Source: Escallonia rubra (taxonomy: Eukaryota; Streptophyta; Magnoliopsida; Escalloniales; Escalloniaceae). Taken from it: 64,000 nucleotides of DNA. The notes under the pieces were generated by a model. It made no database searches, was not told the DNA's origin, and saw nothing but the letters and a program-made list of their open reading frames with translations. Position 1 is the stretch's first letter; the number at the start of each line of letters is the position of its first letter. The stretch is from NCBI GenBank assembly GCA_033065855.1, contig JAVXUO010003142.1, positions 124,001 through 188,000 on the forward strand. The letters are read 5' to 3'. Positions 1 through 64,000 of this stretch are shown piece by piece. A program made the position numbers and the translations under genes.

Positions 1-1273
1 TTTCTCAGTGATATCAGCTGGGAGCAATGATTCTAGTTCTTCTAGTAATTGAATCCTTTCTTTCTTTTCTTGTAGGACTATCATTCCTTCTTCATCGCTT
101 ATATTAAGCCTTTCTTCTAAGTGCTTAACATAATCAGTTAATTGGCTGAGGGTTCTTCGTAACTCTTTTCGGTAATTTTCCCTCAGATAATGCCAGACAT
201 ATCCAAAGAGTTTTTTACTCTCTCCACATAACCCTGGATCATAAAACTTTTTTGTTTTATTATCATTGGTTTGTGTTATGGTAGCATTTTGCCTTGAAGA
301 TTTTTCATCTTCGTTAGTTGCCACTTTTCTTTTTTGATCCTTGTTGTTTAGATATTAATTTTTTATTTTCTTGCCCATTTGCTTAGGGCGCCTTGCTGTC
401 GAGGTTTCAACCTTACTCTCTTTATTCCAAAATTTATGCATTGATTTTGAACGCTTAGTTTTGTATCGCTCTGTTTTAGGGCTTTCGGGTTGGTAGTTCC
501 AACCCGAAATTTATGGTAGTTCCAAAATTTGTTCTTATAGGGGCGTTATTAAATTTAGAATTTCTTTCTAGATTTAATTCTGGATTCCACGCTCCTACAT
601 AGTTTGGATCGGTTTCTCCATTCCATAAATTCATATCAGCAAACGCCTTATTTACTTCTGATATGACTCTTTTTTCTTCTTGTTTATATTGCTGTTCTTT
701 TAGAACAGTTGGATCTATTTCATCCATCTTTGGTTTTTTCAATGATTTTTCTTTCTCTACTTTGTTTAAGTAGTCATTTATTATTTTTTCTATTTCTTCT
801 GCACCTATTCCCTTTACGGGATCTTTGGTATCTTTTGAGCCACTTGAGGAGGGTTTTCTTTCCCCTTCGCTACCACTGTATGCTATAACTTCTTCAAATA
901 CATATGAAGTTTCATTGCTATAGTATTTATTGGTAGTGTCATAACTTCCAAAGTTTGATAAGAAGTTATTTGAGTTTAGGACATGATTTTTACTTCCTAA
1001 CCCTTTATCTGAATTGTTTAATTCAGTTAATATCAGAGATGCTATCTGGTTTAGAGTTCTACAGATATTTAAAGTTTCATGAGATACATCCATTATTTGA
1101 TTTAATAATCCTGTTATCTCAGTTTTTCCAACTCCATGGTCTAAGTGTATAATTCCTGTCATAGGATTTAATAAACAAGGAATTTCCATGAGTTTTTCAG
1201 TTGAATCTCGCCTTTGATTAGGCTCTGATACCAATTTTGTATGGCCAAATTCTTCATTGGTCAGGAATGACAT
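1..1273 (-). pseudogene. Unrecognised degraded coding region, possibly from a virus-like element
   Basis: A 265-codon open frame (1273 down to 476) is followed on the same strand by about 115 further codons of protein-like sequence running to the window edge. The first part is Asn/Ser/Glu/Lys-rich and ends in a block containing WNGETDPNYVGAWNPE. The second part is a strongly charged helix with LEERLNISDEEG, likely coiled coil. I see no zinc knuckle, protease, polymerase or integrase motif. The A+T-rich composition and charged gag-like character would fit the structural region of a pararetrovirus or retroelement, but this is inference. It looks broken, with a few interruptions. A host gene of unknown function is the alternative. 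The region continues beyond position 1. Confidence 0.3.
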
Positions 1274-1414
1274 GTTCTAATCTTGAGAGGGGTCAATTTT
1301 AGTCTTCTGAGAAGTATGAATGGTTTTAAGTGAACTGTTTAGAAGTTGAGGGGTTGAAAATGAAATTAGCCAGAGAGCTAGCAACTTGCTAGCGCTAGCA
1401 TTTTATCTTCTCCC

Positions 1415-1441
1415 TATATATATATATATATATATATATAT
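1415..1441. repeat. (TA)n microsatellite
   Basis: Uninterrupted TA dinucleotides are directly visible. Confidence 0.95.
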
Positions 1442-2463
1442 GCAACTAATAACATATTTCACAGCATTCTCTTAGGTTTAGTAACTATTACTAGAGGATG
1501 CTTTCAAAGGTTCAATGACAGTTTTTTTATCCTTAAACAAGATAGTAGCTTACTAGATACTTGCTATACATTTCATTGAAGAGATGCCACGGTTAGTTTA
1601 ATGCTTCATTCAGCGGTACAATTGCCTGAAACTGGTTCTTGCTTAAAGCCATAGTTTAGTTTGAAGCTGGGACTACCTATTTTTTCTTGTAACTTAACAG
1701 ACCTGGGTGCAGTATAAAATATGGGTTAGTGAACCTAGTGACTTCATTTGTGCAGAGTTTTTAAGTATGTACGATTTCGTTGAGAAACAGAAAACAGAAA
1801 ATTGTTTTTCTTTCTATTTTTACATATAAAGACATTTAAACCCATGGATGTTTGAGGTTAGTCCATATAACTACACGTAAGGCATGTGTTTATGCAATGC
1901 CAAGTAATCGAGCACCGTGTTTTTTGAGAGACGCTGTAGTTATTTCTTGTCCTATAGCTCTGGGATCAGCAGATTATATTGTCTAAAAGTAGACCGGTTG
2001 AAATCAAAGTGCCAAGTGAGGGATAGAATTATGGGGGAAGAATCTTTACAGGCAGCAATTAAAACTCAAAAGCAGCCTCTGCTTTCAATAGACTAATACT
2101 GAAAGAGGAAAGCTGGCTACTTTGCTTGAACCATCAAAAATCTTTGCAGTTGCATTATTGGGACACACTCGATGTCAAATCAAAACTTATATTACATGTC
2201 TAATCAATGACACATCTTGTTAAAAACCGGAGAAGACTAAAGAAAAGAAACTTATGAGCCAAAATTAAGAGAACTATCTAAAGATTGGTAATGTCCATAA
2301 AACTATCCAAATATTTAAACAGGAGAGAGAAGAAGAAGAAAAAAGAAGAAATAGGTTAAGAGGTTCTCTATTTGAACAAACGACTGGCTGAAATGGAAGA
2401 GGGACAATGTTAGATGGTGGTGAGCAATTCACGCCGACATGGAGGGTGGCACAAAGGAGTGAG

Positions 2464-2464
<1 letters not shown>
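1442..2464. other. Unassigned A+T-rich sequence
   Basis: About 1 kb with stops in all frames at short intervals and no recognised coding block, terminal inverted repeat or RNA gene. It could be intergenic or intronic. Confidence 0.5.

Positions 2465-2504
<40 letters not shown>
2465..2504. repeat. (CT)n(CA)n compound microsatellite
   Basis: A run of CT dinucleotides switches directly into a run of CA dinucleotides. Confidence 0.95.
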
Positions 2505-3552
2505 AAGGCTATGGTTTCGCTAGCACATAACTCGCTACATCCTTTTTGTGAACTAATTTGCTTTTCCAAACTCTTTATTAATTCATTGGGTTTTTTATCG
2601 TAAACAATTTAAGTTCACATTTTAAGTTATCAACGGTTACATGTTATACTCAATAAACTAGTTCTCAATCCACGGTCATCACCTCGACTTCTTACTACAA
2701 GTAACCCAATCAAAACGGGACTGGTTAAATTGACACCGGACACTGCTGCTAGTCTTATCTTGCCCTTTGTCACGTCCCAAGCCCCAAATTAGTGAGGCAT
2801 AACACGTCAAGCACCCAAGCAAGCAGTTTAGTACAAAAGCATTACTTCAAAACTTTATTCAATATCCACAAGATCCTCAACTTGTTCTCACTTATCGTAC
2901 ATATCAAACTAGAACTCTGAGTGAGTACACAAAGAAAGCTAAAAACACTTGGACACTACATATAAACAAGTCCACTTGCTCCGGTCACTCGTCACCCCGA
3001 GTCTTACTGACTACCTCTGCATCTCCCTTGTCTTTGGAGTACTTGGACGGGCCTAGAATCTAAGATAATGCTCAAAGAACGACTTAGCCTGGTGCATCCT
3101 TGATTCAACCTTCCTTGAAAAGATCCTCGCAGATGGTTCTCAGCCTAAGCTGATTAAAAAAACCTGAGCTAAATTTAACTAGTCTCTAACTCAAGCGCGC
3201 CTGATATTAATGATAACCCGACATGCAGTATATCACCTTCAAGATGGTAGGTTAATGTACTGTGGATCACTCGGCATATATCCTTATGTTTGAAGGCCAA
3301 TCCCTTGTAGCCCATACAAACTCCCCTTTTAGGGGGTCCGGAACATGCACAAGTAGCGAGCGCGAGCGCAAAGCATGCTTTTATTTAGGAGTACAACACA
3401 AGTGCGTATGCATGTCAAGTGGTGTAGCTCGAGCATATCATGATTAGACGATTTCACTATCTATCAAACTTGTATTTCTAAGTAGAAAAACACCAGAGGA
3501 AATTCATCCAGATTGTAGTTCTAGTCTTATATGTCTAATATATAGAGGTAAG
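2505..3552. other. Unassigned, possible solo LTR from about 2,769
   Basis: No coding block is recognised. From 2,769 a segment begins TGTCACGTCCCAAGCCCC, a start typical of plant Ty3/gypsy LTRs, and contains short phrases resembling an LTR reading in the minus sense (for example ATTACTTCAAAA, also present in the chromovirus LTR at 31.8 kb). I could not find a second copy or a target duplication, so the solo-LTR reading is weak. Confidence 0.2.
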
Positions 3553-3750
3553 TGTTAAAACTTGTGCCGACTCTAGACTGTTTTCATTAATTGTCCTTTG
3601 GAAGAGTAGAAGTCTCCCTGACGTAGAATATCTAAAAAGCCTATTCTAGACTCTTCAAGTTACAAAGAATGTGGTTAGTTTTTGGAAACTGTAAGGATAA
3701 GTAGTAATAGAGTAACAAGTGTATTGTGTAGAATGTTCCTAGGGTCCTTT

Positions 3751-3790
<40 letters not shown>

Positions 3791-3975
3791 CCTTAGGTTT
3801 GCAGAATTTGTAAAGAGAAATCAATATTATATTTCTCCATTCTGTCCTCTGCTCTAGTGTGTGAGAGTACAAGTGTCTTGAGCTTCTTGTTTAATTTCCT
3901 TCTTCTTTCTTTGACGGTCTCGGGCGTGTAGTCTAGTCACTCCAGCTACAGTAGGATAAGTGTTGTTTCTCCACA
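3553..3975 (+). repeat. 5' LTR of the Ty1/copia element
   Basis: Begins TGTTAAAACTTG and ends TTTCTCCACA just before the primer-binding site. It matches the split 3' LTR in long blocks such as CATTAATTGT and GTGTCTTGAGCTTCTTGTTT. It contains a (CA)n(TA)n tract at about 3,752-3,790 that the other copy lacks. Confidence 0.85.
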
Positions 3976-3988
3976 TGGTATTAGAGCC
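3976..3988 (+). promoter_or_regulatory. Primer-binding site (initiator Met tRNA type)
   Basis: TGGTATTAGAGCC directly abuts the 5' LTR. It is one change from the TGGTATCAGAGC site that plant copia elements use to prime from initiator methionine tRNA. Confidence 0.85.
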
Positions 3989-4103
3989 TCTTTCAGGGCT
4001 CGGTAGTAATTACCTTTACAAGGAAAGAGTGTGAAGTAGGTGGACTGATTTGTTCAGTTTGCCAATGATGGACTTGAATGGTGGTGCTTCGTAACAATTG
4101 GGC

Positions 4104-4905
4104 ATGGAGAAGCTCAATTACTCAGATTATCAGCATTGGAGAATTGCATGGAGGCTTATTTCCAAGGACAAGATCTCTGGGTGACTTCGCATGGAGGCTT
4201 ATTTGATGGAGGAGCCACCGAAGTAACCTCAAATACCCCTGAAAATGCAAAAGTTAGAAGGAAATGGAAGAACAAATGTGGGAAAACTTTCTTTTCCTTG
4301 CGAAGTTCTGTCCATAAGGATTTAATTGAGCATATCTGGGACAAAGAATCACCGAAGGATGTCTGGGATACGCTGGAAAAGCGTTTTACAAAGAACACCA
4401 CAAGGTTTAAAATATTGAGATTGAGCTAGTCACAACCGTCCAAGTAAGCATGACCATAGCTCAGTATTTCCAAGAAGGTGAAGAGCATATGCTCTGAAAT
4501 TTCAGAGTTGGATCCGCAGGAGAATATCATTGAAGCACGGCTGCGTCGCTATCCAGTTCGTGTTATAAAAAAGGAGTACATGCCCTTCTTGACATCCATT
4601 CAAGGATGGGCAAATCAGCGTTATATAGTTGAGCTGGAGAATCTGCTCACTAACTATGAGGCTCTGGGTATGCCAATGGTGAAGACTCCCATTTCCGAAA
4701 GAGACGAAGCCTTGTTTTCAGGAAATCGAATAAAGAGGTTTTAGAAAAAACTGGAATGGCTAGTTCTCAAAAGGGTGTGAGAAGAAAAGCCAAGAAGTAC
4801 AAAGAAAACGCTGAGAGAAATATCCGCATCAGGAGGGCTGGAAAAAAGTGAAATGTCTCCGTTGTGGCAATCTTGGACATAAATAAGTTTTGCCTGACCA
4901 AGAAT
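4104..4905 (+). pseudogene. Copia gag remnant
   Basis: Starts with MEKLNYSDY and continues with SPKDVWDTLEKRF, both typical of the copia gag (UBN2-type) domain. A zinc-knuckle stretch CLRCGNLGHK lies near 4,853-4,885. Broken in several places. Confidence 0.8.
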
Positions 4906-5053
4906 GTTGGTGGGTATTTTGGCATTTCGAAGATAGGTAATGAAGAATCAGCGGATGGTGTTTGAGATACGTGTCTCTCCTCAATGATAATTAATACATC
5001 GGAAGTACGAAAGAACCCGCTTTGACTTCTTTTGATGGAGCAACACTAGAGGA

Positions 5054-5310
5054 ATGTTTGGAATAATAGATTACAGGAAAGATTGGATACTCGATTCTAG
5101 TTGCTCTCACCATTTAAGCGGAGATGGATCCATTTATTCAATGCTGCAGGTGTACAGAGGAAATGATGCTATTGTAACAGCCAACAACTGTATACATCCT
5201 GTGGAAAATGAAGGAACGGTGAAGGTGAAGACCTCCGGCAGTGTTAGCTTGGATAGCATCTATCATGTGCCTGGTATAAAGAGGAATTTCCTTTCTGGCT
5301 CTCAATAACT
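5054..5310 (+). pseudogene. Copia protease remnant
   Basis: DWILDSSCSHHLSGD, followed by a block ending DSIYHVPGIKRNFLS, is the aspartic protease and the start of the linker to integrase in copia polyproteins. It lies directly downstream of gag, as expected. Confidence 0.85.
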
Positions 5311-5639
5311 CAGGAAGGTGTAATTTGGCCTCAGTGATGTTAGAATCTTGGAAAACATTAGAAGCCTTGATGCTGATCTTGTTTTGCGAGGAAAAAAAGT
5401 TAAATCTTTGTGTGTCTTATTCGCTAGTGATGCTTATGTAGAAAAGAGTAGCAGGCAAGGAAATGTGTTGTTGTGGCATGATCTTGTAGCTCATTTGAGT
5501 TATAAGAAACTGTAGGAGATTTCTGCACGCAATATGGTAAAAAGGATTCCCAATTTGGGGAACTTTCATCAAGAAATCGTATGTAAAGGATGTTGATAGG
5601 GAAAAGCACGTTACTTACCATTTGATCATTCTTCTATAA

Positions 5640-6330
5640 AAACTTTGGGAACTTTGGAGCTCATTCACTTGGATTTGCTGACCTGGCCAAGAACAAGATA
5701 TTGTGGTTGTCGCTATATGCTTGTCTTAGTTGACGATTACATCTTATTCACTTGGGTGTTTTTTATAAAGGAAAAATCCGAGACATGTGCATTATTCATG
5801 CTGTTCAAGAGGAAGATTGAGGGAGAGCTCCAACGAAAAATACAAGTATTTAGGACAAACAGTAGCGGAGAATACATGAATAACGATTTTGATGATCTCT
5901 GTGAAGAATATGGGATAAGAGGACAAATGTCATGTCCCGCAACATCGCAGCGAAATGGAGTTGTTGAGAGGAAGCTTCGACATTTGCGAGAAGTATGTAG
6001 AAGCTGGCTACATGTAAAGAGTCTACCTCAAGAATGATGGGCTGAAGCAATGCGATGTGCTTGCCATGCTGTAAATCGACTATTTTTAAAGGTAATCGAC
6101 ATGAAACTCCACATGAATTTTTTTATGAAGAGAAGCCTTCGCTTGCACACTTCAGATTTTTGGCTCGGTGTGCTATGTGCATATTTGAGATCAATTGAAA
6201 AAAATGGATGCAAAGGCTAAGAAGTGTGTTGGTGGGATACAATCCAAATAATAAAGGATGGCGATGCATGGATCCAGAAATGCACAAGGGTGTGGCATCA
6301 TGAGATGTTATTTTTAGTGAAATTCCATTA
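5640..6330 (+). pseudogene. Copia integrase remnant
   Basis: The core domain shows LELIHLDLLTWP, a VDDYILFTWVFF strand, NGVVERKLRHL and a later KKCVLVGYNPNNKGW-like block. These are the standard integrase core and GKGY-type tail landmarks. Broken in several places. Confidence 0.85.
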
Positions 6331-6464
6331 TATGCGCAACATGTTTTTTTAATCCTATTCCATCATGTTTTGGTGACAAAGAAGTGAAAGGCCTGTACAA
6401 CTCATGTCCTCCAACCCTTCCAAAAGAAGTGTCATGTCAGTCTTCACTTATGGCTAAACATATT

Positions 6465-7495
6465 TGGGGTTAATTACACTCAGGTCCCCAAGGTCAGGGT
6501 GAAGTTATAGTCAAGGACACAAAGTTTGGAAAGGTAAGAGATCGTGACCAATAACTTTGAAAAGGTATCAGCCGCATCAGTTCGTGGCTGACCCGTTAAA
6601 AAGTGTATTTTTTGCTAATGTCATCAAACGTATTTTTAAAAAGTCAATAATACCCTTGTGCAGTATATACATTATGCAGTGTATACGTTCAAACCCTAAT
6701 TTTCAAATTACGTTTTGAAAATTATGGTCTTTTCCCGCTGTTACAAACCACTATCATCGTCACACATCACTTAACTTACCGCCCGGCGCCGTCGCATCTG
6801 CTACCACTTATGTAACATGGATTCGGTACGAGTGTCCGTGTCGGATATGTGTCCAGGCGTTGGATTTGCATTAAGATATGAAGGCATCTTATTCCACAAC
6901 AACAAAAGCACTTTTTCACTCTTTCATATACTAGGGGATTTCGCTTGCTATCTAATGAATGAGGAGTCTGCTTTAAAGTGTTCGCCCTGCACTCCCCCCC
7001 TGAGTATATGCTTCAAGATGAATCACACAAGGGTAGTTCTAATTCTCAAAACCCAAGATTATTTTTCAGTTTTTCTCAAGGTAAAATGGTAATATACATG
7101 ATGCTTGTGTTAGTTAAATACTTATCTCATCTCAAAGCAGCAAAGAAGTAAGAGAAACACTGTACCATAGCGCTCTTAGTAGCATATCCTATGAGATATG
7201 TCGGACACATATGCCTTACCCATGCTCAAGTGTCGAGTGTCCGACAGGATAGTGCATGCATTTTGAAGAGTCCATGGAACATAGGCTCCACCACTGTTTG
7301 CCTTTATCAGCCATTGCCATGCCTATCAGCATTGTGATGGTTGTGATGCGGAGAAATGGTGGGTGAAAGGGGAGGGGATAGAGGGGAATGGGGAGCGAGA
7401 GGTCACAGCAGCAGTGGCGGTGGCGGGAGAACGAACCGAGAAACATCCAACCAATTTCATGCAAGTGGATATATTGGATAAAGCGGAAGGCTGAT
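6465..7495. mobile_element. Unclassified insertion between copia integrase and reverse transcriptase
   Basis: About 1 kb without copia homology separates the integrase tail from the reverse transcriptase block. The left end has a GGTTAATTACACTCAGGTCC stretch resembling the ends of plant MULE-type elements such as the one at 19,847. An internal part (about 6,812-7,250) begins and ends with GTGTCCG/CGGACAC-rich sequence like that of the insertion at 8,505. It is probably one or two non-autonomous DNA elements. The boundaries are approximate and no target duplication was established. Confidence 0.45.
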
Positions 7496-7499
7496 GGCT

Positions 7500-8300
7500 C
7501 GATTTATAGATATTAAGCAAGGCTCATGGCTCGCAGATTTTCATAGAAGTTTGGTTTGGACTATGAAGAAACTTTTAGTTCAGTAGCAAAAATGTCATCA
7601 GTTTGTGTCATTATATCGTTAGCAGCCGTTGAAGGTTGGAAGCTTTGTTAACTTGATGTAAAGAATGCTTTTCTTTTGGAGAAAATTACCGAGAAACCTA
7701 TATGGAGCAGCCTCTTGGATTAAAGTCCGGAGAATCCATTCCAAGTATGTCGACTTAAGAAAGCTACGGCTTTAAGCAAGAGCCGCGAGCATGGTATGGA
7801 AAGATCGCTCAAAATTTAACATTATGTGGTTCTATTTCGTTTAGTCTTAATGTGAGCCTATTTGCAAAGACAGACAGAAATCTCCATGTTCTAGTCTTGC
7901 TGTTTGTTGATGACATGATAGTCATGGGTAATGACGAGGAAGACGTCACCAGACTTGGAGAAGAGCTTGCCCATCGTTTTGAGATGAGAAATCTTGGACA
8001 GCTTCAACTTTTCCTTGGGTTAAAAATCTTTGACAGCTTAAAAGAATAAGGACGGCATCTTTCTTTCACAAATACACTATGCACAAAAGGTCCTTGAGAG
8101 GTTCAAAATGGCAGATTGCAAACCACTATCTACATCAATGGAGCATAATCTGAAATCAAAGGCTGTTGAAGGAAAAAGAGTCGAAGGATGCTCATGCCTA
8201 TCATGTGTTAATCGGGAGTTTGTCTGTTGGACTGTAACAAGACCTGATCTATCGTTTTTGGGTAGTATAGTCAATTTTTACAGAGACCACAAAATCCTCA
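7500..8300 (+). pseudogene. Copia reverse transcriptase remnant
   Basis: LDYEETFSSVAKM marks the start of the domain. LLFVDDMIVMGND is the catalytic YVDD-type motif. The MRNLGQLQLFLGLKI block follows, as in other plant copia polyproteins. Broken in several places. Confidence 0.9.
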
Positions 8301-9731
8301 TCTTGATGCAGCAAAAAGGATACTTTCGTTATGTCAGTCATAAGCTAATTTATGGTTTGTTATACAAGAAGGATGTGGCATTTACTCTTAGTGGTTTCAC
8401 TGATACTGAATAGGCCGGCCGTCGTATATCAAGATGTTCTACTTGGGGTTATGTGTTTAACGTTGGATCTGCTGCCATTTCATGGTGTAGTAAGCTAAGA
8501 AGCACAGACCCTTCTTCTGGCTCGAGGTATGGTGTCCGACACCTACCATCACACGGACACCCCTCGAACACTTCCGGTCACGTGCCTCCTACACCTCTCA
8601 GCTGTGTCCAGTTTTTTTTTTTGTGTGGGTATATATTCATTATCGAATACCGTGTCAAACACCTTACACAGAAGTGTCAGACTCCTTATGCAGAATTCTG
8701 CAAAACCTGTGGGGCAGAACTGCAAATTTTAAACTTCATTTGAGGGTCATAATGGGATATTAGCGAAAATTGGGGTCACAAAACCCGTGGGTCAAAATTG
8801 CAAATCTTTACACTTAATTTGAGGGTCATAATGGGGTAGTAGAGAAAATTGGGGTTGTTTTATAAATCAAAACTAGGACAAACCCTAGTGGTAGATTGAA
8901 TTTTTACATTTTGTTCCAATTGACTTCTGCATAACAGTAATGTTGATGGGGCTCTTCGACGAAGTCAATATAACGTAGAACACGAATTCTCAATTGATGA
9001 GCGCGTGCGGGAAAGAGGTTGATGATGGAGGTCCAGAGAACAATAAACATGATGAAGCAATTGATGTTGATTCAATCTTCGTGGATGAAAGAGATGAAAG
9101 CTGTTTCTGTTTTTCTTTTGGCTTGTTCTTATGAGATTTATACTACCTTAGTTTATATAAGAACTTGGTTTCAAGAATGACTTTTACTTATGGTTATATG
9201 AGTTGGTGTTTTACTTTTTCTTGAAGGTGGAATGTGCTTGAAACTGCCCATTCATGAATATATATTAGGTACTTAGCGGTAACTTGCTGTTTCCAAAATT
9301 TGTTAAACTGGAAATTGTGGTGTCCCCGAAGGTGTCAGTGTTGGACGCGGTGTCCGTGTCCGTGCACATAGGTAGTAAGAAGCAAGTCACAGTACCCTAT
9401 CTAGCGCAGAGGCTAAGTATAATGCTGCTAGACTTGCAGCTCAAGAGTGTGCTTGGTTGAAAAGGCTATTAAAAGAGATATATGATCCATCGACGCACCA
9501 GTTCAGATATTTTTTGATAATTTCAGTTCTATTCGTATGGCTTCCAACCAGTTGTTCCATGCTAGAAGGAAACACATTGAGAGAAAAGGTGTTGGAAGAA
9601 GAAGGTGATCCTATCAAAGTGAACTGTAATGAGCAGCTCGCTGACATCTTCACTAAGGCTTTAGGTAAGGCAAAGTTGAATACTTTAGAGGACAGCTGGG
9701 GATTGTTGACTTGCACAAAGGGGGAGTCTTA
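8300..9731 (+). pseudogene. Copia RNase H remnant, split by an insertion
   Basis: The first block carries SAAISWCSKLRS. After the insertion at 8,505-9,375 the domain continues with RKHIE-like and QLADIFTKALGKAKL sequence, the usual C-terminus of copia polyproteins. The polypurine tract follows at once. Confidence 0.85.
8505..9375. mobile_element. 871-bp non-autonomous element with 9-bp target duplication
   Basis: TAAGAAGCA occurs at 8,496-8,504 and again at 9,376-9,384, on both sides of non-copia sequence inside the RNase H coding region. A 9-bp duplication suggests the Mutator superfamily. Near the left end (8,530-8,575) and at the right end (9,318-9,370) the sequence is rich in GTGTCCG/CGGACAC words in opposite orientations, but a clean terminal inverted repeat is not visible. 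Inside are two copies of an approximately 80-bp unit containing GAGGGTCATAATGGG (about 8,740 and 8,820). No gene is recognised. Confidence 0.6.
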
Positions 9732-9944
9732 GAGTTATTTTACTAACTCTAGGATGTTTCCATTAATTGTACTTTGGAAGAGTTAAAGTTTCCCTGACTT
9801 AGGATATTTAGAAGTCTATTCTAGACACTTCAAGATACAACTAACGTAGTTAGTTTTGGGAACTGTATGGATAAGTATTATTAGTGTAATATAAATGTAA
9901 TCTGTAGAATGTTCCTAGGCTCTTATATACTAGTTATAGTTATT

Positions 9945-11150
9945 GGGGCACATGCAGTGTATGTGCTGTACAAACAAATACTATTAATATGCATTTATTT
10001 CTTGTACAGGGTTATTATGTGAGATATTACATACAAATCTAAATTATGAAATAAAGATTGCTATAGGAAAAACTTAGTAGTCAAATACAACTGAACTTTA
10101 AGATTCTGTTTTTCGAGAGCAGGTTATAGAACTTCTGATCATCAATTTAGTAATGAGAAGTGCAACAAAGGGAAGTAAGAAACTTAAAAATAGCATGATA
10201 AATGGTTAACGAGGAGAATCTGCATCTATTAGGTCTTTCAAGTCTAAAGCAACATAAAGCCACTGAGTTATACATTGGAACCGTAATGTCAATTGAAATG
10301 GTATTCATATTAACTGCTACAGTTCAGAAGATGGTAAGCTGATGACCCCGAAACCAATTTCTTAATCACAAATATGGCTGCAATAACAGGCAGTAATCTG
10401 GCTGCATACTAGCAAATGAGTATGCGTGCACAAAAAGTAGCACAAGGAAGTTGAAACAAATTTAGAAGTACCCTACTTCTGTCCGTACTTAGCTGATGAT
10501 GAAACACAAACCTTAGAATGCTGAACTGGGTGGACTATTCAGCATAGAAGAAAAAGAGTGTCTGCAAGGGATCGCTGTGCAAATACAAGGATATCAATCT
10601 AAAAGCTTATACAAAAAAAATAAAAAAATAAAAATAATAATAATAAAAAAGCCTTACACACCGTCTCTTGCAAAGGGTTTGCATCAAAGTTAACTCAATA
10701 TGCAATTTTGTTGACCGGTGGTTTACATGAATGGAGACACGTCCAAAGAGCAAAAGTTAAGAGAAAAAATCGAAACAAAAAGGCAGAAGAAACCAACCTT
10801 AGACGTAAATAATGGAGAGGAAGTTGTTTGTAGTTAGAACAGGAACAGAAGATTAGAGGACATGGTGTGCCGAAAATGATGATACAAGGCAATAGATCTG
10901 GAATTTTTCTTTTTGGTGGGGGGTTGAATAGAAGTTAGGCAGTTAAAAGGGAGATTGTGTGCTTGTAAAGGGGAGGAAGTTTTTTGTAGTTTGAAGACAG
11001 AGTGAAAGAGTTGTGGCTGCTCTTGTGACTCCTTATAAAATTACTTGAATGACCATTGCACTATTATCATTGGAAGCAATTCATGTGATGGTAAAATGGG
11101 ATTAAATTGTAAGCTCAAAAAAGGCTTCACCAAAACGGTGCTCTCCCTAA
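9945..11150. other. Unassigned insertion inside the copia 3' LTR
   Basis: About 1.2 kb of A+T-rich sequence with no long open frame, no recognised protein and no clear terminal repeat. It begins just after the LTR phrase TAGGCTCTTATATAC and runs into the Stowaway element. Confidence 0.4.
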
Positions 11151-11156
11151 ATATAA

Positions 11157-11460
11157 ATCCTCTCTCCCAATAAAATTGATCATATTTCCTTTTTGGGCTG
11201 TCCCCAAAAAATTGATCACTTTCTAAATTAAGAAAGATCCCATAGGTGTTTTCCCATGTTTACCCTTCTTACACCTTTTTTGTTCTATCTCTCTCTCCAC
11301 ATTAAATCCTCCACCAACCCATTTTTCTTTGACCTAGCCCACATTCTTCCCTCCTTCTCTTTCTGTCTCTTAAGGCAGAATGAGAAACTCATAAAATATA
11401 ACTCATATCCTAAATAAGCGTGCAAGTCAAAGACGATCAATTAATTAGGGACGGAGGGAG
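11157..11460. mobile_element. Stowaway-type MITE (Tc1/Mariner)
   Basis: The right end is AATTAGGGACGGAGGGAG followed by TA, the reverse of the canonical Stowaway terminus CTCCCTCCGTCCC with its TA target. The left end is a decayed CTCTCCCAATAAAATTGATC, matching the usual inner part of that terminus. Length is about 300 bp and it has no coding capacity, as expected for a MITE mobilised in trans by a mariner-like transposase. Confidence 0.8.
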
Positions 11461-11665
11461 TAGTATAGATGTTTCCTGAAGTATGCAGGATTTGTAGACA
11501 GAAATAAGTATCATATTTCCCCGATCTGTCCTCTGCTCTAGCGTGTGAGATAGTACTGGTGTCTTGAGCTTCTTGTTTAATTGCCTTCATTCTTTGACGG
11601 TCTTGGGCATGTAGTCTACTGACTCCTGCTACACTAGGAGAAGTGTTTAGTTTCTCCGTAGTACA

Positions 11666-12065
11666 CTCAGCATAGATTTATAATTAATAGTACACGAGAG
11701 AGCAACTTCCATTTCTGAACTGATTTTTGCAGATAATGATGTTATGAATTTATCCAAGCAAAAATAAAGTCACGACCAAAATTAGAAAGATGTAAGTCAC
11801 ATCATACTAAAACAACCTACATCAGATTAGATGGAAGCTCAAGCCACGGTAATCACTTTATCTTGATGGAGCATGATCAAACAAGCAAGGTTGGAGTTCT
11901 ACTGGTTTTTTTTTTCTTTTCCCTTTTCTGCTCTCTATTGTGTTCCCATGAAGTTTATTGCTTCTAACTCTCTTTTAGGTTCAAGTTCTATCTCTAATTA
12001 TCAAAACTCTTATTTACAACCCAAGTTAATAGCTTAGAACTATATCAGCATAAACTGCTCTCCAA
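11666..12065. other. Unassigned spacer
   Basis: About 400 bp between the copia element and the next LTR remnant. No feature is recognised. Confidence 0.5.
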
Positions 12066-15000
12066 ATGCACCATGCTCCTGCATTTACTTGACAAATGCC
12101 GAGCCACAACTCTCACACAGGTCTGGGACCGAGGCTCGATGCAAGAGGGTGAATTAGGCCCCAGTAAGCCGAAGGGGAAAATGTTCATTTTGCAGTTCTG
12201 AACTCCAAGGTTTATTTCAGAATCAAAATCTACGTTAAAAGTTAGTTATAGGAGTCAAATATTGTATTAATGTAGTACCATTAACTTAGTAAATCCTAAA
12301 ACCGAAAATAAGCATGTATATAGCATATTCAACTTCCAAGCAAGTGGAAGCTATTTCATGCATACAAAATGATCCATGGGCATATGAACACTTAGAAAGT
12401 CGGTAGAGAATCATAAAATGCACTAACAGATGCATCATGATGCTCAAGAATGCATGCACAGCCTAAGGTTTCACTCTCCCCTCCGTAAAGGGATTTAGTC
12501 CTCTAATATCTTACCTCAATTCTGAAATGGATACCTATTGCTAATCTCGTCTTCCGTCTCCCAAGTGGCCTCTTCTCAATGCCATGATAATGTTAGATAG
12601 CCCTCACATAAGTCTTCTTTCTCAATAGTTGATCTCTGTGATCCAAAATTCGAATCGGTTCCTTAAGGGTGTGTTTGGATATAGGATTTGAACTGGGGAT
12701 TTGACTTTGGCAGGGTATTTGTAAATCACTTGGACAAAATATCTTGTTTGGATAGTTCAAAAGGGAATTTTTGAAATTTCGGAGTGATTTGAACTGTGGA
12801 TTTGGGGTCACCAAATGCACAGTTCAAATCACTAGTTTGAACTAGTTATTTGTCAAATCCACTCCAATCAGTAATTTACAAACCCACAATAACTAGTTCC
12901 TTATTTTTTAGGAATCTTGCCTCCCACTTTTTTTAACAACCTTTTGCTTCCTTTCTTCCAAACAAGATATTTCAAAATGATAGAATTTGTAAATCAAGGG
13001 ATTTCGAAATTGAGGGCATTTAGAAATACTCAGTATTTCAAAATCCCATATCCAAACACACCCTAACATAGGTCATATTATCTCGAATCTGAACAGGCTC
13101 ATAATGTACACATTTGATGGATCCGACTGATGCTTGCGTAAAATGAATATGTCAAAGATATTGTGGACTTCCGACACTGTTAGATGCTATTTTAGAAGCT
13201 ACTTCACTAATACTTCCCAAATTTTCGAAAGGACCGGCTTGACCAGGTGCGAATTTTCCTTTCATCCCGAGTCTTGTTACACCCTTAGATGAAGATATCT
13301 TCACAAATGCAGGGTCTCTTGTAGAAGTTCCTCCCATGAAAGTTGGCGTAACTCTTTTTATTGACTTGGTGCTGTTAATAACCTCTTACAAATGAGCTTG
13401 ACCTTATTGGTAGTTTATTGAAGTAATTCTGGTCCAAGAAGTTTTCTTTCATGTATTTCATCCCAACAAACTGGAGATCCGCATTTTTTTCATTTATTGC
13501 CTTGAATGGTGCTACTTCGATACTAAATTGATAGCTGTTGTAATAAGAGGCAAATGAGTGTCTCGATTGCCTTTCAAGTCAATAGCACAAAGCCCGAAGC
13601 ATATGTATTGATGTCTGATTTTGTCCTCTCACTTTGGCCATCGATTTGTGGATAAAATGCCGCGTGCTAAGTGCCAATTCAGTTCAATGGTATTATAAAA
13701 AGCTCTCCTGAATCGCGATGTGAAACGAAGAAAATACTAATTGGAATTTCATGAAATTGAACTCTCTCATCCATATACAAGACCTAGCCAACCTTTCTAT
13801 TGACTAAGCCATATTAACGGCATGGAAATGAGCTGATTTAGTAAGTCGATCCACGATAATACGTATAGCATTGTGTCCACACTAGTTCGCATAAAAAATC
13901 ATAAAGTCCATTGTCATGCGCTCCCGTTCCCACTCGCGTCTAGGCTGTGGTTGTAGAAGTCCTTCCAGTCTTGGAAACAGATTCTGCTCTCATCTCGTGT
14001 TATTCCACCAATAACTAGATATCAAGTCTTATTTTAGTTCGGATGGATATCTTACTTGTTGCAATCTGCTTGTTCTAATACTTTCCCTATTCACATTCGG
14101 GTTATTAGGTACACAGACACAATTTTTGTATCTCAATTAGCCACACTTTTCGTGTTGTAAAATCGTGTTCGAGTCCTTGACCCAAATGAATTGTGATTTC
14201 TAAGAGCTATAAATCCTCTTCTTGTGCTTTCTCAATCCATTGTAGCAATATGGGCTGTACTTGAATGTTAGCGAAGATAAATCAAAATTCAAGTTCACGT
14301 GGGTTCTTCATACAAGCATCCTCTAGCATTTTTCATTCTGTGATCATTAAGCATGCTGGCACTAGCTTTTCTACTCAAGGCATCAACTACGACTCTAGCT
14401 TTTCCTCGATCAGATTATATGGTGCAATAATAATCATTGAATACTTTCATGCATCTTTGTTGTCTCGTATTCAACTCACTATGTGAAAACAAGTAATTCA
14501 AGCTTTTATGATCGGTGGATACCTCGAACTTTGCTCCATACTAGTAATGTCGCCACTTGTGCAAACACACTAGCAGCTATTCCAAGTCTTTTGTAGGATG
14601 GATAATTCTGCTCGTATGGTTTCAACTTTTGAGATGCATATGCTATCACTTTGCCTTTCGCTATATCAACACAACTCGAATCCGTTCTTTGAAGTATCGC
14701 TATGCACAACATACTTATCACTTTATCCGGTAATATACACAACTCGAATCCGTTCTTTGAAGTATCGCTATGCACAACATACTTATCACTTTATCTGGTA
14801 ATATCAAGATAGGTGCTGAGATGTGTAATGGCAAGCAGAGATAAATTTCTTTTGAGTTGGGTTTGATGGACTTGCAATTCTGGAAAACCCTTCCACAAAC
14901 TTATGGTAGTTGCCTGCCTAACAAAGGAGCCTACGAACCTTCGATACAGTAGTTGGCCTCTTCTGATTCATCATTGCTTCTACTTTTGTAGATCCAGAGC

Positions 15001-15550
15001 AGTTCCTAAGTTAGTCTAACATTTCCCAAGAATGATACCTTTTCCATATAAAATCTCATTTGCTTAATTTGGCATAAAATTTCCTTTCACGTAAGTCTTG
15101 GTTGAGGTGTTATGCCTTGCTTTTTTTTGGGCGTGACAACAAGATGCTGCATTTACTTGACAAATATCAAGCCACAACCCTCCCACAAGTGTGGATCATG
15201 GCCTATGGAGGCCCAATACAACCTGGGTCAAATTAGGCCCAGCACAAGTTGAAGGGCGAAATGGTCATTATGCAGTTTTGCACTCCAAATTTTATTTCGG
15301 AATTGCGATCCACATGAAAATTTAGGTTTAGGGGTTAAAAATCATTTTAATCCCATTAGTTTAATCAACCCAAAAACTTCCAAAAGTGTAAGGTATTCCA
15401 GCCATACAAAATCATTTATGGGCAAATGAAGACTTCGAAAGTCAGTCAAGAATCATAAAAATGCACTAAGAGATGCATTATGATGCTCAAGAATGCATGC
15501 ATAGCCCAAGGATCACACCCTTAGCTATACGTTGTAAAGGCTAACCATCC
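12066..15550 (-). mobile_element. Decayed Ty3/gypsy element, minus strand, internally deleted
   Basis: Two diverged direct repeats, 12,066 to about 12,500 and about 15,135-15,550, share phrases such as TGCATTTACTTGACAAAT and GATGCTCAAGAATGCATGCA and represent the LTRs. Between them on the minus strand are an end-of-reverse-transcriptase block (VRRFVGLAGYYRR-like, about 14,930), RNase H (GKVIAYASQKLKPYEQNYP, 14,600-14,690) and an integrase C-terminal block (VTRLGMKGKFAPGQAGPFE, about 13,230-13,300). Gag and most of the reverse transcriptase are missing. The element is old and heavily broken. Confidence 0.8.
12667..13063. mobile_element. Harbinger/Tourist-like MITE, 397 bp
   Basis: Terminal inverted repeats of about 24 bp begin GGGTGTGTTTGGATATAGGA on the left and, read inward on the other strand, GGGTGTGTTTGGATATGGGA on the right. 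The element is flanked by TAA at 12,664-12,666 and 13,064-13,066, the 3-bp target duplication of PIF/Harbinger elements. It is A+T-rich and non-coding. It lies inside the left part of the gypsy remnant, so it arrived later. Confidence 0.85.
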
Positions 15551-15659
15551 GTATAGTTTTTCAATGGACATTGATGCAGTTGGTTTGGCAAGAAGTAGCT
15601 CATATATGGTCATTCTTGGCTTATTGTAGGACTAACATTTCTTTAAATTCCTCTTCTGA

Positions 15660-15690
15660 CCATCTTATATATATATATATATATATACAC
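15660..15690. repeat. (TA)n microsatellite just upstream of a host exon
   Basis: A TA run ends in a short CA run 12 bases before the exon at 15,703. It occupies the place of the usual pyrimidine tract of the splice acceptor. Confidence 0.9.
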
Positions 15691-15702
15691 ACAATTTTGC
15701 AG

Positions 15703-18700
15703 GTACTTCCGGATGGAACCTCTACCAGGGCGCAAGTAAGTACTTCTGTCATTGTGCTTTTGAGATTATTGCCATGGAGTAAAGTTGCTTGTAGGAGCAG
15801 CAGCATCGTGCTCTGATGTTGCATATTCGAATCTTTATTACCCATCGCCCCACGCGCCACGAAGACAAATATGATTTTCCTAATTGCTTTCATGGTGAAG
15901 CACATATTGCATCCACATATCCCCAATTTGACCAGGTGAATGTAACATTAATGCTCAGTGCTTTGGTACCACCTCAACCTGGGGAGAAAATTGTGAATTA
16001 TCCGATACGTCCGGTGGACACGACCACAGATTTTGAAGGGACCACAAGTCTTCAACCTTCTCAACCGGTATGCCTCCCCAATTTGAAACTTCTGATTATT
16101 ATAACTATTTAAACCCACATAAATCTGAAAAATGCATGCTGCCGATGCCATTTCAAGTTTTCATTGTTTAGTATGGCCTTTCTTTGCCTGGGTTTTCGAT
16201 GCAACATTAGTTATGTCAATGTTTACTTGTACTTTTTAAGCATGGTTCAAGGGAGTTATAAGTTGCGGCTGGTGGAATTTCGAGTTTTATCGCCTAGTAT
16301 GGCCCTTGTTTGCAGGCATTCTGAACCTGCATTAGTTATGCCAAGTTTTTCTTGTACTCTTACTTCAAGCATGGTTTAAGGGAGTTATTAGTTGCAGCAT
16401 GCAGGTTACTGTTTCGCGCTTTTCTTGGGATGCGCAAAGTGCAAGAGTAAATCCCACCGTACCCGGACTAAGCTACGCGTGATCCTCACTATTTTGTCAA
16501 AATGAGTAGAAAGCATCAGAACAATAAATAGAAGCCCACAATAAAGTAGATTGTGGCTAAAGTCTCTTCCACTTTTTAGTGCCTGCAGCACGATTAACAG
16601 TAGTATTCACTTTCTCAGGCTTTCGATTATTGCCAGTTTTAAGTAATTATCTGCTATATAATCTAGAGAACAAGGGCCCAAAAAAGAAGAGTGAGCGGAT
16701 TGGACAGGACACCAGGTCTAACTCTTCTTCTGTGGGACAACGCTGAGAATTTTCTCCCATTAGCAGCCCTTATTTCATGAGTTTTTCAACCACTCGCTAA
16801 GTTTATTAAGCCAAAATGTTCTTGCTATCTGTTTCATATGTTCAAAGAATAGGGGGCTCATTGCTGGCTATTATTGAATCTTGCTGAACAAGAACATTTA
16901 CAAATTCTACCTCATTGGCAGCCCTTATTTAGGTGTTTTAGGCGACCCTAGGAGGAACATATTTTTTCATTTGCACTTTGAAAGCAAGAGGGAAATTAGT
17001 GTTGTCCATGGTGTCCGTTAAATCTGATACACACACAGGAACTTATCGTTTGACTAAAAAATTTAGTCTTGAAGGGCTCCATCTTGCCACTTAAGGCACG
17101 GTTAGCAAGAGAGATTTATGTATAATGTTTGTGAATGCCTCGTCACAAGAAGCACTTTATGAAAACCTGATAAGAGTGTTACTTCTGTTGTATCATAGGA
17201 TAATTCACTATTACCTGCCTCCCCTTCCCCTTTTTGCCCAGAAAAAAATAAGGAAAACATTACCACCTTTTTCTTTTCTTTTCTATTTCTATTTTGGATG
17301 CATTAGAAATTTATTCCACAAGAGATGCCAACACAGGGTTTTGCTGGTGGGCGAGCTGAATCCAATATAAGAAAAGCAATACACAGTCAACGATCTATAC
17401 AGAGCAAGAAGCTGTTAGGAAAAGCCAAAGTATCATAGGATCTCAAAACTTTTGTCAGCAACCGAGCAAACAAGTGTGGACAAAAAAGAGCCTTCAACTT
17501 GGTTAAAGGCGATTGTCTTCCTCAAGCTCTCCTGTTTCCCTCTCTCCGTATACACCAAAATGAACTGAGGTGATCCGCCGCCAAAGCTTTGAACCCATCC
17601 TCCTACATTTCTTATAGAGCGACCAACTCCTAAAGAAATCTACCAAGAAATGAGCATAGCCTAGTTGATGTCCAAGATGAAGAAAACCACGTCTCATGAT
17701 TCCATACCCACCTGGCAATGCAATAGTAATACACCAGAAACGCGTGTCTGTTTTTCTCATCTGTTAAAACTGCATTTCTACCCGTCTCCTATTTTAAAAT
17801 CAAACCCTTTTTCAAGATGATGATTTCTAAATTCTCTCTGGGGAAAAGAAACTTACCTCCGGTGACAAAAGGAAGTAGGTCAATGGAGAAAACGTTATGT
17901 AAGTTCCCCTCAAAAACACCCAGTTGACCTCTGTTGTATACAAACAAGGGATGGGCGAGCTAGGAAAGCTAAAATCGTCTCCCACAAGTGGAATGAATAA
18001 GGGAAGAACTTACACAGCTCCTCCTCTCTGCACCAACGTCAAGCCAAAATGGCACCGTAACACCATTCCTCACACTAAAACAAATGCTATCTAAAAAATT
18101 TTCTTTACTTATCCCCCTAGAGATGTCAAAAGGGCAGGGCAGGCCGCGGGCTGGCCCGATCCGGCCCGTTTTTGGCCCGGCCCTCTTGTGAACAGTAGCG
18201 GCCCGTTTTTATAGAGCTTTGGACCTGGACTTGGACCAGGCCGGAGTATCCAAGAAAAAGCCCGGGTTAGGCCCGGCCCGAAAAAGCCTGGGTTTTGGCC
18301 AGGCCCAAAAAAGCCCAAAATTGGCCCGCTTTTTGAGGCCCGAAATTGGCCCGTTTCTGGCCCAGATTTCGGCCCTTTTCTGGCCCTAACGTGGGCTGGC
18401 CATTAAGGGAACAAAGCTTGGAGTTGTCTAAGTTTTGTTTAGTCTAACGGTAGTTAATTTTTCAATCAGTATTGCTTAAATTATCCAGTTCAAGTGGTGA
18501 TAATTGGGGTACTGGACTACGCATAGCATTAACGGTTTTACATATTCTAGACAACCCTTTACTATTTTGCACCTCTTAAGAAGTATTATGTGGTACATGC
18601 CTCATGAGCTAATAAGCTACTATAGGCAGTAAGCAGAGATGTCTTTCACTGATGGTGCATGGAATATTTAAGAAAGAAGAGAGACGAAGATGGCTTATAG

Positions 18701-21700
18701 ACTTTGCTAACGTCTACCTGTTACGGACACGGAAAAGTAGGAGATGCATTACTTAATTACTTCTGCATAAAATTTGTTGCTGGGTTCACATTCAATACAT
18801 ATTAAAGACTGCAATTCTACTCTATCGAGATTGAGAGAAAATTTTGGTGTCAATTTGCTAGAAGTTATTACTGTTAAAAATTACTACTTCACTCGTTTAA
18901 GGCTTTTCAGTCTAACATTTCAACTGATAAAATCCATAACTTGTGGGACTGGATATTGGGAAACTAGGAGATAACTTGCTCATAGGATTAGCCAGTGATG
19001 CTGATGATAACTTTGGAAAAGATAAAAGAGAAGGATACATCTCTGAGACGGCGGATGTAGCACTAATACAACGTCAATATGTTTGATATAGATGGTTTGG
19101 ACCTATACAAGGTAGACTCGAAATAATACTACATGTACAAATCTTATACTCCATTACAGAATTACTACATTTACTTGCATACACATTTTTACTAAATGAT
19201 TTTTACTACATGTACACATATTACTACATTTACTTGCTTGCATACACACAATTTGCTTACATAATAATAAGAAATTACCACAATTCAAATCTTTACTTTG
19301 AATAACAAGAAGTTGGGAAAGAGAAAGAAAAAAAAAAAGGGGGCCCGGCCCTAAATATTGGGCCTAGGGCCAGGGCTTGGACTGGGCCTATATATCCCAG
19401 AAATCTGGCCTGGCCCGTTTTCCTCCCCTCTGGCCCGGCCCTGGCCTGGCCCAAGCCCGGCCCATTGACATCTCTACTTATCCCGCTCTCAAACTTGCAG
19501 CATAAGGCCTTTTTTAACCTCACACAGAGACCAAAATCTCAATCCCTCCTCAAACTCTCCCGCCTTTGGTAGAGCAACCTTCTGATTAATATACATCCGT
19601 AGCCAATTCCAAGGAGGCAAGATATGCAAGTTCGTCAACTTCTTTATTCCCAACCCTCTACAATGGATAGGAGGAAGACGTTTTTGCCCACTTATATGGT
19701 AAATTAGCTTTTACGATTCTTGGCGTCATATTTACTTGAGCTAGCTTGTTATGTATGGATGGGAAATTTCCGTTTTGAAATATCCTATTTTTGCTGGCTT
19801 TCACGATTTTTATGTTGGGCACAAAAACCTGTCTCTACTTATTTAAGGGTTAATTACTCACGGCACCCCTGAGGTTTACCCTAAATTACACACGGACCCC
19901 CTATCTTTTGAAAATTACACTCCGCTCTCCCAGGTTTGTACCCGCATTTCACAAAGCCCCACAAAATTGACGGGGACCCTAACTCCGTCTAAAGATTCCC
20001 TGACACCTTACTTTTTTATTTTTTCATCCCCAAACTACCCTCCTTTCTTGAATAAAACCCCCCTTTCACCTTTAGGTTTTTCTTCTTCTTCTGTTATATC
20101 TTTTTTTTTTTTTTTTAACTTTTACCAACAGTGATGTTGTATAGCCAACAATGCATGTTGTACAACCAAAACTTCACACTGTACAACCAATAATGCAGGA
20201 ACAAATGGGGTTGATGGCTGCTCTCATTTCACATCACCATCCATCACCGCCGGCGACACCTTCCGACACACCTCCGGCGACATCCCAGTGACCATGCCGG
20301 CATCACCCACTGCCCTTGCGTATCTACTCATCACGCAGATCGACCACGCCGGCCTCTACCTCCCAACGAAAACCACCCACCCAAGACCCACACCGCCAGC
20401 AACACCCACTGTCCCTGCCAATCAACTATCCCCATCACCACGACCCACCACCACTGGCCACCACCTCCCCACGAAGATAAACTACGACCACCACAACCAC
20501 ACCGGGGAGCGATGGATGCTTCTTCTCCTCAGGGCCTTCCACACCATGGGCTCCGACGACAGCGCCACTTGGGCCTCCGCCACGGCCGACGAGTTTGCCC
20601 CTGTCCCCCGCGTCTGCCACCTCATCCTCGCCGTCTACGAGGAAGACCTCTGCAACCCACAGTTCCCCACGGCGGCTACCGCCTCAACCCCAACTGGGTC
20701 GTCAAGCGCGTCACCTACGAGCAGACCTCCGGCCACGCGCCGCGCTACCTAATCGACGTCGACCACGAACACCGCGAGATCGTACTCGCCATACGCGGCC
20801 TGAACCTAGTCAAAGAGAGCGATTACAAGCTCCTCCTCGACAACGCGCTTGGAATGCAGATGTTTGACGGCGGGTACGTTCATCACGGGCTGTTGAAATC
20901 CGCGATTTGGTTACTGAACCAGGAATCAAATACTTTAAAGCGGCTGTGGGTGGAAAACGGCTCGGATTATAAGATGGTGTTTGCGGGTCACTCGTTGGGG
21001 TCGGGCGTGGCCGCGCTGCTGACGGTGATTGTGGTGAACCATCGGAGCCCACGGTGTGGAAGGCCCTGAGGAGAAGAAGCATCCATCGCTGCTGCTGGTA
21101 GACGGCGATGGATGCTTCTTCTCCTCAGGAGCGCATACAATGTGTACTTATATACAAGGGCATAAATGTCTTTTTATGTCCAGCCGTTAACACCGTTAAA
21201 GAAAGTTAGATTTTAGGAGCGGAGTGTAATTTACAAAGATAGGCGGGTCCGTGTGTAATTTAGGGCAAACCTCAGGGGTGCCGTGAGTAATTAACCCCTT
21301 ATTTAACTGTTTACATCGGTGTTTAATTATGATTTTATTGCAACTAAAGTTATGTGGTCCTCTTTTGTCAGCTGAGTAGTTTACTGGGTGATACTTTGAT
21401 CTAGAGTATGAATAACCACTCGCTAAAATGTCTTTATTATGGTTAATAGTATTTGGTTACATCTGGGCCCAAATTGAAATTTCATGCAAGAGAGCACGAG
21501 CACTTTTTTGCACTGTTGAAAATGCGGCCTCACTCACGTCTAGTGGGTTTTTGTATATTTGACCAGGCATCATCTGGAAATGCAGTTTCTGGGAGCATTG
21601 CAGGCCCTCATGTAGTACCAACACGATCTGTCCCTCGGCCAATGCATATGGGTGGTATGCAAAGGATGCAACCTCAGGGAATGACAGCTTATAATCTCGC

Positions 21701-21938
21701 TTCTCAGGCCGGGATGGGTGCTGGGATGAATCCTGCAAGCGTTCCAATGCAGCGAGGTGTTACTCCCCAGGCTCATCAGCAACAGCAGGTCTCTATATTT
21801 GTTCACAGCTTATTTCATTGTTGTGGATGTCTATCTTGTTTCTAATGCATGCTTTATTACTGGCCATAGTTGAGAAGAAAAGACCCAGGAATGGGGATGA
21901 CTGGATACCCCCCACAACAGAGATCAAGGCGCTTCTAA
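15703..21938 (+). CDS. Last four exons of an unrecognised host gene with a Met/Gln-rich C-terminus
   Basis: Four blocks fit GT-AG splicing in phase 0: 15,703-15,735 ([11 protein letters not shown]), 15,795-16,067 (starts [14 protein letters not shown], ends SLQPSQP), 21,567-21,788 (starts [10 protein letters not shown], ends in a QQQQ run) and 21,870-21,938 (starts [10 protein letters not shown], ends [11 protein letters not shown] and stop TAA). The introns are 59 nt, about 5.5 kb and 81 nt. The second exon encodes a folded-looking segment with [16 protein letters not shown] and [15 protein letters not shown]. The third and fourth encode a Met/Gly/Gln-rich low-complexity tail ending in basic residues, a style common in nuclear transcription cofactors; that is inference. 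I do not recognise the family with confidence. Upstream exons are not visible; the sequence left of 15,703 is retroelement. The open frame, clean splice sites and absence of stops argue for a live gene or a recent copy. Confidence 0.72.
16169..16396. repeat. Diverged tandem duplication, about 105-bp unit
   Basis: Copies at about 16,169-16,270 and 16,291-16,396 share AGTATGGCC, CATTAGTTATG, CTTGTACT and AGCATGGTT(C/T)AAGGGAG in the same order. The duplication lies at the start of the large intron of the host gene. Confidence 0.75.
16397..18106. other. Intron sequence without recognised features
   Basis: Part of the 5.5-kb intron. There are only short open frames. The phrase GGCAGCCCTTATTT recurs near 16,760 and 16,920, but no element boundary was found. 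Confidence 0.5.
18118..19475. mobile_element. Non-autonomous hAT-like element, about 1.36 kb
   Basis: The ends are TAGAGATGTCAAAAGGGC and, inverted, CCCATTGACATCTCTA, a terminal pair known from plant hAT elements. ACTTATCCC occurs at 18,107-18,115 and again at 19,476-19,484, a good match to an 8-bp hAT target duplication with two or three extra bases on the left. Both subterminal regions (18,125-18,400 and 19,340-19,465) are packed with GGCCCG/CGGGCC words in inverted arrangement. The A+T-rich centre has no transposase. It sits in the host intron. Confidence 0.78.
20511..21129. repeat. Internal inverted repeats inside the Pack-MULE
   Basis: A 46-bp segment starting GATGGATGCTTCTTCTCC at 20,511 recurs inverted at about 21,043-21,088 with one difference. 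A third, shorter copy at 21,106-21,129 makes a perfect 24-bp stem with 21,065-21,088 around a 17-nt loop. Confidence 0.9.
20546..21045 (+). pseudogene. Captured fragment of a class 3 lipase (mono/diacylglycerol lipase type)
   Basis: The fragment starts at [20 protein letters not shown], continues with [16 protein letters not shown], then in another frame with [55 protein letters not shown] and [15 protein letters not shown]. This matches the N-terminal half of the plant lipase class 3 family that also has a mono/diacylglycerol lipase N-terminal domain, a serine hydrolase acting on acyl lipids. The nucleophile serine of GHSLG is encoded at 20,992-20,994. The Asp and His of the triad lie further C-terminal in the family and are absent. 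One frame change occurs near 20,668. The true N-terminus is also missing, replaced by Thr/Pro-rich sequence of unknown origin (20,288-20,510). It is most likely non-functional as an enzyme. It is G+C-rich, unlike its surroundings. Confidence 0.85.
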
Positions 21939-22400
21939 GGTAATTATTGTGCACCTCTTCCAGACTGCATTGATATTCCAGATAGGAGACGTTCGTTAAA
22001 TGGTTAAATTCTTCTTTAGTTTGTTTGTTTAAAAAATGAATAGATAGGACAATTTTATTCTGTTAAGCAGACTTTCATAATCGTGTCTCTCTTCCCCTTA
22101 AAACCAAATGCAGACTACTGTCCTACAATCGTGGGTTTTGTATCATCATATTCGTGCTTTAAAAGAGTAATATTGCTTTCCTTTCCTTTTTGGTAAATAG
22201 GAGAATGACATCAAAATAATACTTCATACACAGTTTTCCACGTTGCCATAAAGCATTACAAATAGTTAATAGGTCACAACATACTTGTGACTCACAAAAT
22301 GGAGACAAATGCCCAAGTACCGTTTCACTAACAGGTAATAGGATATGAAGGATTCCTATCAAGAATGCTCTTATGTCCCAATTTTGGTTGACATATATTC
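21939..22400 (+). other. Probable 3' untranslated and downstream sequence of the host gene
   Basis: Follows the TAA stop at 21,936-21,938. A+T-rich without further coding. The exact poly(A) site is not determined. Confidence 0.4.
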
Positions 22401-22559
22401 GGGACTGAGATGCGAACTTTGCTAGGTCTCTTACTTCCTTTATTTGATATTAGCTTGGTCAGTAAAAAAGCAGTGAAACTCTTGACATTATATAGCAGAA
22501 GTCTCATAAAGTGTTCGCCATATTATCCATAATATCATCAGTGCATCACATCTGAGAAT

Positions 22560-23935
22560 GCAAAATTTCAGAATTTGTTACAACAGAAATATGCATTAGT
22601 TTTTTGTTTAAGAGCCCATATCCTAACATGTAGTAATCCAAGGCCTTGTGTTGAGCCCAAGTCGGATGCACTTAAACGACATAGACCCATTCCACAGCTA
22701 GTGTTTTGCCCATTGTAGCAAATGAACCCCAAACTTGCTCTTAGGTTTTCTTTTTTATAACAGCAAGCCATGACAATGCTTACAGCTGATGTAGTTGAAC
22801 ATGTACAAGGCATATTTACAGAATTTATGACATAAGGTTTCGTGTCTCTATTCATGGATGCAATATGTTTTTTGGGGGCTGGCAATTAGGTTGAGGTAAG
22901 ACTTTTGGTGCATAAGCTTTGACTATACAAAATGATATTAGTGGTTAGGCTAAGAATTTGCTGAACGAAACTCTTAGGATTAAAGGGGTGTTGACGGAAT
23001 GTTAAGTTATTTCTGTTAGTCTAGATGCACCAAAGGGTTGTGTGGATATATTTAGGTAAGAATGTTGGCTTTGCGATTTCAAGATCCATCCAGAGTATGA
23101 GCCATTCCTTTATTGTGCCATTAATATCTTCTGTTCATTTTCCGTTGGGAATACCGAACAATGCAGGTCGAACTAGCTGACGTATCAGGAACAGATGATC
23201 AATGGTTTTAGGGTGAGCCTGACGCAGTGGACATGATTTGGAGGGTGTGATGGAGAACTTATGAAGGTTTGGATGTAGGGGCAGTTTATCCCATATAGAA
23301 GCATGAGAAAGAAATTTTATTTTTTCGGTTTTCTGTAAGGACCAGAGTTTACCCCACTCTTTTGTTGTACAGATTTTTGGGGCAGAAAAGGGTGCATCTT
23401 GTTGACGAGGGTCATAGTTTTTTCCCTTGTATAACATTGCATATGCTAAGGTCACTGTGTATTCCTCACTTTCCGTAAGACTCCATACCCGTTGATCTTC
23501 GAAGTCTTTTTGCTGGGATATAGATAGCTAACATTAACTCGTGGCCGAAGGTTTCTGTAAGCAGGTCTAGGTTCCATTGGCCTTCTTTGATAAAATAACT
23601 AATTAGAGTGATGATTGTGATTCGTATTGAGTTAGTTGACTCGGGCTGCCAGATTGGAATTAAACAGCCATTACACACCTGTCATCTTAGTCCATACTTG
23701 AGAGTTTCTTTTCTCGCTAGAATCCTTTTCCAACCCCAAGAGAAGTTCCCACTACAAGCAATACTAGCGAATTGAACCTTAAACAATATTTGCCCCGAAG
23801 TATCACTGCTAGTGGAGTCCAGCAGATTTTTGCTAGCAGGGCTTTTAAGGAACCTGGATTCTTTAAATTCTAAGCCTCCAGTATCTTTGGGGCCACAAGC
23901 AGCATTCCAGTTAGATTCTAATGCTTTCATTGTAT
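22560..23935 (-). pseudogene. LINE 3' fragment (end of reverse transcriptase, zinc-binding domain, RNase H)
   Basis: Minus-strand blocks appear in the order of a plant L1-type ORF2 C-terminus. First comes the post-RT segment with PKDTGGLEFKESRFL and WGWKRILARKETLKYGLR (23,930-23,685). Next is a VCNGCLIPIWQ/NLDLLTETF segment (23,680-23,470), then the zf-RVT domain with EKIKFLSHASIWDKLPLHPN and CPLRQAHPKTIDHLFL (23,455-23,135). Last is an RNase H-type segment YKKENLRASLGFICYNG (about 22,740). Frames shift between blocks and the reverse transcriptase palm itself is absent, so the copy is 5'-truncated and inactive. No poly(A) tail or target duplication is evident. Confidence 0.82.
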
Positions 23936-25526
23936 CTTTCTAGTCGGGCCCATTAATAAAACAAGACATCGTAATTGAACAAGAGTACTAGCTTACTAGC
24001 TTGAGCTCAGGTTATGTAAAAAGCTACCTGAACCTGGGGTTTGTTTGGGGTTTGTCAACATATTTGCATTCAGAGTTCAAGCATAGCTTTTAAATGGACG
24101 AAGCATGGCAAAACACCAGTGTTGTTCAGCTGTATCATTGTTGGAGTTTTATGGGATTAATGCCAGTTGAGATTTCTCTCGCGCAAGGATAACCAAAATA
24201 TCTAATGCTGACCATGTATTACATTTTGTCTCGTGCTCAAATCACCTTTCAGTTGGCAATATTCACATTTGTCAAATTCGAAATACGATACTCTTGTTCT
24301 CAATATATACATGTCAGATCTGTGGCATGACCATCTACAATTGAGCACAATAATCTCCTGAACTTTGAAGCCAAGTTCACCAGATTGTGCTGGCATGGCA
24401 AAGCATCAGATTGTGTTGCGGGGGGTATATGAAGTCTAGCGTCGAACTTTGTCGTAACTTTTGTTATATGCTGGCCCCTTTTAAAATTTCATGATTAGTT
24501 TCTTCACAAGCACGATCCGGTAGTGTTGCTGCCAAGTTAATGATGTTTTAGTATCAAGAATTATTATCCTTCTAAATAGTGTAGGTCTACTAGTATGCCT
24601 TTTTTTCGAGCTCACATTGTAGCTGCAGGCAGTTTCGTGTTCATTTCTGAAATAAGAAAAAAACAGAAAGCGTTTGCATGTTTAGTAAAGCATTCCTTTT
24701 CTAGTCCACTAATTTTTTTGTGTACGAAGAACACTTTAATCCGCTCGTAAAGAGGGACCTTTTCTTGAGGTCGCGAGAATTTCAAGATTAAGCTTATGAT
24801 TAGTTGGACACGTGACACAAGGATTTACGGTCCAGCATAGACTAGGAGGGCAGGAGTTGATGTGTCGTGGTTAGAGGTTTTTGTCTAGTGTATGACAGCA
24901 TCTAGTGTCTGTGTGTGAGACAGTATAATTTGTGCCGAGTTGTATTACTGTTGGGATCTCTTCTTCCTTTTTCTGTGCTAGAATTAGGTATTTATACTAC
25001 TTGAGAGTGCCATCACGTGAGATGTTGCATGCCCACAACAAGGTGGTCCTTGTTGTCTTCATTTCTGCATCTTTACGCCATCGGAGGTAGGTTTGGCAAA
25101 TGACCCACTTTACGACCCCGGATTTAGAATAGAGAGGTTAGGTATTCCTTTCTAAGCCACTATATTTGAGGGCAGGGTCTAGTTGTGCGCATTAATTTTG
25201 AAAAATGCTATACAAGAGGAGATATTAAAGAGCACAGGGGTGTGTGACATGCGGTGAAGCTGTCGAGGGCCTTGGTGGTGTAGAAGGATGTCCCTTTGCT
25301 GATGTTCTTGCCTTCAAGATTGTGCAAAAAGAGCCATACTCCTTTCTTCTTGGGGTGAGTTCAGTCCCACCTTCGAGGATATCTACTGCTTGGTGAACTT
25401 AAAAAACACGGTGCGAGCAGTTTGGTTGATGAATAACAGAAGCGTGAAAATTAGGCTGTTGTGGAGGCTCTACTGCAATAATGACCATTATAGCTCATGA
25501 TGGAAGCAAGGCAAAGCATACCTAAG
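23936..25526. other. Unassigned sequence
   Basis: About 1.6 kb with only short open frames and no recognised protein, inverted repeat or RNA gene. Confidence 0.5.
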
Positions 25527-25548
25527 ATATATATATATATATATATAT
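25527..25548. repeat. (TA)n microsatellite, left flank of the next element
   Basis: AT dinucleotides directly abut the left terminus of the long-TIR element. A matching TA run abuts its right terminus at 26,867-26,883. Confidence 0.95.
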
Positions 25549-26866
25549 GGGAGCTGATCCATTGCTGACGTTGGCAACTTGGGTTAAGTTGCCAGCGCGA
25601 TCTGGCCGTCCACGCGCGATCTGTGGACGGTCCAGATCTTTTTTTTGCGTTTTTTTAAACTCCGTCCGCCAGATAATGTAGCGGACAGTACTTTTGACAA
25701 AATTGTCCCTGACCCCGCAAAGAAGGAAAGAATAGTCTGCCCCTGACCCCGCAAAGAAGGAAAGAACAGTCTGCATAGTTGTTCGCTACATTATGTAGCG
25801 GACGACTGTATTGCATTTGCCTTTTCCATCTCAGTCTCCTTCGCTCTCTCTAGCAACAGGGACAATCCAAACCACAACAATCTGATCGTCGCCTTCGCCG
25901 CCGCCGCCACCAACCCCCACAACCAATCGAACTGCTATTGCCCACCCACCATTAAATTGCCATCACCCTGCAACCACAATCCAATCGCCCATGCTCCCAA
26001 TCGCCACCAGCTAAACTGCCGCCGCACCCAACCACCATCGTCCAAACTGTCGCCACCAATTTTGCACTCAAATCCATTACAACCCACCCTATTTGCCATT
26101 TGGCAATAGGGACAAGAACAATGAAAAAGGAAGAAAAAATGGAAGTTGAAGAAGAAGAAGCATCATTCATTGAATTATGTGATTTTTTTTTCATCAAATC
26201 TGGTGGGCGGTGGTGCTTGGGTTGGTGGCGGTGGCGGCGGCGGCCAGAGAGGAGAGAGAGAGAGCCTCAGGGACTCAAACCCATCAGATCTGGTGCTGTA
26301 TTGTGGCACTTCGCTATTATCTACTTCATGTATCTCAGAACCTTTCTGCCTTTGGATCCGGAAGAAGAAGATGGAGTCATGAATGCTTGAGCAATTATGG
26401 TGTCGAGAAACAAAATCTGAGAACAAGCTGAAAGCAACTTCGAGCTCCTCATCTTGGGTGTAACAGGTGGGTAACAATCTTCAATAAGCTGGCCTTGTTC
26501 AAGATCAAACCTAATGATGCAAAATGCAACAACCCACTGCCGCAAAGATTTTGGGTCAACCTTTGAGTTGGGCTCCGGCTTCAATGAAAATGATAGAACC
26601 GACCGATTTCCAAAGAAATCTGGGGAAAGAATATTGTGCCTGTACCATACATCTGCTACATAATGTAGCAGATGCACTGTACCATACTGTGCCTCTCATT
26701 AAGCAGAGGGTATTTTTGTCAAAAAATTGTCCCCTACATTATGTAGCGGACGTACTTAAAAAAAACGCAAAAAAAAGATTTGAACTGTCCACAGATCGGG
26801 TGTGGACGGCCAGATCGCGCTGGCAACTTAACTCAAATTGCCGGTGCGAGCAATGGATCAGTTCCC
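25549..26866. mobile_element. Long-TIR (MULE-like) element embedded in a TA microsatellite, with captured gene DNA, 1,318 bp
   Basis: Terminal inverted repeats of about 130-150 bp begin GGGAGCTGATCCATTGCT on the left and GGGAACTGATCCATTGCT on the right when read inward. They also share AAGTTGCCAGCGCGATCTGG and TTTTTTTGCGTTTTTTT. TA runs flank both ends, so any target duplication is hidden within the microsatellite. There is no transposase. The interior is G+C-rich on the left (proline/alanine-like low complexity, 25,860-26,100) and contains a host gene fragment on the minus strand. Rice Micron elements are a known precedent for insertion into (TA)n, but this element has long TIRs and may be a MULE. 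Confidence 0.8.
26295..26595 (-). pseudogene. Captured fragment of a DENND6-like gene
   Basis: Minus-strand blocks LRQWVVAFCIIRFDLEQGQL (about 26,545-26,485) and, in a neighbouring frame, TQDEELEVAFSLF and NCSSIHDSIFFFRIQRQKGS (about 26,460-26,350) match the N-terminal (uDENN) region of plant DENND6/FAM116-type proteins. Those act as guanine-nucleotide exchange factors for Rab GTPases in membrane traffic. A small deletion and frame change near the CYPP block separates the two parts. Only about 100 of several hundred residues are present, and no initiation site is obvious. It is a captured gene piece, not a functional gene. Confidence 0.7.
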
Positions 26867-27015
26867 TATATATATATATATATGTTGACAAAGGCAGTTG
26901 TTCCCATGATTGTATATACAAGTACTCGCAACATAGCACTCGCAAGTTCGTCAAGCCTCGCGTCCATGCGCGCGCGCACACACACACACACACATATATA
27001 TAGATATACACACAC

Positions 27016-27046
<31 letters not shown>

Positions 27047-27165
27047 CATATATGTATATACATATATATACAACCATGGGAACAACTGCCTTCGTGTGAA
27101 CAACTGCCTTTGTCAACTGATCCATTCTACTTGTATATACATATATATACGAGTATGGCAAAACA
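26867..27165. repeat. Microsatellite-rich segment with inverted repeats
   Basis: (TA)n at 26,867-26,883, (CA)n at about 26,970-26,993 and (TA)/(CATA) runs to 27,070. The segment starting TTGACAAAGGCAGTTGTTCC at 26,884 recurs inverted around 27,070-27,118, where part of it is doubled. Confidence 0.8.
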
Positions 27166-28031
27166 CCTGTTAGTGCTCCTTGTCCGCTTGAGAGTACAAT
27201 CATGGGAACAACTGTTTAGACCATTCTATTTCGACTACGTGGTGAAGAGAAAGACAACCAAAGCTAGTGCTCCTAGTCCAACCCACTAGAGCCCCTTCCT
27301 CCCATCGGGCCTATGAAGGATTGGTAGCGTCAAGTTCGTGTAACTTCTCCCCATTTTCTTGTTCATTCTTCTTCTCTTTCCTTTTGTGTAAACTTTACAG
27401 GTTCGTGAATGCCTTTGTGTGCTGAGGTTGCAATGCTGTCGGGCCTAGATGAAGAGCCGATATACAAAAAGAACATCATAATGGCCATCCCTCTGGTCAT
27501 AATGAACCCTTTTTCTGTCTCGTTTGCCCAGCCTATCGGTAATAACCTTCTTGGGGTTGTGGGGGGGTTTGAACTTGGCAAGATGCTAACTTTGACTTAC
27601 TTTTTGAACTGATATTAAGGCTAATTGTATATCAAAAGATTCTCGTTAGGTGTGGATGGCTCTTTAGCCGGTGCTATAGAGGACAAAGATGTCTATCTAA
27701 TGGTTGTCTTAATCCTCGTTATTCTGTTGGTCCTGTGAGCTAGTCATGTATCTCAATCCTCTGCTGGTGAGTTTCTCAAAAGGATCTCAAGTTGTCCTTG
27801 GATATAATTGAGGATCTCAAGAATAATGGATGTGAGGATGGCTGGATTTCTGCTAGGCGCAAGCAAGTTAAGGCTTTAAATGATTTCTCTTGTAGGGACG
27901 AGCTCCTTTGAGCAAAACTTTGGGAGGTCCATAGAACCATTGTAATATTGTAGTAGGAGAAGATGAACCTTTTTCAGCTTTATCAAATAACATGACCATC
28001 CAGGTTTACCAAGGATGTCCTTGATAATTTG
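27166..28031. other. Unassigned sequence
   Basis: Short open frames only. A 67-codon plus-strand frame at 27,409-27,612 has hydrophobic residues but no recognised family and no clear splice context. Confidence 0.45.
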
Positions 28032-28252
28032 AACTTTGTGAATTTTTAGGACATGGGGTGTATATTAACCCCCCATTTTATTTACTAGTTAGGTAGCTGG
28101 GTCTCGTCTTGTCCATTTCGAGGTCCTAGAGGACTCAAGGACCAACTTTGTGAATTTTTAGGACATGGGGTGTATATTAACCCCCCATTTTATTTACCTG
28201 CTAGGTAACTGGGGCCTCGTCTTGTCCATTTCGAGGTCCTAGAGGACTCGGT
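28032..28252. repeat. Tandem duplication, 112-bp unit, two copies
   Basis: AACTTTGTGAATTTTTAGG starts at 28,032 and again at 28,144. The copies are about 90-95% identical through GTCCTAGAGGACTC. Confidence 0.92.
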
Positions 28253-28640
28253 GCTTAAGGAAAGATAGCACTTATTAGCACTTCGGCTTGGGAGGGAGAT
28301 CCCAAGCTAATGACCCTGTTGAGGGAGATCCTCATAGTGCCGTTGGAAGTAGTTGCTCATTTTTAGCAAAATGCCCTATGCTGTTACCCCAATATCGTGA
28401 GACTGCAATTGTATTCCGGGTTCGATGGTCCTTAGGTCATTCAAGTGGTAGCTTGCAATTTCTGCCTGGGAAATTGTGTCTCCTTTCTTTGGGTTGAGGC
28501 ATTCGAATTGAGCAGCCCAGCCTCTGGTTTGTTTCCTTTGTCAAGTGGTAATGTCAGGCAGCATTGGCCTTTTTAACCTTGTACAGAGCATCCTAGTTTT
28601 TTTTTTTTTTTTTGGCAAACTTGCGAGATGAAAGATTTTT
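28253..28640. other. Unassigned sequence with a poly(T) run
   Basis: No coding block is recognised. A run of 17 T lies at about 28,597-28,613. Confidence 0.45.
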
Positions 28641-30110
28641 CGTCATGTCAGTTGCTCCCTTGAGCACAATATCAAATTCCTCAAAATGGATGGTTAGATC
28701 ATAAGCTCGAGCCATTTACTTCTAGGAATTTTGTGGCATTCTCAAGATTTCTCTTGGTGTTAATCTGGCTATTGAGTTTTTATCCTCGGGTCAGAGGTAC
28801 TTGGCTTTTTGCGACCCTTCCTACTAAAGGGATGACTTGCTCTACTGGTAGTACTGCTTCAACCCCATAGACGAGAGAGAAGGGAGTAGCTTGAGTGGGT
28901 CCTCTGCTTGCAATTTGTATCCTTAAAGTTGAGGGGAAGCTGGCCATCACTAACCCTTGAATAAGCATGAATAGTTTTTCTCAAAATTTAGAGAGGGGTC
29001 TTATTTGTTGCCTTTCCTTGACTACTGCTTTGTGGACAGTAGGGCTTGGACTTGTGATTTTTTTGAATAACCCCTAAGGGAGTTGCTATGTCATAGTTTG
29101 CCAATGGAGTACCATTGTCTCGTATCAGGATATTGTGGATTCCAAATCTGTAGAGTCCTTAGGTCTATCGGTGATGAGCGGATGAGGTTCCCCTTGATGC
29201 TTGCCCTCTGGGCTTGTTCTAGGAGTGTTGAGATGTCTGAGTTTGAAATGCATTTAATGTGTTATCTTTAGTGTCCTCTCCTAAACAATTTTCTATCGTG
29301 CTAGTAGTCTAGAGGCTTGCTTTTTCACAAGTGATGCCTCATTCGTATTTTTGAAATTTCCATCATACAAGAAAGTAATGCAGCGCCACCTCCAACGAGA
29401 CTGAGGGTGAACATAGTGACATTCGATGTTATTTGACTTACATTGGCATTCAAGGCAACTCTTTTCAATCTCTGACGCCTCCTTTGATGTGAGCATAAGT
29501 TTTAGAATTTTGCATTATATAACTTCTCTTATGGATTTGCTCGAAGGGCTGCCTCCTCGAGGGCTGTATACACCTTGCTGTAACTCTTAAGGGACTCTTG
29601 TGGTGAAGCACTCCATGAAATTGGATCAGCTCCTGGAGGTCCTCCCTTCCTTTCCAGTTTCTCAATATTATAAACCCTGTAATCCCACCCTCTAATATAA
29701 ACCCTTGGACCTGTTCAAACTTGACAAATTCAAATTTAGCAAGAGGAATCCTAAAAAGTTTGGTTGTCTGATGGCGAAGTCTCCCTTGATCTATTTAATA
29801 ATGACTTTGGAGTATCCTTTGACATTGAGCTACGTGATTCCTATTTTAAGGCTGCAAGTAGCCCTAATACGAGGGCTTCATACTTAGCGTCCTTCCTGGT
29901 GCAGTAGAAATCAAGTTTGAAAGAGTACTTGGTTTTGTTTTATATCTTTTGGCAGTAAAGGACCAATCCTGTCCTTCCACCTTGCATGGTTGAGGAGCCA
30001 TCAAATTATAGAGTTCGCCCATTGCCTCTCATCTTGACTTAGGATGATTCTTAGCCTTGGAACTTTTTTTCATGAGGGCTTAAACTTCCCGCAAGGGAAG
30101 TGAGTGAGCA
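28641..30110 (-). mobile_element. Ty3/gypsy internal fragment, heavily broken
   Basis: On the minus strand an integrase block GPTQATPFSLVYGVEAVLPV lies at about 28,800-28,880. A Tat-type second RNase H block (DGSSTMQGGRTGLVLYC) lies near 29,960-30,010, upstream of it in the expected order. No LTR, primer site or target duplication was found. The fragment is old, with many breaks. Confidence 0.65.
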
Positions 30111-30950
30111 TCTCTTGCAATATTCTGCACCGATAATCAAGCAATTAAGTAAATAAATAAATAACTAAATAAATAAGTATTTATTTGTTTCTATTAACTA
30201 ATTGTATATTAATTAATTAATATTCCGCACTACCTGATTAATTACTTGCTCTCAGATATTATCCATTTTTTTAATCACCTACTTTTTGAAAATTAGATAA
30301 GTGGTCCAAGTTTTAAAATAATAAAAGTTTGGGGCTTTAGAGAAATAAATAAATAATTGAGGGGTTATTTTGTAAATAAAAAGGTACGAATATGGTTCCC
30401 GTTTTTGTTACTTTTGGAATGACAGAAGCACAAAAGGAGAGGGAGAGAGCAGGGAAGGGATATCGGGAAATCTAAGGGAGACAAGGGGAGGGATTCAGGT
30501 GATTTGGGTGGGGGTGGCTTCAGAAGTTAGAAGAAGGGAAAACTGGTTATAAAGAGATTGAGGTAGCATTTGATAAAGTTTATAGTTTCCATTTTCTTTT
30601 TCTTGAAAACCGAAAAGTGTTGGTTTTTTTTTTACCAGTTTAAAAATTTGTCGAACGTTTGATAGAGTTTCAGTTTTCAAAAAAACAGAAAACCAACCAA
30701 AACCTGAAATTGCATTTGATAGGACGACGATTTTTTTTTATAATTGGTCACAATTAAACAAATATTGCCAAAATATGACATCAAAGAGTCAACAATAACA
30801 TTGTAGCGGTAGCTTCCCTGGAGAAAGGAGATGGAGGTGCAAGAACAGACGAAAAAGGAACCCTCCTCCACCATGCCTTCTTTGCTGCTACAAGAACTCA
30901 AGCATCCCTTAAAACTCTTTAAGACAAGGAAAGTGGCCTAGATTAGTACT
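30111..30950. other. Unassigned A+T-rich sequence
   Basis: AATA/ATAA-rich stretch at 30,140-30,230, then non-coding sequence. The phrases near 30,560-30,700 and 31,500-31,610 (TTTGATA, TTTCAAAAA, AAAACC) look like decayed outer parts of an inverted-repeat element around the purine repeat, but the pairing is too imperfect to call. Confidence 0.35.
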
Positions 30951-31290
30951 TTGTGGAGGCGGTCAGCTATGGACGCGATGGGAAATGGAGGTGATGGAGG
31001 TGGAGGTGGTGGGAGATGGATGAGATGGAATGGTGGAGGCAGAGATGGAGGCGGCAGACCGATGGAGGCTGTGGGAGATGGAGGGGCAGAGATGAAGGCG
31101 GCGGGAGCTGGAGGCGGCAGAACAATGGAGGAAGAGATGAAGGCGCCGGATCCGGTGTGAGATGGAGACGGCGTAGCGATGGAGCCGGCCGTGCGATGGA
31201 GGCGGTGGGAGATGCAGGCGGTGGAGCGATGGAAGCAATGGGTGATGGAGGCGGTGGCAGCTGGAAGCTATTGAGCCATGCCTTGGAGTA
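30951..31290. repeat. GGAGGC/GGAGAT purine-rich low-complexity repeat
   Basis: Dense irregular repetition of GATGGAGGCGG and GGGAGATGGA on the plus strand. It gives open frames of Gly/Asp/Met/Trp repeats on one strand and His/Ser/Pro repeats on the other. These frames are composition effects and are not called as genes. Confidence 0.8.
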
Positions 31291-31724
31291 GAGCTGTGCG
31301 GTGGAGAAGAAGAGTCAGGAGGAAAGGCAACCCTAATTTCAGAAGCTTTTGTACTTGGCCCAAATAAATCTAACTTTTTGCTGCCAATGAGGCTTGATGC
31401 CTGGATCTCATTAAAAGAGGAGGAGAGAGGCTTGTTTCTCCGGTTTGCAAAACTGGAGAAAACACCAAAATCTGGTTTTCAAAAATAGGCTTGGTCTTGC
31501 GAACTCTTACGAAAGTTTCAAAAACTAAAACTCTACCAAACAGCCAAAAAAAGTGAGTTTTCAAAAATTTGTAAATTGAGGTAGAAAAATTAAAAACCAA
31601 ATAGATTTCAAACAGACCCTGAATTGAGGGTTCAGACTTAAATTGTTCTTCTTTGCAAAATTGCGGCGATTGGCATTCGATTTGCCGATAAGCCTCCACC
31701 CTATCATCTGATTAATTCACTTAA
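31291..31724. other. Unassigned sequence
   Basis: A+T-rich with no recognised gene. Possibly the right part of a decayed inverted-repeat element (see 30,111-30,950). Confidence 0.4.
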
Positions 31725-31780
31725 ATTCTATGTTTGTGTGTGCGTGGCTGAGTGTGTACAGTGTGCGTGTGATGCCTGTG
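31725..31780. repeat. TG-rich minisatellite, left part
   Basis: GTGTGTG-rich sequence interrupted at 31,780 by the chromovirus insertion. It resumes at 37,857. Confidence 0.75.
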
Positions 31781-32439
31781 TGACACACGGTGGCCTTTGA
31801 TGGCACAAAGGAAACCATATGTGACACTCGACTTGCCTCTTGCAAGAAGAGTCCGCCAACAAATCTCAACAATCTATAGCAATCAGTGCATCAACATTGC
31901 ATAAAACAGTGCACAAAGAAGTAATTTCAACACAAGGGCAAAACGGTCTCAAATATTCTCATTACTTCAAAATCATCGTTACAACTTCAGAAGGCTTCGT
32001 TTGCATCCACAATGTGCAATCTAGCTAAACAGGCAAGCTAAAACAAAGCAAGGGACTCTCGGGTATAGGTGTACATGTACTCCCTATATAGTACCACTAA
32101 GAGGATTTTCCAAAGTGACAGTAGTAGACGTCACTATGTGCGAGGAGTCATAGTGCCCCTTTTTAGAGAAATACAACTCGGAATGACTTGAAATTTTACA
32201 GGGAAACTTAAATATATACAAGGGTGATCTCCACCAAAACTGAGCAAAAACGCACGCCCGGATCTTCAGATCTTCACGGTTGGCTTTTGACGTGCACGGG
32301 CACTACAGTTGGGTGCGCGGGCGCTGTGCTTGACGGGCGCATGGGCGCGAGACTTGAAGAACTTGTGAGGGCGCATGGGCGCATGTTGGATGGGCGCGGG
32401 GGCGCGGTGCTAGGCGGGTGCAAGGGGCAGCCCGTGACA
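31781..32439 (-). repeat. 3' LTR of the chromovirus
   Basis: 659 bp, TG...CA ends, near-identical to 37,182-37,856 apart from one 16-bp gap near the G+C-rich end. That end is rich in GGGCGC repeats. Confidence 0.95.
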
Positions 32440-32452
32440 TTCTCCCCCACTA
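32440..32452 (-). promoter_or_regulatory. Polypurine tract of the chromovirus
   Basis: On the minus strand GTGGGGGAGAA lies immediately before the 3' LTR, the expected primer site for plus-strand DNA synthesis. Confidence 0.8.
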
Positions 32453-32469
32453 GAGCTGTTGACGTCCTC

Positions 32470-32813
32470 GTCAACTTCTGCATGTGGTAGGCTTCAATCT
32501 TGTCGGTGTAGGCTGACAAGTCTGCTGCTCGTTCCCAAGTGTTCTCTTCGTCCATATATCCCTGCCACTTGACTAGGTACTCCTGATGGCGCTTGCGGGA
32601 TGCTGTAATCACTCTATCATTCAAGATAGCTTCAGCAACTCGCTTTCCTGCCGCTTTGGGTTTGAGTCCTGGTCTCCTGATTTGGCCCCTGGAGGGGTCT
32701 GCTGTGTCTTCATAGAATGGCTTCAACATGCTGACATGAAAAACGGGATGGAGCTGGCGGCTCCACCAATTTGGCGGATCAACTTTGTAAGCCATCTTGC
32801 CTATCTTCTTCAC
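32470..32813 (-). CDS. Chromovirus integrase C-terminus with chromodomain
   Basis: Contains the GKMAYKVDPP block and HPVFHVSMLKPFYED, typical of the end of gypsy integrase. It is followed by EYLVKWQGYMDEENTWERAA, a chromodomain with its aromatic cage positions. Chromodomains direct chromovirus integration to marked chromatin. Belongs to the same polyprotein region as 32,819-36,985. Confidence 0.92.
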
Positions 32814-32818
32814 TATAG

Positions 32819-35800
32819 TCAGGGTCCCTCATATTTCTGCAAAAGACGAGAGTCTCTTCCCCTTAGAAATTTGCGATCTTGTGGTAGTAGCTTAACCATA
32901 ACTTTGTCGCCCACGTTAAACTCCTGAGATCTCCTGTTCTTGTCAGCGTGTTTCTTCATTCTTATGGCTGTTTTCTCCAGGTAGGAGTGAGCTAGATCTA
33001 TATTCTGCCTCCATTCTTCGCTGAAGCTTATGGCCCTTAGAGATTTTCCTGCGTTGGGGACATTTACCGTGTGGGGAAGTAACGGTTGTTGTCCATTCAC
33101 AATCTCAAAAGCACTCTTCCCTGTCGAAGAGCTTTTGTGTGAGTTGAAACACAGTTGGGCAACGTCCAGTAGCTTGACCCAATTTTTCTGTGTTGCACTG
33201 ACAAAATGGCGGAGGTACTCTTCTAGCATGGAATTGAACCGCTCCGTCTGACCGTCTGATTCTGGATGATAACTTGAACTCATCGAAAGTTGGGATCCAA
33301 ATAACTTAAAGAGTTCAGTCCAAAAGTTTCCAGTGAAGCGGGAGTCCCGATCACTGACAATGTCTTGAGGCATGCCCCAATACTTCACCACATACTTAAA
33401 GAAAAGTTGCGCTGTGTCTTCGGCTGAGCAATACTTGGGTGTTGCGATAAAGCTCGCATACTTGCTAAACCGATCAACGACAACAAGAATCGTGCCTAAG
33501 TCTCCAACCTTCGGCAGACCAGTGATGAAATCCAACGACACACTCTCCCACGGTCTCTTGGCGATCGGCAGCGGTTGTAGTAACCCTGCTTTCTTCTTAC
33601 GCTCCACCTTGTCCTGCTGACAAGTAAGGCATGTCTTCACATACTCCTGCACTTCATCCCCCATTTGGGGCCAGTAGTAACCTTGTTGAAGGAGAGCTAA
33701 TGTTCTTTCTCCTCCGGCATGGCCTGCCCAAAGGGTGTCATGACATTCTCGAATCAATGTTCGTCTCAGATCATCAACTCTGGGGACGTATACCCGTCTT
33801 CCTTTGGTCATCAGCAAACCATCTTCTTGCCAAAACTGTCGAGTTTTACCACTCTCGATCAGTTTCAGTAGTTGTTGGGCAACCGGGTCCCTGGTAAGGG
33901 CCTTCTTGATCTTCTGTCCGATGTTGATGGCAACTCGACTGTCTGCTGTAACAATAGCATTCATGGCCATCAATGCTACCTGATTTAGTTCGGCTCTCCT
34001 GCTGAGGGCGTCTGCTACGCTGTTGGTTGAGCCGGCCCTGTACTCGAGCATGAAGTTGAATTCTGCCAGAAGTTCCTGCCACCTGGCCTGTTTCGAGGTG
34101 AGCTTAGATTGACTCAAGAAGTGGCTCACCGCAGTGTTGTCTGTCCGCACTATGAAGCTTGAACCAAGCAGGTAGTGCCTCCAAACTCTGAGACAATGCA
34201 CTACCGCGAGTAACTCTTTCTCATGAGTCGTGTAGCGACGTTCTGCTTCGTTGAGCTTCCTACTCTCATATGCCACCGGGTGGCATTCTTGCATTAGAAC
34301 CCCTCCAAGTGCAAAGTCAGAAGCGTCTGTATGAACTTCAAAAGACTTCGACACATTGGGGAGAGCAAGTACCGGATCTTCAGACATAGCCCGCTTCATG
34401 GCCAAGAAGGCCGATTCACATTCCTTGGACCATTCCCAAACTTTGCTCTTCTTCAGAAGTTCGGTTAGGGGATGGGCCATTCTCGAATAATCTCGAACAA
34501 ATTTCCTATAATAGTTGGCCAATCCTAGGAAAGATCTCAGTTCTGAAACATTGGTTGGCGGCTGCCACTCCTGTATCACTTGAACTTTAGCTGAGTCCAT
34601 CCTGATATGACCCTGTTCTATCACATGGCCCAAGAATTTAATCTTGGTCTGGGCAAATGTGCATTTCGACAGCTTCACATATAGCTCGTGCTCCCTCAGT
34701 CGGGTAAGCACCTTCCTCAAGTGCTTCAGATGCTCGTCCAAGCTGGAACTATAGATCACAATATCATCGAGATACACCACTACAAAATCATCAATGTAGT
34801 CCCGCAAAACCTGATTCATCAAGGTGCAAAATGTGGCCGGGGCGTTGGTCAAGCCGAACGGCATGACCAGGAACTCATACGCACCGTATCTGGTGACACA
34901 AGTTGTCTTCGCCTCATCACCTTGGGCGATTCGGACCTGCCAATACCCAGACTTCAAGTCCAACTTGATAAACATTCTCGCCCTACTAAGTTGATCAAAA
35001 CAATCGGCGACTAAAGGGATAGGATACTTGTTCCGAATAGTCACCTTGTTTAGCGCCCTGTAGTCCACACACATCCGCAAGGAACCATCTTGTTTCTTCT
35101 GGAAGAGGACTGGCGCACCATAAGGCGACTTCGCTGGAGTGATCAAACCTGCGTCTAGCAACTCTGTCAGTTGTTTTCTGAGTTCAGCAAGTTCTGGTTG
35201 TGACATCCGATACGGAGCTCGGGCGGGTGGCTTCGTGCCTGGCACAAGCTCGATCTCATGGTCAATTGCCCTTCTGGGTGGTAATTTCTTCGGCAATTCA
35301 TCAGGCATCACATCTTCAAAGTCGTTTAATATCACTTTAACTTCTTTGGGTAATGGTCCCGATACTTCTTCAATCTCGTCCCACCGTAGCATTGCAAGGT
35401 AGGTCGTTTCGTCCCGTTTTAATCCCTTTTTCAACTGGAGGGCTGAAATAGAACGCTCTCCCGCCCTAGTAGATACAGTCGGGATGACACACGGTTTACT
35501 CCCAAGCATGGCCAGAGAGTTGGTGCATGGCATCACGGTGGTCTTCGTGTCACGCAGAAACTCCAACCCAAGGATCAGCTTAAAGTCGTCCATGATGACT
35601 ACTGAAAAGTTGGTCCTTCCTTCGTATGGGCCAATCTTGATCAAAACAGATCTCGCTATTCCCGCTACTAGCTGTGCGGCAGAGTTGATAGCCTTCACCC
35701 GTCCGCACCCTTTTTCTAGAGTTAGACCCAGTCTTTCCACTTCGGTGCTTGAAATGTAATTATGGGTAGCTCCTGTGTCCACCATGGCCCTGATGGCCTT

Positions 35801-36985
35801 CCCGTTAACCTTGATGTCCACATACATCAAGCCTTTCCCTGGTACATCGCTCTTTTTCTTTGGCGGCATGTCTTTAGGCTTTTCTCCAGTTGAGCTCTCT
35901 TCGGGGTTCCCAACCTGCGTTGTCACAGCATTACACCACTGAGGAAAGGCCCCGACAGCATCTTCCTCCTCGTAATCTTGTGTGTCTGTTTGTTCCTCTG
36001 TTGGTGGATGCCTTGATTGAGAGCCAGATTGTTCCCCACGTTGCACCTGCCCCATGTTGTCAAAGAAGGCATTCATCATCTGTCGTTGCGGACAGTTAGC
36101 GATCACGTGCGGCCCTTGACACAAAAAGCAACCCCTGAAAGCAGGTTTCTTAACTTCTCCGCTAGTGCTAGCGTCAGGCTTGGCTTTGAACCCAACTCCA
36201 CTCTTCTGTAGGGTAGAAGAGTTTGACGCCCAACTGCTTTTACTGCCCCAACTTTGGTTTGGCGCTTGACCCCCTGGCTTCTTGCCACCATTACTCCTGT
36301 TTGGATTCCCTCTCTGAGGGGGTCTCTGTGGTTCGGAGTTATAATCTGAAAGGCTCTCGGCAGCGATGATGGCTTTGTTAAGGTTGTTCACCCGACGTCT
36401 ATTGAGCTCGGTGCGAGCCCATGGTTTTAACCCTTCCATGAAGAAGAAGAGTCTGTCGACTGCGGACATGTCGCTGATGTCCAACATCAAGGCAAAAAAT
36501 GCCTGGCAATATTCCCGGACCGATCCGGTGTTCTTGCATTCCAACAACGCTTTCCTCGCGTTGAATGCGGCGTTCTCTGGGAAAAACTGGCTCTTTAGCT
36601 CGCGTTTGAGTATTTCCCATGTGTTTATGACGCAAGACCCATCTTCGATCTCTGCGTACTTCTTCCGCCACCATAACTTGGCATCTCCAACCAAGTACAT
36701 GGCAGCCATCGACACCTTTGTCGCTTCCGAGTCAACTCTGATGGCTCGAAAGTATTGTTCTATATCGAAAAGGAAGTTTTCTAATTCCTTGGCGTCACGG
36801 GCTCCCCCGTAACTCTTGGGCTCTGGCACTCGTGGCCTCGATGAGTGCTCCACACCCCCTGCGGGTGTGTTAACCACTGCACGACTAAGAAGCTCCACTC
36901 GATCCTGGAGCTCTTGAAACTTGCCCTCCCAATCCATGGTCTCAGCATAGCGGGCATTATCAGTGGCTTCAACATTCACTTCCAA
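32819..36985 (-). CDS. Chromovirus gag-pol polyprotein
   Basis: A 1,388-codon open frame. In order: gag (about residues 1-330) with AELWW-like KLWWRKKY and a zinc-knuckle CFLCQGPHVIANC; aspartic protease (MVDTGATHNYIS); reverse transcriptase with FVVVYLDDIVIYS; RNase H (HTDASDFALGGVLMQ); and integrase with the H2C2 zinc finger (ECHDTLWAGHAGGERT to CLTCQQDK) and the core (LDFITGLPKV, DRDSRFTGNFW, SSYHPESDGQTERFN). The long intact frame and close LTRs suggest recent activity. Clade within the chromoviruses was not decided. Confidence 0.97.
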   Translation of the reverse strand: MEVNVEATDNARYAETMDWEGKFQELQDRVELLSRAVVNTPAGGVEHSSRPRVPEPKSYGGARDAKELENFLFDIEQYFRAIRVDSEATKVSMAAMYLVGDAKLWWRKKYAEIEDGSCVINTWEILKRELKSQFFPENAAFNARKALLECKNTGSVREYCQAFFALMLDISDMSAVDRLFFFMEGLKPWARTELNRRRVNNLNKAIIAAESLSDYNSEPQRPPQRGNPNRSNGGKKPGGQAPNQSWGSKSSWASNSSTLQKSGVGFKAKPDASTSGEVKKPAFRGCFLCQGPHVIANCPQRQMMNAFFDNMGQVQRGEQSGSQSRHPPTEEQTDTQDYEEEDAVGAFPQWCNAVTTQVGNPEESSTGEKPKDMPPKKKSDVPGKGLMYVDIKVNGKAIRAMVDTGATHNYISSTEVERLGLTLEKGCGRVKAINSAAQLVAGIARSVLIKIGPYEGRTNFSVVIMDDFKLILGLEFLRDTKTTVMPCTNSLAMLGSKPCVIPTVSTRAGERSISALQLKKGLKRDETTYLAMLRWDEIEEVSGPLPKEVKVILNDFEDVMPDELPKKLPPRRAIDHEIELVPGTKPPARAPYRMSQPELAELRKQLTELLDAGLITPAKSPYGAPVLFQKKQDGSLRMCVDYRALNKVTIRNKYPIPLVADCFDQLSRARMFIKLDLKSGYWQVRIAQGDEAKTTCVTRYGAYEFLVMPFGLTNAPATFCTLMNQVLRDYIDDFVVVYLDDIVIYSSSLDEHLKHLRKVLTRLREHELYVKLSKCTFAQTKIKFLGHVIEQGHIRMDSAKVQVIQEWQPPTNVSELRSFLGLANYYRKFVRDYSRMAHPLTELLKKSKVWEWSKECESAFLAMKRAMSEDPVLALPNVSKSFEVHTDASDFALGGVLMQECHPVAYESRKLNEAERRYTTHEKELLAVVHCLRVWRHYLLGSSFIVRTDNTAVSHFLSQSKLTSKQARWQELLAEFNFMLEYRAGSTNSVADALSRRAELNQVALMAMNAIVTADSRVAINIGQKIKKALTRDPVAQQLLKLIESGKTRQFWQEDGLLMTKGRRVYVPRVDDLRRTLIRECHDTLWAGHAGGERTLALLQQGYYWPQMGDEVQEYVKTCLTCQQDKVERKKKAGLLQPLPIAKRPWESVSLDFITGLPKVGDLGTILVVVDRFSKYASFIATPKYCSAEDTAQLFFKYVVKYWGMPQDIVSDRDSRFTGNFWTELFKLFGSQLSMSSSYHPESDGQTERFNSMLEEYLRHFVSATQKNWVKLLDVAQLCFNSHKSSSTGKSAFEIVNGQQPLLPHTVNVPNAGKSLRAISFSEEWRQNIDLAHSYLEKTAIRMKKHADKNRRSQEFNVGDKVMVKLLPQDRKFLRGRDSRLLQKYEGP

Positions 36986-37165
36986 CGCGTCCAGGCGAAG
37001 GGAGATTTGCTTCAGGATGCCTGGAGCATCCTCGTCGCACTTGCCAATGTGTTGTACCTATGCTTCCAAAGCATCGATTCTCTCTTTCGTGTTGGCCATA
37101 GTTTTTCTCAACAAACTATCCCACACTATTCTCTTAGCTGAAGCCACGGTCTTTTGGGACAACCG

Positions 37166-37181
37166 CGGCTCTGATACCACC
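37166..37181 (-). promoter_or_regulatory. Primer-binding site of the chromovirus (initiator Met tRNA type)
   Basis: On the minus strand TGGTATCAGAGCC follows the 5' LTR by two or three bases and is complementary to the 3' end of plant initiator methionine tRNA. Confidence 0.9.
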
Positions 37182-37856
37182 TGACACACGGTGGCCTTTG
37201 ATGGCACAAAGGAAACCGTATGTGGCACTCGACTTGCCTCTTGCAAGAAGAGTCCGCCAACAAATCTCAACAATCTATAGCAATCAGTGCATCAACATTG
37301 CATAAAACAGTGCACAAAGAAGTAATTTCAACACAAGGGCAAAACGGTCCCAAATATTCTCATTACTTCAAAATCATCGTTACAACTTCAGAAGGCTTCG
37401 TTTGCATCCACAATGTGCAATCTAGCTAAACAGGCAAGCTAAAACAAAGCAAGGGACTCTCGGGTATAGGTGTACATGTACTCCCTATATAGTACCACTA
37501 AGAGGATTTTCCAAAGTGACAGTAGTAGACGTCACTATGTGCGAGGAGTCATAGTGCCCTTTTTTAGAGAAATACAACTCGGAATGACTTGAAATTTTAC
37601 AGGGAAACTTAAATATATACAAGGGTGATCTCCACCAAAATTGAGCAAAAACGCACGCCCGGATCTTCAGATCTTCACGGTTGGCTTTTGACGTGCACGG
37701 GCACTACAGTTGGGCGCGCGGGCGCTGTGCTTGACGGGCGCATGGGCGTGAGACTTGAAGAACTTGTGAGGGCGCATGGGCGCGTGTTGGATGGGCGCGG
37801 GGGCGCTGTGCAGGATGGGCGCGGTGCTAGGCGGGTGCAAGGGGCAGCCTGTGACA
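37182..37856 (-). repeat. 5' LTR of the chromovirus
   Basis: 675 bp; see the 3' LTR at 31,781. The extra 16 bp look like a local tandem copy of the GGGCGC-rich motif. Confidence 0.95.
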
Positions 37857-38350
37857 CTGTGCCAGGAAGGCTGGCTGTTGTATAGCCGTAGGGTGTGTGT
37901 GCGGGTGCGTACTGTTTGCTGTGGGGTGTGGGTCGCTGTGCAGCTGTGAGTGTGTGCATGCCGTGGTGTGTGGGCTGCTGTGCAGCTGTGGGTGAGTATG
38001 TTTGTATTGTGTGTTGCGGTGAGCGTATGCGTGTGTAGGCTACTATGCATCCGTGTAGTGCATGTGTATGTGTCTGTAAGAGTGTGATAAGTATGTGTTA
38101 TGTGTATTGCGTGTCGTGTGTGTAGCAAGGTGATGCGTGTGTGTGGGCTGCTGTTCAGTCGTGTACTGTTTGTGTTTAGGAGTGTGATAGGTTTGTGCAC
38201 TGCATCGTGTGCATACGTCTCTGTGTGTGTGGGCTGTTGTGTAGCCGTGTAGTGTGTGTATTTGCTCGCGGGCGCATGTTTTATTTTTATTTTGGAGGGG
38301 GGGGGGGGGGGGGTTGTGTGTACCAATGTGTGTGTGGACAAGGACAATGG
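37857..38350. repeat. TG-rich degenerate minisatellite, right part
   Basis: Repeated GTGTGTGGGCTGCTGTGCAG-like units occur near 37,925, 37,958, 38,032, 38,137 and 38,225, spaced irregularly (about 35-105 bp). A run of 17 G lies at 38,297-38,313. Long open frames on the minus strand here are His/Thr repeats from composition, not genes. Confidence 0.85.
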
Positions 38351-39734
38351 GGGTAATATGTGTGCGAGTGTGATGGGAATAAGAAGGGAGAGCGAAGCAT
38401 CATTACACTAAAACACTAAACTTACGATCGATTATGAAAGTATAGATTCGGTAGTGGAGGACTTGGATCGCGCTTTGAAGGAAACTTCTGATAATTAAGC
38501 ATTTTAAGTAAGTACTCTGCAATGTTCTATTACCATATTTTCAAATAGTATGTTCTCTTACCAATTAAATGTCTAAAGCTCTTGAAAAAAATGTAACTGT
38601 GTTCATTTTAAACCGGTTGATAAGAAATTGAAATTTCGTGGATTGATTTGACAACTCGTTGTTTATGAACTCTATTTATGATGACGAAATGGAATATTAT
38701 AAATCCGTTGCTGTGCTCCATATCTAATGGAGGAAGATTAGATTTTGGGCCTTGTCAACGGGACTAAATGTTGATGTGATGCGCAATACTGTTGCTTGTA
38801 GTCGGCCTTTGCTTCCATAGAAATGATAATCCTGAGATGGGATTCCGGGCCCAAGTCAATGGTGCCAAAAGCTGACCGCAGCACACTATGAATTGTTGTT
38901 GGACCAAACCAGTCATATGCCATTTTTCATGCTAAACGTTTTCTATTCCTTTAACTGTTTTTAATTACTTACACATTATTACTTTTTTACGGATTTTATT
39001 GTACCTTCTTTTCTTATGAACTGATCACCGATTTTGAGATGAAATTCATGGCATGGTTACAAAATCGAAAACATACTATGGTATATGAATATGGTATGTG
39101 TGTTTGCTGGGATCTAGCTCACTCTTGTTATTTTTCAGGCAATAAATTAGTTGGCTCCGGAACTCATAATAGATGCGAGGTTGAGGCAGCGGAAGACGAG
39201 CGCTAGATAACAGAGCCTTCGCTATACTGTGATTATATTCCAAGTAGCATTGTAGTTAATAAACTCTTGTTTTGGAGATTGTAAGGAGTGTATGTCTCCA
39301 TGAGAATTAACTAGACATTAATACAATGGCGATGATTCTTGGTTTTTACTTGCTAGCAGAGCACTTAAAACTGAGAATATTGTTGGTGATGTTTTAGTAT
39401 ATTACACGGATTAATGGTTCAGAGTTCAGTGACCTTTAAAAATTGGTTCAAAACTCACTTTTCAATTCAGTCGGGGATGCCAATGCCCCTTCTTTGACCA
39501 CTTCATCAGCTTTTTTGGGCTTCCACTTTGATACAAATAGTCACCAGTTCGGCCTTTACAAATTCGTAAATAATACTACCAACCCTCCATTCATATCTTC
39601 CAAAGATTTCTTTGTGCTAACTCTCGTAAAGAAGCGCGTCTGTCTTCTAGGGCTTATCAGACCATCTCTTTTACACTTATCTCTCTTTACTCATGATAAA
39701 TTCATTGTTCTTGTAATTCAGACCTCTAGAGCAG
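38351..39734. other. Mostly unassigned; possible terminal exon near 39,140-39,230
   Basis: A pyrimidine-rich stretch ending TTTTTCAG at about 39,139 precedes a short open segment and stop, and an AATAAA lies at about 39,259. This would fit the last exon and 3' end of a plus-strand gene, but the encoded residues are few and I do not recognise them. Confidence 0.25.
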
Positions 39735-39870
39735 CATATGCTCATAATACTGTACTTTTGAAGGATATTTATTCTGTTATACGAGAATATCACTTTATTA
39801 AGGTTTGCTACCGTACAAATGATCAGATCCAGGAAGCTAAGGTCAAATCGGAACAGCTTTTGACATTATA
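39735..39870 (+). pseudogene. Exon-like fragment, plus-strand copy of an inverted pair
   Basis: Encodes LLKDIYSVIREYHFIKVCYR and NDQIQEAKVKSEQLL, preceded by an intron-acceptor-like ATTCAGACCTCTAG. It is clearly related to the minus-strand exon at 40,135-40,290, with about half of residues shared. It lies inside a longer open frame (39,443-39,991) whose other parts look non-coding. The protein family is not recognised. Confidence 0.5.
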
Positions 39871-40134
39871 TTTTCGGGGAATTTGCATGCTGAGACACCA
39901 TATTCACGTGTCGTTGGGTTTTTTAAAGTTAAACATGAGAGTGATGATATATATAGGGGAGGGGGTGAACATACCATGGATACATGAGTAGCGTAGCTAC
40001 TTTCCGTGGGCATAAAAGTTATAGTTAAGTTATATAGTAATATCGAAAAGTTTTGAAAGTTAAGATAACTAAGAAAGCTAGAAAGGAGAGCCGTAAAAGA
40101 TGCAAAAAGCAGGATTGAGGAAACTATCAGGAGT

Positions 40135-40290
40135 CTCCTAACTCTGCAACTGAGGTCAAAAGCTGCTCTGCTATATCCTTTGCAAGCTGGATCTGATCAT
40201 ATGTACATAAGCATATTTGGAGAAAGTGATATTCTTTGAGGGCAAAATGAATATCTTTCAAAAGTCCAGAATAGTGAGCATCATCAGTCC
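40135..40290 (-). CDS. Possible terminal exon, minus-strand copy of an inverted pair
   Basis: On the minus strand an acceptor ATTCGACCCACAG is followed by an open segment with DAHYSGLLKDIHFALKEYHF, CTYDQIQLAKDIAEQLL and a TGA stop after ELGDS. The reading frame and acceptor are clean, so this may be the last exon of a host gene lying to the right, or a captured piece. The family is not recognised; no upstream exon was found before the gypsy fragment at 40,560. Confidence 0.45.
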
Positions 40291-40559
40291 TGTGGGTCGA
40301 ATAACAGAGAGAGTAAAGAAATCATGAATATATAGATAAATATGCGAGAGTGCTAATCTGGTAAGCCAGAGAAGACAAATAAGCAGGATTTTAAGACCAG
40401 CTTCTTTATGGGAATTAGCATAGAAAATTCTATGGAAAGAATGAAAGGGGGTAGGGGTGGGAGGATTATTTACAACAATGTAAAGGCTAAATTTGATGTC
40501 GTTGGGTTATGGCTTAGGTTTGTATAATAAGCACCTTTAGGAAATGCTCTTTAAGTTGA
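40291..40559. other. Unassigned sequence
   Basis: A+T-rich; no feature is seen. It would be intron if the exon at 40,135 belongs to a gene. Confidence 0.4.
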
Positions 40560-41000
40560 CCTAATGCTCGTCTTCTTCTCGAGATTTGACCACGAGGTCG
40601 TCTACATAACACTTCATGCTCTTTTGTACCATGTTGTGAAATAGAGCAAAACATAGACCTCTGGCATGTTGCATCTGCATTTGTTAGCCCAAAGGGTATC
40701 TATGTGTAGTGGTAATTCCCAAATAGAATTCTGAAACAGTCTTATCTACATCTTCGCTAGCCATTTTAAGTTGATTTATCCTGTAACACAATAATTCAAA
40801 GAGTATACGCCACCGCTCGTGATTACGTCAATGAAACGTCGATTTTTGGGAATGCATCTCATTCTTGCGACTTAACCTATTTATGTCTCAAAAATCCAAA
40901 AATATTCTTCATTATTATCCATTTCTCTTTTCAGTAATTGGCTTGAGATATCCTGACTTGATGAGCTTTTCCGTTTAGTCGAGGGAAGGGCATTCAGCTT
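40560..41000 (-). mobile_element. Ty3/gypsy reverse transcriptase fragment
   Basis: Minus-strand blocks CYVDDLVVKSREEDEH (about 40,570-40,620) and YRINQLKMASEDVDKT upstream are the catalytic YVDD region and preceding part of a Tat-type reverse transcriptase. An isolated old fragment with several breaks. Confidence 0.75.
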
Positions 41001-41659
41001 GTGGCACGTGATGGATGGGTCAGTTCGTGGCATCAGTGAGTATTAGCATACAAACGCATCATGCCTTAGCTTTTGCCCCTTGTATAACCAATTGACCGCC
41101 TCAAGGTCACATTCGCTGCTTGGAGCCATCTTGTCAAATTTTTGACATTGACTCAGTTATCTCAATATAGTCCAACACTTGTATAATCAGCATCTTTGAA
41201 TATTGTCCCACACAGAAGTGAGAAAGATAAAATTTGGCCTTATGAGATCTTGTCAATGAACTCTTAAGTACCTATTGGTTAGCCCTTTTGAGGGGAGTAT
41301 TGCCCTGTCGTAAGCCGTAGATCAGATCATTACAGAGTACTAGACGCACATCCATGCCTAGCGATATCCCACAAACTCACAAATCCCTAAGAAACAGTAA
41401 CATACACACATGGACATGTAAAGAGATAGTGGCCAGAGACAACTAGAGAAAGAAGAATAGAGCGAGCAAGCGAACTAAAGAGAAAGAACTTACCTTAAGG
41501 ATGAGCAGCGACTTGCAGCGACGGAAGAATGACTGTGGTGATGAAGGAGCAACACTACTTTGACGAGGTGGAAGTGGGCAGCGGTAAAGGTGTTCAACAC
41601 TTGGAGCCAACTTGTCAAATTTTTGACACGAAAGGCAAATGGCCTTATGAGATCTTGTC
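41001..41659. repeat. Diverged direct duplication
   Basis: CTTGGAGCCA(T/A)CTTGTCAAATTTTTGACA and a later GGCCTTATGAGATCTTGTCA occur at about 41,135-41,262 and again at 41,600-41,661, where the middle is shorter. The sequence between has no recognised gene. Confidence 0.65.
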
Positions 41660-41704
41660 AAAAACATCGGCCGACGGTGCACATGGAGTAGCGGGGTCAA
41701 AACC

Positions 41705-41965
41705 GTCGGCCGATGTTTTTGATGAAAAGGTGTTCGGGTGGTCTCGGCGTGATGATCGTGCTACCGTGAGTCACGTTGACGCAAAATAAATTGTCTAAGT
41801 CGCGCACAAGGCGCGCGGAGCGAAAAACGCATGTGACTTGAGCGTGCGCGCGTTGACCGGTTCGATGCGTTGGAAAATTGACGGTTGAATCTGTCGACGT
41901 GTTTGCGCGAAGCGGGATCCTTAGTGGGCTCCTGGGTCCGACCAAGATAGGTTGGGAACATAAGC
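41705..41965 (-). repeat. Partial 3' LTR of Tat-type element A
   Basis: Matches 56,275-56,545 through GATGTTTTTGATGAAAAG, CGCGCACAAGGCGCGCGGAG and ACCAAGATAGGTTGGGAACA, at roughly 90% identity. The rest of the 2.8-kb LTR is not recognisable here. Confidence 0.75.
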
Positions 41966-42539
41966 CCCCTGCGTGTGGTGTGCACAGAGGGACGACCCGA
42001 GCGGGCGCCGCACGCATAAGCATCGGTCTTCGAAAAAAGTGCTGGTGTCGAATCTTGAGGAACGGGTGCGATAGTAACGAAAGACGTGAGGGAGCGGAGG
42101 TTTCCTTGAAAAAACAAGAGTTAGCGTGAAAAAAGAAATAGCGTGAAAAGAAGGATTTTATCCAGAAATGGGTTTGTGCAAATTTTTTTTTAGTAGCGGT
42201 TTAAAATTATGAACGTAAAATAATGATGTTGTTCCGGAAAATAAAAGCGTGCAAGAAAAAGTTAGCGTTAAAATGTGGAACGCTAAAAGAGTTGTTGGGG
42301 GGTTTTGGGGGAAAAAATCCAAAATTTGAATTGATGTGATGGGTTTGGGGGGGAAAGTTAGGTGGGAGTCTTGGTCTTTCAAGACTTTTGAGAGAGAGGG
42401 AAAGACTTAGCCAAAAAAAAATAGAGGAAGAAGAAGAAGGAGGCTTGATCTTGAAGAATCCATGAGATTGAGGACATCACAAGAGGCAAAGAGAATGCAA
42501 CAAGGTAAGAGGGGTGGAGCAAATGGAGGAAAAGGCCGT

Positions 42540-42960
42540 GGGTCGACCTCGGCGGCGGCCGAGGCACACCAAGGGGTCAAGGCCGATCGGCGTGGGCAAG
42601 GGGGTGGCGTAGGGGGTCGCGGCGTTGGTGGAAGAGGGGCGGCCAAGGCGAGGCGACCAAGTGGCCAAGGCCGAGGCCGCAGGTTGTTGCGGGTAAGGAG
42701 GAAAGGGGAAGGGGGAGGGGGAAAGGGGGAGGGGAGGAGGGGAACGAGAAGGAAGAGAAGGGGGAGGGGGAAGGGATGAGGGGGGAAGGGAGAAGGGAGA
42801 GGAAGGGAGAGAGGAGAGGAGGAGAATGAGGGATGAAGAAAGGGAGGAAAGAGAGAGAAGGAAGGAGGAATAGAGGGGGGAGAGGAAAAGAAGGAGAGAG
42901 GAAGAAGAAAGAAAAAGGAAGGGAAAAGAGGTCGCGGGCGTGGCGGGTGGCGAGGGGGCC
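42540..42960. repeat. Near-pure polypurine tract with G runs
   Basis: The plus strand from about 42,690 to 42,935 is almost only G and A, with many GGGG and GGGGG runs. The flanks (42,540-42,690 and 42,935-42,990) are GGCCGAGG-rich. The opposite strand gives Pro/Ser/Leu-rich open frames that are composition artefacts. Confidence 0.9.
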
Positions 42961-45084
42961 GAGGTTGCTTCGAGGGCCGAGGCCGGCGGTAGATCACGGG
43001 CGCGCGATTTTGGTTGTGTTGGAGCCAGGGGTGATGATGGTGGAGCGCAAAAGAAGTCGAGGAAGAAGCAAAGTGCACGACGTCGCGGCGGAGGGAGTGT
43101 GCATGCACAGTTATTGCGGGGCGACATGCTTGATGACGACGAGGACGCATCGGCGCCGGTTGATGCATCGGGTGTGCCTTTGGGTTTCGAGGATGGTGGA
43201 GTGAGGAGCTTTGATCAGACTCCGAGCCAAAGCAACACATTACTGACCGCGAAAGGGGCGGTGCCCGGGTGTCCACCCGAAGGGTTGTGGAGGGAGTTGG
43301 CACGACGGGTGTCTGCTGACGTGTTTTTGGCGCCTTGGAGCTCTGCATCGATGGGTGATGGCCCTATGGTTCCTTCACCATATGTCCATGTGCCGAGCTT
43401 CGATGTTGCTCCAGTGATGTCGCCGCGGTATGTACCGAGTTTGTTGGCTGAGCGAGAGGACATTCCGTGGTCACCTGTCATGTTCAAGGGTCACAATGCC
43501 ATGCCGGTTGGTTGGGGCTTCTGGTGCGTGTACATGTTGGGGCGCGAGGTTTGGAGAGAGAGGTTCGAGGCGCTTGGGCTAGCAGCGGCGGTGGAGGCGA
43601 TGTACAAGGGTGTCGATCCAGTCAGGGACATTAGCGGCCTCACACTGCTATTTTCGAGGTGGAGTTCACAGACTCATACTTTCATTAAAGAGTTCAGGGA
43701 GATTGGTCCGATGCTCCTGGACGTCGTGACATTGACCGGCCTACCGATGCACGGGACAGAGGATGCCCGCGTACTGAGGTTGACAGCGGATGAGCACCTG
43801 ACTGTCAAGGCGTTGATTGGTTTTCTGTCGGACACGAAGCTCAACCGCAAAGGCACGTATAGTCTGTGGGTTCAACACTTCTATGGCACAGTGGTCATGC
43901 GGCCCGGGCAGAGGGTGATGTCGGACGACGACTTCCATATGGGTCCTTCCTACAGGGATGAGAGATACGAGCTAGCTGCCTTCCTTGCCATGCTTCTTTC
44001 GAGGTACACCTTTCTGTTACTTCTATCCTTGCATTACTCGTATGCTGCATATCCATTGCTTTGTATATGTAGTATGTCGATCGCTATACTTAGAAAAAAA
44101 AAATTCATGCTTAAGAACAAAGAGGATTAGCGTAGCATGTTTCCATGTGTTGTACTGCATATTTTGCTTGGGTGGGGTGGTCATGATGGGTGTCGTATTT
44201 TCTATACTTGTAGGTTTGTGTTTGAGGGGACACCCGAGGATGGTATTTCCCAGAAGATCTTCCCGTTAGCGGTGCGGATGGCCACAGGCAACCGCGTTGG
44301 GTTGGCATCGACATACTTGGGCACTCTGTACTCACGTCTAGACCAGTTTACGAATGACATGCAGAGATCGTATGGGCGGTACCAGGTGTCGACCTACGTC
44401 GACTAGATGTTCTTACATAGATATCTGTTTGAGTGCTACATTGATTACATGCCTTTGGGATACCTGAAGGTACACCCCTCGTCAAGGAAGGGAATAATGA
44501 CACGTCTGGGGAAGTCCATGGTAGTATCGAAGTGGTACGCGGGAGGACGAGTTTATGCTTGCGCTGGCGGCAAGAGGCATGCATGCGAGTTATCACAGGT
44601 GTTCGATGTGCGAGACGCGTGCCTTAGCCGTCTGTACGTCAACATGCACTCTTCATACGGGACTCCTCCCTGGATGCATTTGCGGGACATCAGTTCACGG
44701 TTGCACAGCAGAGAAGACTTGATAGACCTTGAGGTATCCTTGCTAGTGGCCTTCTTCCCCGGATGGCTTCCGGTATTGACCGATGATGGCGGGAAGTCAG
44801 TCGTGTGCCAGTATTACGTTGCACGCTACAGCCCAGACCGCTTGTCCTTGTCCTTTGGCTATGATCTGGAGCCCCCCTGTGGTTATGCTCGACCTTGGAA
44901 TGTTGACACGCCCTTCCAGTATACCATGCTGAGGAAGACACGTTCGTGGCCGACACCGACGGACGAATGGAGGAGACCCGGTTCGTTGTCCACCGGAGTG
45001 GTCACAGTTGGGTATGCCCGCTGGTGGGAGAGAGTGCGGACTACGTGGTCTGAGTGGTTAGTGCAGGGGCCATCCAACAGGTAG
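42940..45084 (+). pseudogene. Antisense plant mobile domain (PMD) ORF of the Tat-type element
   Basis: Plus-strand blocks include MPVGWGFWCVYMLGREVW, FIKEFREIGPMLLDVVTLTG, GLPMHGTEDARVL, ELAAFLAMLLSR, EDGISQKIFPLAVRMATGN, LGTLYSRLDQFTNDMQRSYG and GVVTVGYARWWERVRTTW. This layout is that of the plant mobile domain (aminotransferase-like, MAIN/MAIL-related), found in a few host proteins and widely in transposons. An intron-like GT-AG gap lies at about 44,004-44,213. The upstream part is Arg/Gly-rich from the polypurine tract. Extra ORFs between pol and the 3' LTR, some antisense, are known in Tat-lineage elements. The copy is broken in a few places. Confidence 0.82.
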
Positions 45085-45524
45085 CTGGTCGATGTCTTCG
45101 TTGGTGACAGGGGGTTGGGACTGGTGTCACTGCAGGTGGTGAAGCAGTCCGGCATGACTGCATTGATCACCGATGTTTCAGAGTATGGTGCGGAGAGAGA
45201 CCGACATGGAGACATGAGACCCTGAGGTGGTGGTGAGAGAGGTGTTTCTGTGCATGAGCCAGCGCCAGTCCACGTGCCTAGGGTGCTAGGTGCCGGCAAG
45301 GGTCCCCTTTCATCAGTGAAAGTGGGGATGATGGAGAGCGCGCAGTGTGGCGGCGCGGGCCCTTCAGCAGTCGGCAGTCATAGGCCGAAGAGGCCGTGAG
45401 AGGCGTTGGAGTATTTTGACTCTGAGGTTAGTGTTACCGTTTTACTTTTGTTTCATAGCTACCGATCATTGTGTTAGTCATGTGCTAAGCCCTTTTTTTC
45501 CTTTCCCTTGTTTTTTTTTGTCAG

Positions 45525-46730
45525 GAGCTCGATGATGACATAGATGCAGAGTCGTCTGAGATAGCAGAGGATGCCGAGGATGACTTTGATGATGGCGAGG
45601 AAATGGATGCCGAGGCTACCGATGTGCCTGGGGAGACAGATGCTGAGACCACTGTTGATGCTGGGGCTATGGATGCCGAGGCTGCCGATAAGGTAGAGGA
45701 GGTAGTCGTCGAGGCAGTCGACGAGGTAGAGCAGATGGATGTCGAGACAGCCAATGCGGTTGGTTCCATGGACAGGGAGGCAGTTGAGGAGGTGGAGGCA
45801 GCGGAAAAGGCGGCGGGCTACCTCGTGGAGCCGATCAGTCATTCTAGTCCGTCGCCTGTCCCGGTCGAGGCAGTTGAGTCTCCGTTCCGTGGCTAGATGG
45901 GTGGTTCCCACATGTTCGAGGGGTGTAATTGGTGGATGGTGAGGGAGCCAAACGCTCCGTCCGGAGTTCATCATGTTTTTGTTGCTACACACACCCCTAC
46001 TGCAGGTCCGTCCCCGCAACCTGAGGTACCTGTTCCATCCGCAGTTGAGCCTGTTCCGGAGACATTATCGGGCTCGGTGGCGGATGCTGGTGACATTCTG
46101 TTGTCCATGCACTTTGGTGATGTTGATGCGTAGTCAGCAGGTGGTGGTGTCCCGAGGGTTGGCGACACTAGTGGTAGGTCCCCAGTCATACATGCAGACA
46201 TGAGGTAGCACGCCGTCTGGAGTTGGTTAGAGCGAGGCAGCCACATACATTTGCTGACTCTGCCCTGATTCATGGCGCGGTATTCTTGAAGGCGATGTAT
46301 ACGGCCTTCGTGGAATGGTTGGTCACCCTTGGTGTAGTGTCGGTCCCTAGTTGGACTCCGGCGATCATATCACAGTACCTCTAAGAGCTTACGCCTTTCG
46401 CGGCTCTTTGCTTTCAGTTGGACTGGCTGGCGGACTACATCAGATCGAGAGGCCAGAGCACTGAGGCGACGACGGGATTGACTTTGATCGGAGCTCAGGA
46501 GGTTGCCTTGTAGGGTCAGAGACGTGTGCTTGATGCCAAGGTGACATCGATGACCCATGAGGTGACAGGGCTGCGCGCCCAACTCATGGAGGCAGAGAGG
46601 CAGCTGGCTGAGACGGAGGGTCGACGAGCTGGGTGGGATGGCAGGTGGTCTGATCTTCAGGCACATCGGTTAACATTGGAGACGTATACCTCCGATCCTA
46701 TTGGTTCATTATTTTCTCCTTTATATTAGA
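45525..46730 (+). pseudogene. Acidic and coiled-coil C-terminal part of the antisense ORF
   Basis: A strongly acidic repeat region (MDAEATDVPGETDAETTVDA; about 45,540-45,890, with many Glu, Asp, Ala and Val) is followed, after Pro/Ser-rich stretches, by a heptad-like helix VTGLRAQLMEAERQLAETEG near 46,555-46,620. PMD proteins of transposons often end in such acidic and coiled-coil regions. Same strand and downstream of the PMD blocks, so probably the same ORF; broken. Confidence 0.6.
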
Positions 46731-47199
46731 TGTTATGTACTTTTCATTTTGCTAGTAGACATTTGTCCGTAGTGGCCTGCAAACCAGTGATGTGTATACA
46801 TTTTGTTGATATTGATATGGCAGTCATATGGTTATTTTGTACCTGTGTTTGTTGTGATGTGATGCTTAGCTCTTGATGTACTTGTAGTCTTGCATGTGAT
46901 GTCTTCCCGTTATTGTTCCCTTCTTTTCCCCCCGCCCGTAGCAGGTGACTTAGTGACTGATTGCTGAAATAAAATGAATTACAGTAAAAAAATGCATTGC
47001 ATACAATAGTTGAGGCGAATGACTGATTTTGCATTGATAGTATTTGTGGCCAAAATTCCATTACATGAGTAAGGTAAGAACTTGTAATGATCGACAAAAG
47101 TTACAAGTCCTGATGATGTATACATGTACAAAAAAATGCTATGTGTCGTGATGTTCTAAGCTTTGGGTGGGCAGGTCGGGGGAAACAATCTGCAATTGG
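46731..47199. other. Spacer between antisense ORF and pol end
   Basis: About 470 bp, A+T-rich. The two coding regions converge on it from opposite strands. No specific terminator is recognised. Confidence 0.5.
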
Positions 47200-48690
47200 T
47201 TATGCATAATACTTCTTCAGATTGCGGCCGTTGATAGGTGTCGTGATTTGTCCGTCTTCCGTGTTGAGCAAGAGGTATGAGCCGTTGTCTCTGGCTTCAT
47301 GCACTTGAAGTGGTCCTTCCCAATTCGGTGTGAACTTGGGGGCTGACATGTTGGCGCGTACATGTTTGGCGGCTTGGAGAACAAGGTCGCCCTCGACGAA
47401 TGTTCGTTGCTTCACAGTCTTTCCATATGCATTGGTGAGTTGTTCGTGATACTTCTTCATATGGCGCAAGGCATTGGCTCTCATTTCATCAAGTCCTTCA
47501 AGGGCGATCATTCTGGTTTCTTCCTCCCCAAGCCCACTGCTAAGGGAGAGTCTGGCTGATGCGACCGCAATCTCGGCTGGTACCACACACTCGTCCCCAT
47601 AGACAAGGGAAAAGGGTGTGGCCTTTGTTGCTATGTGCTTGGAGGTTCTATAAGCCCAAAGTGCAAGGCTTAGCTTTTCGGACCATGAACCACTCGCATC
47701 ATGGACCATTCGTGGCAGTACCCGCAACAGAGTGTTGTTAGAAGCTTCAGCTTGACCATTCCCTTATGGGTAGTAAGGGTGGATGTAGCGTGGTTGATAT
47801 TATATCCTTCCATGAAAGCTCAGACATCCATGTTGATGAATGGCGTGCCGTTGTCAGATATGATACACCGGGGGATGCCAAAGCGACAGACGATGTGATC
47901 ACGCAAGAAGTTGGCAATGGCACCTCCCGTGGCTCTTCGCAGGGGTATAGCCTCGACCCACTTTGTGAAACGTTCCGTTGCGACCATAATCTAAGTGTGA
48001 CCCCGAGATGTTGGGTGGATGGGGTCTATGAGGTCGAGAGCCAAGGGCCAAGATCATGCGGAGGTCGGACGCCGGTGTGTGCATTCTGTCAGTGTGTCTC
48101 TGACAGGGTTGGCAGTGTCGGACATGAGAGATTGCGTCAGATTCCATAGTCGGCCAGTAGTACCCCAACCTTAGCAACTCCGCATACAGCTTCTGAGAGC
48201 CTTGATGCTCACCACAATCACCATTGTGTACTTCGTTAATCACCTCGACTGCTTGGGCACCCTGCAAGCGTCGCAGGGTGTGTCCCAAAAATCCCTTGCG
48301 AAACAACTCGCCTTCCGTCACGAAATACTTGGCCTACTTGCGCTTGATAGATCGTGCTGAGCTGCGATCAGGTGGTAGAACCCCGTGGGATAAATACTGG
48401 ATGAAAGGCTGGCGCCAGTCACCTTCGATGTCAATGACAAGAGCTTCTGCATTGTCCGATGCGTACAAGTACTCGGGACAGTCCTTTTGTATATCTAAGG
48501 CATACTTGGCCATGGATGGCCAATAGAGGCCCATACGCTGGAGGCGACGATATAGAGGGGGACCGCCGAGGCCACAACACTTCTGATGGCCAAGTCTAAG
48601 CTTATGCTTCGTTTCTTCTGGCGCCAAACATTTGGCTAGAGTGCCCCCGGGGCATCGCTTGTACAAGACATCCCCTAACATTAAGTAGTC
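47200..48690 (-). pseudogene. Integrase of Tat-type element A with two zinc-binding-like modules
   Basis: The C-terminal part (47,727-47,200) shows GSWSEKLSLALWAYRTSKH, ATPFSLVYGDECVVPAEI and PNWEGPLQVHEARDNGSYLL. Upstream are an H2C2 module with EVHNGDCGEHQGSQKL and HVRHCQPCQRH (about 48,220-48,090) and a second, similar module (48,681-48,480) with DVLYKRCPGGTLAKCLAPEE and LYWPSMAKYALDIQKDC. Broken in several places. Confidence 0.82.
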
Positions 48691-49802
48691 GTGAGAGTAG
48701 ATGCGAATGCAAGGGATGGTGCTTTAAGTTGGTCGATGATCGGCTGCCTCCAATCATCGGCGGTAGTGTCCCTCGGGATCAAGTTCAGGGCTATGCAAGG
48801 TTCGATCCTCTTGATGATAGTTAGCATTCGTTGTTCACCGTCGACCTCTATCTTCCACGTGATTGTGGCCAAGCTGTTCGCATGTCTGTTGTGGCACCTG
48901 TTGTGATGTTCATACTGGACATGGCCAAATCTTCCTTCCAAGTGTTGAACCAAGGCATGATAAGGTGCCAAGGCGGGCTCCTTGACTGCGAACTCCCCAT
49001 CAGCCTGCTTCATGATTAAGTTCGAGTCTCTTTTCACGCATAATGACTTAACCCCCATACTGGTAGCCAGCATAAGGCCAATGACAAGTGCCTCATACTC
49101 AACTTCATTGTTAGATACCGGGAACGCAAGCTTGAAGGATAGGGATGTGGTAACACCATCTGGATTTCGAAGGACTATGCTGGCACCCTCTTGCCGGATG
49201 AGAGCTCCATTGAGACTTTTGCTAGTGGCTGAGCCGTCGAACTCAAACGTCCATAATTCATCGATGTCGGAGATCAGGGTCATCTCCTCCCCAGGCAATT
49301 GATCTGAGGTTGGTTCATACTGTTGGCGTGGGAAGAAGGCCAAGAGGTCTGCAAGTGCTTGGCTCCATAGAGCTGTAGGATTCTTGATGGATAATCTGAA
49401 CTCGGCCAATAGTAGCAACCAACGGGTAAGTCGGCCAGATAGGGCAGGGCGTGTGAGCATGTATCGTAGTGGATCAGCCTTGGTGATAAGTGTGATCTGG
49501 TGCGACAAGAAGTAGTGTCTGAATTTCTACGAGGCGTAGACCAAGGCTAAACAGTGCTTCTCGAGCTTAGAGTAATTGGCTTCGGGTCCCCTGATTAACT
49601 GACTGAGGTAATAAACTGGGTGCTCCACCTCTTGGGCAAACAATGCCTCTATGGACCTGGGCGTGGAGGTCAGGTAAAACAAGAGCGGGATACCTCGTTG
49701 TGGCACGACCATGGTCTGTGGTGACATGAGGACCGCCTTGATCTGTTCGAATGCTTGTTGTTGGGGCGCACCCCAACTCCACGGTGCACTCTTGCGCGTC
49801 AA
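48681..49802 (-). pseudogene. RNase H plus second (aRNH) RNase H of Tat-type element A
   Basis: The first RNase H shows PLLFYLTSTPRSIEALFAQE, PVYYLSQLIRGPEANYSKLE and DPLRYMLTRPALSGRLTRW. The second starts WTFEFDGSATSKSLNGALI and has SNNEVEYEALVIGLMLATSM. The dual RNase H arrangement is diagnostic of the Tat lineage of plant Ty3/gypsy elements. Confidence 0.88.
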
Positions 49803-49994
49803 GTGCTAGAAGGGCGTGATAAGTTTGGCCAAGGCAGGGATGAATCGGTGGAGGTAAGAAACCTTGTCGAGGAAGCTCTTCAGCTGTTTGGTGCTCTTAG
49901 GAGGGGGCATCTCTTGGATGGAGGCGGCCTTAGAAGGGTCAACGTCGATGCCTTGTCGATTAACCAAGAAGTCGAGGAATTTTCAGGAGGAAAC

Positions 49995-50690
49995 TCAAAA
50001 GGCGCATTTCAGCGTGTTCATCCGCATATTGTACTGGCGACAACGATCAAAGACTGCTCGGAGGTCTGCGAGGTGATCACTTTCCTTATTAGACTTGATA
50101 ATGAGATTGTCGTCGTAGTCTTCCACTGTACGGTGTATCATGTCGTGGAAGATGGCTGTCATCGCCCTTTGATAGGTAGCACCTGTATTCTTGAGACCGA
50201 AAGGCATGACCTTCCAACAAAAGTTACCCATGGGTGGTCGGAAGGCTGTCTTGGCACAGTCATCCGAGTTCATCCGAATTTGGTTGTAGCCGACAAAACC
50301 ATCCATGAAAGACAAGGTCTCGTGTCCGGCGGTAGCCTCTGTAAGCATGTCGATGTTGGGCAGTGGGAACTCATCTTTGGGGCATGCTTTGTTCAAGTCC
50401 CGAAAGTCAATACAAATACGGACTTGGCCGTTCTTCTTTTGTATAGGGACGACATTAGCCAGCCATATGGGGTGAGTGATAGGTTCAATGAAGCCAGCCT
50501 GTAGAAGTCGCTCGATCTCTTGTTTGATCTTCAATTCGAGCTCAGGACGGAAGGATCGCGAATATTTTCGGACAGGGCTGAACCCGGTAGCAACGTTGAG
50601 ATGGTGCGTCACAAAGGCGGGATCCAATCTAGGCATCTCGTTGTAACTCCATGCCAGTACATCGCGATATTCGCGAAGGAGGGTAACCAA
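49995..50690 (-). pseudogene. Reverse transcriptase of Tat-type element A
   Basis: Contains FSPVRKYSRSFRPELELKIK, WLANVVPIQKKNGQVRICID, FRDLNKACPKDEFPLPNIDM and VEDYDDNLIIKSNKESDHLA, the palm region with the catalytic YxDD-type strand. A largely open frame of 231 codons. Confidence 0.92.
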
Positions 50691-50944
50691 TTCCTCTCTT
50701 CGGCCCGGGGCGAGTTTTGTGCCAATGTATGTTAGTCGAGGTTCCTCGCCCGGGTCAGGCAGGTTGATTTCTTCAAGATCTTTGGCCTGCGGTCGTGGGC
50801 CGTCTTCATAGCAAGGCGGGGCAGAGCCCGGGTAAGTTCAGGGTGTGGCGGGCAATGCTCGGCCGCGCAGCACCATTCAGTTTCCATGGGCGGGTCAGGG
50901 TCGAGGGGGTCAGATGACGGATCACCTGAAGCCCCCGCACACTG

Positions 50945-51600
50945 TCATAATTGGTAGATAACTTTGTCATCTTTGACGATGCGTTGGAAGGTTGGTTCGG
51001 CCTTTTGCTTGTTGGACTTGGGGGATGAAGGGGGGGAGTTGGTCGTGGCAGCAGGCGGAGGCACCGAGGTCGATCCCTTGTTCTTGGCACTTTTCTTGGT
51101 CTTGGACTTGGGAGGCTTGTTTCCACACAGCTCATCCCAATTTGGCAACTTGGTGGAATGTATATGAGTAGCATTCTTACCATCCTCGGCGAGCTCAGTG
51201 AAGAAGGAGGCCTCGGCAAAGTAAGATTCGGCACATTCGAAGGGGGCCTTGGTTGTGGGGATTGTCATTGCTACCTCATGTCCCGTAGGACCGGCCACTA
51301 GTTTCACACACTGGTGGTACGTTGAGGGAACGACCTTGTTAACATGAATCCAAGGTCGGCTAAGTAGGAGGTGGAAAGCAGACTCGTTGTCTATCACGTG
51401 AAAAGTAGTGTCGCGACGGACAGTTCCGACCATGAGGTCGACCGTGATATGGCCGAGGGTCGACTGGGGACCCTGCCCAAAGCTAATAATCTTGACAGGG
51501 TCGCAGATGATTTTTCTTGGGGGAATGTCAGCCCGTTGTATGGTGATGAGAGGCATGATGTTGATTGAGGCACCGCAGTCTACTAAGGCACGGCGGAAGC
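50945..51600 (-). pseudogene. Protease region of Tat-type element A
   Basis: Contains IISFGQGPQSTLGHITVDLM, TTFHVIDNESAFHLLLSRPW and IHVNKVVPSTYHQCVKL. These are the later strands of the retropepsin domain and the linker to reverse transcriptase in Tat elements. Confidence 0.8.
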
Positions 51601-51608
51601 CCGTACCG

Positions 51609-53835
51609 TTAATGGTTAACGGTGCATTCGAGGTACAACGGTCGGTTGTGGTGTTCGATCGGTGGCGAGTCCTTGTATGAGAAAATGAATGCGGTAGAAG
51701 GGACGTGTCTGAGTTCGGCTTGGGCAGCGAAACATTCAGGACCGAGGCCTGTGGTGACCTCGATCAGACAGTTCGAGAGGTAGGTCTGTGCCACGGGTGA
51801 AAACCCCATTTCATCAAAAAATCTTTTAATATTCGTCATTTGTCTAGCTGAGGACGCTAGCTGAGGAATGGAAGGTACACAAGGTGTGACCGTAGGAATG
51901 CCTTCCGTAGGGGCTTCGGGGATGATAGGCTCCATGTGGTCAGTAACGGCCATGAGCACATGCTGCTCCCTGTTGTTGTTGCCATGGTGTGGGTAAGGGT
52001 TTCGATGCACATCGTTGTTCTTTCGTAACTGTAGGTCGTCTGACGCGACCTTCTTTGCAAAGATAGCTCGCAGCCCATTGCAGTCTTTGAGATGATGGCC
52101 AAGAGCTTGATGGTAAGGGCAGTAGTTGGGTCCGGCCTTTTTCGCGTCCATGATGTTGGTCCGCATTGGTGGCAGTTGGAAGTTGTTGTCATGTGCCACC
52201 CATTCCACCAAGAGTTCCTTCACTATATTCAAATCACATGGATAGTCGGGTGCAGTCTCTCGTTGCCTTCGCTTGTCAGAGCATTGGTCCCCATCTGGGA
52301 ACTGACGCTTGAAGCCAGTGTAGCTGTTGTTGTTGTTGGTGCTGTTGTTGTTACGCTAAGTGCTGGGTGTGTTTGCTGAGGCCAGTACTGCATTTTGCGG
52401 TTGAGGCTTCCACGGCTTGACAGGGCCGACCGTCTCGTAAGTACGGCGGGCTGTTTCCTTGAGGTGTCCCCATGACCTCAACTGTAGGTTCTCGATATGC
52501 ACCCGGTAGATGTCATTCATGTTTTTGATGCATATGGGAACCAATGTCTCGTCCTTGCTAATCTGTACACTCGAGGCATTTAAGGTGAAAACGGTGCACA
52601 TATTTGTTTAAGTCTTCGCCGGGATTCTGGCGTATGCCAGCGATGTCCACTATGGTGACTCTTTCAGCTTCGTAATGGAATTTGTCCAAAAATAGTTGGA
52701 CCATTTCACTCCAAAAATGGACAGTCCCCGCAGGGATCTGATGGTACCAAGTGTATGCCAAGCCTGTGAGGGACTTGTGAAACTCCCTCAACTTCAAATA
52801 TCACCTGGGCCATATTGCTCCAATGAGCCGGCGAATCTTGTTAAGTGCTAACGGGCGTTGCCCTCACGTCCGTTAAAGAGCACAAAGGTGGGTTGCTTAT
52901 ATTTGAGTGGGTATGGTATGGTGGCTATCTCGTTGGCATATGGTGCATGGCTTGTCAGTCGGGCTGATGAGTCGGGTGCATAATTCTGTGACAGTCGGTG
53001 AAGGAGTGCGTCAAAGTCTGACTCGGAGACATAGTGGGGGGATGGTTCTTCATGGCCAACCAAGGGATGATGGCTGGCTGGGGCGCCACGAGCCCCCTGA
53101 CGGGGTAACTTGATGATCAGGAGCAACAGATGGATGATACGTGACAGGTGCTGGCAATGACAAGTGTATGGGGGCATGGGTAGGCGGGCGATACATATCC
53201 ACCACTTGACCGGTTGTTTGATGTTGCTCCGTTGGGTAAGGGTTAGGCTCCATCTCAATGGAGTCATGCGTTTCGGACGAGCTTCTGGCTTGTACATGTT
53301 GAGGTGCAACAAAGGGAGGACCTGTTGCAACACGGGTCCAAAGTCTGCTTGTGGTCGGTGTGATGGCATCACGGGATGCGGTGTGTCAGCTACAGGTGGT
53401 GAAGATGTCGCGAGTCCTACCGCCAAGGGTCTGGACGTTCGAGGCGGTGGTGGTCGCGACACTGGGGCCTGGGCAGCGTCAGGAAACAGCCCAGGTCCTG
53501 CAAGCTGGATCGATGGAACAACTTGCTGTGAGGCCAACGCCTGTATGGATTTTTGCATTTCCATGATGGCGGTCATAAGAGTGGTGTGCAAGTCTTGTAG
53601 GTTGGCTATAGTGGGAGTGAACTACTGGATGGCCGCATTGACTGCAACTTGCACGTCAGGTGCGGTAGTTAGTGGCTGGTCTTGGAGATGCATGGCACTA
53701 GTCCCCTCTTGTTCATCAAAATGGTCCTCCTCTTGCACGGTATGGATAAGGCCCTGGCTAGTAGCCCTCGTAACTCTTCGTTGCATAGTCATGGTGCCTA
53801 AGTGTGGAAGGTAGGCAGACTGCAATACGATGCTC
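51609..53835 (-). pseudogene. Gag region of Tat-type element A
   Basis: Minus-strand blocks include LREFHKSLTGLAYTWYHQIP, WSEMVQLFLDKFHYEAERVT and GEDLNKYVHRFHLKCLECTD (gag core, 52,800-52,560). A CPYHQALGHHLKDCNGLRAI zinc-knuckle-like block (52,135-52,075) and a Pro/Gln-rich N-terminal part (53,591-52,848) are also seen. Broken in several places. Confidence 0.85.
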
Positions 53836-53838
53836 ACC

Positions 53839-53856
53839 TCCCCAGCGGAGTCGCCA
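53839..53856 (-). promoter_or_regulatory. Primer-binding site of Tat-type element A
   Basis: On the minus strand TGGCGACTCCGCTGGGGA, three bases from the LTR end. It is the 18-nt complement to a tRNA 3' end used by related elements; the tRNA was not assigned. The element at 63.7 kb has the same site with two changes. Confidence 0.85.
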
Positions 53857-54650
53857 AAATGATGCTAAGGAAAGTGGGTTCGTACCTACGTGGAGGTACC
53901 ACAAAGGCTGCAATCCGAGTCAGCTTCCAAGTATGCAAAGTGAGAGACAGTGAGGGCGGAGTAAGGGCAGAGAGAAAGGCTTCCTAGACAGGCCGTGAGG
54001 AGTGGCAGTGCTACGGAGACAAGGCTGAGACGAACAGGGCCGGCAATCGACAGTCCAATGCTACGGTCCAATGTTACGGTCCAAAGTTATGTCCAATTTT
54101 TCTTTCTCTCACTAGAATCCAAGAGATCCCAAATTCTAGAGTGAGAAAGTGATTTTTGTAAGAATGAGCCAAAAGTGCTTGAATAAGCCATAAAGTCCAC
54201 TATTTATAGGAATTATTGTGCATGTGTCATAAAGTGCCACATGTCGTCCCCTGGGAGTGACACGTCGCCAGGGGTCCCAAAATACCGATTCTTCGTTGGA
54301 CTGCCAGTTCCAAAATTCGTGCTACCTGCCCCCCACACAACGTCGCTCTACCTGTCTGAGAAGACTGAACACACAATGGCAACATGATCAGAGTAAGCCC
54401 GTTGCCCCAGCCACCGGTCCAAGCCCTTACTGAATCCCACTAGATGCGTCAAAAGACGCGTAGATAACCTGATAGCGGTGAGGGTTGCCCCTATAGCCAA
54501 CTGCCAAGCGGACTAGGTGCGATGCCCTCCAAAGACATGCTCCCGTCCCGGAATGACTCGGGGGTCATCATCCTGGGGGTGCCGATGATTATCGATAACA
54601 TGAGCGGACATGGTCGTAGCTCAGTGCCTAGTGTCACGCAAGTCACCCCA

Positions 54651-55105
54651 AGCGGCGATAGCTTTGTGGTAACGAGCCTATCTCGCTGCGAAGGGTCCTC
54701 GTGCCGGAGCACTACGAGCGGAGCCCCCCAAAATGAAGACGGCGATAGCTTTATGGTAACGAGCCTATCCCGTGGCGGCGATGACTTTGTGGTAACGAGT
54801 CCATCCCGCTGCGGAGGGTCCTCGTGCCAGAGCGCTACGAGCAGAGCCCCCCGGAATGAAGACAGTGATAGCTTTATGGTAACGAGCATATCCCGTGACG
54901 GCGATGGCTTTGTGGTAATGAGCCCATCCCGCTGCGGAGGGTCCTCGTGCCGGAGCACTACGAGCAGAGCCCCCTGAATGAAGACGGCGATAGCTTTATG
55001 GTAACGAGCATATCCCGTGGCGGCGATGGCTTTGTGGTAACGAGCACATCCCGCTGCGAAGGGTCCTCGTGCCGGAGCATTACGAGCGGAGCCCCTCGGA
55101 ATGCT
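54651..55105. repeat. 123-bp minisatellite, about 3.7 copies
   Basis: The phrase AGGGTCCTCGTGCC recurs at 54,692, 54,815, 54,938 and 55,060, i.e. every 122-123 bp. Each unit holds two related half-units with TTTGTGGTAACGAG / TTTATGGTAACGAG. Confidence 0.95.
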
Positions 55106-55201
55106 GCACACTCCGGAGAATGGATCGAATCATGTTCCACGTCCATGGCGTGGGCACATGGTATGGTGAATGAGTGTGATGCCCGGAGGCCTGTAACATG
55201 A

Positions 55202-55555
55202 TTGTGGCGCATGGGCACGGTGACTAACGTCGCGGGACAATACTTGGTGCCGGGGGCACATGTGACGAAAGTGGCGCACGGGCGTGGCGACGAACGTCGC
55301 GAGACAATACTTGGTACTGGGGGCACATGTGATGAAAGTGGTGCACGCGCGTGGCGACGAACGTCGCGAGACAATACTTGGTTCCGGGGGCACATGTGAT
55401 GTAGGTGGCGCATGGGCGCGGCGATGAACGTCGCGAGACAATACTTGGTGACGGGGGCACATGTGATGGAGGTGGCGCACGGGCGCAGCGACGACCGTCG
55501 CGGAGACAATACCTGGTACCGGGGCACATATGATAGAGGTGGCGCACGGGCACGT
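55202..55555. repeat. 67-bp minisatellite, about 5 copies
   Basis: GACAATACTTGGT recurs at 55,236, 55,303, 55,370, 55,437 and (slightly altered) 55,505, every 67-68 bp, with AACGTCGCGAG just before and GGGGGCACATGTGAT after. Confidence 0.95.
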
Positions 55556-56630
55556 GTCGGGTGTCCCGGAGACAGGGCGCGAGTTGAGTGTGCCTGTTAT
55601 AACAAAATAATGAATGCAATATGTAGTAATGATAAAGTTGGGAGTGATGGTATGCGGTCGTCGGTGACGGGTCATTCGGCGGTAGCATATGACTTTGGGT
55701 GACGGGCATCGCGAGAGCAACGCGCAATCACGGGTGACGGACGACGAACGTCGTGAGGTTGATGTACGAACGTCTGTAAACATCGCGGAGGTGCAAAGAC
55801 TCGAGAAAACAAGTGTGCGTGGGGGGAAAAGGCCATAGGCCAAAAATGGGGGGAAGGCCAAGTCCAAAGCCCCTAGGAGGCCGAGGCCGACCCCCTGGGG
55901 ATGCGGAGGCCGACCCTCGGGGTGGCCAAGGCCAAATGGCCAACTCCCATTTTTTGAGCCCAAGGCCACTCCCCTTTTTGGCGAACTTCGGGCGCGCCAA
56001 CGGTAGGTGTTTTGATGAGCAATGACAAATCTGAAAGTTACGTTATGACGAGCGTGTCGACGTGAATTGTACCCACATGATGAACAAGGTGCCAAAGTCA
56101 CGTACGAAGCGAAAAAAGTGCGAAAAAGGGGTTTCCACGAATGGGTGAACTACCGGGGGGAAATGGCCGAGGCCAACCCTTCCATGGGGCCGAGGCCGAA
56201 CCCCTAGGCATGGGGAAGGCCGAGGCCAACCCCCTGAGGTTGGCCAAGGCCATTTTCCCCTTGACCCCGCTGCTCCAGCCGATGTTTTTGATGAAAAGTT
56301 GTTCGGGTGGTCTCGGGGTGACGATCATGCTACCGTGAGTCACGGTGACGCGAAATAAATTGTGTCTACGTCGCGCACAAGGCGCGCGGAGCGAAAAATG
56401 CACGTGACTTGAGCGTGCGTGCACTAACCGGTTCGATGCGTTGGAAAATTGACTGCTGAATCTGTCGAGGTGTTTGCGTGAAGCGGGACCCCTAGTGGAC
56501 CCCTGGTGGACCCCTGGGTCTGACCAAGATAGGTTGGGAACACCTGGCAGAGCCCTGGTGAAGGCTTAGTGGGTCTGCAGCTGGTCACGGGCCTGACTCA
56601 TGGGCTCACCCGTGGGTTCGGGTCGTGACA

Positions 56631-57290
56631 CTTCCAATCCATCGAGAGTACGACTTCCATGCCATATGCTAGCGACTACATGGTTGCTTCGGTTAATGTT
56701 CTCACTGATGTTCTATAGCCCCAGAGGGCATAGGGGAGCATGTCCTGCCAACTCATACAGGAATCGGTCATCTTGCTCAACATGTTATTGATATTCTTGT
56801 TAGCGGCTTCCACAGCCCCATTGGTCTGAAGCCGGTAAGGTGATGAGCGTTGTCAGATGATACCATATTCTTCGGCTAATTCTTTAACTTATCTTTCAAA
56901 ATATAATCCATTGTCTGAAATCAATTCCTGAAGCACTCTGTATCGGCAAATAATGTTGGTCCGAATGAACTGGGCCACTTTCCTCGCGTTGAACACGACA
57001 TACGAAGTGGCTTTCACCCACTTTGTAAAATAATCTATGGCTACCAGAATAAACTCGTGTCCATTAGAGGCCTTAAGACTGATCTTCCATGTTACATCTA
57101 TTCCCCAAACCGAAAAGGGCAATGGGGATGTCATGTTGTATAACTCTTGAGGAGAGAGATGCTGCAAGTTGGCATACACTTCACATTTATGACACCCTCT
57201 TACATACTCGATGCGATCCTACTCCATTGTTCTCTAATAATATCCATGTTGGAGAATTTTCTACGCTAACATTCGGCCATTCATGTGTGT
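56631..57290 (-). pseudogene. Integrase of Tat-type element B
   Basis: Core with SVWGIDVTWKISLKASNGHE, FILVAIDYFTKWVKATSY and LQELISDNGLYFER. Further left are YALWGYRTSVRT and SLAYGMEVVLS just before the junction with element A. Confidence 0.85.
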
Positions 57291-57689
57291 GATGCACTCT
57301 TCTACATGTATATCCTCCATGATCTGACTGTTTTCTCTCTTGGTCACACACAGTAAGTGTTCTCCATTGTAGTGTCTCTTGTATAACGTCAACTGCACAT
57401 GATGAACAGTGCTGCCCACCTACTTAAAGATACACGGTCTTTTATGGAACATCCATCAGGGTATTTACCGTCCTGGATAAGGTTTTAGACGTTAATGTAC
57501 CACTGTTTAGCTACTCTGTCTTTCTCTATGGACGCAATCATAAAGCGGTAACCTGGTCAATGTCTTTTATGTATCACAAATGGGTCGACCTCTTGTCCCT
57601 CAAGTATATCCACTATCACCACCAATGTGGCCGAGGCATCAGTAAAACTATTCTTGAGCTGGGTAGGTAACTTCGAACTGGTCTACAAT

Positions 57690-58260
57690 CTTCTCCAAAT
57701 GGGTATACTTGTAGACGCTCATTTTTAATTCTCCATATCCCCTGACTTTGGTATATAATCAGTGCTCAATCTCCATATATTGTAATCTCTATAACTCCTA
57801 GGCTTAGAGCCATCTCTAAACCAATGACGTAAGCTTCGTGCTCTGTGGTGTTGTTAGCATCGTTGAAAGTCAACTTGATGGCTACGGGTGAATGAGCTCC
57901 ATTTGGAGAGATTAACAATATTCCTACTCGAAATCCCTTGCTATTCGCTACTCCATCAAAGTATAACTGCCACCTCATTTATGATTCAATGACACAAACA
58001 CCTTCATCGGGGAATTTGGCATCCCATCTGCTTGTATCCTATGTCTGACTATCAGGTAACAAGTCGGCTATGGCCTTTCCCTTGATGGCCCTTTGGGTGA
58101 CATATGTAATGTCGAATTCAAAAAATAACAAAAGCCACTTGGATGTGCGGTTGGATAGGATTGGTTTCTCAAATAGGTACTTTATGGTATCTATCCTGGC
58201 CAATAATCTGATTAGGTAAGCCAAAACATAACGTCTCAATCTCTATGTTGCCTAAACCAG
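57690..58260 (-). pseudogene. RNase H domains of Tat-type element B
   Basis: Second RNase H: RWQLYFDGVANSKGFRVGIL and NNTTEHEAYVIGLEMALSLG (57,978-57,766). First RNase H tail: DTIKYLFEKPILSNRTSKWL (58,239-58,039). Dual RNase H again marks the Tat lineage. Confidence 0.85.
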
Positions 58261-58599
58261 ATATACCCATGTCTTTTCCAAAGCTAAATAATTCACCTCT
58301 CCTTGGATCAATTTCTTGCTGACATGGTAAATAGCTCGTTCAACCAAGGGATTATTTAAATGTTATGCTAACATGGCTCAGGCTGTGGTGTCGGTTATGG
58401 TTAGGTATATCAATAAAGGACTACTGAGTATCGGAAGGCGCAGGACTGGGAGGTTGCTGAGGTAGTGTTTGATCTTGTCAAAGGCTTCTTGGTATAAGGG
58501 TTTCCACTCTTTAATTGAATCCTTCTTCAAAAACTTAAATATGGGCTCACAAATCATGGTCAGTTGGCATATAAGACGACTAATGTACTAGACCTTGCC

Positions 58600-59200
58600 T
58601 AAAAACTATTGGATTTCGTTCTTGCTCCTAGGTGGGGGCATTTCAACTATGGCTTTGATTTTAGCTGGGTCAACCTCTATACCCCGTTTGCTAACCATAA
58701 ATCCTAGCAATTTTTTGGATGTAACCCTGAACACACACTTCTGTCTCAAAATGTTTTCTCAGGACTGTGCAATGATCTTCACGCTTTCTAAGCTTGATGA
58801 TCATATCATCTACGTACACTTTTACCTCATTGTGAGTCATACCATGAAAAAAAGGTAGTAGTGGCTCGCTGGTACGTAGCCCCGACATTCTTCAATCCTA
58901 AAGGTATCACTATGTAACAAAAGGTACCCCAGGGAGTGGTGAAAGCTGTTATCTCCTGATCCTCAGGAGCCATCTTTATCTGATTCCACCCTGTAAAATA
59001 ATCTACGTAAGAAACTAGCTCATGCTCTTCAGTGTGGTCTGAGATCATATCTATGATGGACAAGGGAAATTGATCCTTAGTATAAGCTCAGTTAAGGTCT
59101 CAGTAGTCAGTGCACATCCAGACCTGGCCAGTTGGTTTGGGGACAAGTACGATGTTGGCTAGCCAGTAAGGGATTCGATCACCCGTATAAATCTGATGTG
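58600..59200 (-). pseudogene. Reverse transcriptase of Tat-type element B
   Basis: HELVSYVDYFTGWNQIKMAP, TPWGTFCYIVIPLGLKNVGA and VKVYVDDMIIKLRKREDH mark the palm, with the YVDD catalytic motif near 58,805-58,820. Confidence 0.88.
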
Positions 59201-59499
59201 GAGTAACTTCATAACCTCCTCCTTAACCTTAAGGGACCACTCCGGTCTCAATTTATAGAGCTTCTGTTTGACAAGTTTGGCTTCGGAGCAGGGTATGTAG
59301 GTGATGTTCTATGATCAATGTGTCTATACCAGGCATGTCACTAATTTCCTTAGGAGTGCAGTGATGTCCTCCCTTTCTCTCTCATCTAGGCTAGCCCCTA
59401 TTTTGATTTCTTTTACATTTTCGGGCGTACCTATGTTAACTTTGTTTGTTTCTTCCATCATTGGCTTGACTCAACTAAATTCTCAATTTTTTATTTCTT

Positions 59500-61080
59500 T
59501 CATCATTTGTTTTAAATATGTTTCTCTTTTGCGTCCATTAGTTGTGACTCATCATTAATCATGTTGATTAATTCATCATAACCTAGATCAGCAACTAAGG
59601 AATAATCAAAATCCACCATCACATTATCAATCAAAAAGTCAGGGAGAACATAATAAGTGAGCAAATCCAAATTGTCTAGAGTGACATAAGCATTCAGGTC
59701 TTCCGGCTCGGGAATAGCTTTGGCAGCAGGATGACCTTTGGTAATCTCTCCTATAGTCAGCAGCCCGTACTCGATTATCCAATTCCGTGCATAGCCCCGT
59801 GCTGGAGTGATTAGGCTTCCTGGGTTCATAATCTGGTCCTTCATTTCATGGATAAGCACCATGATATGCATATTGTTAAAGCATGATGTAATTCCCTCAA
59901 GCTTCATGAAATCTCATCCACTCAAAAACATCTTCCGTACTTGGTTCACTAAGGATAGGCATTTCCTCGTCTTCCAATCATTCACAGTCATAGAAGATTT
60001 CCCATCCTTTTATCAATTTTCCTATTCCACACTGTAGACAGGCTCTGGAAATCCATAGTAAGGTTCGTTCTTTCTTTCCTTAACAAAACATCCATTCAGG
60101 GTGGGGGACCTTAGTCATACCTTTAAAGTTCATGCCATGTCTGCTTTCTTTGTCCTTCTTGTCCTAGACCACCTTTCTAATGGCTTCCTTCTTCCCCTTC
60201 TTGGTGGGCTTGTACCCTGAACCAACCTGATTTTATTCTTAAGAACTGGAAAATTGGGAAGTCCTTGGCAATTCCGGCCCAAACCCTTTTGGAAAAATTA
60301 GTGGAGCTTTTGCAACATAGGGAGCACTATTGTGCTACTATAAGGGACAAAGGTGAGGATGTTTTTCACGAGACAGACTTCCTCTTACTCCAGACCTTTT
60401 ACTCGATTATCAATTCCGAATCCATTAGGCGGAACATCCAACAAGTCATGTGGCACTGTAACACTATCTTTATCTTTTTCCACCTGTCTGATTTGAGGTA
60501 GCTACGATCACCCATGATTGTAAAGACAACTTTACCCAACACAAACTTAACATTATGGTGTAATGTAGAAGGATTGTACCTACATAATGTATCCACAGCC
60601 TTCCTAGCTGAAGATTAAACGCAGCAAATATATTCGACACTTAAAACTCAACTTTAAAAGTGGTAGTTCCAATAGTCATAGGGAGTTTGACAGTACCTTC
60701 ATCTCTCTCCATGTATTGTCATAGGCTCGGCGACTTGGTTAGAACGGGTAAATTCTGAGGGGTCAATGCTGATGGCTTAAACAATACACGGGGGGGGGGG
60801 GGGGGCAGACATTCAATGCAAAATCATTGTCTATGAGGATTAAGAGAACCCCACATTATGATATGGAACGGTCATTGTGGCTGGGTCTTGATTTAGGCAG
60901 ATCTAATTTTGAAAAGGGGAGGACATTCCCACAATGGATAGCCCCTAGCACTTGGGATAAGTCTTTGGGCTAGGTCTAAATAGGTATCTAAGGCTTGTTG
61001 AGTAGTTTGACCAGGGCTTGTCGGTGGGAGTATAAAGCAAATAGTAACCCCTAAATAGAGATGTTGGCCTGGGTTTTCTC
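59500..61080 (-). pseudogene. Protease and linker region of Tat-type element B
   Basis: Short blocks such as HNVKFVLGKVVFTIMGDRS (about 60,560-60,500) resemble the protease region of Tat polyproteins. The 131-codon frame at 59,512-59,907 is an Asp/Glu-rich linker. A run of 16 G lies at 60,790-60,805. Broken. Confidence 0.6.
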
Positions 61081-61099
61081 CAACTATCTCAAAGCTTCA

Positions 61100-62510
61100 T
61101 CGTCGGGAAAACTCAGCCCAATTTGGTTAGGTGGGATACCTCAGCATTGAGGTTGAACATAAATCCCGTCTCTTCATCATATTCCTCGTCAGTAAAGGTC
61201 TCACATTCCATCAACTTTTCCCATGTAATAACATCACAAAACTGTGGCAGAGAATCACATACTGAAACTGGCTGAACATACTGACTGGCGGGAGTGATAA
61301 GGGTGGTCTGATCCATCAATGGCCAGCCATGATCGATAAGTTAACCCCATGCGGTGGTAAGGGTTCTTTCAGGATATTAGGCTTGGCGGGAGGAAAAACT
61401 TCGCCTTTGTCGATGAGATCTTGGATGGCATGCCTAAGCGTTATGCATCTTTTTTTAGGGTATCCCATCCTTTGATGATAAGCACAGAAAGCCTAAATGT
61501 CATACCCTCCCGGTATCACTGCTGGCATGAGGGTGGGCGGTAGCATAGGTATCATGCCCCTCTTAAAAAATGGTTCAAATACTTTGGGCAACGACGTACT
61601 CAACGTCATGTACTTCCTTCTAGGCTCTGTAGTGGCTTCCCATGACATTATCAGGGCGCTTGCACATTGTTGACATTATTGACTGTGGCTGGTTTCAGCT
61701 GTACATTAGAGCTCCTCGTACCTGCTCGATATACTCCTAGCCTCGACGCACAGGAAATGGTTCCCTTATTGATGGCATCTTCGATCTGTATGACGGATCC
61801 CATTAATGCCTTGAATGAAGTGTGGCAGTGACCAAAGATATAGTCATGGTATACGAGGAGCAGATTGCTCTTGACTATGTTCACCAGTTCCTCTTCCGTA
61901 GGGCGGTTCACTTTCTGAGTGGCCTGGTTTTTCCATCTTATGACAAAAATGAACACTGACTTCCTGTTCAGTGGTTTTTAGGTCTCATTGGATAATGTCC
62001 AAGTCGGCATTGTACTGGTACTCGTTCTCAAACTCTCTGACTATTTCTCCCAAGTTCGGACTCAGGCTTCGTCCAAAGTGAGCAGCCAACGAGAGGTAGC
62101 TTCCGTGAGGATATGGTAGAAAAACTGTATCAACTGGTTCGGGTTCACTCCATAGGACGTTGTGCATGCATTTACATCTTGATGTGGATCTTAAGGTCTG
62201 TGTCCCATCTTGGAGACAATCGGTCTTCGATATTCATGGTCAAGGCGTTGAGGTCTAATGGTTCATTGGCTCTCCTCATTTGGGCGATTTGAGATTCGAG
62301 TACAGCCAGTTTATCTTTCCACTCTGGAACTGCATGTTTCATTTCTTCATCCTTGTATTTACATTGCCAATAGAAATCGGGACCCTTCTTCTTGTCATAA
62401 TTTTTCTCCATCCTTGTCTCATCCTCTTGTTTTTTCCTACCCTTTCTCTTGAGGTGGTTTATTTCTTCAGCCGCTTGGGATTGCTGATCTGCTAAGGTCA
62501 CGAAACTGAT
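61100..62510 (-). pseudogene. Gag region of Tat-type element B
   Basis: Blocks include EEELVNIVKSNLLLVYHDYI (about 61,890-61,830) and a Lys/Glu-rich N-terminal helical region with DQQSQAAEEINHLKRKGRKK (62,490-62,430). Order and composition fit a gag lying just after the leader. Broken. Confidence 0.7.
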
Positions 62511-62779
62511 CTGAATTTTTTTTATAGTTCACTAATAATACAGACCAAATCTACTATCTGTGGTAATTCTTCGACCATTGGGGTTCGTGTGAGCTTCCCG
62601 GATGAGTCACGATATTAACCATGCTTAGCCTTAATTGTATAGAGAAAATTTTCAAAAAAATTATCTCACAGACCACATAGATCGAGCTGACTGGCTTATA
62701 CCCTATGGGAAAGAGGAAGGTAGGTCTGGTCAACGGGGTATTATTTTTTTTTTTTTGGATTTTTAGAAGTATAAGGATT

Positions 62780-63245
62780 GAACTGACTAACTGTTTGGTT
62801 ATCCGGAGTGAAGAACCAGTCGGTTGTTCAGTCTGGTTAGGTTTTATTTATGGAAAATATTTAGGCATACGATAGGTTATGACTAACCGTCAATTATCCG
62901 GGTGGATGAACCAACGGGTTAGTCAGTGAGGTTAGGGTTTTGCTCTGGTAATTTTTATGGGAGAGGATATGTTCAGACTAACCTTTGGGTTATCCGGGTT
63001 GATGACCCGACCGGTTGATTAGTGGGGTTAGGGTTTTGCTATGGGAACTTTTTATGGGAGAGGACAAATTCTGACTAACCATTCGATCAATCGGGTGGAT
63101 GAACCGGCCGGTTTGTCAATGAGGTTTTGGTGTGATATAAGCCAGCCAGTTTTAAATTTTTGCAAGTAATTCACTTATTGACTAACCGTTCGGTTAGGAC
63201 GTGATAAACCAATCGGTTAGTCAGAGTCCTCCCTCATTTGTGAGA
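62780..63245. repeat. About 95-bp tandem repeats in the leader of element B, 4-5 copies
   Basis: GACTAAC starts repeat units at 62,785, 62,881, 62,976, 63,073 and 63,180. The middle copies share GGTTATCCGGGT(T/G)GATGA and GGTTAGGGTTTTGCT. Confidence 0.88.
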
Positions 63246-63742
63246 TTACCAATTAGCTTGTAGAGTATTGGTCGGTTTCCTTACCAATATGCTATGGGCC
63301 AAAACAGGAGGTCTCCCAAAGAAGGGTAAACTACTAAATGGTCTGGGTGTGTGGTTTCTCTCTCAACATCAGTGCAAAGGTCACTCCTCCGACTCGACTG
63401 TACCATATACCTCCCGTCCGTAACTCAGGTAGTTAATAATAGGCGATCACCAGTACGTGTACAACACGTTTAATATACGAAGAAACCAAGAGGCCTCTTT
63501 AGTACGAGGCCGTGGAGCTGAGGGTACAATGGAAAGATCGCTTCATAACCAAGAGGTTCAAAGGCTTCAACCACTACCCTCAAATTGGTGGGTTAGAGAC
63601 AGACATGCGCGTGTATGAGGAATGAAGTAAGAGCACAAATACCACAATTATATCACATTGAACATGTTATACAACATTATAAAAATACAACAATGCCAAA
63701 ATCAATAGAGAAATTTTCAATTGTAGTCCTCTTATTTTTAAG

Positions 63743-63760
63743 TCCCCAGCAGAGTTGCCA
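63743..63760 (-). promoter_or_regulatory. Primer-binding site of Tat-type element B
   Basis: On the minus strand TGGCAACTCTGCTGGGGA, directly followed by the LTR. Two changes from the site of element A. Confidence 0.82.
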
Positions 63761-63761
63761 C

Positions 63762-64000
63762 TGTAGTAAACCGCCTCAGAAAAATTCTCGAAAGGATTTT
63801 AAGAGTCGCCATCTTATTTAATTTAAAATAGGGAAAATAGAAAAAAAATCAGGAAATGACTTTAAAATGTCGAAAGGACAACTAATCTATCGAAAACAGG
63901 AAGATGGGTTCGGGAACTAAGTTATGTAGCAGGAAGGTGTTAGGCACCCACCACACCCTTTCGGTCCCTATTTCATTTCTATTTGATTGTTGTCCTTTTA
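63762..64000 (-). repeat. 5' LTR of Tat-type element B, partial
   Basis: Begins TGTAGTAAACCGCC. It contains TTTTAAGAGTCGCCATCTTA and GAAGGTGTTAGGCACCC, phrases characteristic of plant Tat/Ogre-type LTRs. Truncated by the window edge. Confidence 0.8.

Follow-up and report, generated by a model that had tools for sequence, protein, structure and literature searches.

The 1318-bp element at positions 25549–26866 of the window, the whole 64,000-nucleotide stretch of Escallonia rubra DNA analysed here, is a Pack-MULE-like member of a high-copy family aimed at TA microsatellites. Very probably it is a non-autonomous Mutator-like element that the transposase of this family guides into TA microsatellites, and it behaves as a Pack-MULE that lands in TA repeats. 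Pack-MULEs are recognized by MULE terminal inverted repeats (TIRs) around a host-gene fragment in the absence of a transposase, and this is the composition of the element.

The element and its target site

The initial annotation had described a long-TIR element in a TA microsatellite, and its coordinates for the element are exact to the base. The TA runs that it had placed on both sides lie directly at the TIR ends, as (AT)11 on the left and a 17-bp run on the right. The element and its target comprise the following parts.

25527..25548: (AT)11 array on the left, belonging to the target
25549..25703, plus strand: left TIR
25664..25686: GTCCGCTACATTATGTAGCGGAC-like palindrome with 3 mismatches, within the left TIR
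25704..25771, plus strand: subterminal pair of 34-bp repeats in tandem, 94% alike
25781..25803: subterminal copy of the GTCCGCTACATTATGTAGCGGAC-like palindrome, 1 mismatch
25805..26302: internal stretch, partly common to related elements L064–L068
26303..26619, minus strand: captured DENND6-like fragment
26651..26673: subterminal palindrome, 5 mismatches to the GTCCGCTACATTATGTAGCGGAC-like motif
26712..26866, minus strand: right TIR
26729..26751: fourth GTCCGCTACATTATGTAGCGGAC-like palindrome, inside the right TIR, 1 mismatch
26867..26883: 17-bp TA array on the right, odd in phase relative to the left array

The TIRs begin with GGGAGCTGATCC and GGGAACTGATCC and are long and G-starting (GGGA), as the Mutator superfamily requires. 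They are identical at 132 of 154 positions (86%) with one gap; their lengths of 154/155 bp slightly exceed the 130–150 bp first proposed. The GTCCGCTACATTATGTAGCGGAC-like palindrome occurs four times in the element with up to five mismatches, twice in the TIRs and twice just inside them. When the first 142 bases of each TIR were folded as single-stranded DNA and compared with shuffles, z was -6.0 on the left (25549–25690) and -3.2 on the right, and two other stretches of the region gave -1.0 and +1.2. Both TIRs contain nested palindromes, from which the strong folding of the left one results. Reading of the six-frame translation found no transposase in the element, and no MULE transposase was seen among the 10 window frames scanned of the 34 with at least 150 aa.

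Perfect TA runs of at least 16 bp number five in the window and cover 109 bp of the 64,000. Among 62,682 possible 1318-bp intervals, only one, which is this element, is touched at both edges by such a run. Just behind the right TA array, positions 26884–27117 hold a short imperfect inverted repeat (26 bp, 92%) that includes runs of CA and of TA and may be another element in that array.

Copies in the genome and the phase of their flanks

The E. rubra genome itself (566 Mb, 3222 contigs) was searched for other copies. The left TIR gave at least 47 matches, with the best 40 of 2737 candidates scored, and the terminal 16-mer GGGAGCTGATCCNTTG gave 1572 + 1603 exact matches (3175) genome-wide, compared with 0 + 0 for the reversed control. 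Altogether 77 ends were examined around all 46 matches outside the window, at the two ends of the window copy and at those of neighbouring elements; they belong to the top TIR matches and adjacent elements and were not drawn at random. The initial annotation had proposed to ask whether copies consistently lie within (TA)n, and they do so at nearly all of these ends. Within 40 bp of the end, a perfect TA run of at least 12 bp touches 71 of the 77 ends and one of at least 8 bp touches 74, counts that are slightly inflated by duplicates (L010 is apparently the same as L009, and L041 is the same as L040). The ends with less than 8 bp of TA are one end of L021, where a longer array is interrupted, and both ends of L028.

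It is very unlikely that the element is an ordinary Pack-MULE that is found in TA repeats without targeting them, because such sites are abundant or tolerated. In superfamily, size and gene capture it agrees with Pack-MULEs, L028 lies outside arrays with a plain 9-bp duplication, and L062, which carries the DENND6-like fragment, lacks arrays. However, 74 of the 77 ends touch a TA run of at least 8 bp, whereas perfect runs of at least 16 bp make up the 109 bases of the window given above, and later survival alone would need to remove nearly all other insertions.

The phase of the flanks bears on how copies enter the arrays. Within a TA array, a target duplication of odd length leaves equal bases to the left and right of the element, and one of even length leaves different bases. 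Facing pairs of ends (n = 32) span 1.0–2.2 kb, and 28 of them have intact GGG...CCC termini; L026, L037, L038 and L041 were dropped since outer bases are missing on one side. The phase is odd in 25 of the 28 intact pairs, at both A-phase and T-phase sites. The exceptions are L021 (interrupted), L040 and L028; the last is the sole intact pair outside arrays, where the phase rule is inapplicable, and it has an exact 9-bp duplication, TAGTATATA. The window copy shows a 9-bp flank match, TATATATAT, in an array that any odd length up to 17 fits. The phase thus supports a target duplication of odd length hidden inside the repeat, most simply of 9 bp, although phase alone cannot separate 9 from 7 or 11.

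Odd phase fits the 9-bp cut of Mutator elements and not a 2-bp cut at TA. A Tc1/mariner or Stowaway-like origin, which the insertion at TA might bring to mind, has next to no probability. Its 2-bp TA duplication would give even phase, opposite to what most of the intact pairs display, and neither the linked MULE/FAR1/SWIM transposase nor the long palindromic TIRs fit such elements. This origin was rejected on flank phase and transposase type.

Entry into the arrays by homologous recombination of circular intermediates with microsatellite filler, with no staggered cut, is also unlikely. Recombination has been proposed, as a speculation, in PMC5907723, on the grounds that guayule flanks consist of diverse non-TA microsatellites and that flanks do not fit cut-and-paste. 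In E. rubra, many arrays occupy the full 40 bp measured, and additional TIR ends are joined by TA arrays beside the elements at L009, L010, L011, L017, L018, L030 and L034, both of which speak for recombination. However, filler of arbitrary length predicts no fixed phase and is hard to reconcile with the predominance of odd phase, and the exact duplication at L028, outside arrays, also stands against it. In one further arrangement (C85:60775-60812), two ends point in opposite directions, and only 6 bases separate their terminal 16-mers.

The initial annotation had held that copies in random sequence with ordinary 9-bp duplications would make the element a plain Pack-MULE. Such a site exists in one of the 28 intact pairs, L028. 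This copy argues for membership of the MULEs and not against TA targeting.

Transposase-bearing relatives

MULE transposase domains are abundant in the genome, with at least 150 found (150 scored of 3309 candidates). Pairing with family ends was examined for the 17 MULE hits on contigs below C131, where the list of exact ends is complete. By coordinates, 8 of the 17 have a facing end within 9 kb, 5 of the 17 have both ends, with spans of 7,078–9,597 bp, and 9 have none. Seven of those eight hits are 783-codon open frames and one is a 577-codon frame, all with the same score. For all eight, the link is by coordinates and concerns the MULE domain.

One long element was read through. The two ends of this element of about 9.15 kb (C131:522113-531264; L071:914-7301 and L074:1-2864) agree at 97.6% over 253 bp; a TA array borders each of them, and the left end lacks its outermost bases. 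Its transposase frame matches MULE (1.6e-33), FAR1 (4e-13) and SWIM (5e-5), and frames on the opposite strand match a plant mobile domain (PMD, E 4.6e-50) and the Ulp1-like Peptidase_C48 (2.2e-6, and 4.1e-4 at the cut-off). A second long copy (L069, L070) has an end that adjoins (TA)12 and the same transposase domains, and it has more than 6 kb in common with the first at 89–94%; its other end was not found within the stretch fetched. The TIRs of both long elements are 72–78% like those of the window copy over about 100–150 bp. Among neighbours in TA clusters, three of five are about 91% alike to the TIR of the long element and two are 80–82% alike.

The question raised at the outset, whether a long copy encodes a transposase, is thus answered by a FAR1/MULE/SWIM frame between related ends. 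Membership of Mutator follows from this MULE-type transposase between ends of the same TIR family, albeit of a related TIR subtype. The partner family is clear, and a closer transposase source for the subtype of the window may exist. Not every MULE transposase of the genome is a member of the family: L072 and L073, which differ in sequence, are without ends or palindromes in the fetched stretches. In the window, two frames at 42877–45081 match the plant mobile domain, one at E 1.6e-10 and the other, which falls below the cut-off, at 0.0069; this region may be what remains of another long element of this kind, or a MAIN-like gene.

In the mechanism proposed here, the transposase from the long relatives would bind the long palindrome-bearing TIRs, excise the element and join it to a staggered cut inside (TA)n. 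The odd duplication favoured by the phase, most simply of 9 bp, would then disappear from view in the repeat.

Captured gene fragments and comparison with known systems

The captured fragment at window 26303–26619 (minus strand) matches part of a donor in the same genome, L063, with 94% identity over 322 bp. The donor is an uninterrupted 531-codon frame in which MSRSLSFSLKPEP comes after four codons, and it has no TIR match. The captured piece comprises about 10 bp upstream of the ATG and the first part of the coding frame, with two small gaps relative to the donor. No donor intron falls within the captured stretch, so a DNA source and an RNA source are not distinguishable. The DENND6 frame is broken in the window copy and lies within a 169-codon open frame in L062.

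The capture announced by the initial annotation is thus real and has a donor. The exact name DENND6 for fragment and donor is presumed from a likeness to plant DENND6 proteins; a literature search listed no title on a plant DENND6. In profile searches, the two halves of the fragment joined with X matched Afi1 (E 0.061) and an unrelated family of glycosyltransferases (E 0.13), and one of nine shuffles matched an unrelated family at 0.075. The donor frame matched Avl9 at E 1.7e-4 with 20.7 bits, which is under the Pfam cut-off of 22. Pfam gave no match to the two separate halves, and the Protein Data Bank gave none to one half or to the joined pieces. DENND6, AVL9 and Afi1p are grouped as DENN-like in the account of PMC3570213, and the profiles weakly support the label DENND6.

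Five elements carry the fragment, namely the window copy, L062, L064, L065 and L066. The right boundary, L063:4783, lies about 10 bp ahead of the ATG and is common to all five (the BLAST match of L066 stops at 4777). The other boundary, 4462, is common to the window copy and L064–L066, and L062 extends to 4384. All five carriers differ from the donor in the same three places, two of them within the first six aligned bases, and all three differences could be changes in the donor. Two further differences are common to the window copy and L064–L066, and three more with one deletion to L064–L066; two sites conflict with the tree. These comparisons support one capture, in which an ancestor of the window copy probably acquired the 5' end of a DENND6-like gene, followed by transposition into at least five copies with further rearrangement. 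TA arrays were found on both sides of the window copy, L065 and L066 and on one side of L064, whose second end was not found. L062, which is outside the 77 ends, has AT-rich flanks with no array or visible duplication.

Other gene pieces are carried by the family. The 35 fetched elements and the window copy fall into 12 groups by internal sequence, and 52 frames of at least 85 codons from 12 representatives were scanned, with matches kept at E 0.001 or better. Matches were obtained to DUF761 (L062), PPR families (L039) and LRR families (L065); the LRR matches are to one member each, and they were placed in L065 by inspection of the frame. L062 and L065 seem to carry pieces of two genes each. 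In all, a donor is identified for one of the captured pieces, and other frames in the family resemble three more gene families.

Reports exist on several related systems. MuTAnT of Medicago truncatula is described in PMC4486113 as a Mutator-like family at (TA)n sites whose foldback TIRs are modular and measure 144 bp in the type copy and 47 bp on average, and in which 14 of 218 copies are not in perfect (TA)n and have 9-bp duplications there. The same report describes variable loss of the outermost G/C bases and a putative autonomous copy, mudrA-like and 4873 bp long, that has a single ORF. The likeness of MuTAnT, as that of SaTar/Micron, was judged by the published descriptions. In contrast to the 1.0–2.2 kb of the facing pairs, 90% of MuTAnT copies measure 200–300 bp, and its text speaks of no gene capture (PMC4486113); the long element read through in E. 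rubra, of about 9.15 kb, has added PMD and Ulp1-like frames. SaTars of guayule, rice, sorghum and citrus, with Micron as rSaTar2, are presented in PMC5907723 as long-TIR non-autonomous MULEs of 0.4–1.9 kb in microsatellites, with clusters joined by microsatellite arrays, related autonomous MULEs, and Micron TIRs that match an autonomous MULE. However, three rice SaTars are classed there as non-Pack-MULEs, the main text has no wording on capture, and guayule copies outside microsatellites have 10-bp (even) duplications, unlike the odd phase in E. rubra. The Ac-mMITEs of pineapple (PMC8449440) resemble the present family in high copy number, TA arrays, 9/10-bp duplications elsewhere and clusters; they are MITEs for which the authors found no autonomous element, and the main text has no wording on capture.

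Abermu of barley is reported in PMC9168764 to have GGG...CCC ends, TIRs of 138–145 bp, mostly 9-bp duplications and a large autonomous element with an opposite-strand ORF, as in E. rubra. It differs in a preference for TA-rich sites and not arrays, and in that its opposite-strand ORF is said there to lack similarity between distant plants, in contrast to the PMD and Ulp1-like frames found here. Ulp1 domains are known in MULEs (PMC13317346). Accounts of Pack-MULEs (PMC3310237, PMC8903248, PMC13317346) describe gene fragments between MULE TIRs, several genes per element and later amplification. Two of these three search by plain target duplications, the methods of PMC3310237 using plain flanking duplications of 9–11 bp for such surveys, and the word 'microsatellite' occurs in none of the three main texts.

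The initial annotation knew of no TA-targeting elements with such TIRs, a view not supported by the descriptions of MuTAnT (PMC4486113) and Micron/SaTar (PMC5907723). Its suggestion of a distinct TA-targeting, gene-capturing family is supported as to TA sites and captures and not as to the novelty of long-TIR TA targeting. Both properties are known in kind in MULEs, and their combination is new as far as the literature search goes: no description of a TA-array-targeting MULE family that captures genes was found among the open-licence PMC papers listed or read, and subscription literature could contain one.

The chances are about even that an entire MULE lineage has combined the use of TA microsatellites as a safe haven with routine exon capture, in which case the odd phase would also mean that microsatellite-targeting MULEs make an ordinary staggered cut and do not rely on recombination. 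If so, the lineage could repeatedly move gene pieces into TA arrays, and surveys that demand plain duplications would likely miss it. TA targeting may also be a reason why Pack-MULEs have been missed where genomes have many TA repeats. The phase of TA arrays also offers a simple test of how elements enter microsatellites; it needs no unique flank and is usable on any TA-targeting family.

Elsewhere in the window, at 19847–21297, inverted repeats of 82 bp that are 95% alike surround GC-rich DNA that contains a fragment of Lipase_3 (E 3.7e-15); this may be a further element that carries a gene. Remnants of Copia-like and Gypsy-like retrotransposons occupy 4049–9729, 32274–37057 and 47200–52355, the first two recognized by inspection of their frames and the last by RVT_1, RVT_3 and protease matches.
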